A stretch of DNA of 57,641 bases from Chthoniobacterales bacterium (GTDB lineage: Bacteria; Verrucomicrobiota; Verrucomicrobiia; Chthoniobacterales; JACTMZ01), in assembly GCA_014879535.1 (NCBI GenBank), contig JACSRX010000049.1, forward strand, positions 1 through 57,641, read 5' to 3'. Positions 1 to 57,641 of the stretch are shown one piece after another; position 1 is the first letter of the stretch; each line of letters opens with the position of its first letter. The position numbers and the translations under genes are program-made. The notes below the pieces were generated by a model. It worked only from the letters and a program-made list of their open reading frames with translations, had not been told where the DNA came from and made no database searches.

Positions 1-293
1 CCCCCGCTCTCCCCCACCTCAGCATCCCCGCCCTCCCGCCCTGCTCCCTCTTGCTTGCCTTTCTCGGATACGAGGTAGTCCTTCAACTCGTCCACATCCG
101 TCTGCAGGTCCGAGATCTGCTGTTCAACAACGTCACGATCTTCGTCAGCTGCGCGCGGTTCGACATGCTTCGTTGCTTGCCGTGTGATGAGCGCAATAAG
201 GATGGCGATCAGGACTATGCCGCCGAACGCGTTGCAGATCGTATCGAGCAAAAGGTCCAAGCTGTCCTTTCGATCTGTGCCCAATTTCCTCAT
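1..293 (-). CDS. ExbD/TolR-like single-pass protein, truncated by window edge
   Basis: This is the last gene visible in the minus-strand operon; the frame is open to base 1, so its C-terminus is missing and only 97 residues are seen. A short cytoplasmic start is followed by a transmembrane helix at about residues 15-37 (CNAFGGIVLIAILIAL) with an acidic residue, D17, at its start. D17 aligns with D19 of the upstream protease gene product. After the helix comes a coiled-coil-like stretch and then a Gly/Glu-rich linker. In the ExbD/TolR/MotB families such a helix carries the proton-relaying Asp and pairs with an ExbB/MotA channel, which is encoded two genes upstream. The ATG at 293 lies 22 bases after the previous stop. 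The family assignment is by helix pattern only. Confidence 0.7.
   Translation of the reverse strand, partial: MRKLGTDRKDSLDLLLDTICNAFGGIVLIAILIALITRQATKHVEPRAADEDRDVVEQQISDLQTDVDELKDYLVSEKGKQEGAGREGGDAEVGESG
26..41 (-). other. Potential G-quadruplex tract
   Basis: The minus strand reads GGGCGGGAGGGCGGGG, four G-runs with single-base loops, inside the Gly/Glu-rich linker of the truncated ExbD-like gene. This matches the standard G4 pattern. It may be only a consequence of Gly codons in a G-rich linker, and it may also have contributed to an assembly break near here. Confidence 0.4.
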
Positions 294-315
294 CGTGATT
301 ATTTCCTCTGGAAGC

Positions 316-1929
316 TCACGGATAAACCAGGATCATCACAGAAGCTTGTTCTGCGTCGCTGACCACATCCTCGAATGTGGCGTCTTCTGTGGTCCTGACC
401 GGAGGCAGTGACAGGCCTGCGATCTTCTGCTCGGCAATCCAATCGAGCAATTTGGCACTCTTAATCGCGAAGTTCACATTCTCAGCGATTGTTCCAGTCA
501 TCTGCATGACCAGCTCCATGTTGATTTTGCCTGATACCACGCCGACAACGTTGCCGCGAAGGTCGAAAAGCGGACCACCTGAATTCCCCGGTTGGACCGA
601 CACACTTATCTGGAACATGTCAGGGTCGTCCTGAAGTCCAGCGAGACTTGCTATTTCCCCCTTGGTACATTTTGGCGAGATGCCCTGCAGGAATGTATTG
701 GGAAATCCGATGGTGGCCACGGTCTGCCCCAAACGGACGGATTCGCTTCGAGCAATGGGGAGGTGTTGAAAATCCGCGCCCTCAATCTTCAACAACGCGA
801 GATCGAGGCTCTCGTCTCCTGCTATCTTGCAGGCTCGGCGCCAACCCAAAGCTTGTGACCCCACAAAAATGGTCTCGCAGCCTGCAACCACGTGATCATT
901 TGTCACGAATATCCCATCTGAGGATACCAGAAATCCTGAGCCAGTCTTCACGGGATCTCCACGCTTTTCCAACTCCTTCCGTATGTCTATGGCTTGCCCG
1001 TCTGGATGCGTTTGGGGCTCCGCGGATGCCTCTCCGGCCGGGGGGCTCGTATCAACAGGGGGTTCCGTCTTCGGCGGCACTATCTCGGGTGCCACCGCGA
1101 ACCGCACTTGTGCATCTTCATCCACAAGGTCGTAGCCGATTTCATACCGCAGCGCTTTGGCCTTCTCATTGATGGTGTCGAAATCACCGAGAGAGGAAGG
1201 ACGAAAGTAGAAGACAACGTATTGCTTGGAAGGATCCAACTCCTTCAATGCCTCGCCCAAGTCGTCATCGACACTCCCCCTTCTTTTGATTTCGTGCAGA
1301 TCTCTTGCATCAACTGACTGCACCGAGAAATGGCCCCGGAATACGGAAATCAGAACCGGTTCCTTGGATGTGCGACTCCGCTCCGGAATGAGCCAGAGAT
1401 CTTGGGTGTTCCTCAGCTCCGCAAGCACGGCCTGCTCCGCGTGTTCGACCCGGAGACGCGCCTCCTCGATTTGGTCTGTCCTTTCTTGGATGCGCATCCG
1501 CGTAGCCTTGAGTTCAGCAGCGGCCTGTTCGTTTGCCCGTCGGACCGCCTCGACGTCCACATCGGATTCATTCGTGTCATCCAAGTTCGATGCACTTCGG
1601 GCGATCCGCTCGGTGTCTGTATCCAGCGCTTCGGCAAGCTCATTCAAATTGGCTGCCTCAGCTTGGAGTGCAGCATCGTCCGCTAGAACTGCCTTTGTGG
1701 TGGGGTGCGCCGTTGCAGCCTGCAATTTCAGTCGCGCCAATTCCTCTCTGAGGGTGTCCCGAAGCGCAACCCGGGAGCGATCGGCAACCGCAGAGGTCGT
1801 CAAAGGCTTTGTGATCTGCAATGCCATGAGCAATGCGATGAGCAGAACGATGCCCGTGACCGCCGTGATGATGTCTTGGAAGGCAAAAAAGCTGATCAAC
1901 GGTTGAGATCGGAGAAGTCGGCGCTTCAT
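316..1929 (-). CDS. ExbD-like transmembrane helix fused to trypsin-like serine protease
   Basis: A 537-residue protein. Residues 13-38 form one hydrophobic helix (FQDIITAVTGIVLLIALL) with D19 placed like the proton-relay Asp of ExbD/TolR. Residues about 50-180 are a Glu/Arg/Ala-rich coiled coil, followed by a globular spacer and a Pro-rich linker. Residues about 325-505 are an S1C (DegP/HtrA-type) trypsin-like domain with the full triad: H346 in TNDHVVAG, D376 in LDLALLKI and S450 in QPGNSGGPLF. No PDZ domain is visible. With the N-terminus inside, the protease lies outside the inner membrane. It starts 16 bases after the ExbB-type gene, and I infer its helix packs in that channel, so proton flow and proteolysis may be linked. 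The domains are clear; the coupling is inference. Confidence 0.85.
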   Translation of the reverse strand: MKRRLLRSQPLISFFAFQDIITAVTGIVLLIALLMALQITKPLTTSAVADRSRVALRDTLREELARLKLQAATAHPTTKAVLADDAALQAEAANLNELAEALDTDTERIARSASNLDDTNESDVDVEAVRRANEQAAAELKATRMRIQERTDQIEEARLRVEHAEQAVLAELRNTQDLWLIPERSRTSKEPVLISVFRGHFSVQSVDARDLHEIKRRGSVDDDLGEALKELDPSKQYVVFYFRPSSLGDFDTINEKAKALRYEIGYDLVDEDAQVRFAVAPEIVPPKTEPPVDTSPPAGEASAEPQTHPDGQAIDIRKELEKRGDPVKTGSGFLVSSDGIFVTNDHVVAGCETIFVGSQALGWRRACKIAGDESLDLALLKIEGADFQHLPIARSESVRLGQTVATIGFPNTFLQGISPKCTKGEIASLAGLQDDPDMFQISVSVQPGNSGGPLFDLRGNVVGVVSGKINMELVMQMTGTIAENVNFAIKSAKLLDWIAEQKIAGLSLPPVRTTEDATFEDVVSDAEQASVMILVYP

Positions 1930-1945
1930 AACGAACTCAACCCGT

Positions 1946-2842
1946 TTATTCGGTTTCCATCTTCTTCAGCCTCAGCCGCGAGACCATGTTCGCGTGGCAG
2001 TAGTCATTGCAATTGTCCAGAAACTCGGATTCCTGCGATTGCAGGAACGTGATCAGCAGTTGAAGGATCAGGGCATCCACCAAGGCCACAAATGTTGTGT
2101 CAAAAGCTGTGGAGAGCCCCGCGGTCACTCCCTGCAAGGAGTTGCGTATGGCTTCCATATCCGCCCCAGCCTGAAGCGTGCGGCCAAACGCGCCGATGGC
2201 GTCGCCCAACCCTACAACCGTTCCGATGAATCCGATCACGGGAATGGCCCAGATGAAGCCGTTCAAGAGGCTGTAGCTTGATGCGATCTGGGCCTCGTCA
2301 TTCTCGGCTTGGGTTTGCAGGATACTCGAAACATCACTCACCTGGCCTATATTTCGCAGGCTCGAAAGAGCCCTTTCGATCCGATTAAGCAGCATGAAGT
2401 GCCCCGTGGCGTCGGCCAACGTATGCATGCGATCCAGGACCGGTTGAGCGGTCGCCGGGGTGAGCACAAAATCAGGTTGGGCGGGAAATACAGCCAAGCC
2501 CAAGGCTTTGCGCTGGAACCGAAGCTTCCGCCACTTGATGAACAAGATGCTCAATGCCCAGAAAAAGAGCAGCATGGATGCATACTGAAACCACCCTCGA
2601 TCCAGAAAACGGTCAGTGATTCCCCTTAGATCAGGGAATTGGTGAGCGACAACAACCATGATCCCAAAGAAAATCGCTGTAAGGAGCAAGCCGATCAGGA
2701 ATGTGAGCACCCGATTCACACTCGTGAAACGCCCTCCTTGGAACATGAGCCGTTGCTCAATGTCATCTCGACTCCAGTTAAGCTGGTAGTCACGGGGACC
2801 AAACGGATCCGGTGTGCTGGTAGGGTTGGGATCAGGTGTCAT
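1946..2842 (-). CDS. MotA/TolQ/ExbB-family proton channel subunit
   Basis: A 298-residue inner-membrane protein with hydrophobic segments near residues 44-68, 84-104, 190-218 and 240-268. The last two carry the family signature (IPVIGFIGTVVGLGDAIGAF, then LSTAFDTTFVALVDALI). In TolQ, ExbB and MotA these helices line the proton path and pair with a TolR/ExbD/MotB helix; two such partners follow in this operon. A cytoplasmic region of about 85 residues separates the second and third helices, as in ExbB. It lacks the long C-terminal tail of ZorA from Zorya defence systems. The GYF gene ends 36 bases upstream. The family call is secure; which partner it uses is not known. Confidence 0.88.
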   Translation of the reverse strand: MTPDPNPTSTPDPFGPRDYQLNWSRDDIEQRLMFQGGRFTSVNRVLTFLIGLLLTAIFFGIMVVVAHQFPDLRGITDRFLDRGWFQYASMLLFFWALSILFIKWRKLRFQRKALGLAVFPAQPDFVLTPATAQPVLDRMHTLADATGHFMLLNRIERALSSLRNIGQVSDVSSILQTQAENDEAQIASSYSLLNGFIWAIPVIGFIGTVVGLGDAIGAFGRTLQAGADMEAIRNSLQGVTAGLSTAFDTTFVALVDALILQLLITFLQSQESEFLDNCNDYCHANMVSRLRLKKMETE

Positions 2843-2878
2843 GGCAAATCAAAGGAAAAATCATCGGCTTTTGGTGGA

Positions 2879-3865
2879 TCATTTCATTCCAGTGAGGATC
2901 ACAGCAAGCACGGCAAGCACAATAAATCCGATAATGATGCTTATGATTACATTTGCTACCGTATCCAGCTTTTTAGTTCGTGCGTAGCCAGCTGGCGCGA
3001 AGAGGCACAGCATCCCGACATAGAGATTGGCAATCGGCAAGAACAGCAAGAGGGACAACCAGCCACTTTTGCCTATGTTCTGGAGGCGGAGCACCGCGAG
3101 GACCACACTCCCGGCGATCAATACAAAGTTGGAACCGAGCTCCACGCTCGGATCAGTCTTGGCAGCAGCGGTGAGGAGAGTCGCCAAAAGAAAAACCCCT
3201 AACAGGGATAAAAAGTAGGCCAGACGTCCGATCCCTGGGTCTGGCCCCGCCTGTCCATGACGAGTCGGGGTCGATTCCGAAAATTGGTCGTGAGCTGAAT
3301 GCGAACCAGTCATCAGCGAAACCGGAGGAGAACCCAGACCGATGAAACCAAGATTCGCGATGGGCTGCCACTCCGCCATACCCTCTTTCCAGTAGAGCGA
3401 CGCATCTCGCAACATCCCTTGAGCGAGCATGGAGCGTAGATGTTTGTCCTCGTAAACACGGGAGCTTCCATCAGCCAAAATCACGTGAACCGATTGACCG
3501 AGCGGCGGTGGTGGCGCAGCGACAGGATTCAGATTCGCCACGGGGGCTGAATCGAGTGCGGCACTTTGCGGAACCTGCTGGGCCTCAACTGATTCGTTAC
3601 TAGTTTCGGCACTTTCAAACGAGCTTGGTGTCTCGAACTTGGTCTCTTGCACACGGGATCGCGGGTGTGGCCGTGGATGCGGACTCAGCCAACCCGCATC
3701 AGCGGCAAAGTCATCCATGCTGACCCATTGCCCGTTCCAGAAGACTTGGTGATTCAGGCTGATATCCCCCTCGTCCAGCATCCGCCTGAGCGTGAGAAGA
3801 TCATACGGTCCTGACGTTTGGCCCTTCCATCGCAAAGGGAGTTTTATTCCCGGTTGGGTGTTCAT
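2879..3865 (-). CDS. Membrane protein with two GYF_2-like domains and a DUF805-like region
   Basis: A 328-residue protein. Residues about 9-52 form a GYF_2-type module (LRWKGQTSGPYDLLTLRRML, then FWNGQW). A second, more divergent copy lies near 126-176 (VYEDKHLRSMLAQGML, then YWKEGMAEW). The two are joined by a Pro/Ser-rich linker. The C-terminal 130 residues hold about four membrane helices with a DUF805-like signature (LRLQNIGKSGW). GYF domains generally bind proline-rich peptides; several Pro-rich linkers occur in this operon, so it may act as a scaffold. The ATG at 3865 overlaps the upstream stop in an ATGA, which fixes the start and implies translational coupling. Function unknown. Confidence 0.75.
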   Translation of the reverse strand: MNTQPGIKLPLRWKGQTSGPYDLLTLRRMLDEGDISLNHQVFWNGQWVSMDDFAADAGWLSPHPRPHPRSRVQETKFETPSSFESAETSNESVEAQQVPQSAALDSAPVANLNPVAAPPPPLGQSVHVILADGSSRVYEDKHLRSMLAQGMLRDASLYWKEGMAEWQPIANLGFIGLGSPPVSLMTGSHSAHDQFSESTPTRHGQAGPDPGIGRLAYFLSLLGVFLLATLLTAAAKTDPSVELGSNFVLIAGSVVLAVLRLQNIGKSGWLSLLLFLPIANLYVGMLCLFAPAGYARTKKLDTVANVIISIIIGFIVLAVLAVILTGMK

Positions 3866-6800
3866 GGCGAGGTGCCTGATGCCATCGCATCTTTGAATAG
3901 CGGAGGAAGCTGTGCGGAGTAGGCCGCCATCTCGTCCTCATCAATACCCAAACCACGCATCTCACCCTGCACAGCGTCCTTGCTGAGTGTCTGAATCGCA
4001 AAAACTGGGGTCAACGGCGCCGCCTTCGTGACAGAATTGTATTCCCCCGAGCCTTCCCTGCTGAACACGGGAACCAAACCTTCCGCCTCATCTTGGAACC
4101 CCCAAAGCAGGCTCGATTCACCTCCGGGACTCGCGCCACTCGATACGAGCCGTCCGTCGGCACCAACGAATCCGCGATATTGAAGGCCTGTCCCGAGCAC
4201 TGAGGCGGCCAGCCGCCGATGAAGTTTGGCTTGAGTTTCATAGCTGATCGTCGAGCCGCTGCTGATCACCTGCTTGACCTTGTCCGCGAGTGACGCCTTG
4301 GAGGGCAGCATCCAATCTTCGGACTTCAGCTGACCCCCGGCCGCTTCACGCAGGCTGGCGACCTCTTGTTGGTATGCCGGCGCCCATGCCAGCCCCCACG
4401 CGCCCGATCTGATCTGGGCGATGCGTCCGAGTTCCTGCAGCACGTAAGCTTGAACGAGTGGCGGACAGTCCTTGCTGCTGCGAACTCGATCGAGTATCGG
4501 CAGAATACTTTGCCGGTATTTGCTGCCATCTGGATTTACCAAGTCCCCAAGCTTCATTGATCTGAGGGCTTCTGAAGCCTTGGAGAGCGCACCACCAGAG
4601 ACATAGTCGCCCGAGGGCTCTCCCGTGACCGGCGATACCCGATAGGTATAAACAGAATCCACGAAGACAACCGAACTTGCCGATTGGGAAGGATCATAAA
4701 CTGTGCCTGCCCAAGACTTGGCAGGTGCCCCATCTCGAAAGCTGAGTTCGCCCTTGGAGAAAATCCTCCGACCGCTCCCGAAATTTTGCTGCGCCACTGC
4801 GGCCGGGGGAACAACCTTGGCTTCGCGAATGTCAGCCAAGTTGGGCTCGTTGATCAGGGAGATCAATATGTCCCGCTCGCCATCCCTCGGGGTCTCGGGA
4901 AGGGGCAGCTTGTCGAAGTCCGGTTTGTCCGTCGCCGCAACCCATGCTTCCGGCGAGGTAGGCAGGATGAGCTGCCCCAAGAGATGGCCTGCATCGAGCT
5001 TTCGCAGGGCCGCCTTTTGTGCCGCCTGCACGTCCGGCGCACCAGGAAAGCCAATCTTGGCCAACCCTTGAACGGCTTGCATGTATCCCTGCGTGTCGGT
5101 GGCCGAGGCAAGGGTGCCGATCGCTGTGCGGTAGGTCTGCAACAAATCCCTCACCGCATGAACACGGTCCACCGCGGCTTGTGCCTCAGCTTGGAGGGCG
5201 GCGGGCACCGACACCTCAGCGGCTTGATCGTCCAGAACCGACTGAACGCTCTCGATCCTGGGCGTGATCAGGACAAGATGCTCCTCAAGAGATGAAGGAT
5301 TCTTGGACGCGGTAAGTTCAGCCAGCTGCGGCTGTATTTCCCCCAAGATCTTGCGGAGGTTGGCCGCGCGTTCGTTTCGCTGCTCGGGGAGCCACAAAGC
5401 CAGCTTCTTTTCCGCCTTGGCAAAGTCCACCCTCAAAGGGTCGGCTGCGTCGCTCGGCAGGGCATCCAAATCGGCTGCTACCTGCTGAAACAATGCAATC
5501 GCCCTTCCAGGTGCGATGTTTGCAAAGTTTGCGTCAGCAACTTTTTGTGCCTCTGTGACAGCAATTCTTGCCGCCTCCTTCTTCGTTTCAACCACCCCAA
5601 GCCACTGCTCCGCGTCGATCACCGCGGATGAAAGTTTCGGAAATTGCAGAAGCAAGGAACGTCGTGCTCGGAGATCATACACCAAGCGGTGCACGGCAAC
5701 AGAGGCTCCCCGCTCCCGCAGCTGACGAATCTCGCTCGCGTAGCTTCCGGCCCGATAGAACAGGTATCCAAAGGTCCCAGCGCTTGCGATGAGCGCGATG
5801 ACAACGATGGTTGCACTCACCCTGCGGAGTCTTTTCATTTTGCGCAACCTCTGCGCCTCGACATCGAGGGATGACGCCAGTTGTGCCACAGCTTGGGTTG
5901 TGCTTTCAGGGATGGGTTTGTCGAAAGCCTTCGCTGCTTCGTAAAGTTTCCGCAACGAGAGCATATCGGCCTCGATCTGTTGCAAACCGCAGTGCTCCGC
6001 GGAAAACCTCATTCCTTGCAGAGTTTCGACCCCCTCGGCCAAGGCATCCAAGGAAGCTCTAAACCGTGCATCGGCGATTGCAGCCGAACGTTGCTCCTCG
6101 AAATACTGCATTGCACCGGCAACCACTGAGGCGTCCTCGGACGCGAGGGCGATACCATGGGTTTCCGCCATCGAACGAATACGGGATGCTCTCTCCCCAC
6201 ACTGTTGCCAAAATCCGTCGGCCCGGAGCTGCGGCATCTCGGCGATCATGGAGCGAATGTCACGAGCCGCCTCAGCGGCAAGGTGCGACGCACGAACCTC
6301 GCGCCCCTGCATCAATGCTTCGCAGTCGGCCACTTCCAATGCCTCACACCGGTCCAACCAACGAATAATTGCACCTTCATCCCCAGCTGCCACGACCTTC
6401 TCAAGATTGGCCTTGGCGGACTCTTGCGCCTTGCGCTCCAGACGCGCCAACTCGCTGGCGGCATCCGCATCGGCCGGATCAAGCCGGGTGATCGCACGGA
6501 TGACGTCCAAAGCCCGTGCTTCGTCCTTCGTTGCCATCGCACCCCGAAAGTCGTGGTAAAGCGCTTTTGTCTGATCTGCCTTTCGCCCCGAGGCATAAAG
6601 GTCGTTGAGCAAATTCAAAGCGTGCCGGTCGAACGGCATCGGCAACGGCAAAGAATTCTCTCCGCAAAACTCCAGCCACTGCCGCTGCTTGGAGAATCCC
6701 AAGACACCGAGCAAGTCCATGAGTGGCGGCTTCTCCTCTGCGAAGAGCAGCGCCTGCAGGGCGCTTCCATCCTCAATCATGCGAGCACATTGTGCCAGCC

Positions 6801-6927
6801 GCTGGTTCGCTGCCCTACAGGCCTCGGTGTATGCGCTTGCCAAGTCCAACTCAGATGCAGCAACCGGTCGCCCGGACAGCCGAGCGTTCATGTGATCGAC
6901 CAAGCGTTTTGCGTCGGCGAGGGTCAT
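3862..6927 (-). CDS. Large single-pass coiled-coil protein, function unknown
   Basis: A protein of 1021 residues. The start is taken at the ATG at 6927, which overlaps the stop of the GAP1-like gene in an ATGA; an upstream TTG at 6993 would lie inside that gene. The N-terminal 370 residues are Ala/Glu/Arg-rich and mostly helical, including a compact segment near residues 65-100 (PPLMDLLGVLGFSKQRQWLE). One membrane helix lies near 371-391 (ATIVVIALIASAGTFGYLF). The 630 residues after it are predicted extracytoplasmic: first helical coiled coil, then a more globular C-terminus. I recognise no enzyme motif. Overlaps on both sides tie it to the GTPase/proton-channel operon, where its size suits a trans-envelope stalk or adaptor. 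Confidence 0.8.
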   Translation of the reverse strand: MTLADAKRLVDHMNARLSGRPVAASELDLASAYTEACRAANQRLAQCARMIEDGSALQALLFAEEKPPLMDLLGVLGFSKQRQWLEFCGENSLPLPMPFDRHALNLLNDLYASGRKADQTKALYHDFRGAMATKDEARALDVIRAITRLDPADADAASELARLERKAQESAKANLEKVVAAGDEGAIIRWLDRCEALEVADCEALMQGREVRASHLAAEAARDIRSMIAEMPQLRADGFWQQCGERASRIRSMAETHGIALASEDASVVAGAMQYFEEQRSAAIADARFRASLDALAEGVETLQGMRFSAEHCGLQQIEADMLSLRKLYEAAKAFDKPIPESTTQAVAQLASSLDVEAQRLRKMKRLRRVSATIVVIALIASAGTFGYLFYRAGSYASEIRQLRERGASVAVHRLVYDLRARRSLLLQFPKLSSAVIDAEQWLGVVETKKEAARIAVTEAQKVADANFANIAPGRAIALFQQVAADLDALPSDAADPLRVDFAKAEKKLALWLPEQRNERAANLRKILGEIQPQLAELTASKNPSSLEEHLVLITPRIESVQSVLDDQAAEVSVPAALQAEAQAAVDRVHAVRDLLQTYRTAIGTLASATDTQGYMQAVQGLAKIGFPGAPDVQAAQKAALRKLDAGHLLGQLILPTSPEAWVAATDKPDFDKLPLPETPRDGERDILISLINEPNLADIREAKVVPPAAVAQQNFGSGRRIFSKGELSFRDGAPAKSWAGTVYDPSQSASSVVFVDSVYTYRVSPVTGEPSGDYVSGGALSKASEALRSMKLGDLVNPDGSKYRQSILPILDRVRSSKDCPPLVQAYVLQELGRIAQIRSGAWGLAWAPAYQQEVASLREAAGGQLKSEDWMLPSKASLADKVKQVISSGSTISYETQAKLHRRLAASVLGTGLQYRGFVGADGRLVSSGASPGGESSLLWGFQDEAEGLVPVFSREGSGEYNSVTKAAPLTPVFAIQTLSKDAVQGEMRGLGIDEDEMAAYSAQLPPLFKDAMASGTSP

Positions 6928-9608
6928 TGCGTGGGATCGGGAGTCGCTTGTAGAGAAGGAGATACAGTCACGTTCGTGCTGATCAGATACCAAGGTCCGT
7001 TGGTGTCGCGGCGGCCAGCTAGGCTATATTTCAACCCAGCGGGCGCGGAAATTGGTGAACCGAGGATTTCCGCAAAGACCTGCTTGATTTCCTTGGAGAG
7101 TTCAGATGCCCGTAGCCTAACGATACCCGAGTCTGTTGAGAACAATCCCTCCACCTTCGGAAGATCATTCAACCAAGTCTTGGAGCTTGCTAGAGCATTC
7201 TTGTTGCTTGGCTTTGCCCCGCCACCTGCGCGAGAATCTACGGCCTTTTCAGCATAAAGCTTCGCCCCTCTCCAGTTAGCCTTGTCAGCCTCGATTTGGG
7301 CAAACTTTCTGAAGTCGCCAAAAGTTTCATCCTTACTGCTTGCTTTCGGAGGGTCAGGAAACTCACTGATTTTGTCGAGATAAGCATGGAGCAGCGTTGC
7401 AACATACTCGTTGGCGCTCTTTTGATCGGCTATGGCTGCCGGTTCGGCCACCGACTTTGGAGGAGAGCCGTCCAACACTATTTGAAGATCTGTCACGACC
7501 TTCTGCACGCGATCGCGCAGAGCGGTTAGCTCGGTGTTCGCCACGCCCACTTCATCGCGGCTCGCTTTATTCTCCGCTCTTGCGAGGATCACGTTGATGC
7601 TGGCCTTTGCGGCTTGCGCATCAAGACTCCCGTCATTTGACAAACCGAAGTTGATACTTTGCAGTTCCTTGAAACTTTGCTCGTCGATCACTGTTGAATC
7701 TAGCGCTCTGGTGGCCGCATCGATGATTGCGGACTTGGGCGGCTGCTCAGCACGAATCACAAATTGCGCTGCTTGCAATTGGCGTCCATTCTCGGATTTG
7801 GATTGGCCGATATCAAATGAGCCAAGAATTTGTTGAACCGGGGTCGGCCCTGAAGATCGGAGAACCAGCCCACCGTTCTCCGGCAGGATCGACAATCCAC
7901 TTTGCCGCAACGGATCCTCCGGGGGAACGATGTCTTGAAGGGGGCGATCTGATCTCTTCGGCAACACGCATACGATGGTTTCACCGTGGGGGGCATCAGG
8001 ATCGGACACGCGAACTACAATACCATCATGTTGTTCGATACTTATGGGAGATATGTCGGCCCCCTCTGTCTTGAAAACCACCACCTTGTTCCCATCTTTC
8101 CAGTATTCTTCCCCTTGAATCTTATTGGGTGCTCGCAAGTCCGCTCTGGTTCCATCCCTATTGATAGCCACCAATTGAAGCGAAGCCTTATCGGAGGTCG
8201 GCCACCTGAATGATTTCAGGTCTTCAGGAAATAGCCTGACGATCCGCCTTGGCGCTTTCACGCCTCCAGTCGGCGGAACAGACTCCGGCGCAGAATCATT
8301 GATCGACCCCGCCGATGCCGATGCATCGCTGGTTACGGGTCGATTGGAAAGTCCGTCGGCTGGTAGCTTGGACGGAAGAACCTGGGGCTTACTCCCGTCA
8401 ACGTATAAGGTCTGGTTTTCGCCGATGCCTGATGGAACGCCCCCTCCCTTCGAAGGAATATCCGTGTTCGCTCCCGTTGCGGATCGAATAGTATCGCGCT
8501 TCAAAGCGCCCTCTGACTCATCCTTCCCTCTAGCAACGACCGAAGTGCTAGGTTCAGGCATTGATGTCGTCTGTCCTGCATCCTCGCGGCTCGAACTGTG
8601 GATCAACAAGCCGACAGCGACGGCAATCAACACAACCAGCAGAGCGGCGATTGCGAGGGTCGCTGGCGTCACAATCGACCTGCGCGGCTTGGTTAATGTG
8701 GGTCGAGGGGGACAGGAGCTACCCTGAGGAAAACACAACTCCTGCTGCACCCGGGTAGATGTTGCTGATGCTGGGACATCGCTTGATGTTTCTACTGGTA
8801 AATTGATGTGCGGACTAGCCTGCCCCGGGCGGACTGGCGGTGGGCGATATTCCGCTAAGGGTTCCGTCGCAAAAGTGATGTGCTGCCTGCCGGTGCCCAC
8901 AATGCGGGGCAGAATCGGGGAATCTGCCGCCATGCCAATCCAACGAAACTCTGTAGGGTCGTCCGATGGCTGGAGGTTGGTCGTGAAGGTGATCCCCCAT
9001 CCGCTTCTGGCGCAACACGCTTGGGATTCCGCGAACAGCCAAAGAATCCAAGCATATTCTTGGGATTGATACTCTGCCGGGTATTCCAAGAGCATGCCCG
9101 CAGCGGTGTCTTTGCCGGCCAGAAGCCGGACGCGTCGCCAATCCCCCGTTGCATTCCCCCAATGCGGTCCTTCTGTATCCGCATGCAAACCCGTAGGTTG
9201 CCAGAGATCGCCATCACCGAGCCATCCAGCCGCCTCATCAAAGCTGCCAATCCAAGTGTATGCCAGCATGGCCCCGGCCGGGGTGATCCCACGCTTCTCG
9301 AGACCGCTCGCCTCCGCTTCCGAAAGCACCAAGTGCTCGGCTATATGGTTGGTGCGCCCGCTGTAGTCCGTGCCTGCATCCGCAATCCGCGATAGAAGGT
9401 GGAAGGCCCCCGCGCTACTGCGCACCACGCGATACGCAAAGACCACTCGATTCGAGTCAAACCCCGCTTGACGGCTGAACTGTGACGATCGCTCAGCGGC
9501 TTCAACAACAAGCGGGGGAATGTCCCGGTGCCTCGCTACGGTGCCAAATCCGGACCGGCCTGCCTGCAGCAGACGCGAGGCGCTTGTGTAAATCAGCCTC
9601 CACGCCAT
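6924..9608 (-). CDS. GAP1-like GTPase-associated protein with transmembrane helix
   Basis: An 894-residue protein. Residues 2-245 resemble the N-terminal domain of GTPase-associated protein 1 (GAP1-N type 2): an opening LIYTSASRLLQAGRSGFGTV, then YSGRTNHIAEHLVL near 82-95 and WGITFTTNLQPSDDPTEFRW near 204-223. A Pro/Ser linker and one membrane helix (about 313-337) follow, then about 550 residues that should lie outside the membrane and that I do not recognise. GAP1 proteins have been predicted by comparative genomics to work with TRAFAC GTPases in conflict systems. Here the GTPase gene ends just 5 bases upstream, in keeping with that. The family name is from memory of its motifs, not from a search. 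Confidence 0.7.
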   Translation of the reverse strand: MAWRLIYTSASRLLQAGRSGFGTVARHRDIPPLVVEAAERSSQFSRQAGFDSNRVVFAYRVVRSSAGAFHLLSRIADAGTDYSGRTNHIAEHLVLSEAEASGLEKRGITPAGAMLAYTWIGSFDEAAGWLGDGDLWQPTGLHADTEGPHWGNATGDWRRVRLLAGKDTAAGMLLEYPAEYQSQEYAWILWLFAESQACCARSGWGITFTTNLQPSDDPTEFRWIGMAADSPILPRIVGTGRQHITFATEPLAEYRPPPVRPGQASPHINLPVETSSDVPASATSTRVQQELCFPQGSSCPPRPTLTKPRRSIVTPATLAIAALLVVLIAVAVGLLIHSSSREDAGQTTSMPEPSTSVVARGKDESEGALKRDTIRSATGANTDIPSKGGGVPSGIGENQTLYVDGSKPQVLPSKLPADGLSNRPVTSDASASAGSINDSAPESVPPTGGVKAPRRIVRLFPEDLKSFRWPTSDKASLQLVAINRDGTRADLRAPNKIQGEEYWKDGNKVVVFKTEGADISPISIEQHDGIVVRVSDPDAPHGETIVCVLPKRSDRPLQDIVPPEDPLRQSGLSILPENGGLVLRSSGPTPVQQILGSFDIGQSKSENGRQLQAAQFVIRAEQPPKSAIIDAATRALDSTVIDEQSFKELQSINFGLSNDGSLDAQAAKASINVILARAENKASRDEVGVANTELTALRDRVQKVVTDLQIVLDGSPPKSVAEPAAIADQKSANEYVATLLHAYLDKISEFPDPPKASSKDETFGDFRKFAQIEADKANWRGAKLYAEKAVDSRAGGGAKPSNKNALASSKTWLNDLPKVEGLFSTDSGIVRLRASELSKEIKQVFAEILGSPISAPAGLKYSLAGRRDTNGPWYLISTNVTVSPSLQATPDPTQ

Positions 9609-9613
9609 GGCTG

Positions 9614-11401
9614 TTAATTTGCGGCGCCCTCCGGCACGAGGTGGGGCTCAATTTTCGACAGCAACCAGAGCACGGGAATTTCCACAAGTATGGGCTCAAT
9701 CTTCGATGGGTCAGGACCGAGAATTGGAACACCGTTGGCATCGCGTCCAAGAACCTCGGGCGAGCACCCGAATGAGCTCACAGGAAAGTATTTCACTTGG
9801 TGCGACATTGCCTCGGCGCTTGCGACGATTTGCGGACAGATGTCTATGAGCAGATCCCTCACCAGGGTGGAATTCTCGTCGATCGCTTTGGTATCCAGAC
9901 AGCCATCAAGGATGGGATACGAAAGGTCGTCGCGCTCGATCAACTCACCCCATACATCCAATTTGCCCACCACCACCGCCAGCGGCGTGTTCAACTTCTC
10001 ACGCCCATCAAGGCCAATGATCTTCTTCACCAGCACACGGGCCTCGGTGAGGATCGTGTCCTGAATATCGGCGTGTCCGACGACCTTCAGCTGGGGGTCA
10101 TGGTGTCCGTTCAAGCGGCGGCGGAACTCCTTGTTGTAAGCTGGATCGAACAGAAAAATGATTCCAGAGGACGCCGCGAGATGTTGGGTTCCGGGCTGCT
10201 TTGTTTGGTCAATGCCCGGCTGGAAGTGTTCCCCGGCGTTATCGTAAAAAATCAGCGCCCGCGCCTCGGAGGGGTTGTCGCGGGGCTGGATGTTGAAAAT
10301 GAACGGCTTCGGCAAGTAAACCTTGCGCCCATGTCGGGTAAGCTGCTCATACATGTCGCCCTCGAGATCGGTCTTTGCGAGACGAGCCTGTTCGGGTGTC
10401 GATGCGCCAAAGAGCGTATCCCTCATCATGGTTAGCGCAGCATTACTTGAAGGGTCCGCATCCACGAAAGCGGTGTTGAAATGCCGGAACATGGTCTTCT
10501 GAAACATCTGGGTGAAGACCGAGAGGAAGTAGGATTTCCCAGAGGTCGGCGCTCCGACGATGGAGACGATATGATGCTTCAGCTCGACAAAATCAGGCGG
10601 GAGCTTCCGATGGCAGTGCGGGCAGGCGATGTCCATCGTGGGAATCCCCATCGGGTCAAGAGCCACTCCATTGTCAGAGAATCTCGTGGCCCAAAACCTC
10701 TTCATTTCACCCTCCCCGAGCAGAGCGTCGCCTTTCAGCTTTTCATGCACTGCCACGTGTTTGACGTCGCCCGGATCGAACTTCAACCAACAGGTGGGAC
10801 AAGTCAGAGAACCATGCTCGCCTGTGAGAATTTCCTGCTCCGGCTCTGGTGGCTTTGCCACAGGGGTTCCCAACTCGGAATCACCGGGAAGTGACAAAGC
10901 CGCGAAAATGTCACGAACGGATTCGGTGTAGAAACCGGTGGTCGTTCCGCTCAAATACGCGATGCTCTCGAATTCCCGCTCATGTTTAGGAATTTGACTG
11001 GCAACCCGCTCAGGAGGAAACGGACCCACGTTTGCGCCCGTCGGAACGTGCTGGATCAGCCATTCGCCCACCCGGATACGCGAACACCACGAGGCTGGAT
11101 CTTTCGTCAGGCGCAATACGAACAATTTGTGGCCGAGAATCAGGGAATGATCTTTGTCCCTTTCGACTTCTGAGGCGCTTACCAAATTCCCATTGAAGAA
11201 GATCGTATTCGAGCCCAAGCACCTGATCCAGACTTTGGCATTAACCAAAGCGATCTCACAATGGCGCCCTTGCACCGGTTCCTCCACCACCAAATCGCAC
11301 GCGGGATCTGACCCGATGATGAAAGGCCACTTCCCAGCAACCACTCGCTCTCCCGTGAAACAATCAAACGCGGCCAGTTGGAGTTTTGCAGCAAGACTCA
11401 T
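9614..11401 (-). CDS. FHA domain-zinc ribbon-GTPase (double-GTPase-like)
   Basis: A 595-residue soluble protein and first gene of the operon. Residues 1-100 are an FHA phosphopeptide-binding domain (IIGSDPACDLVV, QGRHCEI, SNTIFFNGN). Residues about 113-140 look GYF-like (GANVGPFPPERV). A split zinc ribbon follows: CPTC at 201-204 and CPHC at 260-263. The P-loop GTPase domain has G1 GAPTSGKS at 283-290, a G3-like DNAG at 387-390 and G4 GKLD at 479-482. This arrangement fits TRAFAC-clade 'double-GTPase 2' proteins linked to GAP1 partners. The frame is open to a TTG at 11488, but the ATG at 11401 sits just before the FHA fold and is preferred. I infer that phospho-signal binding gates the GTPase. 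Confidence 0.78.
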   Translation of the reverse strand: MSLAAKLQLAAFDCFTGERVVAGKWPFIIGSDPACDLVVEEPVQGRHCEIALVNAKVWIRCLGSNTIFFNGNLVSASEVERDKDHSLILGHKLFVLRLTKDPASWCSRIRVGEWLIQHVPTGANVGPFPPERVASQIPKHEREFESIAYLSGTTTGFYTESVRDIFAALSLPGDSELGTPVAKPPEPEQEILTGEHGSLTCPTCWLKFDPGDVKHVAVHEKLKGDALLGEGEMKRFWATRFSDNGVALDPMGIPTMDIACPHCHRKLPPDFVELKHHIVSIVGAPTSGKSYFLSVFTQMFQKTMFRHFNTAFVDADPSSNAALTMMRDTLFGASTPEQARLAKTDLEGDMYEQLTRHGRKVYLPKPFIFNIQPRDNPSEARALIFYDNAGEHFQPGIDQTKQPGTQHLAASSGIIFLFDPAYNKEFRRRLNGHHDPQLKVVGHADIQDTILTEARVLVKKIIGLDGREKLNTPLAVVVGKLDVWGELIERDDLSYPILDGCLDTKAIDENSTLVRDLLIDICPQIVASAEAMSHQVKYFPVSSFGCSPEVLGRDANGVPILGPDPSKIEPILVEIPVLWLLSKIEPHLVPEGAAN

Positions 11402-11694
11402 GGCGACTATCACATGATATTCACGCGGCAGTTTGAGCCAGCAACGAACCCGGACAAGTCGGCGGTATGCCCCGAAACTGGTGCCCAATTCAACAAATTA
11501 AATCTACGCATGCAGGGCAAGCGAAGGGCTGGCAGCATGCGTCAATATTGGTAACGGCGGCGCGGAATTATCAAGACTCATTTGCCTTCGTTTTGAGAAC
11601 CGCGTTGCTCATGCGTAGCCAGACGCGGTTAGTAGCCTCATTCATGGTCGAAACGATGCGTTGTCCACAGGCCCTGCCAGCGTATGATTCCTGT
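11402..11694. other. Divergent intergenic region upstream of the GTPase operon
   Basis: This 293-base gap separates the minus-strand operon from the plus-strand small-protein run and should hold promoters for both. An AT-rich block lies at 11490-11512 (CAACAAATTAAATC). I could not find a convincing -35/-10 pair by eye and see no coding sequence that can be defended. Confidence 0.4.
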
Positions 11695-11910
11695 GTGAGC
11701 GTCGAGGAAATCAAGAAAGGGTTGGCATCGCTCTCGGAGCCCGAACAGAGCGAGGTCACCGCCTTTCTTTTCCACCTTCGCCATCTGCACGACGCCGATT
11801 ATCGAAATCGTGGGAATGAAACACTGTCGGACAAGGACTCATCACACTGGCTCATACCGGAAGATTTCGAGGAACAGAGCAACCCAGACCCGGAATCAAA
11901 ATCCCGATGA
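11695..11910 (+). CDS. Small antitoxin-like hypothetical protein
   Basis: The product is 71 residues from the GTG at 11695; an in-frame ATG at 11644 would add 17 residues that look non-coding. The sequence begins SVEEIKKGLASLSEPEQSEV and ends in a charged, Asp/Glu-rich tail. It resembles short proteins annotated as addiction-module antitoxin components in related bacteria (an EEIK...L..LS..EQ.E... helix, then DPSHWLTPEEF-like text, here SSHWLIPEDFEE). No toxin gene is next to it: the following gene is a four-helix membrane protein that overlaps in an ATGA. The antitoxin role is therefore weak. Confidence 0.5.
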   Translation: MSVEEIKKGLASLSEPEQSEVTAFLFHLRHLHDADYRNRGNETLSDKDSSHWLIPEDFEEQSNPDPESKSR

Positions 11911-12311
11911 ACCTCCCCGAGCAACTCCGCCTCCTGGGCATCTTCCACTACATCGTCGGAGGCATGCATGCGTTGTTCGGATGCATCGGAATCTTCCATC
12001 TCGTGATCGGCATCATCTTCATGGTGAATCCGCAGGCGTTCGACGGACCGTCCCAAGATGCGCCGCCGATGTGGTTCGGCGCCCTGTTCGCGGCGGTGGG
12101 CGGCTCGATCATCCTTTTCGGATGGACGGTGGGCTTCCTCACGATCCTCTCGGGACGCTTCATCGCCCGGCGCGTCCACAGGACCTACAGCATCGTGATG
12201 GGAGGCATCAACTGCGCCCTCTTCCCGTTCGGAACCGTCCTGGGCGTCTTCGACATGATCATCCTCACCAAGGACGAGACCAAGGCCCTCTACCAAACTG
12301 CACAGTCGTGA
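11907..12311 (+). CDS. Four-helix membrane protein, function unknown
   Basis: A 134-residue protein, nearly all membrane. Hydrophobic segments lie near residues 8-40, 57-82 and 97-118, likely four helices with short loops, plus a charged tail (ILTKDETKALY). I recognise no enzymatic motif. The ATG overlaps the previous stop (ATGA) and its own stop overlaps the GTG start of the next gene, so the three genes at 11695-12598 probably form one translationally coupled unit. Function unknown. Confidence 0.7.
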   Translation: MNLPEQLRLLGIFHYIVGGMHALFGCIGIFHLVIGIIFMVNPQAFDGPSQDAPPMWFGALFAAVGGSIILFGWTVGFLTILSGRFIARRVHRTYSIVMGGINCALFPFGTVLGVFDMIILTKDETKALYQTAQS

Positions 12312-12598
12312 TCAGAACAGCCGTCGGATTTTTCTTCGTGATTCTCCTCGGGGCGCTCGTTTCCTCGTTCCTCGGGGGCGTCTTCGCATGGATCATCGCA
12401 ACCATTTCCCCGGAGTTTGTCCGCGGACTCTTTTCCCTCTCGCAGGACACGCATTCCGTCTCCCGCTATGCCTTCACGGTCGGAATGATCTGGGGGCTCT
12501 TCATCGGGGCCGCCGTCTCCGGTTTTGCCTGCGGCCTTTCCACCGTCCTGAAGCTCATCCGGCTCCGGATCGAACACACCTCGCGGAAAAGCGACTGA
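12308..12598 (+). CDS. Small membrane protein, function unknown
   Basis: A 96-residue protein starting at the GTG at 12308, which overlaps the preceding stop (GTGA). Two strong membrane helices lie at about residues 6-32 (GFFFVILLGALVSSFLGGVF) and 54-82, with a basic C-terminus. I do not recognise the family. The gene follows directly after another small membrane protein; the two may form a complex. Confidence 0.62.
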   Translation: MIRTAVGFFFVILLGALVSSFLGGVFAWIIATISPEFVRGLFSLSQDTHSVSRYAFTVGMIWGLFIGAAVSGFACGLSTVLKLIRLRIEHTSRKSD

Positions 12599-12628
12599 TG
12601 AAGCGGCGCTTCCTTTCTCGCGCCGCTG

Positions 12629-13681
12629 ATGGCAGGCGTTAGCCAAGCAGATTGTGCCATGCCTGCCGCCACGGACGCCCCCAAAAGCAAAATCGTCCGG
12701 TGGCTGCGTCCGCGCTGCGTGACGATTGCCTGGGTGATCGTGCTCTGCGCGGTGCTCGGTGAGCTTGGGCGGTTTCATTGGGCCTTGGATTTGTTCTCCC
12801 ACTTCCGGTTGCAGTATTCGGCCGGACTGCTGGTTCTCATCGTCGCATTCTGCATGTTGCGGCGATGGAAGGCGGCGGCCTTGGTGCTTGCCGCCTTGGT
12901 CTGGATGCTCTGGCCCATCGCCCCGTATTGGCTTCCACAGCCTCCCCCTGCCTCCTCCCCGGAAGGCCTGCGCCTGCTTTCCTTCAACGTTCACACCGCG
13001 AACGAAAGGAAATCCGACATTGCCGCCGCCATCCGCAAATCGGGGGCGGACATGGTTGCGCTCTACGAGGTGGATCCCGGGTGGGTGCAAGCCTTGGAGG
13101 GCTTGGCCCCTGAATACCGCATCACCGCGGCCGACCCCCGCGAGGACAATTTCGGCATCGTGCTCCTGAGCCGCAACGTGGAGCACACCGCGCAGATTCG
13201 GGATCTCGGTCCGGCGGGCGTCCCGTCGATCCTCGTCCAGTCCACGGATCCCCGCTTCCGCGGAACGCTTGTCTTCACGCATCCGGTCCCGCCGGTCGGC
13301 CGGGAGGGATCGGAGCTGCGGAACAGCCAACTTGAAGCCGTTGCGGAATTCGTCCGGCAAACCGGGACCGGAAACATCTTGGTCGCCGGGGACCTCAATG
13401 CGACGCCGTGGTCGAGTGCGCTGAACCCGCTCTGGGCGGCCGGATTGCGCGACCTCCGCAAGGGATTCGGAATCTCCCCGACATGGATGCGTGGCATGCC
13501 ATGGATTTCCATTCCCATCGATCATGTGCTCGGCGGACCCGAGGTCGAGGTGCATGCCTTTGAACTCCTCCCCGAAGAAGGCTCCGACCACACGGCGATC
13601 TCGGCCACCATCAGCAACCGGAGCAAACCGGAGGATTCCACGGCCTCCACCGCAAGCCCGGAAGGCGGCCACGGCCTTTGA
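12629..13681 (+). CDS. Endonuclease/exonuclease/phosphatase (EEP) family membrane protein
   Basis: A 350-residue protein with three N-terminal membrane helices (about residues 30-110) and an extracytoplasmic EEP domain. Visible motifs are LLSFNVHTAN (N120), LYEVD (E147, metal ligand), VAGDLNATPWS, PIDHVL and the closing GSDHTAI, so the metal-dependent phosphodiesterase active site looks complete. This layout resembles YafD-type proteins, which may act on nucleic acid or phospholipid; the substrate cannot be told here. An alternative start is the ATG at 12659. It lies 30 bases after the preceding small membrane protein and may belong to the same unit. Confidence 0.85.
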   Translation: MAGVSQADCAMPAATDAPKSKIVRWLRPRCVTIAWVIVLCAVLGELGRFHWALDLFSHFRLQYSAGLLVLIVAFCMLRRWKAAALVLAALVWMLWPIAPYWLPQPPPASSPEGLRLLSFNVHTANERKSDIAAAIRKSGADMVALYEVDPGWVQALEGLAPEYRITAADPREDNFGIVLLSRNVEHTAQIRDLGPAGVPSILVQSTDPRFRGTLVFTHPVPPVGREGSELRNSQLEAVAEFVRQTGTGNILVAGDLNATPWSSALNPLWAAGLRDLRKGFGISPTWMRGMPWISIPIDHVLGGPEVEVHAFELLPEEGSDHTAISATISNRSKPEDSTASTASPEGGHGL

Positions 13682-13765
13682 GAAGGCCATGGACATGGCA
13701 GAGACTTCTCCCCCGCAAACTCTCGGGTAAAGTCCTTCCAGCCCACCTCAAGCAGGACATCCTCC

Positions 13766-13948
13766 ATGAGCATCCTCGAAATTCTCGCCGACGTCCTCCA
13801 CGTCCTTCTTCCGCTGCGCCCGGACAACGACCACTCCATCGTCGGCGAATCTCCGCTGGATCGCCGTATTTCCCGTTTTTGGAAAATTGCGGGCGTGGTT
13901 CTGGCTGTCTTGGTAGTCATTTTGGCCATCCGCGCATGGATGCCGTAA
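13766..13948 (+). CDS. Small single-pass membrane protein
   Basis: A 60-residue protein: an N-terminal amphipathic stretch, a charged middle (SPLDRRISRFWK), then one membrane helix at about residues 41-58 (IAGVVLAVLVVILAI). It lies 8 bases before the next signal-peptide gene in the same strand and spacing pattern, which supports its being real. Function unknown. Confidence 0.5.
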   Translation: MSILEILADVLHVLLPLRPDNDHSIVGESPLDRRISRFWKIAGVVLAVLVVILAIRAWMP

Positions 13949-13955
13949 CCACACC

Positions 13956-14504
13956 ATGAAACCCCTCCTCATCGCCTTGTTGTTGCTGGCATCCGCACTG
14001 TCATCGCACGCCGAACGCGACATCGCGCCCGTTTACCAACCACTGAGCCTTCTCGGCACCGAACTCGAAGCCAACCCCCTCGGCGCGGAGGAACCGATGG
14101 CCGCGGACATTTTCGCCACGCCCACCTTGGTGTCCTCGGCCTACCCCGAGGCGATCGTCCACGCCATCGGGCGACCCCATCGCTTCTACAACGCGCCGGA
14201 GGGTTTTCCGGAAGAGAGCAACCTGCTGGTCATGACCGGAGGCAAACTCGAAGCCGAGTGGGGCGAGGAGCGGCACAAGATCACGATCGACTTCTCGAAG
14301 GTGTCCATCGAGGAACATCTTGGCATCACCCTGCAGCAGCTCTGCGACCTGACCCTCCTGTGCCTCTCGAAGTCGCTCCAGCAGGGTTACTCGGACGGAA
14401 AAGCCTTCACGTTGGACTGGAAGCTGCCTTCCTCCGTAAAATTGAAACTGCCCTCGACGCTGACCATCAGCCCGGAAGCGACGGCTGGGCCTGAGACTCC
14501 GTGA
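13956..14504 (+). CDS. Secreted protein, function unknown
   Basis: A 182-residue protein with a clear Sec signal peptide (KPLLIALLLLASALSSHA, probable cleavage after residue 19). The mature part has no motif I recognise; it contains an acidic N-terminal region and a C-terminal beta-like segment (LPSSVKLKLPSTLTI). The ATG at 13956 is 8 bases after the previous stop, and its stop overlaps the GTG of the methyltransferase-like gene, suggesting co-translation. Likely periplasmic. Confidence 0.7.
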   Translation: MKPLLIALLLLASALSSHAERDIAPVYQPLSLLGTELEANPLGAEEPMAADIFATPTLVSSAYPEAIVHAIGRPHRFYNAPEGFPEESNLLVMTGGKLEAEWGEERHKITIDFSKVSIEEHLGITLQQLCDLTLLCLSKSLQQGYSDGKAFTLDWKLPSSVKLKLPSTLTISPEATAGPETP

Positions 14505-14995
14505 TCCTGCGCGCAACACTGGCCTTCCTGGCGCTGCCCGCGATGGTGGCGGGGCTGGTGCCATGGTTGATCTCGAAACTCCCCGGTCCCGGCCTGTTCC
14601 AATCCTCCTGCGGGACGATCCTGCTCGCCGCGGGTGCGGGCATCCTCCTTGTGTCGGCGATCTCCTTCCACCGGCGCGGCAAAGGCACGCTCGCCCCATG
14701 GGATCCCCCGAAGCATCTCGTCGTCGCGGACCTCTACCGCTTCAACAGGAACCCGATGTATGTGGGCGTGGCACTCACGAATCTCGGATGGGCCCTTTGC
14801 ACAGGCAATCCATGGAACTACGGCTACGCGATCCTCGTCCCTGTCGCCTTCCACCTCCGCGTGGTCCTTTATGAGGAAAAAGAAATGGCTCGATTGTTCG
14901 GTTCCGAATGGAATTCTTACCGCCACGCCGTTCCGAGGTGGGGTATCGCGCGCCACCCCTACACGCCGGACGGCACCGCGACAAACAAACCATGA
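14501..14995 (+). CDS. Isoprenylcysteine carboxyl methyltransferase-like (ICMT/PEMT) membrane protein
   Basis: A 164-residue inner-membrane protein with four hydrophobic segments and the SAM-binding signature of the bacterial ICMT/phospholipid methyltransferase group: FNRNPMYVGVALTNLGWAL, followed by FGSEWNSYRHAVPRW near the end. Bacterial members are often called 'isoprenylcysteine carboxylmethyltransferase family', although most bacterial substrates are unknown. The start is a GTG at 14501 that overlaps the preceding stop; the stop overlaps the ATG of the next lipoprotein gene. Confidence 0.8.
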   Translation: MILRATLAFLALPAMVAGLVPWLISKLPGPGLFQSSCGTILLAAGAGILLVSAISFHRRGKGTLAPWDPPKHLVVADLYRFNRNPMYVGVALTNLGWALCTGNPWNYGYAILVPVAFHLRVVLYEEKEMARLFGSEWNSYRHAVPRWGIARHPYTPDGTATNKP

Positions 14996-15423
14996 GACCG
15001 AACCTGCTCCGATTCCTGTTGCTCGCGGCAACAGCGATGCTCCTTTGTTCCTGCGATCAGGGCGCCATGCATGGACAGCGTCACCCCTTGGTCGGCGCGT
15101 GGCTCGCCACGGACGGAACGATCTTCCACTTCCGCAACGACGGGACGTTCCACGGCATTGATTTTCGCAAACGCGAAATCTGGGGAAATTGGGTGGTGTT
15201 GTCCGACTCCCGCATCGGGTTCCAAAGCCTCCTGCACGACTCGTTCTACGATCCGCAGTATGCGGTGATCCGGAAGGATGACCCCGATACCATGGACTAC
15301 ATCGTGACCGGCGGAACGCATTTCATCCCGGCCACCCGCATCGATCCCTCGAAAGCAGATGCCGCCATTGAACTGGTCATCCGTCCAAAACTGCACTTTC
15401 CCGACGAACCTGCAGCAGAATAA
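14992..15423 (+). CDS. Putative lipoprotein, function unknown
   Basis: A 143-residue protein starting at the ATG at 14992, which overlaps the stop of the methyltransferase-like gene. The N-terminus is a lipoprotein signal (LLLAATAMLLCSC) with the lipidated Cys near residue 20. The mature protein opens HPLVGAWLATDGTIFHFRND and continues as a small beta-rich domain of the kind seen in lipocalin-like 'activity plus background' proteins, but the family is not identified. Probably anchored in the periplasm. Confidence 0.7.
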   Translation: MRPNLLRFLLLAATAMLLCSCDQGAMHGQRHPLVGAWLATDGTIFHFRNDGTFHGIDFRKREIWGNWVVLSDSRIGFQSLLHDSFYDPQYAVIRKDDPDTMDYIVTGGTHFIPATRIDPSKADAAIELVIRPKLHFPDEPAAE

Positions 15424-15428
15424 ACGGG

Positions 15429-15884
15429 ATGTTCAAACCACTCCCCGAGCCCCTCGGAACGAGGTTGCGCCGACTCATCATCGGCGCGGCATTGTTCTCG
15501 GTCCTGTCCACGGCTTCCGCGATCACCCTCTGGATGCAGGGTGCGCATGGTTTGCTCCGCCACATGGACATCCCGCTGCATCTCCTCGGAGGCTTTGCCG
15601 CAGCTGCAGTCTTCGCGTGGATTCTTCCGTCCATCCTTTCTCCCGAAATTCTCCACGCCCTTCCCAAACCCGTCGCCATGGTCCCGATCCTCGGGTTCAC
15701 CGCCCTTGTGACAATCGCATGGGAGGTCTTCGAGTATTTCCTCGATCATTTTCTCGGAACCCTCCTCCAACTTTCCACGTTCGACACCTTGAAGGACATG
15801 ATGGTCGGGTTGGCGGGCGGCGCACTTGTCGCGTTCGCATGGCCCGGAAGGAACCGTTGGAAGGACTCCCGCCCTCCAGCCTGA
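15429..15884 (+). CDS. DUF2238/YjdF-like small membrane protein
   Basis: A 151-residue protein with about four membrane helices. Polar residues sit inside or next to helices in a pattern like DUF2238/YjdF: MDIPLHLLGGF, then WEVFEYFLDHF, then FDTLKDMMVGLAGG. These Asp, His and Glu residues may bind a metal or an ion. It begins 5 bases after the lipoprotein gene stop. Family assignment is by motif impression only; role unknown. Confidence 0.6.
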   Translation: MFKPLPEPLGTRLRRLIIGAALFSVLSTASAITLWMQGAHGLLRHMDIPLHLLGGFAAAAVFAWILPSILSPEILHALPKPVAMVPILGFTALVTIAWEVFEYFLDHFLGTLLQLSTFDTLKDMMVGLAGGALVAFAWPGRNRWKDSRPPA

Positions 15885-15963
15885 CTCCGATTGCATCAAT
15901 CTCCCCGATATCCCAAGAATGGCTTTCCACCCCCGGGTCTCCGCGGCAAATGCATCTCACTCG

Positions 15964-16707
15964 ATGAATTCCGTTCTTTCGCTCATCGGCGTCGAACTCA
16001 GCCCCGTCTCTTACCGGGAGAAACTCGTTTCCACCCTGGGTGGCATGCTGGCCATCGGTCTTCTGGCGTGGATCTCCCGCCATGCCGTGGACGGGGACGG
16101 CGCGGTGTTCATTGTTGCCTCGATGGGGGCCAGCGCGGTCCTGCTGTTCGCGGTGCCGCACGGCCAGTTGTCCCAGCCATGGCCCGTGCTGGCCGGGCAC
16201 GGCCTCTCGGCCACGATCGGCGTCCTCTGCGCCCGCCATCTCGGCACCGGCTGGCTTGCCGCCGGCTGCGCAGTCGGGTTTTCCATCGGGGTGATGCACC
16301 AGTTCAAATGCATCCACCCGCCGGGCGGCGCCACAGCCATGACGGCCGTGATGGGCGGTGATGCCGTGCGCGAACTGGGGCTGCAATTCGTCTGGTGGCC
16401 GGTCTTGGCCAACGCATTGGTCATTCTGGGGTTCGCCGTGGTGTTCAACTGGCCGTTCGCATGGCGTCGTTATCCCTCAGCCCTTTCTAAAGGACGCCGG
16501 CCGCCCAAACCCCATCCCTTCGGCAGGGAAAACACGCATGAAGACATTGTCCGCGCCCTTCGCGAACTGGATTCCTTCGTGGATGTCACCGAAGCCGATT
16601 TGATGACCTTGGCCCGCACGATCGCCCGCGAGCGGGAAGCGCGCCTTGTCAAAGAATCGCGGGAAAAGGCCCGAGGACCGCACACACCGCCGTCGGCGCC
16701 GCACTGA
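15964..16707 (+). CDS. HPP family integral membrane protein
   Basis: A 247-residue protein from the ATG at 15964; an ATG at 15919 would add 15 residues of no obvious merit. Four to five membrane helices cover residues 20-165. The signature CIHPPGGATAMTAVMGG is the HPP motif; cyanobacterial members have been linked to nitrite transport. A cytoplasmic tail of about 80 charged residues follows (ENTHEDIVRALRELDSFVDV). It continues the run of small membrane genes; the transported substrate, if any, is unknown. Confidence 0.82.
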   Translation: MNSVLSLIGVELSPVSYREKLVSTLGGMLAIGLLAWISRHAVDGDGAVFIVASMGASAVLLFAVPHGQLSQPWPVLAGHGLSATIGVLCARHLGTGWLAAGCAVGFSIGVMHQFKCIHPPGGATAMTAVMGGDAVRELGLQFVWWPVLANALVILGFAVVFNWPFAWRRYPSALSKGRRPPKPHPFGRENTHEDIVRALRELDSFVDVTEADLMTLARTIAREREARLVKESREKARGPHTPPSAPH

Positions 16708-16718
16708 CACTTGCCAGC

Positions 16719-17159
16719 ATGTTCACCCTGTCGTCCCCACTTTCCATTTCGGCACTGGTGATCGGCATCAGTGCGGCGGCCGCCCTCTTCTTCATGCGTC
16801 CTGCCCGGTGGTCATGGCGGACATTCCTCGCCGCCATTCTGCCGTCATTGCTGATGCTCACCCTGTTTTGCAGCCTCGCCATCCACATACACGGGAGCCT
16901 CGGCGGATGGCCCGAATCCATCGGCGAGTGTGGATTCCCGCGGAACCTTGTTGTCCATGCCCATGTCACCATGGGCTATTTCATGTTTCTCGTGCTCTCG
17001 GGCCTCTTTGTGTGGCCCGCGGCATTCCTCGTCTGCCTTGCAATCCGCCGGTGGAGGAGCGCGCTTTTCCATCTCGGGGTGCATGCCCTCGCCTTTTTTG
17101 CATGCCTTGGCGCGATGCAGCTCGCGCCCCCTCTGTTTCTGAACTGGTGGTGGGATTGA
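16719..17159 (+). CDS. Integral membrane protein, function unknown
   Basis: A 146-residue protein with four predicted membrane helices (near residues 8-25, 33-55, 78-108 and 115-138). Several His residues lie near the membrane (IHIHGS, VVHAHVTMG), a pattern sometimes seen in haem- or metal-binding membrane proteins, but no family is recognised. It starts 11 bases after the HPP gene. Confidence 0.65.
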   Translation: MFTLSSPLSISALVIGISAAAALFFMRPARWSWRTFLAAILPSLLMLTLFCSLAIHIHGSLGGWPESIGECGFPRNLVVHAHVTMGYFMFLVLSGLFVWPAAFLVCLAIRRWRSALFHLGVHALAFFACLGAMQLAPPLFLNWWWD

Positions 17160-17205
17160 GATGCCTGCCCGGCCTCCACCCGGGCGCGACCCTCAAAATC
17201 CGGCC

Positions 17206-18123
17206 ATGAATCGGGAACCCTCTCTTTCGATCAGGATCGAGTTCTTCATCGTCAGATTTTGCGAGCGCATCTTTCCGCCGCGAATGCTGCGCTTCGTCCT
17301 GTGGCCGTTGGTCGCTTTCCGCGCATGGCCGATGTTCCTGATGTTCTGCAAACACGATTGGAACAGCCCGAAACTCCCGCAAGCGCTGCGGCAAAGGGCG
17401 AGCAACATGGTGCTCACCTGGCATAAGTGCATGATTTACCGGTATGCCGAGATCCCCTCGATGTTTCCGGACCGTTGGGGACGGCCACATTGGCGCCGAC
17501 GCTTCCGGCATGAGGGACAGGAGCATCTCATCTCAGTCCGGGACGCCGGCGAGCCCTCGATCCTCGCGACCCTGCATTTCGGATCGCTCAGCGTCCTGCG
17601 ATGCTGCCTGCGCATCCTTGCGATTTCCGCATCGCAGATGGCTTTCGGCAACGGCGACATGCAGGCTGCCGCCGACCGCAAGGATGCCTATCTCGCGCGG
17701 GTGGCCCGGCCGTGCACCGCCCCTCCGATCTTCCGCCTCGATGCCCTGCGGGAGGCGACACGGTTTCTTGAGGCTGGAAACACCCTGATCATTTGCGTGG
17801 ATACCGGCGTGGGAAGGCAGGTGCGCGGTGTCGCGGGAACCGCGGCTCTCACCATGGCTTCCGGAGCGATCCGCCTGTCCCGGAGCACCGGCGCCCGACT
17901 TCTGCCTTGTCTCATCTACGAGGAAAAGCCGTGGCGATATGTCGTCCGCATAGGAACCCCGATCCCGGCGGATCAGCCGGATTCCGAGGCGGCCGACGCC
18001 CTCATGCGGGAGTTCCTGCCCGTCGTTTCGGAATACCCGGAACAATACGAATGCGGTCCGATCAGCTGCTGGAGTCCGGCTGATGCGGGGAAGGGCGTCG
18101 GCACCGGAGAAATCGGCGCATGA
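17206..18123 (+). CDS. Lysophospholipid acyltransferase-like protein (LpxL/HtrB-related)
   Basis: A 305-residue protein from the ATG at 17206; an ATG at 17161 touching the previous stop is possible. The layout resembles LpxL/HtrB-type acyltransferases: an amphipathic N-terminus, then ILATLHFGSLSVLRCCLR where the catalytic HX4D/E should be, and a later LEAGNTLIICVDTGVG block. In this copy the residue four after His is Ser, not Asp or Glu, so activity is uncertain. The C-terminus reads EYPEQYECGPISCW, similar to the end of acyltransferases of this group. Likely at the inner face of the membrane. Confidence 0.65.
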   Translation: MNREPSLSIRIEFFIVRFCERIFPPRMLRFVLWPLVAFRAWPMFLMFCKHDWNSPKLPQALRQRASNMVLTWHKCMIYRYAEIPSMFPDRWGRPHWRRRFRHEGQEHLISVRDAGEPSILATLHFGSLSVLRCCLRILAISASQMAFGNGDMQAAADRKDAYLARVARPCTAPPIFRLDALREATRFLEAGNTLIICVDTGVGRQVRGVAGTAALTMASGAIRLSRSTGARLLPCLIYEEKPWRYVVRIGTPIPADQPDSEAADALMREFLPVVSEYPEQYECGPISCWSPADAGKGVGTGEIGA

Positions 18124-18167
18124 CCGGACTTCCCTAACCTGCAGACTTCGCATTAACTTGCAGGAAC

Positions 18168-19613
18168 ATGGACGTGGAAATCCTGTCGCGCATCCAGTTC
18201 GCGTTCACGGTGATGTTCCATTACATCTATCCCCCCCTGAGCATCGGGCTCGGGGTGATCCTTGTGATCATGGAGGCGATGTGGCTCAGGACCGGAAAGG
18301 TGCGCTACCACAACATGGCGCGCTATTGGACGCGGGTGTTCGGGCTCACCTTCGCCATCGGCGTGGCCACGGGCATTGTCATGGAATTCGAGTTCGGCAC
18401 CAACTGGGCGACCTACTCGCGGTTCGTCGGCGACGTGTTCGGCAGCGCGCTCGCCGCGGAGGGCATCTTCGCCTTCTTCCTCGAATCCGGCTTCCTCGCC
18501 ATCCTGCTCTTCGGGTGGAACAAGGTGGGACCGAAGATGCATTTCTTCGCCACGGTGATGGTGTGCCTCGGGTCGCACTTCAGCGCGGTGTGGATCGTGG
18601 TCGCCAATTCCTGGATGCAGACCCCGGCCGGGTTTTCCATCGAATACAACGGACAGATCATGCCCCCCGGCTTCATCCCCTCGGCCGACCAGATCCTGCA
18701 CTCGCGGGCCGTGATCCATGACTTCTGGGCCATGGTCTTCAATCCGTCGGCCATGGACCGCCTGTCGCACGTGATCGTCGGGTGCTGGCAGGCCGGGGCA
18801 TTCCTTGTCATCAGCATCAGCGCGTTCTACCTGCTGCGCGGACGCCACAGGGAATTCGCCATGACTTCCCTGAAGATCGGTCTCGTCGTCGCCGCGGTCG
18901 CGTCGCTCCTGCAGCTCGCCACCGGCGCCAAGTCGGCCGACGGCGTGACCAGGAACCAGCCGGCGAAACTGGCCGCGATGGAGGGATTGTTCAAGACACA
19001 GTCCAACGCCCCGATGGGAATCATGGGTTGGGTGGACATGGAGAAGGAGGAAGTCACCGGTCTTCAGATTCCCGGCATGCTCAGCATGCTGGTCGGAAAC
19101 TCGACCGACACCGTGGTCACGGGACTCGACGCCTTCCCGAAGGAGGACTGGCCGCCCGTGCAGGCGGTGTTCCAATTTTACCACATCATGATCAGCATCG
19201 GCATGGCTCTGATCGGCATTGCCTGGCTGGGGATGTTCCTGTGGTGGCGGGGCAAACTTTTCGATCTCACCAATCCCCTCATCCGCGCTTATTATGTGGT
19301 GCTGGTGCTCGCCGTCCTCGGTCCGCAGATCGCCAACCAGACAGGGTGGTTCACCGCGGAGATGGGCCGGCAACCGTGGATTGTTTACGGGATCATGCGG
19401 ACCTCCCAAGGGCTCTCGACCGTGGTCACGGCCAACCACGTGCTCGCTTCGCTCATCATGTTCGCCGCGATCTACGCGCTGCTTTTCGCGGTTTTCATCT
19501 ACCTGCTGACGCGCAAAATCCAGAAAGGCCCCGACCACGAGGAGGACAGCGAGGAGATGCCCCCGAGCTGGATCGCCCTGATGGAACGCCGCGGCACGCG
19601 AGCCGCCTCCTGA
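18168..19613 (+). CDS. cydA: Cytochrome bd ubiquinol oxidase subunit I
   Basis: A 481-residue subunit of the cytochrome bd quinol oxidase, which reduces O2 to water with high affinity. Conserved residues are visible: H18 in [12 protein letters not shown] (haem b595/d site), E98 and E106 in [12 protein letters not shown] (proton path), H201 in SHVIVGCW (haem b558) and a Met in YHIMISIG. The GRQPW motif sits in the C-terminal half. The quinol-binding loop is of the short type and the total length is normal. The cydB gene begins 8 bases downstream. I found no CydX and no cydCD in the window. Confidence 0.96.
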
Positions 19614-19620
19614 CACCACC

Positions 19621-20637
19621 ATGGATCTCAACACAGTCTGGTTCATCCTGGTCGGCGTGCTGTTCACCGGCTACGCCATGCTCGACGGCTTCGACTTGGG
19701 CGTGGGAACGCTGCACTTGTTCGTGAAGAAGGACGAGGACCGCCGCGTCTTTCTCAACGCCATCGGCCCGGTTTGGGACGGCAACGAAGTGTGGCTCGTC
19801 ACCGGCGGCGGCGCGCTTTTCGCAGCGTTCCCGGTGGTCTATGCCACGGTGTTCTCGGGGTTCTACCTCGCCTTCATGGCACTGCTGGCGGCCCTCATTT
19901 TCCGCGCGGTCGCCATCGAGTTCCGCAGCAAGGAAACCTGGCGCTGGTGGCGGACCATGTGGGACACCGGATTCTCCCTCGGGAGCATCGTGTCGGGACT
20001 CCTCATCGGAGTGGCGATGGGCAACATCCTCCAGGGGATCCAACTCGACGAGCGCGGCGAGTATGTCGGCGGGTTCTGGGCGCTCCTGAATCCCTACGCC
20101 CTCCTGCTCGGCGGCACCACGGTGGCGCTTTTCGCCATGCACGGGTCGATCTATCTGGTGATGAAAACCGGGGGCGATCTGCAGGCACGTGTCCGCCGCT
20201 GGGTCAACCGCACCATCGGCATCTTCCTCGCGTTCTACATCATTCTCAACGTGGCCACGCTGGTGTATGCGCCGCACCTGCTGGAAATCGTCCGCGCCAG
20301 GCCTTGGCTGCTCGTCATTTTCGTCATCAACGTGCTGATCGTGCTCAACATCCCGCGGGAGAACCACAAGGGGAACGAGTTCCGGGCCTTCCTCTCCTCC
20401 TGCGCGGCCATGGCGACGCTGATGATGCTTTTCGGTTTCACGGTCTTCCCGAACATGGTCCTTTCCATGCCGAATCCGGAGAACAGCCTCAACATCTACA
20501 ATTCCGCCTCCACGCCGAAGACGCATTTCATCATGCTCATCATCGCCCTCATCGGCGTGCCCATCGTCCTCGCCTACACCGCGAGCATCTACTACATCTT
20601 CCGCGGCAAGGTGAAACTCACCCCGCACAGCTACTGA
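19621..20637 (+). CDS. cydB: Cytochrome bd ubiquinol oxidase subunit II
   Basis: A 338-residue partner of CydA with eight or nine membrane helices. It opens with the typical MLDGFDLGVGTLHLF and carries WDGNEVWLVTGGGALF, which marks CydB. It holds no haem axial ligand of its own and is needed for assembly of the di-haem site. It forms an operon with cydA; a permease-thioesterase fusion follows 76 bases later on the same strand and may be co-transcribed. Confidence 0.96.
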   Translation: MDLNTVWFILVGVLFTGYAMLDGFDLGVGTLHLFVKKDEDRRVFLNAIGPVWDGNEVWLVTGGGALFAAFPVVYATVFSGFYLAFMALLAALIFRAVAIEFRSKETWRWWRTMWDTGFSLGSIVSGLLIGVAMGNILQGIQLDERGEYVGGFWALLNPYALLLGGTTVALFAMHGSIYLVMKTGGDLQARVRRWVNRTIGIFLAFYIILNVATLVYAPHLLEIVRARPWLLVIFVINVLIVLNIPRENHKGNEFRAFLSSCAAMATLMMLFGFTVFPNMVLSMPNPENSLNIYNSASTPKTHFIMLIIALIGVPIVLAYTASIYYIFRGKVKLTPHSY

Positions 20638-20713
20638 CCGGCCGCTCCCCACGAAAGTTGGGCAAGCAGCGGACGCCATGCTACCATCCCCTTAACAACC
20701 AATCCCCGCCCGC

Positions 20714-22636
20714 ATGTCCGCCGCCCAACCCGAGCCCTACCGCTGGTTCAACACCCTGCTGTGGGGCAACTCCGTCGCGCTGTCCTGGATGTGGGGACTC
20801 GGACTCTTCTTCTCGGTCCAGTTCACCACGCAGTTCGGATTGCCGGGGCTGCTCAGCTTCGCCATCCCGAACGCCCTCGGACTGATCGGCTTCGGGCTCA
20901 TCACCCACCACCTGGCGCGGCGGCAGGAAGGCGGGTCCGAGTCACTCGGGAGATTCTTCACCGCGTGGTCGCGGCCGTTCCGCCTGATCTTCTTCCTCTA
21001 CCAGCTGCTCGCCATCACGCTGACCATCTTCGCCCTCATCCGCTACGGTTGGATGCCGCTGGGCTTCGAGCCCGAGATTTTGTTCCTCCCGCTGATCCTT
21101 CTGGTCGTGCTCGCGGCGGGCATCCTTTTCGGCGAGGAGTTCAACATCCGGCGCATCAAATGGAGCCACGGCGTCATTTTTCTCATTGTCGCGGTCGCCA
21201 TCGCCATCCTCGCCACCGCGCCGTGGCGGGTCACCCAAGGGGGGCCCGTGGTTCCGGCGCAGAAACTTCCCGCCGACGATTGGAATTACTGGGGCTACAT
21301 GGTCCCGATCTTCATCGGTTTCCTGCTCGGCCCGTGGCTCGACCTCCAGCAATGGCAGCGCGCGATCCAGATGCACCGGGAGCGCGTGTCCGTCGCGGCC
21401 GCCTACATTGCAGGGGCGCTCCAATTCTTCCTGCTTCTCATTTTCCACGGGATGCTCGCCGTGTGGGCCCTCGGAGCCGGCGCGGCAAGGCACCTCCATT
21501 CCGGCCTCGGCGGCCACGTTTACGGCCACGACTCGATCATGCGGTTCCTATTCGACAAGGCCGCCGACCATCCGTGGATTTTCGGGGCCTACTGCGTGTT
21601 CCTCTGCGCCTGCGTGCTGACCACGCTGGACAGCGGATACATCGCGCTGCGCTGGTTCCTGCAGAGCAATGTGCGCACGAGCGTCAATGCCATCTTCGCC
21701 CTCGTCCCCACGTCGCTGGTGACGTCGCCCATCCCGCTGTTCATCTTCTGCGGGGCGGTGGCGCTGGCGGGCGCGGCGGTCGGCCTGGAACTCGAGTATT
21801 TCATGATCTTCTACGCGACGTTCTTCGTCGGGTATTCCGCACTGGCCGTGGCGCGCTGCTACGTCAACACCCCGGCGAACCGCATCCCGCAGGTGAAGAT
21901 GTTCTGCCTGGGCAGCCTCGCGGTGGTCATTTTCGCCTTCGGCTACCTGCTCGCCTACCCCGTGTTCATGATCATCGGATCACTCCTGCCGCTGGGTTAT
22001 GTCCTGTGGACGCTGGCCAAGCCGACTTCCTCCGAGGATTTCGTGAGCGGCGCCGACGAGCTCGGCGCTCCGGCTGACGAAATGGCCCCGATGGCGGCTC
22101 CGGCACGGCCGGCGGCTCCGGCCGCGGCGGCCGCGCACACGAGGGCATCGCTCGCCGAGACTGCCGCCGCCATCGGGGATGCCGCCAAGTCCCTCGTGGC
22201 CACGGCACAGCACCCCCTCGGCGGACATTTCGAGGACAAGTGGTTCGTCCATTCGTTCGTGGCCACCTATGCGGACACGAACTCGGTCGGCAACGTCTAT
22301 TTCGGCATGTATGCGATGTGGGTGGGCAAGACGCGCGAGCTGTTCTTCAACCGGGTGATGCCGAAGTTCAACCTCAAGAACACGTCATTCTACATCCTCA
22401 CGCGCTCCTTCGAGCACAAGTTCATGCGGGAGACGCGGGAGTTCGAGACGGTGAGCGTGAAGATCCGCATCGGCAGCTACAACCGAAAGTTCGTCCACCT
22501 CGAGCACGAAATCTACGATGCCGAGAACCACCTGCTCGGCAAGGGCCAGCAAAGCCTGCTGTTCGTCTCCTCGGCGGATTACAAGATGATCGACGTTCCC
22601 GCCGAAGTGCACACCGCGTTCCTGGCCTACGTGTAA
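20714..22636 (+). CDS. Polytopic permease-like domain fused to hotdog thioesterase domain
   Basis: A 640-residue protein in two parts. Residues 10-430 have about eleven membrane helices with a loose resemblance to sodium:solute symporters. An Ala/Pro-rich linker covers roughly 440-480. Residues about 505-640 form a 4HBT hotdog thioesterase-like domain: ADTNSVGNVYFGMYAMWVGK with the putative catalytic D521, then VSVKIRIGSYNRKFVHLEHE. Stand-alone YbgC/FcbC-type enzymes hydrolyse acyl-CoA. Joining one to a permease would place it at the inner face of the membrane. The domain calls are by pattern; the permease substrate is unknown. It follows cydAB by 76 bases. Confidence 0.78.
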   Translation: MSAAQPEPYRWFNTLLWGNSVALSWMWGLGLFFSVQFTTQFGLPGLLSFAIPNALGLIGFGLITHHLARRQEGGSESLGRFFTAWSRPFRLIFFLYQLLAITLTIFALIRYGWMPLGFEPEILFLPLILLVVLAAGILFGEEFNIRRIKWSHGVIFLIVAVAIAILATAPWRVTQGGPVVPAQKLPADDWNYWGYMVPIFIGFLLGPWLDLQQWQRAIQMHRERVSVAAAYIAGALQFFLLLIFHGMLAVWALGAGAARHLHSGLGGHVYGHDSIMRFLFDKAADHPWIFGAYCVFLCACVLTTLDSGYIALRWFLQSNVRTSVNAIFALVPTSLVTSPIPLFIFCGAVALAGAAVGLELEYFMIFYATFFVGYSALAVARCYVNTPANRIPQVKMFCLGSLAVVIFAFGYLLAYPVFMIIGSLLPLGYVLWTLAKPTSSEDFVSGADELGAPADEMAPMAAPARPAAPAAAAAHTRASLAETAAAIGDAAKSLVATAQHPLGGHFEDKWFVHSFVATYADTNSVGNVYFGMYAMWVGKTRELFFNRVMPKFNLKNTSFYILTRSFEHKFMRETREFETVSVKIRIGSYNRKFVHLEHEIYDAENHLLGKGQQSLLFVSSADYKMIDVPAEVHTAFLAYV

Positions 22637-22639
22637 CGG

Positions 22640-23863
22640 TCAATCCACCCCGAGCAAACGGGCGCCGACGGCGGCCGCATCGATTTCCGCCCGGCTGTGA
22701 ACCCGCAGGACGGGCTCCCCTGCGGCGACTTGCCCGCCCTCCTTGCGGAGACATTCCACACCCACGGCAAAGTCCACGGCATCCCCGGCCTTGGCGCGCC
22801 CCGCGCCCAGCTCGACGCAGAAACGCCCGATCTCGAGGGCGTCGAGACGCGTCAGCTCGCCCGCACGGGGCGCCGTGATTTCCGTGATCACGGGCGCACG
22901 GTGCAATTCGCGCATGGTTTCGAGGACCGACACATCGCCGCCCTGCGCGGCAACCATGGCTGTGAATTTTTCCCAGGCACTCCCGTCCTGCAGGCGACGA
23001 CGCAGATTTTCGCGCGACACGGAGACAAGCGGAACCGCCAGATCCAAGGTCAGCTCCACCAGATCCTCCGGGCCTCCCCCTTGGAGCACCTCGACGCACT
23101 CGGCAACCTCGAGTGCATTGCCTGCCGTGAGTCCGAGGGGCTGGTTCATGGGATTGAGCAGCGCGGTTGTCTCGACCCCTGATGCGCGGCCAACCGCGAC
23201 CATCGCAGCAGCCAGCTTCTCCGCGTCCTCGTGCTTCCGCATGAAGGCGCCACGCCCGAATTTCACATCAAGCACAAGCCGGTCGAGCGACTCGGCCAGC
23301 TTCTTCGACATGATGCTGGCCACGATGAGAGGCAGGGACGCCACCGTGCCGGTGACGTCGCGGAGGGCGTAAAGCTTCTTGTCCGCAGGGCAGAGGTTGT
23401 CCGTCTGGCCGGCGATGAAACATCCGACGGATTCGAGTTGGGCCAGCATTTCGGGCCACGGAAGGTTCACACGGAACCCCGGGATGCTCTCGAGTTTGTC
23501 GAGCGTTCCGCCGGTGAAGCCGAGCCCGCGCCCCGAAATCATGGGCACCCACACACCCTCGCAGGCAAGCAGCGGGGCAAGGACCAGCGAAACCTTGTCG
23601 CCGACGCCGCCGGTCGAATGCTTGTCCACCTTGGGCGGGGTGCCGTCGGGCCAGTCGAAAACATCGCCGGAATCGCGCATCTGCACCGTCAACGCCGTGG
23701 TCTCGGCATCATCCATGCCCCGGAAGAAAATCGCCATGGCCAACGCCGCCATCTGGTAATCCGGCACATCCCCGCGCACGTAACCGCCGACAATCGCGGC
23801 GATTTCGTCCGCGGACAGCGTGCCGCCGTCGCGCTTTCTCTCGATGAGTCCGGGAACGTGCAT
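22640..23863 (-). CDS. deoA: Thymidine phosphorylase
   Basis: A 407-residue enzyme that converts thymidine and phosphate to thymine and deoxyribose-1-phosphate. Family motifs are clear: KHSTGGVGDKVSLVLAPLLA near residue 80, SGRGLGFTGGTLDKLES, and VASIMSKKLAESLDRLVLDV with KFGRGAFM. The ATG at 23863 gives MHVPGLIERKRDGG, the usual N-terminus; the open frame continues upstream but without similarity. It lies 55 bases downstream of a half-length aldehyde dehydrogenase gene on the same strand, a pairing that fits deoxyribose salvage. It converges with the fusion-permease gene, 3 bases apart. Confidence 0.93.
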   Translation of the reverse strand: MHVPGLIERKRDGGTLSADEIAAIVGGYVRGDVPDYQMAALAMAIFFRGMDDAETTALTVQMRDSGDVFDWPDGTPPKVDKHSTGGVGDKVSLVLAPLLACEGVWVPMISGRGLGFTGGTLDKLESIPGFRVNLPWPEMLAQLESVGCFIAGQTDNLCPADKKLYALRDVTGTVASLPLIVASIMSKKLAESLDRLVLDVKFGRGAFMRKHEDAEKLAAAMVAVGRASGVETTALLNPMNQPLGLTAGNALEVAECVEVLQGGGPEDLVELTLDLAVPLVSVSRENLRRRLQDGSAWEKFTAMVAAQGGDVSVLETMRELHRAPVITEITAPRAGELTRLDALEIGRFCVELGAGRAKAGDAVDFAVGVECLRKEGGQVAAGEPVLRVHSRAEIDAAAVGARLLGVD

Positions 23864-23918
23864 CCTGTTTGACGCGGAGTCTAAGACCGGCCTCGTTCCC
23901 CGTGGTGCAGGGACATCC

Positions 23919-24812
23919 TCACCAGCCGATCGGATGCCATGCGGTCTTGAACTCGATCGTGTCGAGGATCCATTGCGCATGGCCGCCCGTGCCCCAGTCA
24001 CCGACCGGGACCGTATGGCGCGCGTAACGTTTCAGGTTCACCGCCGTCCCCTCGTGCAGGGTCTTGTCAAGGGCGGCGTCCTCGCACCCGTTGACGATGG
24101 CGTTGACATCCATGTGGGAGGCAGCCACCGCGGCCAGGTCGGCACGGCGTCCGGAAAGGATGTTGACCACGCCCCCGGGCAGGTCGCTCGTGGCGAGGAT
24201 TTCCCCGAAGGTCAGCGCGGGCAACGGGGCGGTCTCGGAGGGAACCACGATGCAGGTGTTGCCGGTGAGGATGGTCGCGGCGACCAGGTGCACCAAGGGC
24301 GCGAAGGAGGGCTTGTCGGGACAGAATATGACCACGACACCGGTGCCCTCGGGATAGGTGAAGTTGAAGTGAGGCGAGGAGACAGGGTTCACCGAACCGA
24401 AGACCGCGGTGAATTTGTCCGTCCATCCCGCATAGTGGACGAGCAGTTCCACGGCATCGGCCACCTCGCGGCGGGCCACCGCGGTGCTCACACCGGCGTT
24501 CCGGGCGATCTCGCCCTCCATCTCGGCGGACCGCATTTCCAGCATCTCCGCCGCGCGGTAGAGGATCTGACCCTTGAGGTAGGCCGCGGCGCCGGCCCAT
24601 TTCGGGAATGCCTTGCGGGCGGCAACAACCGCATCACGCAGGTCCTTGCGCGATGCGCGGGACACCTGTGCCAGCGTCTGCCGGCCATCGGCGGAGAGCG
24701 CCGGGACCACCTTGCCGCTCTCGGAGCGGATGAATGCGCCACCAACGTAAAGTTTGTAGGTTTTGAGAACTTGCAGACGGCCGTTTCTTGCCGCAGCGGG
24801 GGTTTTTGCCAT
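23919..24812 (-). CDS. Half-length aldehyde dehydrogenase-like protein lacking the catalytic domain
   Basis: A 297-residue protein; full ALDHs have about 480-500. It matches the N-terminal, NAD-binding part of the superfamily: YKLYVGGAFIRSESGK at the start, then FTYPEGTGVVVIFCPDKPSF and GNTCIVVPSETAPLPALTF, ending after VNAIVNGCEDAALDKTL. The C-terminal half with the active-site Cys is absent, and the last 40 residues are unlike the family. The sequence shows no frameshift within view. Short paralogues like this sit beside full-length ALDH and deoC in deoxyribose operons of other phyla, so it may be a structural partner; here only deoA is adjacent. Just 19 bases separate its ATG from the divergent fcl gene. 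Confidence 0.8.
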   Translation of the reverse strand: MAKTPAAARNGRLQVLKTYKLYVGGAFIRSESGKVVPALSADGRQTLAQVSRASRKDLRDAVVAARKAFPKWAGAAAYLKGQILYRAAEMLEMRSAEMEGEIARNAGVSTAVARREVADAVELLVHYAGWTDKFTAVFGSVNPVSSPHFNFTYPEGTGVVVIFCPDKPSFAPLVHLVAATILTGNTCIVVPSETAPLPALTFGEILATSDLPGGVVNILSGRRADLAAVAASHMDVNAIVNGCEDAALDKTLHEGTAVNLKRYARHTVPVGDWGTGGHAQWILDTIEFKTAWHPIGW

Positions 24813-24831
24813 AGCGTGGCGACCCTAACGA

Positions 24832-25779
24832 ATGAGCCTCAGGAAGGACGAGAAAATATTTGTGGCGGGCCACCGCGGCATGGTCGGAAGCGCCATCCAT
24901 CGCAAGCTGACAGAAGACGGATTCACCGCGGTGCTCGGCCGCTCAAGGACCGAACTCGACCTGCTCGACCGCGCCGCGGTGCAGGCGTTCTTCGCCGCGG
25001 AAAGGCCCTCCGTCGTGGTCGTCGCCGCCGCCAAGGTGGGCGGTATCATGGCCAACTGGGAGCAGCCGGTGGAATTCCTCCTGCAGAACCTCGCCATCCA
25101 GAACAACCTCATCGAGGCCGCCGCCGACCACGGCGCGCGCAAGCTCCTCTTCCTCGGCAGCTCGTGCATCTACCCGAAACTGGCCCCGCAGCCGATCCGT
25201 GAGGACGCGCTCCTCACCGGGCCGCTCGAGGCGACCAACGACGCCTACGCCATCGCCAAGATCGCCGGCATCAAGCTGTGCCAGGCCTACGCGAGGGAAT
25301 ACGGGAAGACCTTCATCTCGGCCATGCCGACGAATCTCTACGGTCCGCACGACAACTACGACCTGCACAACTCGCATGTGCTTCCCGCCCTGATCCGCAA
25401 GGTGCACGAGGCCAAGCTCGCCGGGGACCGCAGCATCACGGTCTGGGGCAGCGGGCAGCCGCGCCGGGAATTCCTGCACACCGCCGACCTTGCCGACGCC
25501 TGCGTGTTCCTGCTCGACCATTATGACGGGCACGACCCGGTCAATGTGGGATGCGGCGAGGATGTCACCATCCGAGAACTGGCGGAAACCGTGTGCGAAG
25601 TGCTCGGATTCGACGGTTCGCTTGAATTCGACACGAGCAAGCCGGACGGCACGCCGCGCAAGCTCCTCGACATCTCGAAGATCAAAGCTCTCGGGTGGGC
25701 GCCGAAGATCCCCCTGCGTGAGGGCATTTCCGACGCCTACCGCTGGTTCTGTGAGAACCGGGACACGGCGAGGGTGTAG
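24832..25779 (+). CDS. fcl: GDP-L-fucose synthase
   Basis: A 315-residue short-chain dehydrogenase/reductase of the GDP-fucose synthase type (also wcaG). It epimerises and reduces GDP-4-keto-6-deoxymannose to GDP-L-fucose using NADPH. Seen are the nucleotide motif GHRGMVGSA at 13-21, [26 protein letters not shown] and the catalytic pair Y139/K143 in [10 protein letters not shown], followed by [10 protein letters not shown]. Its usual partner, GDP-mannose 4,6-dehydratase (gmd), is not in the window. It is divergent from the ALDH-like gene. Confidence 0.95.
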
Positions 25780-25863
25780 TCCGGCGAGCAATCCGGGGTG
25801 CCGCCGAAACGGTTCGGACGGCGAAGCATTTGCCTGCGGGTGCCGGCCACGTTATCGTCGGGC

Positions 25864-26772
25864 ATGACTTTGTTCCCACAGCACCGGGCCCTGCGCAGAC
25901 TGCTGGCGGTGATGCTGGCCGGCAGCGCGCTGGCCTCCCAAACCCACGCCGCTCAGGATTTCCTCCAGACGGACACCGTGGTGCTGAAGGACGGGACGGA
26001 AATCCGCGGGCTCATCCTGCGCAACTCGGCTTCCAATGTCCTCATCGAGACCGGCAGGGAGGAGCTTGAAATCAGCAAGGACAATATCCGCCGCATCATC
26101 GACGAACCGGGCGACGACGCCGCCACCTCGGCAGTGACACCCGCCGGACGCCTTCCCCATTGGCACAGCATCGTGCAGGACTTCCGCAACCATGATGCCA
26201 CGCGCACATTCCGACCCGTTCCGGCCACGGCGATCGACAACGGATTCCTGCGCAGCATCCCCTACCTCTCCTACCGCGTGAATGAGAATGCCGAGATGAA
26301 CATCTACGGTGACCCGGAAGATCCTGTCGCGTTGGAGCTGGGGGTTTACGGGCGCGGGGCATTCAACCGGCGGCACCGCCTGACCGTGCGCGAATTCCTC
26401 GCCGGACACCTGGGAAGCCGCAGGGAAATCGCCGCCCTCTATGCGCTGGACCTGGACGGCGGGGAGATCCGCGCGGGACGTCTGGCCATCCGGTGCACAC
26501 CCCCGGGCGCACCGGACGCCTACGGCGGATGGTGGCTGTGCATCTACGATCCGGCGCGGTTGGAAAAGGCGCGCGTGGGCGACAAGGCCTACGCCAAGGT
26601 GACCCGGCCGTTCCACGAAGTGAACGACAGGAACGGAAGCCTGCGGGCCCAATCCGATGACACCATGCTCGACTCCGCCCTGAACTCCATGTCCGGGACG
26701 ATGCCCTGGTTGCGCGGGTTCTCCCGTGACAAAGCCGGGGTGCTCCATGTCGCCGGGGCGCCGGAATCCTAA
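25864..26772 (+). CDS. Secreted protein, function unknown
   Basis: A 302-residue protein from the ATG at 25864 with a signal peptide (LRRLLAVMLAGSALASQTHA). The first mature segment, TDTVVLKDGTEIRGLILRNS, is an SH3-like/KOW-like beta motif seen in planctomycete and verrucomicrobial secreted proteins that carry VxxxDGxxxxG repeats. The rest is unrecognised. Its stop overlaps the convergent gene's stop by 4 bases. Likely periplasmic. Confidence 0.68.
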   Translation: MTLFPQHRALRRLLAVMLAGSALASQTHAAQDFLQTDTVVLKDGTEIRGLILRNSASNVLIETGREELEISKDNIRRIIDEPGDDAATSAVTPAGRLPHWHSIVQDFRNHDATRTFRPVPATAIDNGFLRSIPYLSYRVNENAEMNIYGDPEDPVALELGVYGRGAFNRRHRLTVREFLAGHLGSRREIAALYALDLDGGEIRAGRLAIRCTPPGAPDAYGGWWLCIYDPARLEKARVGDKAYAKVTRPFHEVNDRNGSLRAQSDDTMLDSALNSMSGTMPWLRGFSRDKAGVLHVAGAPES

Positions 26773-28172
26773 CCCGGACACCCGAGAAGCCGGCGTTCGC
26801 GGATGATCGCCGCGACCTCCGGCGGCACACACTGCTCCCATGTGGAATCGCCTGAACGCAGGCGGGCGAGCACTTCGGGAGACTTGATCCCCAGGATGTC
26901 TTCACGGTAGTCGCTCACCGGGACGATGAAGTCGTTTTCGCGCAGGTAGGTGTAGAGGTGGCGGAGCTTGGGTTCGACGCGCAGGTTGTCCGCGGTGACA
27001 ATCGATCCGTCGGCGGCGAGGCGCGGATACGCATACAAACGCACCCCCTTCTTGAAGAGGCGCCCCAGGCCCTCGAGGATGCCGCCCTCCAGACCCTCGT
27101 AGTATTTTTCAAGGAAGATTTCCTCCAAACTCGGCACACCGAGGGCGAGCCCGATCGCCTCGCTGGTGTGGCGCGCGATGTAGTCCACGAGACGGAAATA
27201 CTCTCCGAAGTTGGAAACGAGCACGGTCTGGCCGAGCGCCCCGAGGATATCGGTGCGGTCGAGAAAGTCCTGCGGGTCGAGCTCGCCCGTGCTCAGCAGG
27301 TTCTGCATGGTGATTTCCGCCAGTGTGAGCACGCCGCGCGGCGCGGCCTTCTCGCGCGGGGCGAAGTCGTCGTGGGCACAACGGAGCATCTCGAATGTGA
27401 CGTGCGTGACCGGACGGAAGCTCCCCCGCTCGATCAGAACGGCCCGCTTGTAGAGTTCCTCCGCGGGCTGGACCACCTCGCCATCGGCCCGGAACATCGC
27501 GGCGCGCCCCAATCCCTGCGCCACCAACTGCAGGCTCATCAGCCTGTTGTCCACCTTCGCAAAGGCGGGGCCGCTGAAGCGGATCATGTCCACCTCGATG
27601 CGGCGTGGCGTGAGGTCGTCCAGCAGCGTGCCGATGAGCCTCGCCGGGTCGGCATGGTGACGGAAGGCGCCGTAGATCAGGTTGACCCCGATGATCCCCA
27701 ACGCCTCCTGCTGCGCGATGTTCTCGGCATCCAGCATGCGGACATGGATGATGATCTCGTTCACCTCGCCCCGCGGTTCCGTCTGGAATCGTATTCCCAT
27801 CCAGCCATGCGACTCGTTGTGGCTGAGATAGCCGCGCGCCGCGACCGTGTCGGCAAACACGAAGAATGTCTTGTCCGCGCCGAGCTTGGCGTCGAGCCGC
27901 TCGCGGAGAAGGGAATACTCGTGGTCCAGCATTCCCCAGAGCCGCTGGCGGCTCACATATCGCTCGACGGTCCCGTAAATCTCGTCGCTGAAGGTCATGT
28001 CGTAGGCCGACATGGTCTTGGCCACGGTCCCGGCGGCGGCACCGACGTAGAAGAACCTCCGTGCAACCTCCTGGCCGGCGCCGATTTCGGCGAAGGTCCC
28101 GTAGACCCGTCCGTCGAGGTTCAACTCGAGTGCCTTTCGGTTGACCTGCAGGTTGAAATCGTTGGCCCCCAT
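26769..28172 (-). CDS. Conserved protein of unknown function
   Basis: A 467-residue soluble protein from the ATG at 28172 (MGANDFNLQVNRKALELNLD). It contains strongly conserved-looking blocks: FAEIGAGQEVARRFFYVG, KTMSAYDMTFSDEIYG, FFVFADTVAARGYLSHNE and IIIHVRMLDAENIAQQEALG. I recall close homologues in many phyla that carry inconsistent labels (nicotinate-nucleotide adenylyltransferase, TonB-dependent receptor). Neither fits: no (H/T)xGH nucleotidyltransferase motif and no signal peptide or barrel are visible. It is divergent, by 111 bases, from the sugar-binding lipoprotein gene. Function unknown. Confidence 0.82.
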   Translation of the reverse strand: MGANDFNLQVNRKALELNLDGRVYGTFAEIGAGQEVARRFFYVGAAAGTVAKTMSAYDMTFSDEIYGTVERYVSRQRLWGMLDHEYSLLRERLDAKLGADKTFFVFADTVAARGYLSHNESHGWMGIRFQTEPRGEVNEIIIHVRMLDAENIAQQEALGIIGVNLIYGAFRHHADPARLIGTLLDDLTPRRIEVDMIRFSGPAFAKVDNRLMSLQLVAQGLGRAAMFRADGEVVQPAEELYKRAVLIERGSFRPVTHVTFEMLRCAHDDFAPREKAAPRGVLTLAEITMQNLLSTGELDPQDFLDRTDILGALGQTVLVSNFGEYFRLVDYIARHTSEAIGLALGVPSLEEIFLEKYYEGLEGGILEGLGRLFKKGVRLYAYPRLAADGSIVTADNLRVEPKLRHLYTYLRENDFIVPVSDYREDILGIKSPEVLARLRSGDSTWEQCVPPEVAAIIRERRLLGCPG

Positions 28173-28283
28173 GAATCCGCGGAATATGCGCCGCCACCGC
28201 TTCCCCGGCAACGGCAATCCGGCCGCCGGCGCTGCATGCTTGCCACTGCGACCTCCGGCCGTGAGATTAGGCTTCCCCTTCGC

Positions 28284-29513
28284 ATGCGCTTCCCGCTGAT
28301 TCCCATGCTCCGGCTGTGCGCGGTCGCCCTCCTGCTGGGCGCCTGCACGCCGCCCCGTGAAGCGCCGAACCGCCTGGTCATCTGGCACCAGAAGACCGGT
28401 GCCGAGCGGTCCTTCTTCGAGGGGGTCATCCGCGACTACAACCGCCTGCATCCCGGGGACAAGGTCACCGCGCTTTACCGTGAAGGCGAAGAGTTGCGCA
28501 ACTCCTTCATCATCGCCGCCGTGGCCGGGCAGGGCCCCGACATGGTCTTCGGTCCGTCCGACAACGTCGCGCTGTTCGCGGAGACCAGGGTGATCCGCCC
28601 TTGGGATGACGTTCTTGACGGGGGGTTCCTCGGCCGCTTCACCAAGGAGGGCGTGGTGCTGTGGAACGACAAGACGTGGCTCGTGGCCGACCAGATCGGC
28701 AACCAGCTCATGCTCGTTTATGACAGGCAGATGGTGGAGCGCCCCCCGGAAACCCTCGGTGACCTGGTCCGACTCGGACGCGATCTGACCCTGCGCAGCG
28801 ACGGACGCACCGACCGCTATGCGCTCACATGGAACTACGCCGAGCCCTACTTCTTCATCCCTTTCCTGACCGGTTTCGGCGGCTGGATCATGGATGAGGA
28901 GGGGAATCCGACGCTCGACACACCCGAGATGCGGGCCGCGCTGCAGTTCGTTCTGGATTTGAGGGACAAGCACCAGCTCATTCCGCGCTATGAGGACTAC
29001 AACACGGCCAACCTCATGTTCCTGCGCCGCCGCGCGGCGATGATCATCAACGGACCCTGGTCGTGGGCCGAATATGACGTTCCCAAGCGAAGCATGCTGG
29101 CCCTGCTCCCGGTCAACGAGTCCACCGGACTGCGCTGCCGCCCCATCATCGCCGCCAAGGGATACAGTCTCTGCGTCAACACGCCGGAGGCGAAATTCCC
29201 CATGGTGCGGAGACTGCTGGCCTACCTGACAGGCGAGGAAATGCAGCTGGCCATGGCCGAACGTCTGTTCACCATCCCGACACTCCATACGGCTCTCGCC
29301 GCGCCGGCATTCACCGACAATCCCGTGTTGCAACTCGCGCGCGAGCAGGCCAAGCATTCTGTTCCCATGCCGATCATTCCCCAGCTGCGCTACATCTGGG
29401 ACGGCATACGCGGGCCTTACCGCAGGGTCATGACGGGCAGCCTCACGGCCGCCGAGGGGGCGCGCCTGATGCAGAAGGAAGCCGAGGACCGCATTGCGGA
29501 GGGAATGCCGTGA
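28284..29513 (+). CDS. ABC transporter sugar-binding lipoprotein
   Basis: A 409-residue extracytoplasmic solute-binding protein of the MalE-like (family 1) type. The lipobox LLLGAC places the lipidated Cys near residue 21. The mature part begins APNRLVIWHQKTGAERSFFE and contains AAVAGQGPDMVFGPSD and MIINGPWSW, typical of these proteins. The ATG at 28284 is chosen because a signal sequence follows at once; the same frame stays open for 440 codons upstream, antisense to the unknown conserved gene. The stop overlaps the GTG of the permease gene. Likely substrate: an oligosaccharide, not determined. Confidence 0.92.
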   Translation: MRFPLIPMLRLCAVALLLGACTPPREAPNRLVIWHQKTGAERSFFEGVIRDYNRLHPGDKVTALYREGEELRNSFIIAAVAGQGPDMVFGPSDNVALFAETRVIRPWDDVLDGGFLGRFTKEGVVLWNDKTWLVADQIGNQLMLVYDRQMVERPPETLGDLVRLGRDLTLRSDGRTDRYALTWNYAEPYFFIPFLTGFGGWIMDEEGNPTLDTPEMRAALQFVLDLRDKHQLIPRYEDYNTANLMFLRRRAAMIINGPWSWAEYDVPKRSMLALLPVNESTGLRCRPIIAAKGYSLCVNTPEAKFPMVRRLLAYLTGEEMQLAMAERLFTIPTLHTALAAPAFTDNPVLQLAREQAKHSVPMPIIPQLRYIWDGIRGPYRRVMTGSLTAAEGARLMQKEAEDRIAEGMP

Positions 29514-30442
29514 ACGGATACGGCGAAGCGTCCGAGGCACCCGTGATCGGCATGGCCGAATGGGATCCTGCGTCGAGGAGGAGGACTTTCCTTACACTGT
29601 GCCTGGTGCCGGCCTTGGTGGTTCTCCTGCTCCTCATCGTCTATCCCCTCTTCTACAACATCCTGCTCTCGTTTTCGGATGCCAGCATCTACCGCATCCG
29701 AGATTGGAAATTCAGCGGGGTCCGTCAATACGCGATGGTTTTCGGGGAGCCGGAATTCTGGCTGGTCTTCAGCAAGACCGTCGCATGGACGCTGGCCAGC
29801 ACCTTCCTGCAGATCGTCATCGGGGTCTCGCTCGCCGTGGTGCTTTACCAGGGCTTCGTGCGCGGCCAGAAGGCCTGGCGCATCATTCTCCTGCTGCCGT
29901 GGGCGATGCCCCAATACATCACCGCCCTGACATGGCGGGGCATGTTCCACGGCGACGGGGGCACGGTGAACGCCTTTCTTGCAAAAGCCTTCGGCCTCCC
30001 CCCGCTCGAATGGCTCACCTCACCGTTCGAGACCTTCATCGCGGTCACCCTGGTCAATGTCTGGATGGGGTTTCCCTTCATGATGATCGTGGCGCTGACG
30101 GGGTTGCGGGCGATTCCGGCGAGCGTCTATGAGGCGGCACAATTGGAGGGCGCTTCGCCGTGGGTCCAGTTCAGCCGGCTCACAGCCCCCCTCCTGCGCC
30201 CCGTCATGCTTCCGGCAACCACGCTTGGCATCATCTGGAACTTCAACAATCTCAATGTGATCTGGTTGTTTTCCAATGGAGGCGAGCCGGCGGACTCGAC
30301 GCACATCCTGGTCTCCTACGTTTACAAGGCCGCATTCACCTACTACCGCTTCGGTTGGTCTGCGGCGCTTTCCATCGTCATCTTCGTCATCCTGTTCATG
30401 TTCGTGCAGGGCTTCCTGCAGATCACGCGGCAGTCCCGCTGA
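29510..30442 (+). CDS. ABC transporter sugar permease, MalF-like
   Basis: A 310-residue inner-membrane permease with six helices and the cytoplasmic EAA loop (EAAQLEGASPWVQFSRLTAP) that contacts the ATPase. The GTG start at 29510 overlaps the stop of the binding-protein gene. The usual third gene, a MalG-type permease, is missing: the next gene, 6 bases on, is a prepilin peptidase on the other strand. The transporter must use a second permease and an ATPase encoded elsewhere, or be incomplete. Confidence 0.92.
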   Translation: MNGYGEASEAPVIGMAEWDPASRRRTFLTLCLVPALVVLLLLIVYPLFYNILLSFSDASIYRIRDWKFSGVRQYAMVFGEPEFWLVFSKTVAWTLASTFLQIVIGVSLAVVLYQGFVRGQKAWRIILLLPWAMPQYITALTWRGMFHGDGGTVNAFLAKAFGLPPLEWLTSPFETFIAVTLVNVWMGFPFMMIVALTGLRAIPASVYEAAQLEGASPWVQFSRLTAPLLRPVMLPATTLGIIWNFNNLNVIWLFSNGGEPADSTHILVSYVYKAAFTYYRFGWSAALSIVIFVILFMFVQGFLQITRQSR

Positions 30443-30448
30443 GGAGGG

Positions 30449-31495
30449 TCAGCGACCGAGATACCAACGCACCACCTCCGGGCCGGCCGCGACCCAGAGG
30501 AGCGCCCCTGCGGCCAGATAAGGCCCGAAGGGAATCCGTCCCGCGTCGCCGAGGCGGCGCAAGGCCAGCAGGGCCACCCCGAAAACTGCGCCGATGCACG
30601 AGCCGGCAACGATGCTGAACAGCGCCCCGGGCCACCCGAGGAAAGCGCCGAGGGTGAGCATGAACTTCACGTCACCGAACCCCATCGCCTCGCGCGGGAC
30701 CACCACGGCCCGGACCGTCCCGCACCAGCCATCCGCCTCGGCATAGGACGCCGTCCTTCCGTCACGCACGAGTCCGTCGTGACGCAACCTCCAACAACCC
30801 CCTTCGGCGAGGTGAAGTTCCAGAACATCCGTCGGCCGGTAGAAAACCTCGGCAAGATCCCAGTCTTCCTCGCCGATTTTCAGGCGCGGGGCGCCGCCGG
30901 AAGCCGAGATGGCGAAGCTCTCGGGGGGATCGAGGTCGAACCGCTTGCGCCCGAATGCCAGTTTGCCGAGTTCGACCACGGCGAACAGCACGGCAAAACC
31001 GACCCCGGCCCCGAACAGGCTCCCACGCAACCTCTCCTCCCACGACTCTCCCGGCAACAGCCCCGGCACGAGCATGGCGAGCACAACGCCGGCCGCCGCA
31101 CCGCCAAGGGTCAGGCTGTCGGGCAGGATCATGTGCTCCAGATCGATGAAGGTCCCGGCGATCAGCAGCGCCACAAGCACCATGTAGGCCGCGGCAACCG
31201 CGGGGGGAAACGCCCACCACAGCCAGAAAAACGCGGCGCCGGTGAGCGCCTCCACCAGCGGGTAGCGGAACGGGATCGCCGCACCGCACGAAGCACAGCG
31301 ACCGCGCAGGAAGATCCAGCTCAGCAGCGGGATGTTCTCATGCCACGGCAAGGACCGCCCGCATTGCGGACAGAATGAGCGCCGGGGCCGCGCCAGGCCG
31401 ATTCCGCGCGGGAGACGGTGGATCACCGCATTCAGGAACGATCCGCAAATCAGCCCGAAAACCAGTGCGATCGCGGCCGGCGCAAGCGGGTTCAT
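30449..31495 (-). CDS. Type IV prepilin peptidase / leader peptidase
   Basis: A 348-residue inner-membrane aspartic protease of the PilD/GspO family that cleaves and N-methylates type IV pilins and pseudopilins. Seen are two CxxC pairs (FCPQCG, RCASCG), the first catalytic Asp in TFIDLEHMILPD and the second in MGFGDVKFMLTLGAFLGW. A soluble insert of about 75 residues (roughly 190-265) separates the two catalytic halves, longer than in classical PilD. No pilin genes are near. The gene converges with the permease gene. Confidence 0.93.
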   Translation of the reverse strand: MNPLAPAAIALVFGLICGSFLNAVIHRLPRGIGLARPRRSFCPQCGRSLPWHENIPLLSWIFLRGRCASCGAAIPFRYPLVEALTGAAFFWLWWAFPPAVAAAYMVLVALLIAGTFIDLEHMILPDSLTLGGAAAGVVLAMLVPGLLPGESWEERLRGSLFGAGVGFAVLFAVVELGKLAFGRKRFDLDPPESFAISASGGAPRLKIGEEDWDLAEVFYRPTDVLELHLAEGGCWRLRHDGLVRDGRTASYAEADGWCGTVRAVVVPREAMGFGDVKFMLTLGAFLGWPGALFSIVAGSCIGAVFGVALLALRRLGDAGRIPFGPYLAAGALLWVAAGPEVVRWYLGR

Positions 31496-31691
31496 TGCCG
31501 GGGCGGCTTTTCCGGTGAAACGGGAAAATCAACGGTTCCGTGTGGGGCAGCGGGCGGTTTGCGGGGATGGCTCATGAATGTTGGTGGGACGCGCACCCGG
31601 TGCGCAAACACGCGACCGTGACGGACACCATGGGCGGGAGCATTCCGGCCGCGCAAGCAGCGAGGCAAGACAATTTGTGCCTGACCGCCGT

Positions 31692-31720
31692 TTGACATCC
31701 GGCGGCAAACCTTCTTTGAT
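31692..31720 (+). promoter_or_regulatory. Candidate sigma70-type promoter for the lipoprotein gene
   Basis: TTGACA at 31692-31697 and TTTGAT at 31715-31720 are separated by 17 bases. The start codon of the lipoprotein gene follows at 31727, so transcription would begin at or next to the ATG and the mRNA would be nearly leaderless. The -35 match is perfect; the -10 match is 4 of 6. Confidence 0.4.
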
Positions 31721-31726
31721 CACCGC

Positions 31727-32239
31727 ATGAACCTGCGCCCCGGCCTGCTGCTGGCTGCCCTTCTGCTTTGTTCCTGCGTCACGCCGTCACCTCCCGCGAT
31801 GGAGATCCCCGAAGCCAAGGTGCTCCCGCTCGCCCTTGATGAGGATTTCCAGTTCCGCAAGACGCGGCGTTTCATCAACCAGCCGGAGACCTTTGAGAAC
31901 ACACAGAATCCGGCCATCCAGTTCGAGCGCAGCCGCGTGAACTACGGCGCGCTGACACTTGAGGAACAGAAACAACGCGAAGGCACGTATTTCGACTTCT
32001 TCTGGCGCGCCAGGCGTCCCGCCGACATCACCGTCCGCTTCGAATATCGCCAAGCCAAACTCGGGAACGATGTCCGCGCCCAAGAGACATTCATTCCGCA
32101 GGCCCACGGCACGATCAAGACCACCTTCAATGTGATCGGTGACGCCTATCTCTGGGACGGTCCGGTGACGGCATGGCGCTGCCTTCTCATCGAGAACAAC
32201 CGCATCGTGGGCTTCACCCAGTCCTACCTCTGGAAGTAG
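31727..32239 (+). CDS. Putative lipoprotein, function unknown
   Basis: A 170-residue protein with a lipoprotein signal (LLLAALLLCSC, Cys near residue 17). The mature part has charged, beta-like segments (DITVRFEYRQAKLGND, TIKTTFNVIGDAYLW) but no recognised family. Probably envelope-located. It is preceded by a good TTGACA promoter candidate and followed at 52 bases by the STAS gene. Confidence 0.7.
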   Translation: MNLRPGLLLAALLLCSCVTPSPPAMEIPEAKVLPLALDEDFQFRKTRRFINQPETFENTQNPAIQFERSRVNYGALTLEEQKQREGTYFDFFWRARRPADITVRFEYRQAKLGNDVRAQETFIPQAHGTIKTTFNVIGDAYLWDGPVTAWRCLLIENNRIVGFTQSYLWK

Positions 32240-32291
32240 CCGTCCCCGGGGTTTGACAGCGCACGGGTCCGCCGTCTTATTGAATTCAACC

Positions 32292-32783
32292 GTGAGTGCC
32301 GCATCATCAGTGCAGGTTGGTCTCTCGGGACCGACGGTGTGGGTCCGCGTGGCCGGACGCGGCTCATTCCAGAACAGCGCGGGACTCAAGGAATTTGCCG
32401 CGGAAATGACGCGCCTCGGGCATCGGGAATTCATCGTGGACCTCGAGGACTGCGAGTTGATGGATTCCACGTTCATGGGCACGCTGGCGGGGATCGCCCT
32501 CAAGATCGGCCGCGAGGGAACCCTCAAGATCGTCCGGGCCAACCCGCGCAACCGCCAGGTGATGCAGAACCTCGGGCTGGACCGGATCTTCTCGGTCGAA
32601 CAGGAGCCCGCCCCAGCCTCCCCCGACCGCGGCATGCGGGAAGCCTCTGGGCAAAAGCCGAAAGAGGCCAAGCGTGAGGCCATCATCGAAGCCCACGAAA
32701 ACCTCGTCGCCGCCAATCCCGCCAATGCCGTCCGCTTCAAGGACGTCATCGAGTTCCTCAAGCACAAGGAAACGGAGGGTTGA
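32292..32783 (+). CDS. STAS domain protein (anti-sigma factor antagonist-like)
   Basis: A 163-residue protein taken from the GTG at 32292; TTG codons at 32253 and 32280 are possible but the first lies inside a TTGACA box. The STAS core spans about residues 5-100, with the regulatory Ser in LEDCELMDSTFMGTLAGIAL and the switch helix RNRQVMQNLGLDRIF. A helical C-terminal extension of about 55 residues follows. In partner switching, a phosphatase removes phosphate from this Ser; such a phosphatase (GAF-PP2C) is encoded 60 bases downstream. The matching anti-sigma kinase is not in the window. Confidence 0.85.
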   Translation: MSAASSVQVGLSGPTVWVRVAGRGSFQNSAGLKEFAAEMTRLGHREFIVDLEDCELMDSTFMGTLAGIALKIGREGTLKIVRANPRNRQVMQNLGLDRIFSVEQEPAPASPDRGMREASGQKPKEAKREAIIEAHENLVAANPANAVRFKDVIEFLKHKETEG

Positions 32784-32843
32784 CACCGCTCTTGCTGCAG
32801 CGTCCCGCGGGGGCCTAACCTTGCCGCGGCCCGCGAGGCCGCT

Positions 32844-34271
32844 ATGGCAACCGGATTGCTCATCCTCTTCATCCTGCTGACCGGCTATCTCGGCTGGGTG
32901 ATCAGGCGCCAGCGCCAGGCGTTCCGGACCCTGACCCGCGAATGGCGCGAACTCCAAACCGAAGAGGATCGCGTCTTTGATTTCCTGCACGGGCTGGGCG
33001 AGGCCTTCGGCGGCGGGGCCGGACGCCGCGAACTCCACCGCCTCATCGTCGAGAGTGCCGCCCGCATCCTCAACGCACACGGCGGGGCGCTCTACCTGCT
33101 CGATCGCTCGGGGGAATTCCTGGTCCCCGCGTTCATCAGCCGCACCTGCGCGCCGCTCATCGCCGTTCCGGAGCACATCCGGCAGCAGGCAACCGCCAAC
33201 CCGGTCGCGTTGGAGAGCTATCTTCGCCTGCACCCTGTGCATCCCGGGGAGGGTGCCATCGCCCGAATGTGGAAAGAAGGCGGCGCCCGACTGTTCACCT
33301 TCGCCGATTCCGAAATGACCGGCTTGGCCGCCGAAGGGCAGCAGGCCAACTCGGCGTTCATCGGCTGCCTTTCCTACCGAGACAAGACGCTGGGCGTCCT
33401 CGCCGTGGTCAACGGCCCCATGAGTTCCCCGTTCGCACCGGAAGACCTCAAGGTGTTCAAGGCCATCGCCGAACAATCCGCCTTCGCGCTTTTCAGCGAG
33501 GCCGTTTACCTGGAAGCCGGGGAGAAACGGCGCCTCGACAGCGACCTCGAGACGGCACGGGAGATCCAGAGCATCCTCCTCCCGGCCACCGCCCCCGCCA
33601 TCGAGGGCTACGAGATCGGCGGGATCAACATCCCCGCCCGGCATGTCAGCGGCGACTATTTCGATTATCTCCGGATCAACGAACACCAATGGGGCATCGC
33701 CATCGCCGATGTCTCCGGAAAAGGCATCCCGGCAGCCCTGATCACGGGCATGTGCCGCAGCCTCCTGCGGGGCGCCGTCGTCGACTCCACCTCCCCGGCC
33801 GATACCCTGCGCCGCGTGAACCGTCAGCTGTATCCGGACATCAAGGAGGACATGTTCGTCAGCATGCTTTACCTCATCGTCGACACGCGCACGAGTGATG
33901 TCACCCTCGCCCGGGCAGGGCATGACCCCCCCCTTCTCTATCGCGCCGCCGGACGCGAGATCATCCCGTTGAGCCCGCCGGGTGTGGCCGTGGGGATTGA
34001 CAGCGGCGATGTCTTCGATAGGGTCGTTGCGGACGAAACCGTCACGCTGGCACCGGGAGATGGGATACTGCTCTACACCGACGGCGCCACCGAGGCCCTC
34101 GACCAGCACGGGTCGGAGTTCGGCCTCGCACGGCTCACCCAGGCCGTGCAGGCCAATGCACCCAAGGGTGCCGCCGCGACGGTGGAAAACATCGCCGACG
34201 AGCTGCGCGAATTCGCCGGCGTTGTTCCGCAATACGACGACATCACCCTGATTTCCATCCGCAAGCTATGA
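32844..34271 (+). CDS. GAF domain-PP2C (SpoIIE/RsbU-like) serine phosphatase
   Basis: A 475-residue membrane-tethered phosphatase. Residues 4-20 form a membrane helix, about 50-210 a GAF-like sensor (GGALYLLDRSGEFLVPAF), and about 240-475 a PP2C domain of the SpoIIE/RsbU type. Metal-binding motifs are present: VSGDYFDYL, IAIADVSGKGIPAALI, GDGILLYTDGATEA and YDDITLISI. The upstream STAS protein is its natural substrate. Its stop overlaps the grpE ATG (ATGA), so the stress-signalling phosphatase is translationally coupled to the chaperone genes. Confidence 0.92.
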   Translation: MATGLLILFILLTGYLGWVIRRQRQAFRTLTREWRELQTEEDRVFDFLHGLGEAFGGGAGRRELHRLIVESAARILNAHGGALYLLDRSGEFLVPAFISRTCAPLIAVPEHIRQQATANPVALESYLRLHPVHPGEGAIARMWKEGGARLFTFADSEMTGLAAEGQQANSAFIGCLSYRDKTLGVLAVVNGPMSSPFAPEDLKVFKAIAEQSAFALFSEAVYLEAGEKRRLDSDLETAREIQSILLPATAPAIEGYEIGGINIPARHVSGDYFDYLRINEHQWGIAIADVSGKGIPAALITGMCRSLLRGAVVDSTSPADTLRRVNRQLYPDIKEDMFVSMLYLIVDTRTSDVTLARAGHDPPLLYRAAGREIIPLSPPGVAVGIDSGDVFDRVVADETVTLAPGDGILLYTDGATEALDQHGSEFGLARLTQAVQANAPKGAAATVENIADELREFAGVVPQYDDITLISIRKL

Positions 34272-34786
34272 CCAGACACCACGAACCAGACCCCAAGCCG
34301 GACACGGCCGAACCGGCGCCAGGCGCCGACGGAGGCGCGGACCTTTCCGCGGAGCTGGACAAATTCCGGGATCTCGCCCTGAGGACCGCGGCCGATTTCG
34401 ACAACTACCGCAAGCGCGCCGCCCGCGAAAAGGAGGACGCGATACGCTACGCCAACACATCACTCCTCGAGAACCTTCTGCCCCTGTTCGACAACTTCGA
34501 ACTCGGCCTCGAAGCGGCCCGGTCCGCACCGGATGCCGCGGCCATCCTGCAGGGCCTGGACATGGTCCGCCGCCAATTCCAGGATTTCCTTGCATCCGTC
34601 GGCGTCGAGGAGATCAAGACGGACAACGCCGAGTTCGACCCGAACCTGATGGAGGCCGTGGGCCACGAGCCCGACGACAAAACCCCGGAAGGGCACGTCC
34701 TGCGGCAGACGCGACGCGGCTACAAACTGCGCGACCGTCTCCTCCGTCCGGCCAGCGTTTTCGTCTCCAAAGGCCCCGCCTCGTAG
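34268..34786 (+). CDS. grpE: Nucleotide exchange factor GrpE
   Basis: A 172-residue DnaK nucleotide exchange factor. The coiled coil covers about residues 30-70 (RTAADFDNYRKRAAREKEDA), followed by ENLLPLFDNFELGL and the C-terminal beta domain (FDPNLMEAVGHEPDDKTPEG, then GYKLRDRLLRPASV). The ATG overlaps the phosphatase stop; dnaJ follows 9 bases later. No dnaK is in the window. Confidence 0.95.
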   Translation: MTRHHEPDPKPDTAEPAPGADGGADLSAELDKFRDLALRTAADFDNYRKRAAREKEDAIRYANTSLLENLLPLFDNFELGLEAARSAPDAAAILQGLDMVRRQFQDFLASVGVEEIKTDNAEFDPNLMEAVGHEPDDKTPEGHVLRQTRRGYKLRDRLLRPASVFVSKGPAS

Positions 34787-34795
34787 GGCACCCGC

Positions 34796-35929
34796 ATGTC
34801 GTCCCGCCATCGCAAGGATCCCTACGAAATCCTGGAGGTTTCCCGAAACGCCAGCGTCGAGGAGATCAAGACCTCCTACCGCAAGCTGGCCATGCGCTAC
34901 CACCCGGATCGCAACCCGGGAGACAGCGCCGCCGAGGAACAATTCAAGGAAATCTCGCAGGCTTACGACATCCTGATCGATCCCGACAAGCGTGCCGCCT
35001 ATGACCGCTACGGATATGCCGCCTTCCAAGGCGCAGGGGGTGGAGGCCGGGGCGGCTTCCACGATCCCTTCGACCTTTTCCGCGAGGTTTTCGGATCCGG
35101 AGGCGGGGGAATCTTCGAGCATTTCTTCGGCGGGGGTGCTGCGAGCGGCGAGCAAGGCCGCGGCGCCGATCTTCGCTATGACCTCGAGATCCGGCTCGAA
35201 GAGGCCGCGCGCGGCGTGGAAAAGGAGGTCGAACTTCGCAAAACGGGGCGCTGCACAACCTGCGGCGGCTCGGGGGGCGCCCCCGGCGCGAGGCTGCACA
35301 CCTGTGCAACCTGCCACGGACGCGGACAAGTCATCGCCTCGCGGGGCTTCTTCCAGGTCGCCCAGCCCTGCCCTCGCTGCCGGGGAGCGGGCGAACTGTT
35401 CGACCATCCCTGCAAGGTTTGCCACGGCGAAGGGCGCGCGGAAACCACGAGCCGGATCAAGCTCAAGATCCCGGCGGGCATTGAAGACGGGTCACGCCTG
35501 CGTTCCACCGGGAACGGCGAAGCCGGCGTGCGCGGCGCCTCCAGCGGCGACCTGTATGTGGTCATCCATGTCCGCGAGCACTCGGTCTTCTCACGCGACG
35601 GGGACGATCTCTTCTGTGAAATCCCGGTGCCCTTCGTGGCGGCCGCGCTGGGCGGAGAGGTCGATGTCCCCACCCTCGACGGGAAGGCCTCGGTGAAGGT
35701 CCCCGCCGGCACGCAAAGCGGAACCATCTTCAAGCTCCGCGGCAAAGGCATGCCGCATCTCCGCGGATCGGGCCACGGTCAGCTCCTCGTGCGCATCGCC
35801 GTCGAGGTGCCCACCAAGCTCACCGCGGATCAGCGCCGCAAACTTGCGGAGTTTGCAGAGAGCTGCGGCGAACAAAACACCCCGATCACCAAGAGTTTCC
35901 TCGAGAGAGCGAAGGAATTTTTCTCCTGA
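34796..35929 (+). CDS. dnaJ: Chaperone protein DnaJ
   Basis: A 377-residue type I DnaJ. The J domain (residues 8-72) has the HPD motif at 36-38, which stimulates DnaK ATPase. A Gly/Phe-rich region covers about 75-120. The zinc-binding domain has four CxxCxGxG repeats ([32 protein letters not shown]), and the client-binding C-terminal domain follows. Length is normal. It converges with the UDP-glucose pyrophosphorylase gene, 21 bases apart. Confidence 0.97.
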
Positions 35930-35950
35930 TCTCCGCGCGACGCGGGCGTC

Positions 35951-37354
35951 TCACGCCGATTCCGTCACGTCCCGGTAGGTGCCGCGGCGTGCACGGGCGG
36001 GCACGCCGCCGTCATTGACAAACCTCACCGCCCCCCCGCAAACCACCCCTGTCTCGAACAGCCACGGGCCGTGCACCTCGAACCGGGAACATCCGCACAA
36101 CGAAGGCGCCGCCTCGCCGAACGCCGCCTCCAACCCGGGGAGCAGCTTGTAGCAGTCGCCATCGAGCACGACCTCGGGCGGTGTGCCGCGGCAGCCGGGC
36201 GCCAGTTCGAGCCGGCGGTCGCGGGTGACCACATAGGCATCCGAGCGCAGCACCAGCAGGTCGCTTGTGGTTTTCACCGGCGAAAAGCGCGTCCTCGGCA
36301 CCAGCACCGCACCGGCCCGGGGGAAGCACTCGATCGCCGCGCCCATCGCGCTCTCCAACTGCAGAACCTTCGGTGAGCCGGGATCCCGCGGGTCCACGGT
36401 CTTGGAATTGGTGATCAGCGGCAACGGCAACGATCCGCCGTGCTCCGCCAATGCCGCCCGCAAATCGGAAACCCGGAGCCAGAGGTTGTTCGTGTTGAAA
36501 AACCGGTGCCTCGCGATGTCCTGGAAGGTCTCCATGTCCTCCGCCGGGCACTGCGCCACCTCGCGCAGCACGAGCCGCCCGTCGGACATCCGCCGTGCCA
36601 GATGTCCGCCCTTCCGGTCCGAGGAGGTGCGCTCCGCGACCTCCATGAGGAACGACAGGCCGCTTCCTGCGAAGTAGGCGAGAAGTCCCGGATCCGCCGT
36701 GGCCCCGAGATTGTCGCTGTTCGAGACGAACAGATACTCCACACCATCTGCAGCCAATTGGTCGAGCAGGCCGGATCCGGAAAGCGCGGCATAAAGGTCG
36801 CCATGCCCGGGGGGACACCATTCCATGTCGGGAGCGGCGGCCCATTCCACAGGCTCCAGGGAATCGGCCAGAATTTTCGGAACCTTGTTCTGAAGGAAGT
36901 CCAGCGCCCCTCCGGACGCCAGTTCGGGATATTTCGCCAGGAACGACACGGTATCCGCCGACGTGCTGAAACTGTCCATCAGCAGGAACTTCGGCCCGCG
37001 GGTGCCATGCGTCTCCCGCATCCAAAGAATCTGCTGCGCGATCAAATCGAGAAAGGTCAACCCGTCCTTCACGCGGATGAGCGACTTCGCCCTCTCGAGC
37101 CCCATCCCTGTGCCGAGGCCGCCGTTGAGTTTGATGACACAAAGCCTGTCGAGAAATGATGGAGCCGGGGACGCGGAGGCGGCATCGGCCAATGCGGGAA
37201 TCCCCCCGGCGGATTCAAGGCCGGCCTCGGGCATCAACCCCGTCTCCCCCGATGCCGTCTGCCGCCAGGCGCGCTCGAAACTTGAAACGGCGGCGCCGGA
37301 CAGCCCCGCCTCCCGCATCTTCCGCAGCGCCAGTTCCAATCCCCGTTCGTTCAC
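35951..37354 (-). CDS. UTP--glucose-1-phosphate uridylyltransferase, eukaryotic (UDPGP) type
   Basis: A 467-residue enzyme that makes UDP-glucose from glucose-1-phosphate and UTP. It belongs to the UDPGP (UGP2-like) family and not to bacterial GalU: KLNGGLGTGMGLERAKSLI is the nucleotide-binding loop, followed by NSDNLGATADPGLL and FFNTNNLWLRVSDL. The start is a GTG at 37354, 7 bases after the aspS stop, so it is the last gene of a hisS-aspS-UGPase unit. This type is not rare in Verrucomicrobiota and Planctomycetota. Confidence 0.92.
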   Translation of the reverse strand: MNERGLELALRKMREAGLSGAAVSSFERAWRQTASGETGLMPEAGLESAGGIPALADAASASPAPSFLDRLCVIKLNGGLGTGMGLERAKSLIRVKDGLTFLDLIAQQILWMRETHGTRGPKFLLMDSFSTSADTVSFLAKYPELASGGALDFLQNKVPKILADSLEPVEWAAAPDMEWCPPGHGDLYAALSGSGLLDQLAADGVEYLFVSNSDNLGATADPGLLAYFAGSGLSFLMEVAERTSSDRKGGHLARRMSDGRLVLREVAQCPAEDMETFQDIARHRFFNTNNLWLRVSDLRAALAEHGGSLPLPLITNSKTVDPRDPGSPKVLQLESAMGAAIECFPRAGAVLVPRTRFSPVKTTSDLLVLRSDAYVVTRDRRLELAPGCRGTPPEVVLDGDCYKLLPGLEAAFGEAAPSLCGCSRFEVHGPWLFETGVVCGGAVRFVNDGGVPARARRGTYRDVTESA

Positions 37355-37361
37355 GGCAAAC

Positions 37362-39131
37362 TCAGGCCTTCTTGGTGCTGGCGATGTAAAGCTCCCGAAG
37401 CTGCCGGAAATCCACGGCCGACGGCGAGGCCGTCATGAGCTCGACGCCGCGGTTGTTTTTCGGGAAGGCAATCACATCGCGGATCGATTCCGCATGGGCA
37501 AGCAGCATGACCAGGCGGTCGAGGCCGAGGGCGATCCCGCCATGGGGGGGCGCGCCGAAGCGGAACGCCTTGAGCAGATGGCCGAACATGGAGGCCTGCT
37601 GATCCTCGCCGACGCCCAACACGCTGAACATTTTCGCCTGAAGATCCGCCTCATGGATCCGGATGCTGCCGCCGCCGATTTCCACGCCGTTGAGCACGAT
37701 GTCGTAGGCCTCGGCCCGCACATCCGCATGCCTCTCCTCGTCGAGCAGTGCGACATCCCCGGCCTTGGGCCGGGTGAACGGATGGTGCACCGCATTCCAT
37801 TTCTGCTCCTCCTCGCTCCAGGCGAGCAGGGGAAAATCGACCACCCAGAGGAAATCCAGACGCCGCGGATCGTGCGTGATGCCGAGGATCTCCACCGCGC
37901 GCAGGCGGACGCGCCCGAGCACCTCGCAGACGATGTCCCGGCGATCGGCCCCGAAAAGAACGAGGTCTCCCTCCTCGATGGAAAGACGCTCCCGGAGGGC
38001 GGCCTTCTCCGCCTCGGTGAAAAATTTGACGATCGGCGACTTCCATTCGCCGTTCTCGCATTTGATGAAAGCCAGCCCCTTGGCCCCGAATTGTTTCGCC
38101 ATCCCGGTCAGCTCCTCGATCTGCCCGGTGGTGATCTTGGCCAACCCCTTGGCATTGAGGGCGCGGACAACTCCCCCGCCATCGAGCGCACCGCGGAACA
38201 CCTTGAACTCCGTGCCGGCGAAGATGTCCCCGACATCCACGATTTCCTGCGCGTAACGCGTGTCGGGTTTGTCGCTGCCGAAACGGTCCATGGCCTCGCG
38301 GTAGGTCATGCGGGGGAAGGGAGTCGCGATCTCCACACCCCATGCCTCGCGGAACACGGCGACGAACATCCTCTCGATCAGGGCGAAAATGTCCTCCGCC
38401 GTGATGAAGCTCATCTCGATGTCCGCCTGGGTGAATTCCGGCTGCCTGTCGGCCCGCAGGTCCTCGTCGCGGAAGCAGCGTGCGATCTGGAAATACTTCT
38501 CCACCCCCGCGGCCATCAGCAACTGCTTGTATTGCTGGGGGGCCTGCGGCAGCGCGTAGAACGAGCCAGGATTCAACCGGCTGGGCACGAGAAAATCCCT
38601 CGCCCCCTCGGGTGTGCTCTTGCTGAGGATCGGCGTTTCGATCTCCCAGAATCCGTCGGCATCGAGCACGTCCCGGACCGTCTTGATGACCCGGTGGCGC
38701 AGGCGGAGGTTGGAGGCCATGGCCGGACGCCTCAGGTCGAGATAGCGGTGGGTGAGGCGCAAGTCCTCGTTGGCAATCTGCTCGTCGAGCGGGAATGGAA
38801 GCACCTCGGCCTTGTTGAGGACGACAATCTCGTCGGCAACGATCTCCACGTCGCCGGTCGCAAGCTTGGAGTTTTCGGTTCCCTCCAGGCGACGCGCCAC
38901 CGTGCCGGAGACCTTGATCACATCCTCGTCACGCAGCCCGTGCGCAGCTTCGGCCACGGCGGGATGTTCCTCGGGGCGGAAAACCACCTGCGTGATGCCT
39001 TCCCTGTCACGGAGATCGACGAAAACAACCCCCCCGTGATCGCGCCGCGATCCGACCCATCCGGCCAGTGTCACCCGGCTGCCGATATCCCCCGCGCGCA
39101 GAGCCGCGCACGTATGCGTCCGAAATTTCAT
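37362..39131 (-). CDS. aspS: Aspartate--tRNA ligase
   Basis: A 589-residue class II synthetase of the bacterial type. The N-terminal OB-fold anticodon-binding domain begins MKFRTHTCAALRAGDIGSRV. The catalytic core has RFWEIETPILSKSTPEGARD-like motif 1 text (here FWEIETPILSKSTPEGARDF), RCFRDEDLRADRQPEFTQAD as motif 2 and GIALGLDRLVMLL as motif 3, and a GAD insertion lies between motifs 2 and 3. Whether it also charges tRNA-Asn cannot be told; no gatCAB is in view. The ATG at 39131 overlaps the hisS stop (ATGA). Confidence 0.97.
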   Translation of the reverse strand: MKFRTHTCAALRAGDIGSRVTLAGWVGSRRDHGGVVFVDLRDREGITQVVFRPEEHPAVAEAAHGLRDEDVIKVSGTVARRLEGTENSKLATGDVEIVADEIVVLNKAEVLPFPLDEQIANEDLRLTHRYLDLRRPAMASNLRLRHRVIKTVRDVLDADGFWEIETPILSKSTPEGARDFLVPSRLNPGSFYALPQAPQQYKQLLMAAGVEKYFQIARCFRDEDLRADRQPEFTQADIEMSFITAEDIFALIERMFVAVFREAWGVEIATPFPRMTYREAMDRFGSDKPDTRYAQEIVDVGDIFAGTEFKVFRGALDGGGVVRALNAKGLAKITTGQIEELTGMAKQFGAKGLAFIKCENGEWKSPIVKFFTEAEKAALRERLSIEEGDLVLFGADRRDIVCEVLGRVRLRAVEILGITHDPRRLDFLWVVDFPLLAWSEEEQKWNAVHHPFTRPKAGDVALLDEERHADVRAEAYDIVLNGVEIGGGSIRIHEADLQAKMFSVLGVGEDQQASMFGHLLKAFRFGAPPHGGIALGLDRLVMLLAHAESIRDVIAFPKNNRGVELMTASPSAVDFRQLRELYIASTKKA

Positions 39132-40390
39132 GGCGCGGGAGTCTGGAGATTTGCCGCCCAATCGGCAAGCGCCGCTTGGGCCAGCTCGGATTCCATGCGG
39201 GTTTTCAGGTCCTTGACCCTCAGCCGTGGCCACTCCTGCCCGACAATGATCGCCACTGGCGCGCCGGAAGCATCCGCGTCCTTGAACTGGCGTCCGACCT
39301 TGTCTGCCGTGAGCGGATAATCCACCCTCCGGCCCGTCGCGCGCAGCAACTGCACCACGCCGAGGGCCTCCGCACGCCGCGCTTCATCCGCCACCACGAC
39401 AAAAACATCGCAGGCCAAGTCGGCCTTCACGGAGGAATCCATCCGTGATTTGGCGTCCGGACGCTCCCCGAGCAGGTCCCCGAGCACCACATCCCCCATC
39501 CCGAACCCGATGGCCGGAAGATTCACCTTGCCCCCGCTCAGGTCGGAGAGCAACCGGTCGAATCGGCCGCCGCCTGCAACCGCACGGTTCTCTTGGCGGC
39601 GGTCGAAGACCTCGAAAACAAGCCCCGTGTAGTAGGCCAAGCCGCGCACGATCCGGAGGTCGAGCACGCAGAAATCCTCCAGGCCGCGCGCCGCGAGGTT
39701 CCTCTGGAGTCTTCCGAAAAACTCCGGTTTGGCCTCCGCGAGGAACGTCTCGATCCCCCCGAGCGTGAGTCCGAAAGGGGAGAGCTTTGCTTCGAGCACC
39801 TCCCGGGGTTCGCGCTCCAGTTTGTCGATCACCGCAAGCGCCTCCCGCGCCTGCGCCTCATCTTTCACCCCCCTCTCTGCCAGAAAATCCATCCACACCC
39901 GGCGGTCACTCACGCGCACGACGATGTCGTCCGACGTGAGCCCGAAGGCCCGCAGCGTCTCGATGAGCAAGGCGAGCATTTCGGCGTCGGCCTCCGGCGA
40001 GTCATCCCCGACCAGATCGCAGTTGAATTGGAGGAACTCCCGCAGACGCCCCTTCTGCTGCTTTTCATAGCGGAAAAACGGCGCGATGCTGAACCACCGG
40101 ATCGGTTTGCGGAACTCGCGCGCCTTGGCGATCAGCATGCGGGCGACGGTCGGGGTCATTTCCGGACGCAGTGCAACCTCGCGGTCCCCCTTGTCGGTGA
40201 ACGAGAACAACTGCCCGAGGATCTCGCCCCCGCTGTTCTTCTTGCGGTAAAGATCCAGGGATTCGAGTGTCGGCCCGTCGTATTCGGAAAACCCGAAGGT
40301 CCGCGCCACGCGGCGCCATGTGCCGGTGATGTAATTGCGGCGCGCGCAATCCTCCGGGAAAAAATCGCGGAATCCTGGCAACGTGCGCAT
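39128..40390 (-). CDS. hisS: Histidine--tRNA ligase
   Basis: A 420-residue class II synthetase. Motif 1 begins PGFRDFFPEDCARRNYI; motif 2 is FRYEKQQKGRLREFLQFNCD; the histidine-specific signature is LRIVRGLAYYTG, and GGGRFDRLLSDL is motif 3-adjacent. The C-terminal anticodon-binding domain follows (about 325-420). It heads the hisS-aspS-UGPase unit and is divergent from recF, with 99 bases between the two start codons. Confidence 0.96.
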   Translation of the reverse strand: MRTLPGFRDFFPEDCARRNYITGTWRRVARTFGFSEYDGPTLESLDLYRKKNSGGEILGQLFSFTDKGDREVALRPEMTPTVARMLIAKAREFRKPIRWFSIAPFFRYEKQQKGRLREFLQFNCDLVGDDSPEADAEMLALLIETLRAFGLTSDDIVVRVSDRRVWMDFLAERGVKDEAQAREALAVIDKLEREPREVLEAKLSPFGLTLGGIETFLAEAKPEFFGRLQRNLAARGLEDFCVLDLRIVRGLAYYTGLVFEVFDRRQENRAVAGGGRFDRLLSDLSGGKVNLPAIGFGMGDVVLGDLLGERPDAKSRMDSSVKADLACDVFVVVADEARRAEALGVVQLLRATGRRVDYPLTADKVGRQFKDADASGAPVAIIVGQEWPRLRVKDLKTRMESELAQAALADWAANLQTPAP

Positions 40391-40489
40391 AAGGCGTCCA
40401 TGTTGAGGCGGGGGGCATCCGGCTTCAATTAATCATTGGTGCCTATTGGCTTTTCCCGCGGAAAACGGAAAACTGCAGGGCAAGCGTCC

Positions 40490-41548
40490 ATGGTCGTCCA
40501 ATCCCTCACGCTCCACGATTTCCGCTGTTTTGCCCGGGCCGAGTTCCATCCCGCGCCGGGGCTCAACCTCCTGTCCGCCCCGAATGCCAGCGGCAAATCC
40601 TCGCTCCTCGAAGCGATCTGCGTCCTGCTCCGGCTCCAGTCCCCGCGTGCGGGATCATTGGCCGAAGCGGTGCGGCATGGCCGCGCCGGCTTTTCCGTGG
40701 CCGGCCGGGCGAACGACCGCGCCTTGGCATGCCACCTTTCCAGGAAGGAAGGCCGGAAGCTTTTCCTCGACGGCCTTGCAAGGCAGAAGTCCGACGACTA
40801 CCTCGGCTTGGGCTTGGTGTCGTTCTTTTCCAATGAGGACATGGAGTTGGTCCGCGGCACCTCGTCCAAGCGCCGCCGCTACCTCGATTTCCTCGGCAGC
40901 CAATGTGATGCCGGATACCTGAAGAATCTGCGCTCCTACGAACGCGCCCTGCGGTCGCGCAACTTCCTCCTCAAGGAGGGCCCGCACCGCGGTCGCGAGC
41001 TCGCCGCCTACGACGCCCCGCTGATCACCGCCGGGGAATACCTGGCCCGCGTGCGTGGCATGCTTTGTGCGGAATTGGCACCCCTCGTGGCCGACGCCGC
41101 ACGCGCCATCAGCCCGCGGGGAGAGGATGTCACCCTGCAATACGCCCCCTCCGGAACCCCGGATCTTGCCGCCGCCCTTGCTTCCGCCGCCCCCGAGGAG
41201 CGCCGCCTCCGCCAGACCGTCGTCGGCCCGCACCGGGATGATGTTTCCCTGCATCTGGAGGGCGCGGAGGCCGGGATTTTCGCCAGCGAGGGTCAACAGC
41301 GCACCCTGGTGCTCGCGCTGCGTCTCGCCCAAGCCTCGCTCATCCGGGCCCGGCGGGGAACACCCCCCGTCTACCTGCTCGACGACATTTTCGGGGAACT
41401 CGACACCGAGCGCCGCCGCCGCCTGCTGGCAGCCCTCCCCCAAGATGCCCAATGCATCCTCACCACCACCACATGGCAATGGCTGGAAAGCGCCGGGGAC
41501 GCCATGCAGTGGGCCATTCTTGACGGAGCAATCATCCCCGCATCCTGA
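40490..41548 (+). CDS. recF: DNA replication and repair protein RecF
   Basis: A 352-residue SMC-like ABC ATPase that loads RecA at single-strand gaps. The ATG at 40490 gives VVQSLTLHDFRCFARAEF, the usual start. Walker A is APNASGKSS at 30-38, the signature motif is ASEGQQRTLVLALRLAQ, and Walker B is VYLLDDIFGELD. Length is near the usual 360. It stands apart from dnaA, dnaN and gyrB, which often neighbour it in other phyla. Confidence 0.95.
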   Translation: MVVQSLTLHDFRCFARAEFHPAPGLNLLSAPNASGKSSLLEAICVLLRLQSPRAGSLAEAVRHGRAGFSVAGRANDRALACHLSRKEGRKLFLDGLARQKSDDYLGLGLVSFFSNEDMELVRGTSSKRRRYLDFLGSQCDAGYLKNLRSYERALRSRNFLLKEGPHRGRELAAYDAPLITAGEYLARVRGMLCAELAPLVADAARAISPRGEDVTLQYAPSGTPDLAAALASAAPEERRLRQTVVGPHRDDVSLHLEGAEAGIFASEGQQRTLVLALRLAQASLIRARRGTPPVYLLDDIFGELDTERRRRLLAALPQDAQCILTTTTWQWLESAGDAMQWAILDGAIIPAS

Positions 41549-41581
41549 GCCGCAGGGACGCGTCCGTGCGGGAATGGGCGA

Positions 41582-41722
41582 CTATTCGACGGACTTCGGC
41601 AGGTTTTCCCGCTTGATGCGGAACACCCACGCTCCCTGATCCTGCGTGCTGGAAACTTCGGCCGGCAACGGATCGATCACCGCCGTGTCCCGTCCGGCCC
41701 AACGCACGAACGGAAGCGACAT
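41582..41722 (-). CDS. Doubtful 46-residue ORF, possible gene remnant
   Basis: The space between recF and bioD holds a short minus-strand frame from the ATG at 41722 to 41582. The product (SLPFVRWAGRDTAVIDPLP ... GAWVFRIKRENLPKSVE) has ordinary amino-acid composition and reads like the end of a folded protein. The frame continues upstream into bioD without a better start. It may be a small real gene, the tail of an eroded one, or chance. Confidence 0.25.
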   Translation of the reverse strand: MSLPFVRWAGRDTAVIDPLPAEVSSTQDQGAWVFRIKRENLPKSVE

Positions 41723-41786
41723 GGTCCTCGTGCCTCCCACCACGGGCTCGATGGTGAAGGCGTCGCAGCCCCCTCCATCGCCGGCG

Positions 41787-42422
41787 TCAGCGGCGCAGGA
41801 AATTGAGCGGCAGTTGCACCTGCTTCGCCGCGGCGGGAACCTGCAGCAGGAGCGGCTGGCCGAGGATGTCCGCCAGCATCTGCGCATTGGTGCTGGAAGC
41901 CGGGTCGGTCCCGCCATCCATGTCATTGAGGATCACCCCGGCCAGATCCAACCCGCAGGCGCGCACGCTCTCCACGGTGAGGAGCGTGTGGTTGAGCACG
42001 CCAAGCCTGTTGCGGGCCACGATGACAACCGGCCAGCCCAACTGCGCCGCGAAATCCGCGGTGGTGTAGCCGGAACGCAGGGGCACCATCCAGCCGCCAG
42101 CCCCCTCGCAGAGCACGTTGTCGTGACGGTAGGCCAGCAGCCGCATGGCGGCGATCGCCTCGTCGTAATCCGGATCCTTCTCCCCGAACAGCGCGGAGGC
42201 CTGCGGTGCCGCCGCGGTCTTGAACCAGATCGGGTTCAGCGCGTGAAGCGGTTCCGCTTCCCCGCTCGACGCCGAGAGGATCTCCACGTCCTCGCGCGAC
42301 CCGCAGCAGATCGGTTTGGCCCCGATGGTGTCCAGGCCGACCGAGCGGCCCGCACGGACGAGCAATGACGTGACGAATGTTTTCCCGCAACCGGTGTCTG
42401 TTCCTGTGATGAAATAGTTCAT
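41787..42422 (-). CDS. bioD: Dethiobiotin synthetase
   Basis: A 211-residue enzyme that forms dethiobiotin from 7,8-diaminopelargonate, CO2 and ATP, the next-to-last step of biotin synthesis. The P-loop GTDTGCGKT lies at 7-15, followed by CEGAGGWMVPL and VIVARNRLGVLNHTLLTVE. Other biotin genes are absent here. The ATG at 42422 overlaps the rsmE stop (ATGA), so it is coupled to rsmE. Confidence 0.94.
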   Translation of the reverse strand: MNYFITGTDTGCGKTFVTSLLVRAGRSVGLDTIGAKPICCGSREDVEILSASSGEAEPLHALNPIWFKTAAAPQASALFGEKDPDYDEAIAAMRLLAYRHDNVLCEGAGGWMVPLRSGYTTADFAAQLGWPVVIVARNRLGVLNHTLLTVESVRACGLDLAGVILNDMDGGTDPASSTNAQMLADILGQPLLLQVPAAAKQVQLPLNFLRR

Positions 42423-43168
42423 AATTTTTCCTTCAAGCCGCCTGCACCCCCCAGTCGTTGATGGGCTGCTACCGAAAGCACATACAATGCCGCGGTCTCA
42501 CTGCGCAACACATGCTCGCCGAGATCAAGCGGCACAAAACTCTCGGCCGCGGCCTCCTCCATCTCCCCCGGGGTCCAATCCCCCTCGGGTCCGATGGCAA
42601 AAGTCACGGTCCCATCACCCCCTGCGAGAAAGCGTTCCAAGGGGACGCCCTCCGGGTGCAGCGCAGGAATTCCCCGCGCTCCAACCGGCGCCTCACGGAA
42701 CGCCTCGCGTGGCGTCGCCGGACGGAGTATCTCCGGCAACACCGCATGCCCGCACTGCTTGGCCGCCTCGACGGCGGTCTGCATCCACTTGGAATGCTTC
42801 TTCCCCGCATCCTTCCCCTCGAGGCGCACCACACTGCGCTCGGCCGTCACGGGACGGATCGAGGCCGCACCCAATTCGGTGGCCTTTTGCACGGCCCAGT
42901 CGAAGCGTTCCCCCTTGATCAGGGCCATGATGAGATGGACTTCGGGTCCGGGACGGCCGGCATGGCGCTCACCGACCACCCGCACGGAAGCTCCGCGCTT
43001 GCGGGCGGAGACAATCTCCGCCTCGGCCACGCGACCGCGTCCGTCGAAAATCTGCACCCGGTCGCCCGCCTCAAGCCGCAGCACCTGCACCGCATGGCGG
43101 GCCTCCGACTCCGGCAGCGGGAACTCGGCCGCCTTCCAGCATTCGGGGGGAACGAACAGGCGCGTCAT
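42419..43168 (-). CDS. rsmE: 16S rRNA (uracil(1498)-N(3))-methyltransferase
   Basis: A 249-residue SPOUT methyltransferase that modifies U1498 of 16S rRNA. An N-terminal PUA-like domain (residues 1-70) opens MTRLFVPPECW and is followed by the trefoil-knot domain: LIMALIKGERFDWAVQKATE, TFAIGPEGDWTPGEMEEA and VPLDLGEHVLRSETAALYVL. The ATG at 43168 is chosen because a GGGGGAG Shine-Dalgarno-like run lies just upstream and the PUA fold begins there. It is the first gene of a two-gene unit with bioD. Confidence 0.94.
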   Translation of the reverse strand: MTRLFVPPECWKAAEFPLPESEARHAVQVLRLEAGDRVQIFDGRGRVAEAEIVSARKRGASVRVVGERHAGRPGPEVHLIMALIKGERFDWAVQKATELGAASIRPVTAERSVVRLEGKDAGKKHSKWMQTAVEAAKQCGHAVLPEILRPATPREAFREAPVGARGIPALHPEGVPLERFLAGGDGTVTFAIGPEGDWTPGEMEEAAAESFVPLDLGEHVLRSETAALYVLSVAAHQRLGGAGGLKEKL

Positions 43169-43339
43169 GGGAAACTCCCCCTCTTGTAGCGCAACCCCGG
43201 ACCGAGGCAAAGATCCTGCTTGGCCGGAAATTCGCCCTCAGTGTTTGCAGAAACCCGTGTTTTGGGCTTTAGTATCCCGACGGTGTGTCGGCTGCGTGTC
43301 ATGGAAACGCGGTTCCTCAGCCCGCACGAATCCCCTCCC

Positions 43340-46300
43340 ATGGTCATGCGCATCCTTTTCATCTCGGCATTTCTTGTTGCAAACTCTTGTTTTGCAAGTC
43401 TTTATATCAACGAAATCCAATCGGGAAACACCATCATCCCGGACGACACGGGGCAGACCACCACGGACTGGGTGGAGATCTACAACAGCGGCCCCTCTTC
43501 GGTGAACCTGAAGGGCTACCACCTCTCCGACAGCGCCAGCAATCCCACCAAATGGTCGTTCCCCGACGACACAATCATTCCCGCGGGCGGCCATGTCGTG
43601 GTCTGGGCGTCGAACCGCGTCCCGCTGCCCACATCGTTGCATTCCAACTGGGCCATCAGCGCCGGCGGCGAACCCATCCTGCTCTCCGATCCGCAGGGCA
43701 ACCTCCTCGACCAGTTCCCGTCCACCGCGATCCCCACGAACGTCAGCATGGGACGCAAGCCCGACGGCACGGGTTCCCTGCATTTCTTCAACCAGCCCAC
43801 GCCCGGCGCGGCCAACACGACCACGGGATCCCCCGTTGAAACTCTCGCCGCCCCTGCGTTCTCGGTTCCCGGCGGCATGCACACCTCGGCCGTGTCGGTC
43901 GCGATCACGACCGCGGTCTCCGGCGGCACGATCCGCTACACGCTCGACGGGTCCGACCCGACGGAATCATCCCCGGTTTACACCGGCCCGATCAACCTCG
44001 ACAGCCGCACCGGCGATCCCAATGTCCATTCGGCGGTCCCCACGAACTACCTCGACACCGGCGGGCCGTTCTACGAGGGCTGGCAGCCTCCCGACGGGGA
44101 GGTCTTCAAGATCAACGTCCTGCGGGCCCGCGTGTTCAAGGCCGGCTCCGACCCCGGGCGCATCACCACGCAGTCGTATCTCATCGATCCCGCGGGCGCC
44201 TCGCGCTACCCGTATCCCGTCGTCTCCATCGCGACGACGCCGGCGAACCTCTTCAGCAACGAGACCGGCATCTACGTCCCCGGCTGGTATAACAACTTCG
44301 CGCAGGAGGGGAGCGCGTGGGAGCGCCCGGGGCACATCGAATTCTACGAGACCGACGGGAGCCTCGCGTTCCAAGGCGCGATCGGCATGCGCATCCACGG
44401 CAACACCACGGTGAACCGTCCGCGCAAGGCCCTGCGCATCTACAACCGCAACCCGGACGGCCCCGCGACGTTCCATCACCGGATCTTCCCCGAGAAGGAT
44501 GTCTCCTCGTTCGACACCTTCCTCCTGCGCGCCGGCGGCAACGACTGGGGGCAGTCATTCCTCCGCGACGCCCTGGTCGGCACCATCGCCGCGCACACCG
44601 GCCTCGACCGCATGGCTTCGCGGCCGGCGGCGGTCTTCATCGACGGCGAATACTGGGGCATCCACAACGTGCGCGACCGCATCGACGAGGGCTACTACCT
44701 CCACCACTACGGCCTCACGGACACCCAGTTCACGCAACTCGAAGTCGGGGCCGACGGCTCCCGGAGCTGGCCGATCTACGACCGCGGGGAGCCCTCGCTG
44801 CTGTCCGATTTCACGGACATCCTCGACCGCGCATGGGCCGGGGAATTCGCCACGGCGCAGGGATACGCGTCGCTGACCCAGCGGATCGACATCGACAACT
44901 TCATCGACTACCAGATCCACGAGATCTGGGCGGGCAACACCGACTGGCCGGGCAACAACGTCCGGCTCTGGCGCGCCGTGACGCCGGACACCTCCCCGGG
45001 CGCCAACCCGCGCCACGACGGGCGCTGGCGCTGGATCCTGTATGACACCGACTTCGGGCTCGGGCTCGATTTCTACTACGTGCCCGGCGTCAACGAGGGT
45101 CCCAACCACGACACGCTCTCCTACGCGTCGCTCGAGGGGGGCGGCAGCTTCATCGGCAACCGCGAGGAAGGCACGCGCATGCTGCGCAAGACGCTCGAGA
45201 ACGCCGAGTTCCGCGGCAAGTTCATCAACCGCTTCGCCGACCTCCTCAACTCGTCGCTCTCCTCCTCGAATGCCGGGGCCAAGCTGGACGCCTTCGAGGC
45301 CCTCTACGCGCAGGGCATGACCGAGCACGTGAAGCGCTGGCGCCAGCCGTTCAACTGGACCAACGACATCAGCCGCATCCGCAATTACATCCAGCAGCGC
45401 CCCGCCGCCGTGCGCGGGCACATCGCCAACCGCTTCGGGCTCGCCGGCACGGCCCCGCTCACGATCGGCGTTTCCGGCGCGGGTCAGGGAACCGTCAGGG
45501 TCAACACGCTCGATCTCGCCCCCGGCACCGAGGGCGTTGCGCCGGACCCCTACCCTTGGACCGGCACGTATTTCCGGGGGGTGCCGGTGACGCTCACCGC
45601 ACAGCCCGGTCCCGGCTACCGTTTCGTGTCGTGGACCGACAGCGGGGCGACGAACACCAACGGCGCCACGGTCCTCGCCGCGGACTCGACCGCGAACTAC
45701 GGCGGGGTGTGGACCAACAACCCTCCGAACGGGGGCACCGGGTTCAACGCATGGGTGCTCACGGACACGGGGTCGTTCGACGACGGCTTCTTCATCGGGA
45801 GTTCCGGGCGCCCGATCCATTCCTCCTCTCCGGACGGCCGTTCGTTCGGCATCTACGGGCACAGCGGCGGTTCCGCGTCCGCGACGCGCCCGTTCGCCTC
45901 CGGCGCGCTGCAGACGAACCGCACGTTTTCCGTGAAGCTTTCGCCCGGCGGGTTCTCCGGGACCAAGGGCATCCTGCTCGGCGAGCCGGGCACGAACCGT
46001 TTCGGGTTCACGACATGGAGCACGAACGGCTCCCCCGGTTACTGGTTCCGCAACGGCGACACCGAGACCGCCCTCAACGGCACATTCTCCCCGGATGAGA
46101 ATTCGACGTTCGACGTCAGTGTCACCCGCCTGGGCGACAACGTCCACCGCATGACCATCGTCCGCAACGGCACGACGTTCACCACGAACTTCACCGCCAC
46201 CGGCACGGTGGACCGCGCGGTGTTCTTCCACACCAACTCGGCCAACAGCAGCGACACGAACAACCTTTATTTCAACCTGCCGACCATCACCGAGACCACC

Positions 46301-48361
46301 GGCGTTCCCACGCTCACGAACACGGTCCTCGAGGTGGACCTGGCAGGCGCACGCAGCATCACGGCGAATTTCGCGCCGGAGGCCGCTTCGTCGCTGGCCA
46401 TCGAGAGCCCGGCGGTCTGGGCGCTGGGCACCACGCTGCCCGAGGTGCGCGTCCTCGCCCTGACCGGGACGGGCGACCCCGACCCGAACTTCGCAGGCAC
46501 CGTGACGCTCGTCATTTCCGGTCCCGGCGGCTTCTCGCAGCAGTTCCACGCGCAGGCCGTCGAGGGTGTCGCGGTGTTCCCGGGCCTGTCGCTGCCCGCC
46601 GCCGGCAACTACACCCTGGGCGCCGTGTCCGGGGCGTTGTCCACCGGGGCGGATTCCCCGCTCGCCGTCAACGACGCCGCGACCTTCCTTCCCGCCGGCA
46701 ACGGGACGTGGAACGAGGCCTCCAGCTGGGACATCGCCGCGGTCCCGAACAGCGCGACGGCGCGCGTGCGGATCCCGACGATCGCCGCCGACCGCAACGT
46801 GAACCTCACCAACCACGTCACCGCGGCCGCGATCATCTTCGACAACGGGGCCGCGACCAACCGCAACCGCATCCGCAACAACAATGCGACTGCCACGCTC
46901 ACCCTGCAGGCCGGGGTCGAACCCGCCTCGATCACGGTCAACGGCAGCGCCTCGGGCCATGCCAACCTCGAATTCACCAACGCCGGCAGCCTCGTGCTGG
47001 CCGGCGACGTCGTGCTCGACGTGCAGAACGCGGCGGCGGGCAACGCCGAATACGGCGCGCTGCGCCTGCAGGGCAACGTGGGCGGCCCGGGCGGCATCAT
47101 CAAGCGCGGTCCCGGCATGGCCGGCATCACCGGCGCCGGGAAGACCTTCTCCGGCAACGTGGTCATCGAGCAGGGAGTGCTGACCTTCAGCGAGCCCGCC
47201 CTCACCGGCAACGGCGCGACGAACTACACGGTCCAGCCCGGCGGCCAGCTGCGCCTCAGTTCGGCCTTCGCCACGGCGGGGGTCCCGCGCACCAACCACC
47301 TCAAGGGACCGCTGAACCTCGCGGGCGCCGGACGGAGCGGCGTGCCCGACAGCGAGGGATTCGGCGTGCTCGGCGCGCTGCGCCTCGAGACCGGGAGCAC
47401 CGGCACCACCGCCGTGCTCACCAATGCCGTCAACCTCACCGCCAACGCCGACATCCACGCCGCGGCCGGCAACGGCATCAGCCTCCAGGGTCCCCTGCAG
47501 GGAACCTCCCTGCTGTCGAAATCCGGCGGGGGCACGCTCACCCTCGGCGCCTCCGCTTCCGGCTTCGCCGGCGGGATCGGTGTCAACCGCGGCACGCTCG
47601 CCCTCGACGCGGCCGCCTTCACCGACACGACCAACACCCTCACGCTGGCGGCGGAGACCACCCTCGCCGGCAACGGGCGCTGGAACGGCATGCTGCAGGC
47701 GCAGGACGGCTCCGCGCTGTCATTCGTCCTCGGGGCCTCCCCCGCGCCCGGGGCGCTGCTCCGCGCGGGCCACGTCCTTGCCTCCGGCACGGTGACCGTC
47801 GCGGTCCAGCCCGCCCCCGGTTCCGTCGAGGGCACCTACCCGCTCCTGGCCGTGGACGGTTCGTTCGTCGGCACGAACAACCTCGCCCTGAGCGTCGGCT
47901 CGACGAACTTCCCGGCATCGGCGCTGGTGATCAGCAACCAGACGCTCTCGGTCTCGCTGCGTGCGGCGCTGACCGACCGCGAGCAATGGCTCGGACTCCA
48001 CGGGTTGCCGACGGACGGTTCGGGCGACGGCGCCGATGATGCCGACCCGGATGGCGACGGCATCGCCAACATCTTCGAGCGCGCGTTCTTCCTCAGCCCG
48101 GTGGTCGCGGACGGCGCGCTGCCCGTCGCCACCGCCATGCCGGACGACGGCGTCGTGGTCGTGACCTACCGCACGGCCAAGAACCAGGCCGACCTCAACG
48201 TCGTGCCGGAGACCGGCACCAGCCTGCTGCCCGGCGCGGAGTGGACCCCTGCAACGCCGGCCGTCGTGGACGACACCCATCCGGATTACACCGTCTGGAA
48301 GATCGAGTTGCCCGCGGAGCCCGGCGCCGGTTTCGCGCGTTTCAAGGTCAGCCGCCAGTAG
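43340..48361 (+). CDS. Giant secreted protein: lamin-tail, CotH kinase-like and autotransporter beta-strand repeats
   Basis: A 1673-residue protein from the ATG at 43340, followed at once by a signal peptide (ILFISAFLVANSCFA). In order: a lamin-tail domain (about 20-150, LYINEIQSG...DWVEIYNSG), a chitobiase C-terminal-like domain (about 170-215, IRYTLDGSDPTESSPVY), a CotH protein-kinase-like domain (about 290-700, with RPRKALRIYNR and WRWILYDTDFGLGL), a bacterial repeat module (about 745, VTLTAQPGPGYRFVSW), then a beta-rich region with autotransporter-associated strand repeats (about 1130-1430, GKTFSGNVVIEQGVLTFS). The end has a calcium-loop-like DGADDADPDGDGIANIFERA near 1563-1585. No PEP-CTERM or barrel is seen. 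Presumably cell-surface or secreted. Confidence 0.9.
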   Translation: MVMRILFISAFLVANSCFASLYINEIQSGNTIIPDDTGQTTTDWVEIYNSGPSSVNLKGYHLSDSASNPTKWSFPDDTIIPAGGHVVVWASNRVPLPTSLHSNWAISAGGEPILLSDPQGNLLDQFPSTAIPTNVSMGRKPDGTGSLHFFNQPTPGAANTTTGSPVETLAAPAFSVPGGMHTSAVSVAITTAVSGGTIRYTLDGSDPTESSPVYTGPINLDSRTGDPNVHSAVPTNYLDTGGPFYEGWQPPDGEVFKINVLRARVFKAGSDPGRITTQSYLIDPAGASRYPYPVVSIATTPANLFSNETGIYVPGWYNNFAQEGSAWERPGHIEFYETDGSLAFQGAIGMRIHGNTTVNRPRKALRIYNRNPDGPATFHHRIFPEKDVSSFDTFLLRAGGNDWGQSFLRDALVGTIAAHTGLDRMASRPAAVFIDGEYWGIHNVRDRIDEGYYLHHYGLTDTQFTQLEVGADGSRSWPIYDRGEPSLLSDFTDILDRAWAGEFATAQGYASLTQRIDIDNFIDYQIHEIWAGNTDWPGNNVRLWRAVTPDTSPGANPRHDGRWRWILYDTDFGLGLDFYYVPGVNEGPNHDTLSYASLEGGGSFIGNREEGTRMLRKTLENAEFRGKFINRFADLLNSSLSSSNAGAKLDAFEALYAQGMTEHVKRWRQPFNWTNDISRIRNYIQQRPAAVRGHIANRFGLAGTAPLTIGVSGAGQGTVRVNTLDLAPGTEGVAPDPYPWTGTYFRGVPVTLTAQPGPGYRFVSWTDSGATNTNGATVLAADSTANYGGVWTNNPPNGGTGFNAWVLTDTGSFDDGFFIGSSGRPIHSSSPDGRSFGIYGHSGGSASATRPFASGALQTNRTFSVKLSPGGFSGTKGILLGEPGTNRFGFTTWSTNGSPGYWFRNGDTETALNGTFSPDENSTFDVSVTRLGDNVHRMTIVRNGTTFTTNFTATGTVDRAVFFHTNSANSSDTNNLYFNLPTITETTGVPTLTNTVLEVDLAGARSITANFAPEAASSLAIESPAVWALGTTLPEVRVLALTGTGDPDPNFAGTVTLVISGPGGFSQQFHAQAVEGVAVFPGLSLPAAGNYTLGAVSGALSTGADSPLAVNDAATFLPAGNGTWNEASSWDIAAVPNSATARVRIPTIAADRNVNLTNHVTAAAIIFDNGAATNRNRIRNNNATATLTLQAGVEPASITVNGSASGHANLEFTNAGSLVLAGDVVLDVQNAAAGNAEYGALRLQGNVGGPGGIIKRGPGMAGITGAGKTFSGNVVIEQGVLTFSEPALTGNGATNYTVQPGGQLRLSSAFATAGVPRTNHLKGPLNLAGAGRSGVPDSEGFGVLGALRLETGSTGTTAVLTNAVNLTANADIHAAAGNGISLQGPLQGTSLLSKSGGGTLTLGASASGFAGGIGVNRGTLALDAAAFTDTTNTLTLAAETTLAGNGRWNGMLQAQDGSALSFVLGASPAPGALLRAGHVLASGTVTVAVQPAPGSVEGTYPLLAVDGSFVGTNNLALSVGSTNFPASALVISNQTLSVSLRAALTDREQWLGLHGLPTDGSGDGADDADPDGDGIANIFERAFFLSPVVADGALPVATAMPDDGVVVVTYRTAKNQADLNVVPETGTSLLPGAEWTPATPAVVDDTHPDYTVWKIELPAEPGAGFARFKVSRQ

Positions 48362-48374
48362 CCTGCACTCCATT

Positions 48375-48401
48375 GGCGGGGCCGGCCGGTCTCAGCCGGC
48401 C
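48375..48401 (+). repeat. Degenerate GGTAGGG-type REP palindrome
   Basis: A 27-base copy of the window's REP element with four differences from the 54733 copy (GGCGGGG head, then an imperfect CCGGC hairpin). It lies 14 bases after the giant protein's stop, where it could also act as a 3' hairpin. Confidence 0.6.
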
Positions 48402-48456
48402 TTCGCTGCCGGCGAACCCCGCCGGAAAAGGCTTCCCGTGCTTGCTATAAGAAGGC

Positions 48457-48909
48457 ATGCACCACGCCATTTCCCGTGCCGGGTTGGAAGACCTCGATGT
48501 CCTGGCAGACCTCGCCGGGAAGTATCATGCGTTCGAGGGCATCCCCTCCTCGCGCGAAGCCCGGGTCGCCGCCCTCGGGCCGCTGCTGGCCGATGATTCG
48601 CTCGGGGCGATCTTCCTTTCGGGGGACCGGGACCGCGCGACGGGCTACATCGCGGTCTGCCTCGGATACAGCATCGAGTTCGGCGGCCGGGACGCCTTCG
48701 TGGACGAGTTGTTTGTCGAGGCCGGTTGCCGGGGCCGCGGACTCGGGCGCGCCCTGCTGGAGCACGCCGCCGGGTTCCTGAAGGGGAAGGGCATCGCGGC
48801 CGTGACCCTCGAGGTGGCGCATGCGAACCCCCGGGGCGCCGATTTCTACGAGAAAATCGGCTTCGTGAAGCGCGAGCAATACTTCCTGATGTCACGCAAG
48901 CTCCGGTGA
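48457..48909 (+). CDS. GNAT family N-acetyltransferase
   Basis: A 150-residue Gcn5-related acetyltransferase. The acetyl-CoA pyrophosphate loop is CRGRGLGRALLEHAAGFL (RGxGxG/A type) near residue 90, preceded by DAFVDELFVEAGCR and followed by VTLEVAHANPRGADFYEKIGF, the usual order of motifs. The substrate cannot be predicted. A REP copy lies between it and the giant gene. Confidence 0.92.
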   Translation: MHHAISRAGLEDLDVLADLAGKYHAFEGIPSSREARVAALGPLLADDSLGAIFLSGDRDRATGYIAVCLGYSIEFGGRDAFVDELFVEAGCRGRGLGRALLEHAAGFLKGKGIAAVTLEVAHANPRGADFYEKIGFVKREQYFLMSRKLR

Positions 48910-48939
48910 ACCACACGACGGCATGCCGCCTCGCACTCC

Positions 48940-49419
48940 ATGGATGGCGGCTCCGGATGGAGGATCCTCTGCTGCCGGCCGGACAGACCGCAGGGGGGGG
49001 AACCCAATGTTAGGTATTGCCAAGCGCCCTCCAAAACGCAAAATTCCATCATCGCAAATCCCAGGCACAACCCGAATGCGCCCGCGACCCGCGGACGGCT
49101 TGTCGCGCTCAGGATTCTGTCCTTCGTTTGCATCCTTCTCATTGTGGGATTGTTTGCGGGCGATTTCATCTTCCCTCCGACGCCGGCCCGGCGCGCCGCG
49201 CACATGGAAAGCCTGCTCGGGTTGGGCATCCTCTGCATCGCCATCGAATTGGTCCGCCTCGAACTGGCATCCTTGCACCGCGGAGGCGCCGCAAGGGCGT
49301 CCGCCGACATCCCCGCCCCCCGCAGCTGGACCACGTTCCAGCAGGGTCATCAGCTCCAGGTGCGGCCCGTGCGCAAGCCACGCCCCCTGAAGCCGTCCAA
49401 GCCGCCCCCGGTGATCTGA
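48940..49419 (+). CDS. Small single-pass or two-pass membrane protein, uncertain start
   Basis: The frame is open from the ATG at 48940, giving 159 residues. The first 55 look low-quality (Arg/Pro/Gly-rich) and may not be translated. The convincing part is residues 55-159: a helix LRILSFVCILLIVGLFAGDF, a second hydrophobic segment (LGLGILCIAIELVRL) and a basic, Pro-rich tail (VRPVRKPRPLKPSKPPP). No better ATG is in frame. Function unknown. Confidence 0.4.
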   Translation: MDGGSGWRILCCRPDRPQGGEPNVRYCQAPSKTQNSIIANPRHNPNAPATRGRLVALRILSFVCILLIVGLFAGDFIFPPTPARRAAHMESLLGLGILCIAIELVRLELASLHRGGAARASADIPAPRSWTTFQQGHQLQVRPVRKPRPLKPSKPPPVI

Positions 49420-49435
49420 TCTCCTCCCTCCGGGC

Positions 49436-49909
49436 ATGAGGGATCGCCGTTTTGTCGCGGAGCACCGGGGTGGACCCCTGAATCGGGAGGATCACCGCCT
49501 GCTCGCTGGCTGGGCTGCCGACTGCGCCGGGCGCGTCCTCCCGCTCTTCGAACGTTGCAGCCGGGACCCCCGTCCCCGGCAGGCCTTGGAGACCGCCCGG
49601 GCATGGGCCCGGGGCGAGGTGAAAACCGGCGCAGCCATGAAGGCCTCCGTGGCCGCCCATGCCGCGGCGCGGCAGGTGGAGGACCGGGCCGCAGTCGCCG
49701 CGGCCCGCGCCATGGCACAGGCGGTGGCCACGGCGCATTTCGCGGACCACTGCATGGGCGGACTTCTTTATGCGCTCAAGGCCCTCGAGGAGTCCGGCGG
49801 TGAGGCGCCCCGGGAAATGGAAGATCAACTGGTGAAACTTCCCCCGCGTCTGCGGGGCATGGTTTCGGATGGCGTGCAGGCGAGGATGCGGCTGGTGCGG
49901 GGACGGTAG
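49436..49909 (+). CDS. Imm-5-like putative immunity protein
   Basis: A 157-residue, Ala/Arg-rich, all-helical protein. The pattern WAADCAGRVLPLFERC, then RPRQALETARAWARGEVKTG and then VATAHFADHCMGGLLYALKA resembles the Imm-5-like family of predicted immunity proteins. Such proteins usually sit beside polymorphic toxin genes, but none is adjacent here. Homologues outside toxin loci exist, so an immunity role is uncertain. The ATG at 49436 follows the previous stop by 16 bases. Confidence 0.6.
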   Translation: MRDRRFVAEHRGGPLNREDHRLLAGWAADCAGRVLPLFERCSRDPRPRQALETARAWARGEVKTGAAMKASVAAHAAARQVEDRAAVAAARAMAQAVATAHFADHCMGGLLYALKALEESGGEAPREMEDQLVKLPPRLRGMVSDGVQARMRLVRGR

Positions 49910-50048
49910 GCGGCTTCCTGCACACGGCGCCGCATGCAGCATCATGGATCCCGGATGGGGCGGGTCCGTCAGCCGACGGATCCCCGACCCGCCGGGAACA
50001 TTTCCGATGGTCAGGCGTCCGGCCGGTCCGGACGACCGGCCCGGCCTT

Positions 50049-50948
50049 TCACCGGTCCCTTGGCAGGGCGCGATCCGCAGCCACGCGCATGGTCCATCCG
50101 CCGGATTTGTCCCGGCGGATCTTCACCGGGGCGCCGAAGGCTTCCGAAAGGACCGGCGCCGTGAGCACCTTGGCGGCCGGGCCCGCCGCCAGCGTGCGCC
50201 CGCGGCGGAGCACGAGGACGTGGGTGATCTCGGGGATGATCTCCTCGACGTGGTGCGTGACGAAAACGAGTGCGGGGCCGCGCTTCTCGGAGGCGAGGCG
50301 CCGGAGAGTCCGCAGGAAGCGCTCGCGGGCGACGGGGTCGAGTCCCGCGCAGGGCTCGTCGAGGATCAGCACGCGCGGATGGGCCATGAGGGCGCGGGCG
50401 ATGAAGACCTTCTGGCGCTCGCCCTGGCTCAGCACCCCCCACGGGCGGTCCGCGAGGCGCCCGACACCCATGCGGGAAAGGCAGCGCTTCGCGAGGCCCG
50501 CGTGCGCGGATTTCCGCCGGCTCCAATAACCGAGTTGCGCGGTTTCGCCGCTCAGGACGGTGTCCATGGCGGTTTCGTCCTGCGGAATGTGCCGCGTGAG
50601 GGCGCTGCTGACCATGCCGATGTGCCGGCGCAGTTCCTGCCAATCGGAGGCCCCGTAGCTCTGCCCGAGCACCTCGATCCCGCCGTGCGAGGGCGTGAGG
50701 TAGGCCGTGATGGCGGCAAGCAGGGATGTCTTCCCCGAGCCGTTGGCGCCGAGGATCGCCCAATGCTCGCCCCTGCGGACAGTCCACGTCACCTCCGAGA
50801 GGATGCGCGTGTCCCCCCGCAGGACCCGGAGTCCGCGGACGGAAAGGAGCGGGGGTGCAGAGTTGAGGGTTGAGGGTTGAGAGAGGAGAGTTTGAAGATG
50901 ACGGCTTGCGCCGGAATCCGGATGCTTCTCAACGCGGCTCGGGTCCAT
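50049..50948 (-). CDS. ABC transporter ATP-binding protein (YlmA/ModF-like), repeat in N-terminus
   Basis: A 299-residue ATPase with Walker A ILGANGSGKTSLL, signature LSQGERQKV, Walker B RVLILDEPCAGLDP and the switch His in FVTHH. No permease gene is adjacent. The first usable start is the ATG at 50948; I see no other ATG, GTG or TTG before the ATPase domain begins (PLLSVRGLRVL). As a result residues about 22-33 (LLSQPSTLNS) are encoded by one copy of the TTGAGGG-type intergenic repeat, so the repeat appears to have become coding or has pushed the start upstream. The substrate is unknown. Confidence 0.88.
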   Translation of the reverse strand: MDPSRVEKHPDSGASRHLQTLLSQPSTLNSAPPLLSVRGLRVLRGDTRILSEVTWTVRRGEHWAILGANGSGKTSLLAAITAYLTPSHGGIEVLGQSYGASDWQELRRHIGMVSSALTRHIPQDETAMDTVLSGETAQLGYWSRRKSAHAGLAKRCLSRMGVGRLADRPWGVLSQGERQKVFIARALMAHPRVLILDEPCAGLDPVARERFLRTLRRLASEKRGPALVFVTHHVEEIIPEITHVLVLRRGRTLAAGPAAKVLTAPVLSEAFGAPVKIRRDKSGGWTMRVAADRALPRDR

Positions 50949-51121
50949 GTCCCCCAACCCTCAACTCTCAACCTTCAACTCTCAACCACTGTTTGCCGGA
51001 GTTGGGGGTTGAAAGTTGGGGGTTGAGAGTTCAGAAAGAGCGGCTGGCGCCGGGGTGTCCCCCCATATTCCGACTGCTCCGGCTCCTCCCTCAACCCTCA
51101 ACTTTCAACCCTCAACTTTTC
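50860..51121. repeat. Four clusters of alternating-orientation heptad repeats (TTGAGGG/TCAACCC)
   Basis: On the plus strand, G-rich tracts (AGTTGAGGGTTGAGGGTTGA near 50861-50882; GTTGGGGGTTGAAAGTTGGG near 51001-51020) alternate with C-rich tracts (CAACCCTCAACTCTCAACC near 50956-50974; CTCAACCCTCAACTTTCAAC near 51092-51111). The units are 7 bases with small changes. Adjacent tracts are inverted and could pair into long hairpins. They fill the gap between the ABC ATPase and the PuuD-like gene, whose start codons diverge. Confidence 0.8.
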
Positions 51122-51129
51122 AGCCTCCT

Positions 51130-52389
51130 ATGGACATCGCCTGGGTCGAGTGGATCAACGTGCTTTTCCGTTTCACGCACGTGCTTGCCGGCATCATGTG
51201 GATCGGAAACTCCCTGCTCTTCACATGGATGGAGCTGAACCTGATCCCGCCGGGGAAGAAGGACAAGGACCCCGACCTGCTCGGCACGCTGGACATGCTG
51301 CACGGCGGCGGCGTCTTCCACATGGAGAAGCGCGTGATGCACGCCGACGGCATCCCCGAGCGGCTGCACTGGTTCAAATGGCAGTCCTACACGACATGGA
51401 TGACGGGGTTCGTGCTCCTTTCCGCGCTGTTCTGGACGAACGGCTCGACGCTGCTCGACGCCACGCGGACCTCGATCACGCCCGGGACGGCGGTGCTGTT
51501 CAGCCTTGCGGGCCTTGTCGGCGGCTGGCTGGTGTATGACGGCATCTGGCGGTCGCCGCTCGGCAGGAAGCCGGTGCTGGCCGCGGCGGTGAGCCTGCTG
51601 GCGCTGTTCACGGCGGCGCATTTCTACGGCCAGATCTTCAACGGCCGCGCCCTGTTCCTGCAGATCGGCGCGATGATGGGCACGTTCATGTCGGCCAACG
51701 TGTTCGTGCACATCATGGGCAACCAGCACAAGTTCATGCGCTCGCTGCGGAGCGGGATGCCCTACGACCCGAAGTTCGGGAAGAACGCGAAGTCGCGTTC
51801 GATGCACAACCACTACATGACGTTCCCGGTGATCTTCCTGATGTTGAGCGCGCACTTCCCGCGGCTCTACGCGGCGGACTGGAACGTGCCGATCCTCGTC
51901 GTGGTGGTGCTGGCGCTCATGACCGTGAAGCACCTGATGAACTCGCGGTATCATTTCAAATACTGGCTGCTGTGGATCTTCGCCACCGTGGCCATGGCCG
52001 CGCACCTGATCGGCATCTTCCTGCACCTTCCGCCTCCGGGCGTGCTCATGGCGAACGCCGCGCCGCAGGATCCGGCCGTCATCGCGGGCAGGACACTTTT
52101 CCAGACCCAGACCTGCGCGACCTGCCACATGGAGGGTTCCGTGCAGCTCGCGCCTTCGCTGCACGGCATCTACGGCACCGAGCAGGAGCTGGCGGACGGA
52201 TCGAGGATCCTCGTGGACGACCACTACCTGCGCACGTCGATCCTCACGCCGGAGGCGCACATCGTGAAGGGCTACGCGCCGGCGATGCCGTCGTTTGCCG
52301 GCCGGCTCAACGACGAGCAGATTTCGGACCTCATCGCCTACATCCGCTCGCTGTCGCCGCCGCGGGAGGCGGGGGCGGCGGCGCATTAA
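51130..52389 (+). CDS. PuuD-like membrane protein with C-terminal cytochrome c domain
   Basis: A 419-residue protein. The N-terminal 310 residues have about eight membrane helices and resemble the PuuD (urate hydroxylase, 'urate oxidase N-terminal') family, with AGIMWIGNSLLFTWMELNL near the start and RSMHNHYMTFPVIFLMLSAH. The C-terminus is a cytochrome c domain with the haem-binding CATCH at 329-333 and a likely axial Met in YAPAMPSFAG. No purine-degradation genes are near, so urate may not be the substrate; an electron-transfer role is the safer reading. The ATG at 51130 follows the heptad repeats directly. Confidence 0.82.
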   Translation: MDIAWVEWINVLFRFTHVLAGIMWIGNSLLFTWMELNLIPPGKKDKDPDLLGTLDMLHGGGVFHMEKRVMHADGIPERLHWFKWQSYTTWMTGFVLLSALFWTNGSTLLDATRTSITPGTAVLFSLAGLVGGWLVYDGIWRSPLGRKPVLAAAVSLLALFTAAHFYGQIFNGRALFLQIGAMMGTFMSANVFVHIMGNQHKFMRSLRSGMPYDPKFGKNAKSRSMHNHYMTFPVIFLMLSAHFPRLYAADWNVPILVVVVLALMTVKHLMNSRYHFKYWLLWIFATVAMAAHLIGIFLHLPPPGVLMANAAPQDPAVIAGRTLFQTQTCATCHMEGSVQLAPSLHGIYGTEQELADGSRILVDDHYLRTSILTPEAHIVKGYAPAMPSFAGRLNDEQISDLIAYIRSLSPPREAGAAAH

Positions 52390-52400
52390 TATCCGCGCCC

Positions 52401-52482
52401 GGTAGGGCCGGCTGGCCCCAGCCGGCCTTTGCCTTGGGCATGCGACGTCATCTCCCGGTCCGCTGAGCCAGCGGACCCTACC
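52401..52482. repeat. Inverted pair of REP palindromes (BIME-like), upstream of the transposase
   Basis: Two REPs face each other: 52401-52427 on plus (GGTAGGG, then arms CCGGCTGG/CCAGCCGG) and 52457-52482 on minus (GGTAGGG, then arms TCCGCTGG/CAGCGGA). Each is itself a palindrome. They lie 12 bases after the PuuD-like stop and 54 bases before the transposase ATG. Confidence 0.85.
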
Positions 52483-52536
52483 GGGGGAAGCGATCCGGGC
52501 TCGCCTCCGGATCATCTTCCCGTGAAAACTTCCCCC

Positions 52537-52995
52537 ATGAGCCATCCGCATCGCAAGCGGTTGTCCCACGAGACTCCGCTCGGCATTCCTCCGGAGGACT
52601 CCATGTTCTTCATCACAATATGTGCTGCAGCACGAGGCACTGATTCTCTTGTGCGCAATGGATGCGGCGGGTTCCTGATCGAGACAGTCCGGCATCGCCA
52701 TGAAACCGGCATCTGGTGGTGCCGTGTGTTTGTGGTCATGCCAGACCATGTGCATGGACTCATCCGGTTTCCCTCCACGGAGCACGCGATGTCCGGGGCC
52801 GTTCAGGATTTCAAAAAATTCACCGCCCGAAACTTGGGCATCCGATGGCAGAGGGATTTTTTCGACCATCGCCTGAGGCACGAGGAATCGGAACGCGAAA
52901 AGGCCGATTACATTCTGCGCAATTCCGAGCGGGCTGGTTTGGTGGATCGTTGGGAGAGCTGGCCGTTTGTCTTCATTGCCCAAGATGCGATTTGA
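52537..52995 (+). CDS. REP-associated tyrosine transposase (RAYT)
   Basis: A 152-residue HUH/Y1 single-strand transposase. The metal-binding HUH motif is H71-V-H73 in MPDHVHGLI. The nucleophile is probably Y125 in ADYILRNSERAGL, in the usual WQRDFFDHRLRHEE...Y order. These enzymes cut and move REP palindromes in other bacteria. The ATG at 52537 gives a normal-length protein; an in-frame GTG at 52522 is less likely. It is flanked on both sides by inverted REP pairs, the expected substrate, and so looks like an active or recently active domesticated element. Confidence 0.9.
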   Translation: MSHPHRKRLSHETPLGIPPEDSMFFITICAAARGTDSLVRNGCGGFLIETVRHRHETGIWWCRVFVVMPDHVHGLIRFPSTEHAMSGAVQDFKKFTARNLGIRWQRDFFDHRLRHEESEREKADYILRNSERAGLVDRWESWPFVFIAQDAI

Positions 52996-53033
52996 TATGC
53001 CGCGCCGCGATGCCAGAGCCATCTTGCCGCCTC

Positions 53034-53117
53034 GGTAGGGCCGACTGGCCTCAGCCGGCCTTGGCCTTGGGCGCGGCGGCGCCAACTCCCGGGCGGCTCG
53101 GGCCAGCCGCCCCTACC
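53034..53117. repeat. Inverted pair of REP palindromes, downstream of the transposase
   Basis: REP copies at 53034-53060 (plus) and 53092-53117 (minus; arms GCGGCTGG/CGAGCCGC). Same head GGTAGGG and a flanking CCGGGGAA on the inverted copy. Together with the 52401 pair they bracket the RAYT gene. Confidence 0.85.
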
Positions 53118-53145
53118 GGGGAAGGGTGCTGTTGATTTCCCTCTT

Positions 53146-53229
53146 GGTAGGGTCGGCTGGCCCCAGCCGACCTCCACCTTGTGCGGTGCGACATCAACGC
53201 CCGGCCCGCTGGGGCCAGCGGGCCCTACC
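53146..53229. repeat. Inverted pair of REP palindromes
   Basis: Copies at 53146-53172 (plus; arms TCGGCTGG/CCAGCCGA) and 53203-53229 (minus; arms CCCGCTGG/CCAGCGGG). Spacing from head to head matches the preceding pair, so the two pairs look like repeated units. The next gene's stop is 8 bases away. Confidence 0.85.
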
Positions 53230-53236
53230 GATGCAC

Positions 53237-54529
53237 TCACACCACCACGCCCGCGGGCGCGCTCGACGGGCGCGGGAGGAGGTTGGCGACGAAGCTGACG
53301 AGGAATCCGAGCGCGCCGAGCGCGAGGAGCGCGGCACCAAAGGCGGACACCATGCCCGCGCCGGTCCAGACGCCAGCGAGGAGCAGGGCGGTCCCGAAGG
53401 CATACACGCCGAAGGCGGCGGGCAGCAGGCGTTCGGGAAGACCGCGCCCCGGGGCATCGCCGCCCTGGAGATCCTGCAATTGGAAGAGGATGCCGAGGAG
53501 GCCCGGGATCGCCGCGGCAAACACGGCGGTGAGCGCCACGGTCCAGTCGAGTGCCCCGATCGTCACCGGCATCGGAACCAGCGGCGCCGCGTCCGCAGGG
53601 ACGGACGGCGGGAGGCGGAGGCGTTCCCCGGCGTCGTGGATGAGCAGGAGCGCGGCCATGGGGATCATCCACACCGCGGCGCGGAGCATGCGCACCCCGC
53701 AGGACAGCGCGCCGCGGCGGCGCTCGAGCAGGTTCCGGAAATCGGAGAGGTAAATGAGCGCCCCGGCGATCAGGATCACGGCGCAGAAGACCAGGAACGC
53801 GGGCGGACCGAAGGTGGCCGCAGCGAAGACCCATGCCACGCCCGCGTTGAGGACCGCCAAGGCATACCATGCGGCATGTGTGCGGTCGGGTTGGATGCCG
53901 AGCGACCGCGGGGTCACGCGCAGGGCGAGCCCGAGGATGGTGTTGAAAAGCACGCCCGCCGCGAGCAGCACCACGATGCCCGCACTCCAGCCGGTGCCCT
54001 CGAGCGGGGCCAGCGGTGTTTGTGCGGCGAATGGCGGACCCAGCAGAAGCGCCGCGGCCAGCCAGACCATCATGGTGCTGAGATAGCACGCGGCGACATC
54101 GGGCCTTTCCATCCGGCGGAGCGTCCGTGCCACGTTGACGATGAAGATGGCGCCGCCGCAGGCCATGAGACCACCGCCCCATGCGGCCTGGGGAAGCTCG
54201 GGCACGAAGGGCAGGAGCAGGACGACCAGGAGGCCGGCGAGGTGGAAGCCGTATTGGATATACGCCGCCTGGGTGCTGCAGAGCGGAAGGCCGAAGACCT
54301 GTGGCAACGCCCAATAGACGGCGCCATACACCGCCGGGAGGCCGAAGCCGAAAAGCAGCAGGGAAATCCATGCCTGCCCGTGCCCGGTGAGCGTCTTGGC
54401 GAGAAGGAATCCCGGCTGCACGGCGAGCAGGAGGCCGGCAAGGACGAGGAACACCAGCGAGGTGACGATGAACAGGATGGCCCCGGCCGGGGTGACCGGA
54501 CCGCCCTGGGGCGATTCAGGGGAACTCAT
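53237..54529 (-). CDS. Polytopic membrane protein, haem-copper oxidase subunit I-like
   Basis: A 430-residue protein from the ATG at 54529 with about twelve membrane helices. The segment HGQAWISLLLFGFGLPAVYG followed by YWALPQVFGL is reminiscent of cbb3-type oxidase subunit I. However, the set of six His ligands for haems and CuB is not present; only a few scattered His are seen. It may be an oxidase-derived membrane protein or belong to an NnrS-like group. It is flanked by REP clusters on both sides and stands near the PuuD-like cytochrome c gene. Confidence 0.6.
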   Translation of the reverse strand: MSSPESPQGGPVTPAGAILFIVTSLVFLVLAGLLLAVQPGFLLAKTLTGHGQAWISLLLFGFGLPAVYGAVYWALPQVFGLPLCSTQAAYIQYGFHLAGLLVVLLLPFVPELPQAAWGGGLMACGGAIFIVNVARTLRRMERPDVAACYLSTMMVWLAAALLLGPPFAAQTPLAPLEGTGWSAGIVVLLAAGVLFNTILGLALRVTPRSLGIQPDRTHAAWYALAVLNAGVAWVFAAATFGPPAFLVFCAVILIAGALIYLSDFRNLLERRRGALSCGVRMLRAAVWMIPMAALLLIHDAGERLRLPPSVPADAAPLVPMPVTIGALDWTVALTAVFAAAIPGLLGILFQLQDLQGGDAPGRGLPERLLPAAFGVYAFGTALLLAGVWTGAGMVSAFGAALLALGALGFLVSFVANLLPRPSSAPAGVVV

Positions 54530-54594
54530 GGATTCTTGCGGACAGCGCCGCATTGGAAATCTTCAGGCGGCAAAGGACAAGGTTGATGTTCCTT

Positions 54595-54646
54595 GGTAGG
54601 GCCGCGTGGCCCACGCGGCCGGTCGGCTGGGCCAGCCGACCCTACC
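54595..54646. repeat. Abutting inverted REP pair
   Basis: Copies at 54595-54620 (plus; arms CCGCGTGG/CCACGCGG) and 54621-54646 (minus; arms TCGGCTGG/CCAGCCGA) touch with no spacer, unlike the other pairs. They lie 65 bases upstream of the polytopic membrane gene's ATG. Confidence 0.85.
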
Positions 54647-54732
54647 GGGGGAAAACACATGACGATGCGGAAAGCTTTCCACTCGCCGGGAACAGTTCTT
54701 TCATGCATGCGGCCGGTCCAGTTTCCTGCTGC

Positions 54733-54855
54733 GGTAGGGCCGGCTGGCCTCAGCCGGCCTCTGCGGCTTGCGTGCGGGTGCCAACTTCCGGTCCGCTGGG
54801 CCAGCGGACCCTACCGGGGAAAGGATCGCGGCGGGTCCGGAGGCCCCGCCCTACC
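54733..54855. repeat. Cluster of three REP palindromes
   Basis: Copies at 54733-54759 (plus), 54790-54815 (minus) and a shorter minus copy at 54831-54855 (head GGTAGGG, arms GCGGG/CCCGC). They fill most of the 424-base gap between the polytopic membrane gene and the PEP-CTERM gene; no gene is seen in that gap. Confidence 0.8.
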
Positions 54856-54899
54856 AGCAAAGGCACAAGGTCTCGACTGCTGTGCACGCGGCCGGTGGG

Positions 54900-54930
54900 C
54901 AAAAAGAAAGGGCGCCCGCAGGCGCCCTTC
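54900..54930 (-). terminator. Rho-independent terminator of the PEP-CTERM gene
   Basis: On the minus strand a GC-rich hairpin (AAGGGCGCC, loop TGCG, GGCGCCCTT) is followed by TCTTTTT. It lies 24-54 bases after the PEP-CTERM stop, the textbook position. Confidence 0.85.
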
Positions 54931-54953
54931 CCAGTATAAACAACCAATCTGTC

Positions 54954-55601
54954 TTACGCGCGCTTGCGGCGGCGGACCATGTATCCACCGAAGGCCGCGG
55001 CGCTGATCGCCAACAGGGCGTAGGTCGAAGGCTCGGGAACGGTCGTGAAACCGTTGCCACCCGCCGCGCCATCACCCGAGGTGAAGGTGTTGTCCGGCAA
55101 GGAGCCGCCAACGCTCTCGGTCTCGCTGTAAATGTCAATCAGCCCTCCGTCAGAAGGAACAAGGTAAAGCCCATCGCGGTAGAAGAAGCCCACGGTTCCA
55201 AGTCCCGGAGCCACACTGTTTGTGGTGAGTGTGGTGTATCCGACAAGGAGAAGTTGGCTTCCCGTGGTGACGCCACCCGTCAGGTTGAACGTGATCGCAC
55301 CGTTACCGTAGCCGTCGCCGCCAGAGTTGTCGTTTGCAAAGAACCCGACACGGGTGGCACCCGTGGGTGCGAACGAATTGGTGAGATTCGAAAACAGCAG
55401 GTTCAGATCCCCGAGGCTCGCCCATGTGTTGCCATTGGTCATTGCCAAGACGTTGAGGAGACCACCATTAGCGAAGAAGTTGGTGCTGATGTTTGGTGTT
55501 GCATACATCTGGCCGACTCCGAAGTTGATGGTGACGCTGGCGGAAGCTGCCTGAATGGCGAGAACCGCAGCAACTGCTGTTGCGATTAGTGTTTTTTTCA
55601 T
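54954..55601 (-). CDS. PEP-CTERM sorting domain protein
   Basis: A 215-residue exported protein. The signal peptide is KKTLIATAVAAVLAIQAASA. The mature part is Gly/Asn/Thr-rich and beta-like. The C-terminus is a full PEP-CTERM signal: VPEPSTYALLAISAAAFGGY and then basic residues (RRRKR), which is recognised by an exosortase and anchors or releases the protein at the cell surface. The exosortase (epsH/xrtA-like) is not in the window. A strong terminator follows the gene. Confidence 0.93.
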   Translation of the reverse strand: MKKTLIATAVAAVLAIQAASASVTINFGVGQMYATPNISTNFFANGGLLNVLAMTNGNTWASLGDLNLLFSNLTNSFAPTGATRVGFFANDNSGGDGYGNGAITFNLTGGVTTGSQLLLVGYTTLTTNSVAPGLGTVGFFYRDGLYLVPSDGGLIDIYSETESVGGSLPDNTFTSGDGAAGGNGFTTVPEPSTYALLAISAAAFGGYMVRRRKRA

Positions 55602-55664
55602 GGGTTTGGGACAGTTGGTTGGTATTGCTGAGTTTACTGATGTTATGTTATTGGCGCGCTACTT

Positions 55665-56771
55665 TTAGGGAGCAATCGTGATTGTGTTGGTCCAGAACTG
55701 ACTGCCCGTGGCGTTGTTGGAGGCCTTGCGGATGATGTAGCCGATGGCGGCGGGAATCACGTTTGTGCCGACGTTATTTGTCCCAGTCGCGGTGCTTGCC
55801 CACTGATTGGTCGGGCCGGCAGAGACATAGTAGTATGTCGTCGAGGGAGCTTTGTTTGTCCCGATCGTTGCGTTGTTGATGAGGAGCAGTAGATCGCGGC
55901 GAGCACCGCCTGTGAAGCCTCCGCTGGGCATGAAAGCACCGCTGGCGATCAACCCGAGGTTGTCGAGGGTGATGTCGACCGGGCGTCCGAGAGAGACGTA
56001 GTTGTCATTCGGCGCACCGGAGGTGCTGTCGAGTTGAACGACTGTGGCTCCCACGTTGACGTTTCCAGCCACGGTGGTTTTCAGATTTGTTGCCGCGTTG
56101 GTGGGGTTGCGCACAATGAAATACGAATCAGGAAGAATCGCGGTATTGTTGACGTTCGTCGTTCCAGTCGCAGTGCTGCGCCAGTAGGAGACTGCAGGGT
56201 TGGTCGGGTCAGACGCGTTCGTTACAAAGAAGTAGGTCGCAGTCGGGGCACGATTGATGCCGGTCCCTACAACGTTCGGGGTCAGGATTTGAGTGCGGCG
56301 GTTGCCACCCGTTGTTCCGCTGGGAGTGAAGGCCACGTTCTGGTCAGCGGCCGGGTAGAGTTCACCGAGCGTCCAGTAAGGCACGACTTTCACCGACGTG
56401 CCATTGGTGAGGCCGGTCGGGGAGATGCCGTTGTCCACGAGGGTGATCGAGTTGCTGGTGTTGCTGGCAACGTCGAAGATGATGCCGGCTTGGGTGCCAC
56501 CCGCGGCCTGCACGTAGTGGGGCGTGGTGGTGAGGCTGCCGAAGCCCGGGGACGGGTCGAAGGTCAGCGTGAAGTTCGAGAGCGTGGTGACGCCGCCTTG
56601 GAAGACCGGGGCCTTGGTGAGCGGAGCGGCAATGATGGTGTCCGAACCGACCGGCGTGTCAATCGTCATGAACCCGACGGGATCCGTCGTGGCGGTCGTT
56701 TGGGCGTGAAGGCTCGCCGCGGCGACAAGCATGGACGCAACAGCGGTGATGGAGGGACGGAGGATGTTCAT
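55665..56771 (-). CDS. Secreted protein of a Verrucomicrobiota paralogous family (TIGR02597-like)
   Basis: A 368-residue exported protein from the ATG at 56771 with a signal peptide (ITAVASMLVAAASLHAQ). The mature part opens TTATTDPVGFMTIDTPVGSD and contains NRRTQILTPNVVGTG and GGARRDLLLLINNATIGTNK, two similar halves that end with ...YYYV/YFFV and WASTATGTNN/WRSTATGTTN. The internal duplication is visible. This matches what I remember of the TIGR02597 family, a paralogous set typical of this phylum. Role unknown. It sits 63 bases upstream of the PEP-CTERM gene on the same strand. Confidence 0.8.
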   Translation of the reverse strand: MNILRPSITAVASMLVAAASLHAQTTATTDPVGFMTIDTPVGSDTIIAAPLTKAPVFQGGVTTLSNFTLTFDPSPGFGSLTTTPHYVQAAGGTQAGIIFDVASNTSNSITLVDNGISPTGLTNGTSVKVVPYWTLGELYPAADQNVAFTPSGTTGGNRRTQILTPNVVGTGINRAPTATYFFVTNASDPTNPAVSYWRSTATGTTNVNNTAILPDSYFIVRNPTNAATNLKTTVAGNVNVGATVVQLDSTSGAPNDNYVSLGRPVDITLDNLGLIASGAFMPSGGFTGGARRDLLLLINNATIGTNKAPSTTYYYVSAGPTNQWASTATGTNNVGTNVIPAAIGYIIRKASNNATGSQFWTNTITIAP

Positions 56772-56780
56772 ACTGTGTGC

Positions 56781-56808
56781 AAGGTAACGGGGTTTCAAAG
56801 GGTGTCAA
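56781..56808 (-). promoter_or_regulatory. Candidate promoter for the secreted-protein gene
   Basis: On the minus strand TTGACA (56808-56803) and TACCTT (56786-56781) are 16 bases apart, 9 bases before the ATG at 56771. The -35 is a perfect match and the -10 is weak, so this is tentative. Confidence 0.3.
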
Positions 56809-56936
56809 AAGGTTTTTTCACGAAATTTTTGTAACAGTTCCACAGGGTGCGCACAAGGGTGGAATCAAGGGAAGGAAAAAAGGCTGGAAAGCGAAGCGCG
56901 GCCTCGCGTCGCTCTCCTCCCCCCTTCCCCGCCCGC

Positions 56937-57604
56937 TCAGTATCCATAAGACTTGGCGCGGCGCGCCATGTCGGGCGGTTCGATGCCGCCGTAGGGGATG
57001 GCGGCGGGTTTGGCGGCGCGGGCGCGGTTGAGGGCCTCGGGGGGATCGGCCACGTCGAGGGCGGTGTCGTGCAGCAGTTCCGCGCCCTGGCTCCCGGCGA
57101 CGACGGCGCGGAGGTTGTCGAGGGCGGGCTGCGGATCCCCGCCGGCGCGCAGGGTCTGGCGCAGGGCCACCATGGCGTCGCCGGCCGGGGTGCTTGTCGG
57201 CACGTTCCCGGCCTCGGCCCCGGCGAGCTGGAGCTTGGCGGCGATCACGGCGGCGCTCGTCCACGGCTGCTGCCGGTGGAGTCCGCCGAGCAGGCTGCGC
57301 TGGGCCTCGGCATTGCGGCCGAGCTCGCGCAGCAGGTCGCCCTGGAAGAACCACACGGTGCCGTTGGAAAATTCGGCGGAGGTCGCGTCGGCAAGGAGGA
57401 GCAGGGCCGCGTCGCCGGAAGCCCCGGTGCTGCCACCGGGCAGCGCGCGCGCCTGCCAGCGATCCAAGGCCAGCAGGAGATTGGCGTCGGCGATGTTGTC
57501 CCCGCGGTTCAGGGCCTCGCGGGCGGAGCGACGCACCATGTCCTGGTCGCTGCGCCGGAGGGCGACCTCGGCGAGGACGATGTCGCCGCCGTGGACGGCG
57601 GGGT
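56937..57604 (-). CDS. Helical repeat (TPR-like) protein, N-terminus cut by contig end
   Basis: The C-terminal 222 residues of a larger protein; the frame runs into adapter sequence at 57605. The visible part is Ala/Leu/Arg-rich and helical, in units such as SAREALNRGDNIADANLLLA and FFQGDLLRELGRNAEAQRSL that resemble TPR repeats. It ends AAIPYGGIEPPDMARRAKSY. No catalytic motif is seen. An internal ATG at 57539 could be mistaken for the start, but coding sequence continues upstream of it. Confidence 0.6.
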
Positions 57605-57641
57605 CTGTCTCTTATACACATCTGACGCTGCCGACGACGGA
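57605..57641. other. Nextera (Tn5) sequencing adapter, not genomic
   Basis: The 19-base Tn5 mosaic end CTGTCTCTTATACACATCT lies at 57605-57623, followed by GACGCTGCCGACGA (57624-57637), together the complement of the Nextera read-1 adapter. The last four bases (CGGA) would then be the start of an index. On the minus strand this yields the false N-terminus MCIRDR. Confidence 0.97.

What the first reader, a model, noticed from the sequence alone, without database searches (positions are those of the whole stretch)
1..11401. GTPase-proton channel-protease operon: candidate undescribed envelope-spanning system
Seven or more coupled minus-strand genes encode an FHA/zinc-ribbon GTPase, a GAP1-like GTPase partner with a membrane helix, a 1021-residue single-pass coiled-coil protein, a double-GYF membrane protein, an ExbB/MotA-type channel, an ExbD helix fused to a trypsin-like protease, and a second ExbD-like protein. 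ATGA overlaps at 3862-3865 and 6924-6927 and gaps of 5-36 bases elsewhere say they act together. GAP1 and double-GTPase genes have been predicted in conflict systems by comparative genomics (from memory), and ExbB/ExbD-type motors drive Zorya defence and Tol/Ton. I know of no characterised system with all these parts. Inference: a phospho-signal switches the GTPase, and the proton motor drives or releases an outer protease or stalk.
Basis: partly seen in the sequence, partly recalled or inferred. Interest (0 to 1): 0.9.

Follow-up and report, generated by a model that had tools for sequence, protein, structure and literature searches.

The report
GTPase-controlled proton motor with exchangeable peptidases
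Seven genes that stay together across Verrucomicrobiota bacteria appear to build one undescribed machine in the cell envelope, in which an internal GTPase switch sits on a proton-driven motor and a peptidase on the far side of the membrane is swapped for other kinds in close relatives.

Summary
Seven minus-strand genes (3-11401) encode DO-GTPase2, GAP1-N2, a TPR/stalk membrane protein, a GYF membrane protein, an ExbB-type channel and two ExbD-like proteins, one of them carrying trypsin. In 289 Verrucomicrobiota genomes, all 23 genomes with the window-type ExbB also have GAP1-N2 (48 genomes; P about 5e-21). Every window-type ExbB copy examined lies beside the GTPase core or at a contig edge, and 33 of 34 loci with room to see carry both ExbD-like genes. 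Elsewhere the same core carries a PilM/PilO/PilP-like module instead. New here: the GYF slot carries an exchangeable peptidase (trypsin, PrsW or a transglutaminase-like domain). It is swapped between operons about 90% identical, and the window's trypsin belongs to this payload, moved onto ExbD. Best reading: a GTPase-gated 5:2 proton motor with a heterodimeric axle that positions or activates peptidases in the periplasm or membrane. Its parts list resembles the Myxococcus Agl-Glt motor, but it is not shown to be a member. Defence is possible, not shown. It is a new variant of the computationally predicted GAP1-N2 GTPase systems, with no experimental function.

The parts
9614..11401 (-). g7: DO-GTPase2 (595 aa): N-terminal FHA, CPxC...CPxC zinc ribbon(s), GTPase domain with P-loop, DNAGE and GKLD motifs
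   Evidence: PF19993 34 bits and PF00498 27 bits, both above cut-off; motif positions; invariant in 27 relatives
6924..9608 (-). g6: GAP1-N2 domain (cytosolic), one TM (res 318-336), about 550-residue fast-evolving periplasmic part
   Evidence: PF20013 63 bits; TM and positive-inside flank; periplasmic part 34-58% identical where the GTPase is 82-91%
3862..6927 (-). g5: TPR-like cytosolic domain, one TM (372-390), helical periplasmic stalk, mixed C-terminal domain
   Evidence: AlphaFold2 pLDDT 79.6; weak designed-TPR profile match E 0.001; present in 51 of 51 type A and 7 of 7 type B loci
2879..3865 (-). g4: two GYF domains plus 4 TM helices; this slot carries the exchangeable peptidase in many relatives
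   Evidence: PF14237, two stretches; payload variants
1946..2842 (-). g3: ExbB/MotA-type channel subunit, invariant T208, T249 and T250 in the conserved TM region
   Evidence: PF01618 42 bits; alignment A1
316..1929 (-). g2: ExbD-like TM helix with Asp19, coiled coil, TolR-like periplasmic domain, trypsin-like domain
   Evidence: TM motif FQDIIT; model 180-270 matches TolR 5by4, Z 8.2, rmsd 3.3 over 85 residues; PF13365 105 bits
538..942 (-). trypsin-like domain of g2 (res 330-464), His/Asp/Ser motifs intact; nearest relative found is the GYF-TM-Sel1-trypsin protein of L138
3..293 (-). g1: second ExbD-like protein, TM motif LLLDTICNAFGG with Asp17; cut by the contig edge, C-terminus at G000:C24:34-288
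   Evidence: alignment A5

Best explanation
The seven genes encode one trans-envelope machine. g3 forms a pentameric proton channel around a heterodimeric axle of g1 and g2, each giving one TM helix with a proton-binding Asp (a 5:2 motor of the ExbBD/TolQR/AglRQS kind). A cytosolic GTPase (g7) with its partner GAP1-N2 (g6) and the TPR face of g5 gates or assembles the motor, docked through GYF and FHA/zinc-ribbon modules. g5 and g6 cross the membrane and reach into the periplasm. The motor's movement or assembly positions or activates a peptidase tethered in the periplasm or membrane. In this window that is a trypsin fused to the axle subunit g2; in relatives it is a trypsin, PrsW or transglutaminase-like domain on the GYF protein, or is absent. 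Shown: gene content, motifs, topology by the positive-inside rule, recurrent linkage, exchange of the core's partner module, exchange of the payload. Inferred: stoichiometry, GTPase gating, proteolytic output. The biological purpose (antagonism or defence, regulated proteolysis, or surface adhesion and motility) is open.
For: Linkage: window-type ExbB (bits over 200) has 24 copies in 23 of 289 genomes; all 23 genomes have GAP1-N2 (hypergeometric P 4.9e-21), and every copy examined lies beside the core or at a contig edge. 51 classified type A loci all keep g5 and g6. The g3-g2-g1 block moves as a unit: upstream in L042, divergent in L138, convergent in L130. Motor: both ExbD-like genes in 33 of 34 loci with room; TM Asp in 41 of 43 g1 and 50 of 52 g2 (exceptions read by eye); invariant channel Thr residues; TolR-like fold of g2. 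GTPase subtype tracks the attached module: ExbBD 4 changes against 16.2 shuffled, PilM 1 change with support 95. Payload: L160 (trypsin) against L149 (transglutaminase-like): g7 92%, g5 87%, g3 93%, g2 87%, g4 N-part 82%, g4 C-part 26%; peptidase in the GYF slot of 16 of 51 type A loci.
Against: 35 of 51 type A loci have no peptidase in the GYF slot, so proteolysis cannot be the only output. GAP1 function has no experimental basis. The TolR match is modest (Foldseek E 7.9e-3; Z 8.2). The ExbB profile barely reaches PDB TolQ (E 0.03). No complex was modelled. No transcript or phenotype data.
Confidence: 0.5

Rival explanations
1. Conflict or defence system: the GTPase/GAP1 complex senses invasion or contact and the motor plus peptidase kills the cell or damages an attacker, as Kaur et al. 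2020 proposed for GAP1 systems and as Zorya uses its motor.
For: GAP1-N2 systems were predicted as conflict systems (PMC7159879). Patchy: 0 of 10 congeners, 8 of 197 genomes sampled from the order. Payload exchange between near-identical operons. Fast-evolving GAP1 ectodomain.
Against: Of 94 flanking genes few match PADLOC models, mostly generic ones such as DinG (no control set). No relative in phages or viral contigs and only one weak plasmid match. No ZorC/ZorD homologue; no nuclease or toxin domain found.
Confidence: 0.3
2. Surface motility, adhesion or secretion machine, functionally like Myxococcus Agl-Glt: the GTPase polarises a proton motor that pulls on envelope proteins.
For: Same kinds of parts: one TolQ-like plus two TolR-like proteins, an FHA protein, TPR proteins (PMC3169522, PMC9389320); GltJ zinc ribbon and GYF domain, and MglA, from memory. 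vWA-TM proteins follow g1 in some loci and are predicted force transducers beside PVC tolQ/tolR/tolR genes (PMC12204202). The same core with a PilM/PilO/PilP-like platform in type B.
Against: No outer-membrane partner or TonB-like C-terminus in the operon; vWA absent here; payload peptidases unexplained; sequence homology to Glt proteins not tested.
Confidence: 0.25
3. Regulated-proteolysis stress sensor: motor and GTPase report envelope state and the PrsW/trypsin payload cleaves a regulator such as an anti-sigma factor.
For: PrsW or trypsin in the GYF slot; PrsW cleaves anti-sigma RsiW in Bacillus (from memory).
Against: No sigma/anti-sigma pair noticed in the operons; many loci lack a peptidase; transglutaminase-like payloads fit less well.
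Confidence: 0.2
4. Two unrelated neighbouring operons (GTPase core and ExbBD) that happen to lie together.
For: The core exists without ExbBD (types B, C, D).
Against: 23 of 23 genomes and every examined copy linked, block inversions kept adjacent, shared GYF modules, payload exchanged between GYF protein and ExbD.
Confidence: 0.03

Closest known systems
[quoted passage not shown] 2020, PMC7159879)
   Same: DO-GTPase with zinc ribbons followed by GAP1-N2, membrane-associated; GYF-pair protein fused to trypsin or a TM-rich region already noted in planctomycetes
   Different: ExbB and the ExbD pair are not mentioned in that paper; neither is PilM-type coupling; PrsW and transglutaminase-like payloads and their exchange, and the g5 TPR-stalk protein, appear new
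PVC tolQ + heterologous tolR pair + TPR + vWA force transducers (PMC12204202)
   Same: one TolQ-like and two different TolR-like proteins; a TPR gene; vWA-TM in some of our loci
   Different: no GTPase or GAP1 in that system; such loci (L117-L120) hold a different, lower-scoring ExbB family
Myxococcus AglRQS-Glt gliding motor (PMC3169522, PMC9389320)
   Same: one TolQ-like, two TolR-like, FHA, TPR proteins, GTPase control
   Different: GTPase is Ras-like MglA, not DO-GTPase; outer-membrane Glt partners not seen here; no peptidase payload
Zorya ZorAB
   Same: MotA-type channel plus B subunit used as a motor
   Different: only the MotA domain aligns (E 8e-6); no ZorC/D/E; no match of any other gene to Zorya models
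Type IV pilus PilM-N-O-P platform (type B loci)
   Same: PilM_2 above cut-off next to the same core, followed by two small single-TM proteins
   Different: paralogues beside the genome's canonical PilM; PilO/PilP assignment weak

Membership tests
GAP1-N2-type GTPase-centric system | GAP1-N2 domain gene next to a DO-GTPase gene | tested here: met
   PF20013 63 bits, PF19993 34 bits, genes 5 bp apart
GAP1-N2-type GTPase-centric system | GTPase with N-terminal zinc ribbon(s) | tested here: met
   CPTC 201 and CPHC 260, invariant
GAP1-N2-type GTPase-centric system | GAP1-M and GAP1-C domains after GAP1-N | tested here: inconclusive
   only the N2 domain reported by Pfam in g6
GAP1-N2-type GTPase-centric system | role in biological conflict | not testable with these tools
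   prediction only in PMC7159879
5:2 proton motor (ExbBD/TolQR/AglRQS class) | MotA/TolQ/ExbB channel subunit with conserved TM Thr | tested here: met
   PF01618 42 bits; T208, T249, T250 invariant
5:2 proton motor (ExbBD/TolQR/AglRQS class) | axle subunit with TM Asp and ExbD/TolR periplasmic fold | tested here: met
   Asp in 41/43 g1 and 50/52 g2; TolR 5by4 match for g2, modest; no PF02472 hit
5:2 proton motor (ExbBD/TolQR/AglRQS class) | 5:2 stoichiometry and proton conduction | not testable with these tools
   no multimer prediction or assay
Zorya | ZorA and ZorB with ZorC/ZorD or ZorE | tested here: not met
   PADLOC: only the MotA domain of g3 matches weakly; other genes no Zorya hit
Myxococcus Agl-Glt machinery | AglR with two TolR-like proteins (AglQ, AglS) | tested here: inconclusive
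   same arrangement, but orthology not testable; no Agl/Glt sequences at hand
Myxococcus Agl-Glt machinery | Glt outer-membrane and periplasmic components | tested here: inconclusive
   none seen in the operon or at C24; Glt profiles not searched
vWA force-transducer system (PMC12204202) | vWA-TM gene beside tolQ/tolR/tolR | tested here: not met
   absent downstream of g1 in this genome; present after g1 in L064, L069, L071, L074, L126

The most novel reading that the evidence does not exclude
DO-GTPase/GAP1-N2/g5 is a plug-in controller for force-generating or assembly machines of the envelope (proton motor here, actin-like PilM platform in type B; tubulin or Hsp70 in the published actinobacterial and firmicute systems). 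With ExbBD it forms a new class of trans-envelope machine with an obligately heterodimeric axle and exchangeable peptidase payloads.
Probability: 0.45. Interest if true: 0.85.

Novelty: new variant of a known kind. Interest (0 to 1): 0.72.

Why it matters
It joins two separate open threads: GTPase 'conflict' systems known only from comparative genomics, and orphan PVC ExbBD-type motors with paired ExbD proteins. It gives a concrete, conserved, testable machine in culturable bacteria (L164, Prosthecobacter/Brevifollis gellanilyticus NBRC 108608). The exchange of trypsin, PrsW and transglutaminase-like domains behind a constant GYF-TM anchor points to the output and to selection for variable effectors. 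Loss of the TM Asp in only one of the two axle proteins in four loci is a natural test of how many protonation sites such motors need.

Tried and rejected
GTPase search in viral contigs and phages gave no relatives; plasmids gave one weak Rhodococcus match. Profile searches of g5 and g6 against the PDB gave only generic helical or TPR matches, and Foldseek with the g5 model found nothing specific. Mucinosome/MUL literature for Akkermansia-like type C loci did not bear on this. A defence-island test on 94 flanking genes was weak and had no control. An empty-site comparison in the genus failed because flanks are not syntenic. Type C neighbours (phosphodiesterase, PPTase) and the weak trypsin hits near L132 and L144 were judged chance neighbours. 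Planctomycetota could not be sampled. A reading that the trypsin is a fixed part of ExbD was rejected: unique to the window.
Full report
Observation. The operon is real. Seven minus-strand genes run from 11401 down to the contig edge, with gaps of +5, -4, -4, +36, +16 and +22. Pfam assigns DO-GTPase2 plus FHA, GAP1-N2, two GYF_2 stretches, MotA_ExbB and Trypsin_2 above their cut-offs; g5 and g1 match nothing meaningful. The window is the whole of contig C49, which cuts g1. A profile of g1 finds the missing C-terminus at the start of contig C24 of the same assembly. There g1 ends in ...DGASPPPL, like ...EGAAPSPL in L039, and the next genes are unrelated (methyltransferase-like, then apparent threonine-pathway genes), so the operon has seven genes and no vWA gene follows. 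A stretch of roughly 0.3-0.4 kb between the two contigs is missing (inference from homologue length).

Is it one system? The same 289 genomes were searched with the GTPase, the ExbB and the Pfam GAP1-N2 model. The window-type ExbB (bits over 200) occurs 24 times in 23 genomes, and all 23 have GAP1-N2 (48 of 289 genomes; hypergeometric P 4.9e-21; genomes are not independent). Every copy examined sits beside the core or at a contig edge. Full synteny GTPase-GAP1-g5-GYF-ExbB-ExbD-ExbD is seen in L039, L040, L056, L058, L063 and many more. The ExbBD block is upstream in L042, divergent in L138 and convergent in L130, yet always adjacent. Of loci that could be classified, 51 are type A (ExbBD), 7 type B, 5 type C and 7 without a visible module; all type A and B loci keep g5 and g6. 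One genome-contig scan found 480 relatives; the best 80 come almost wholly from Verrucomicrobiota, including the isolate Brevifollis gellanilyticus NBRC 108608. The window-type GTPase is patchy: none of 10 congeners and 8 of 197 genomes sampled from the order.

What the parts are. The GTPase has invariant zinc cysteines and G1, G3 and G4 motifs; its N-terminus is FHA in the window but GYF, GYF plus zinc ribbon, or nothing in others. GAP1 here is the N2 domain, one TM and a long periplasmic part. That part is only 34-58% identical in sets where the GTPase and channel are 79-91%. In type B, GAP1 is only the short cytosolic domain. g5 is predicted as a TPR-like solenoid, a TM and a helical periplasmic stalk with a mixed C-domain, with no specific structural relative. 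g3 keeps Thr residues in the conserved TM region. g1 and g2 are two distinct ExbD-like families with motifs LLLDTMCNTFGG and SFQDIIT. Of 34 loci with room, 33 carry both. The TM Asp is lost in g1 of L068 and L130 and in g2 of L156 and L164, never in both; this fits a heterodimer but is too few cases for a test. The g2 periplasmic domain is predicted TolR-like (5by4: Foldseek E 7.9e-3, prob 1.0; Z 8.2, rmsd 3.3 over 85 residues).

The exchangeable payload. The g2 trypsin is found in none of about 50 other g2 proteins. A trypsin of the same kind (E 1.2e-46) sits on the GYF-TM protein of L138. The GYF slot carries Trypsin_2 in seven type A loci, PrsW in five and a transglutaminase-like domain in four (the last is a motif call, no Pfam hit; the GYF domains of several of these were recognised by eye or by a local profile, not by Pfam). 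In the Prosthecobacter group the change is recent: L160 (trypsin) and L149 (transglutaminase-like) share 92% GTPase, 93% ExbB, 87% g2 and 82% of the GYF-TM part, but the C-terminal parts are unrelated at 26%. So a constant anchor carries swapped peptidases, and in the window the trypsin has moved onto the axle protein.

The core with other machines. In type B (family f33 of the same phylum) the core is followed by a PilM-like protein (PF11104 above cut-off), then two small TM proteins like PilO/GspM and PilP. These genomes hold 2-3 PilM paralogues and the type B one is the divergent copy. GTPase phylogeny follows the attached module. Other PVC ExbB families exist without the GTPase: a roughly 475-aa ExbB with two FQDII-like proteins (L109-L116), and ExbB with vWA genes (L117-L120), the latter resembling the arrangement in PMC12204202.

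Mechanism. Shown: gene set, motifs, topology by charge rule, linkage, module and payload exchange. Inferred: pentamer plus heterodimeric axle; GTPase/GAP1 gating through GYF, FHA and TPR contacts; force or conformational change passed to the periplasm, where a tethered peptidase is positioned or activated. Purpose is undecided between conflict, surface machine and regulated proteolysis.

Comparison with the known. The nearest class is the GAP1-N2 GTPase-centric systems of Kaur et al. (PMC7159879). They already noted GYF-pair proteins fused to trypsin or a TM-rich region in planctomycetes and the presence of GAP1-N2 systems in verrucomicrobiae, but the text names no ExbB, ExbD or TolQ. Paired TolR-like proteins with a TolQ-like protein in the PVC group were noted in 2025 without GTPases. 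AglRQS is the best-studied one-TolQ/two-TolR motor and is GTPase-controlled; whether AglQ and AglS form heterodimers is unknown. A literature search found no other GAP1-N2 paper in the open library. Hence: new variant of a known, uncharacterised kind.

Noticed in passing
window 57606-57623 (- strand); L245 (contig C24) 1-31: Residual Illumina Nextera transposase adapter sequence at contig ends (AGATGTGTATAAGAGACA); the ORF at the start of C24 contains the artefact peptide LVGSEMCIRD.
   Followed up: yes
L047-L051, L055, L057: The same GTPase/GAP1/g5 core is coupled to a PilM-, PilO- and PilP-like gene set instead of ExbBD, beside canonical PilM copies elsewhere in those genomes.
   Followed up: partly
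L109-L116: A second, widespread family: a roughly 475-500 aa ExbB-type protein followed by two ExbD-like (FQDII-type) proteins with no GTPase nearby; function unknown.
   Followed up: partly
L068, L130 (g1); L156, L164 (g2): The proton-binding TM aspartate is lost in one of the two ExbD-like proteins (LLLGPMCN or FQSVI) but never in both.
   Followed up: partly
L064, L069, L071, L074, L126, gene after g1: A single-TM, Gly-rich, vWA-domain protein follows the second ExbD-like gene, like the predicted PVC force transducers.
   Followed up: partly
L202:8440-10056: A g2 homologue with a long Gly-rich tail holding two Trp-rich amphipathic segments (WWQRLLGWFGF, GWWQRFLEWIGL) in place of a peptidase.
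   Followed up: no
G000 genome: Eight MotA/ExbB-family matches in a 3.2-Mb genome; the operon's copy is the most divergent from the Pfam model.
   Followed up: no
window 43220-48361: 1713-residue plus-strand ORF with lamin-tail (LTD), CotH kinase, Fn3-associated and InlB-like repeat domains.
   Followed up: no
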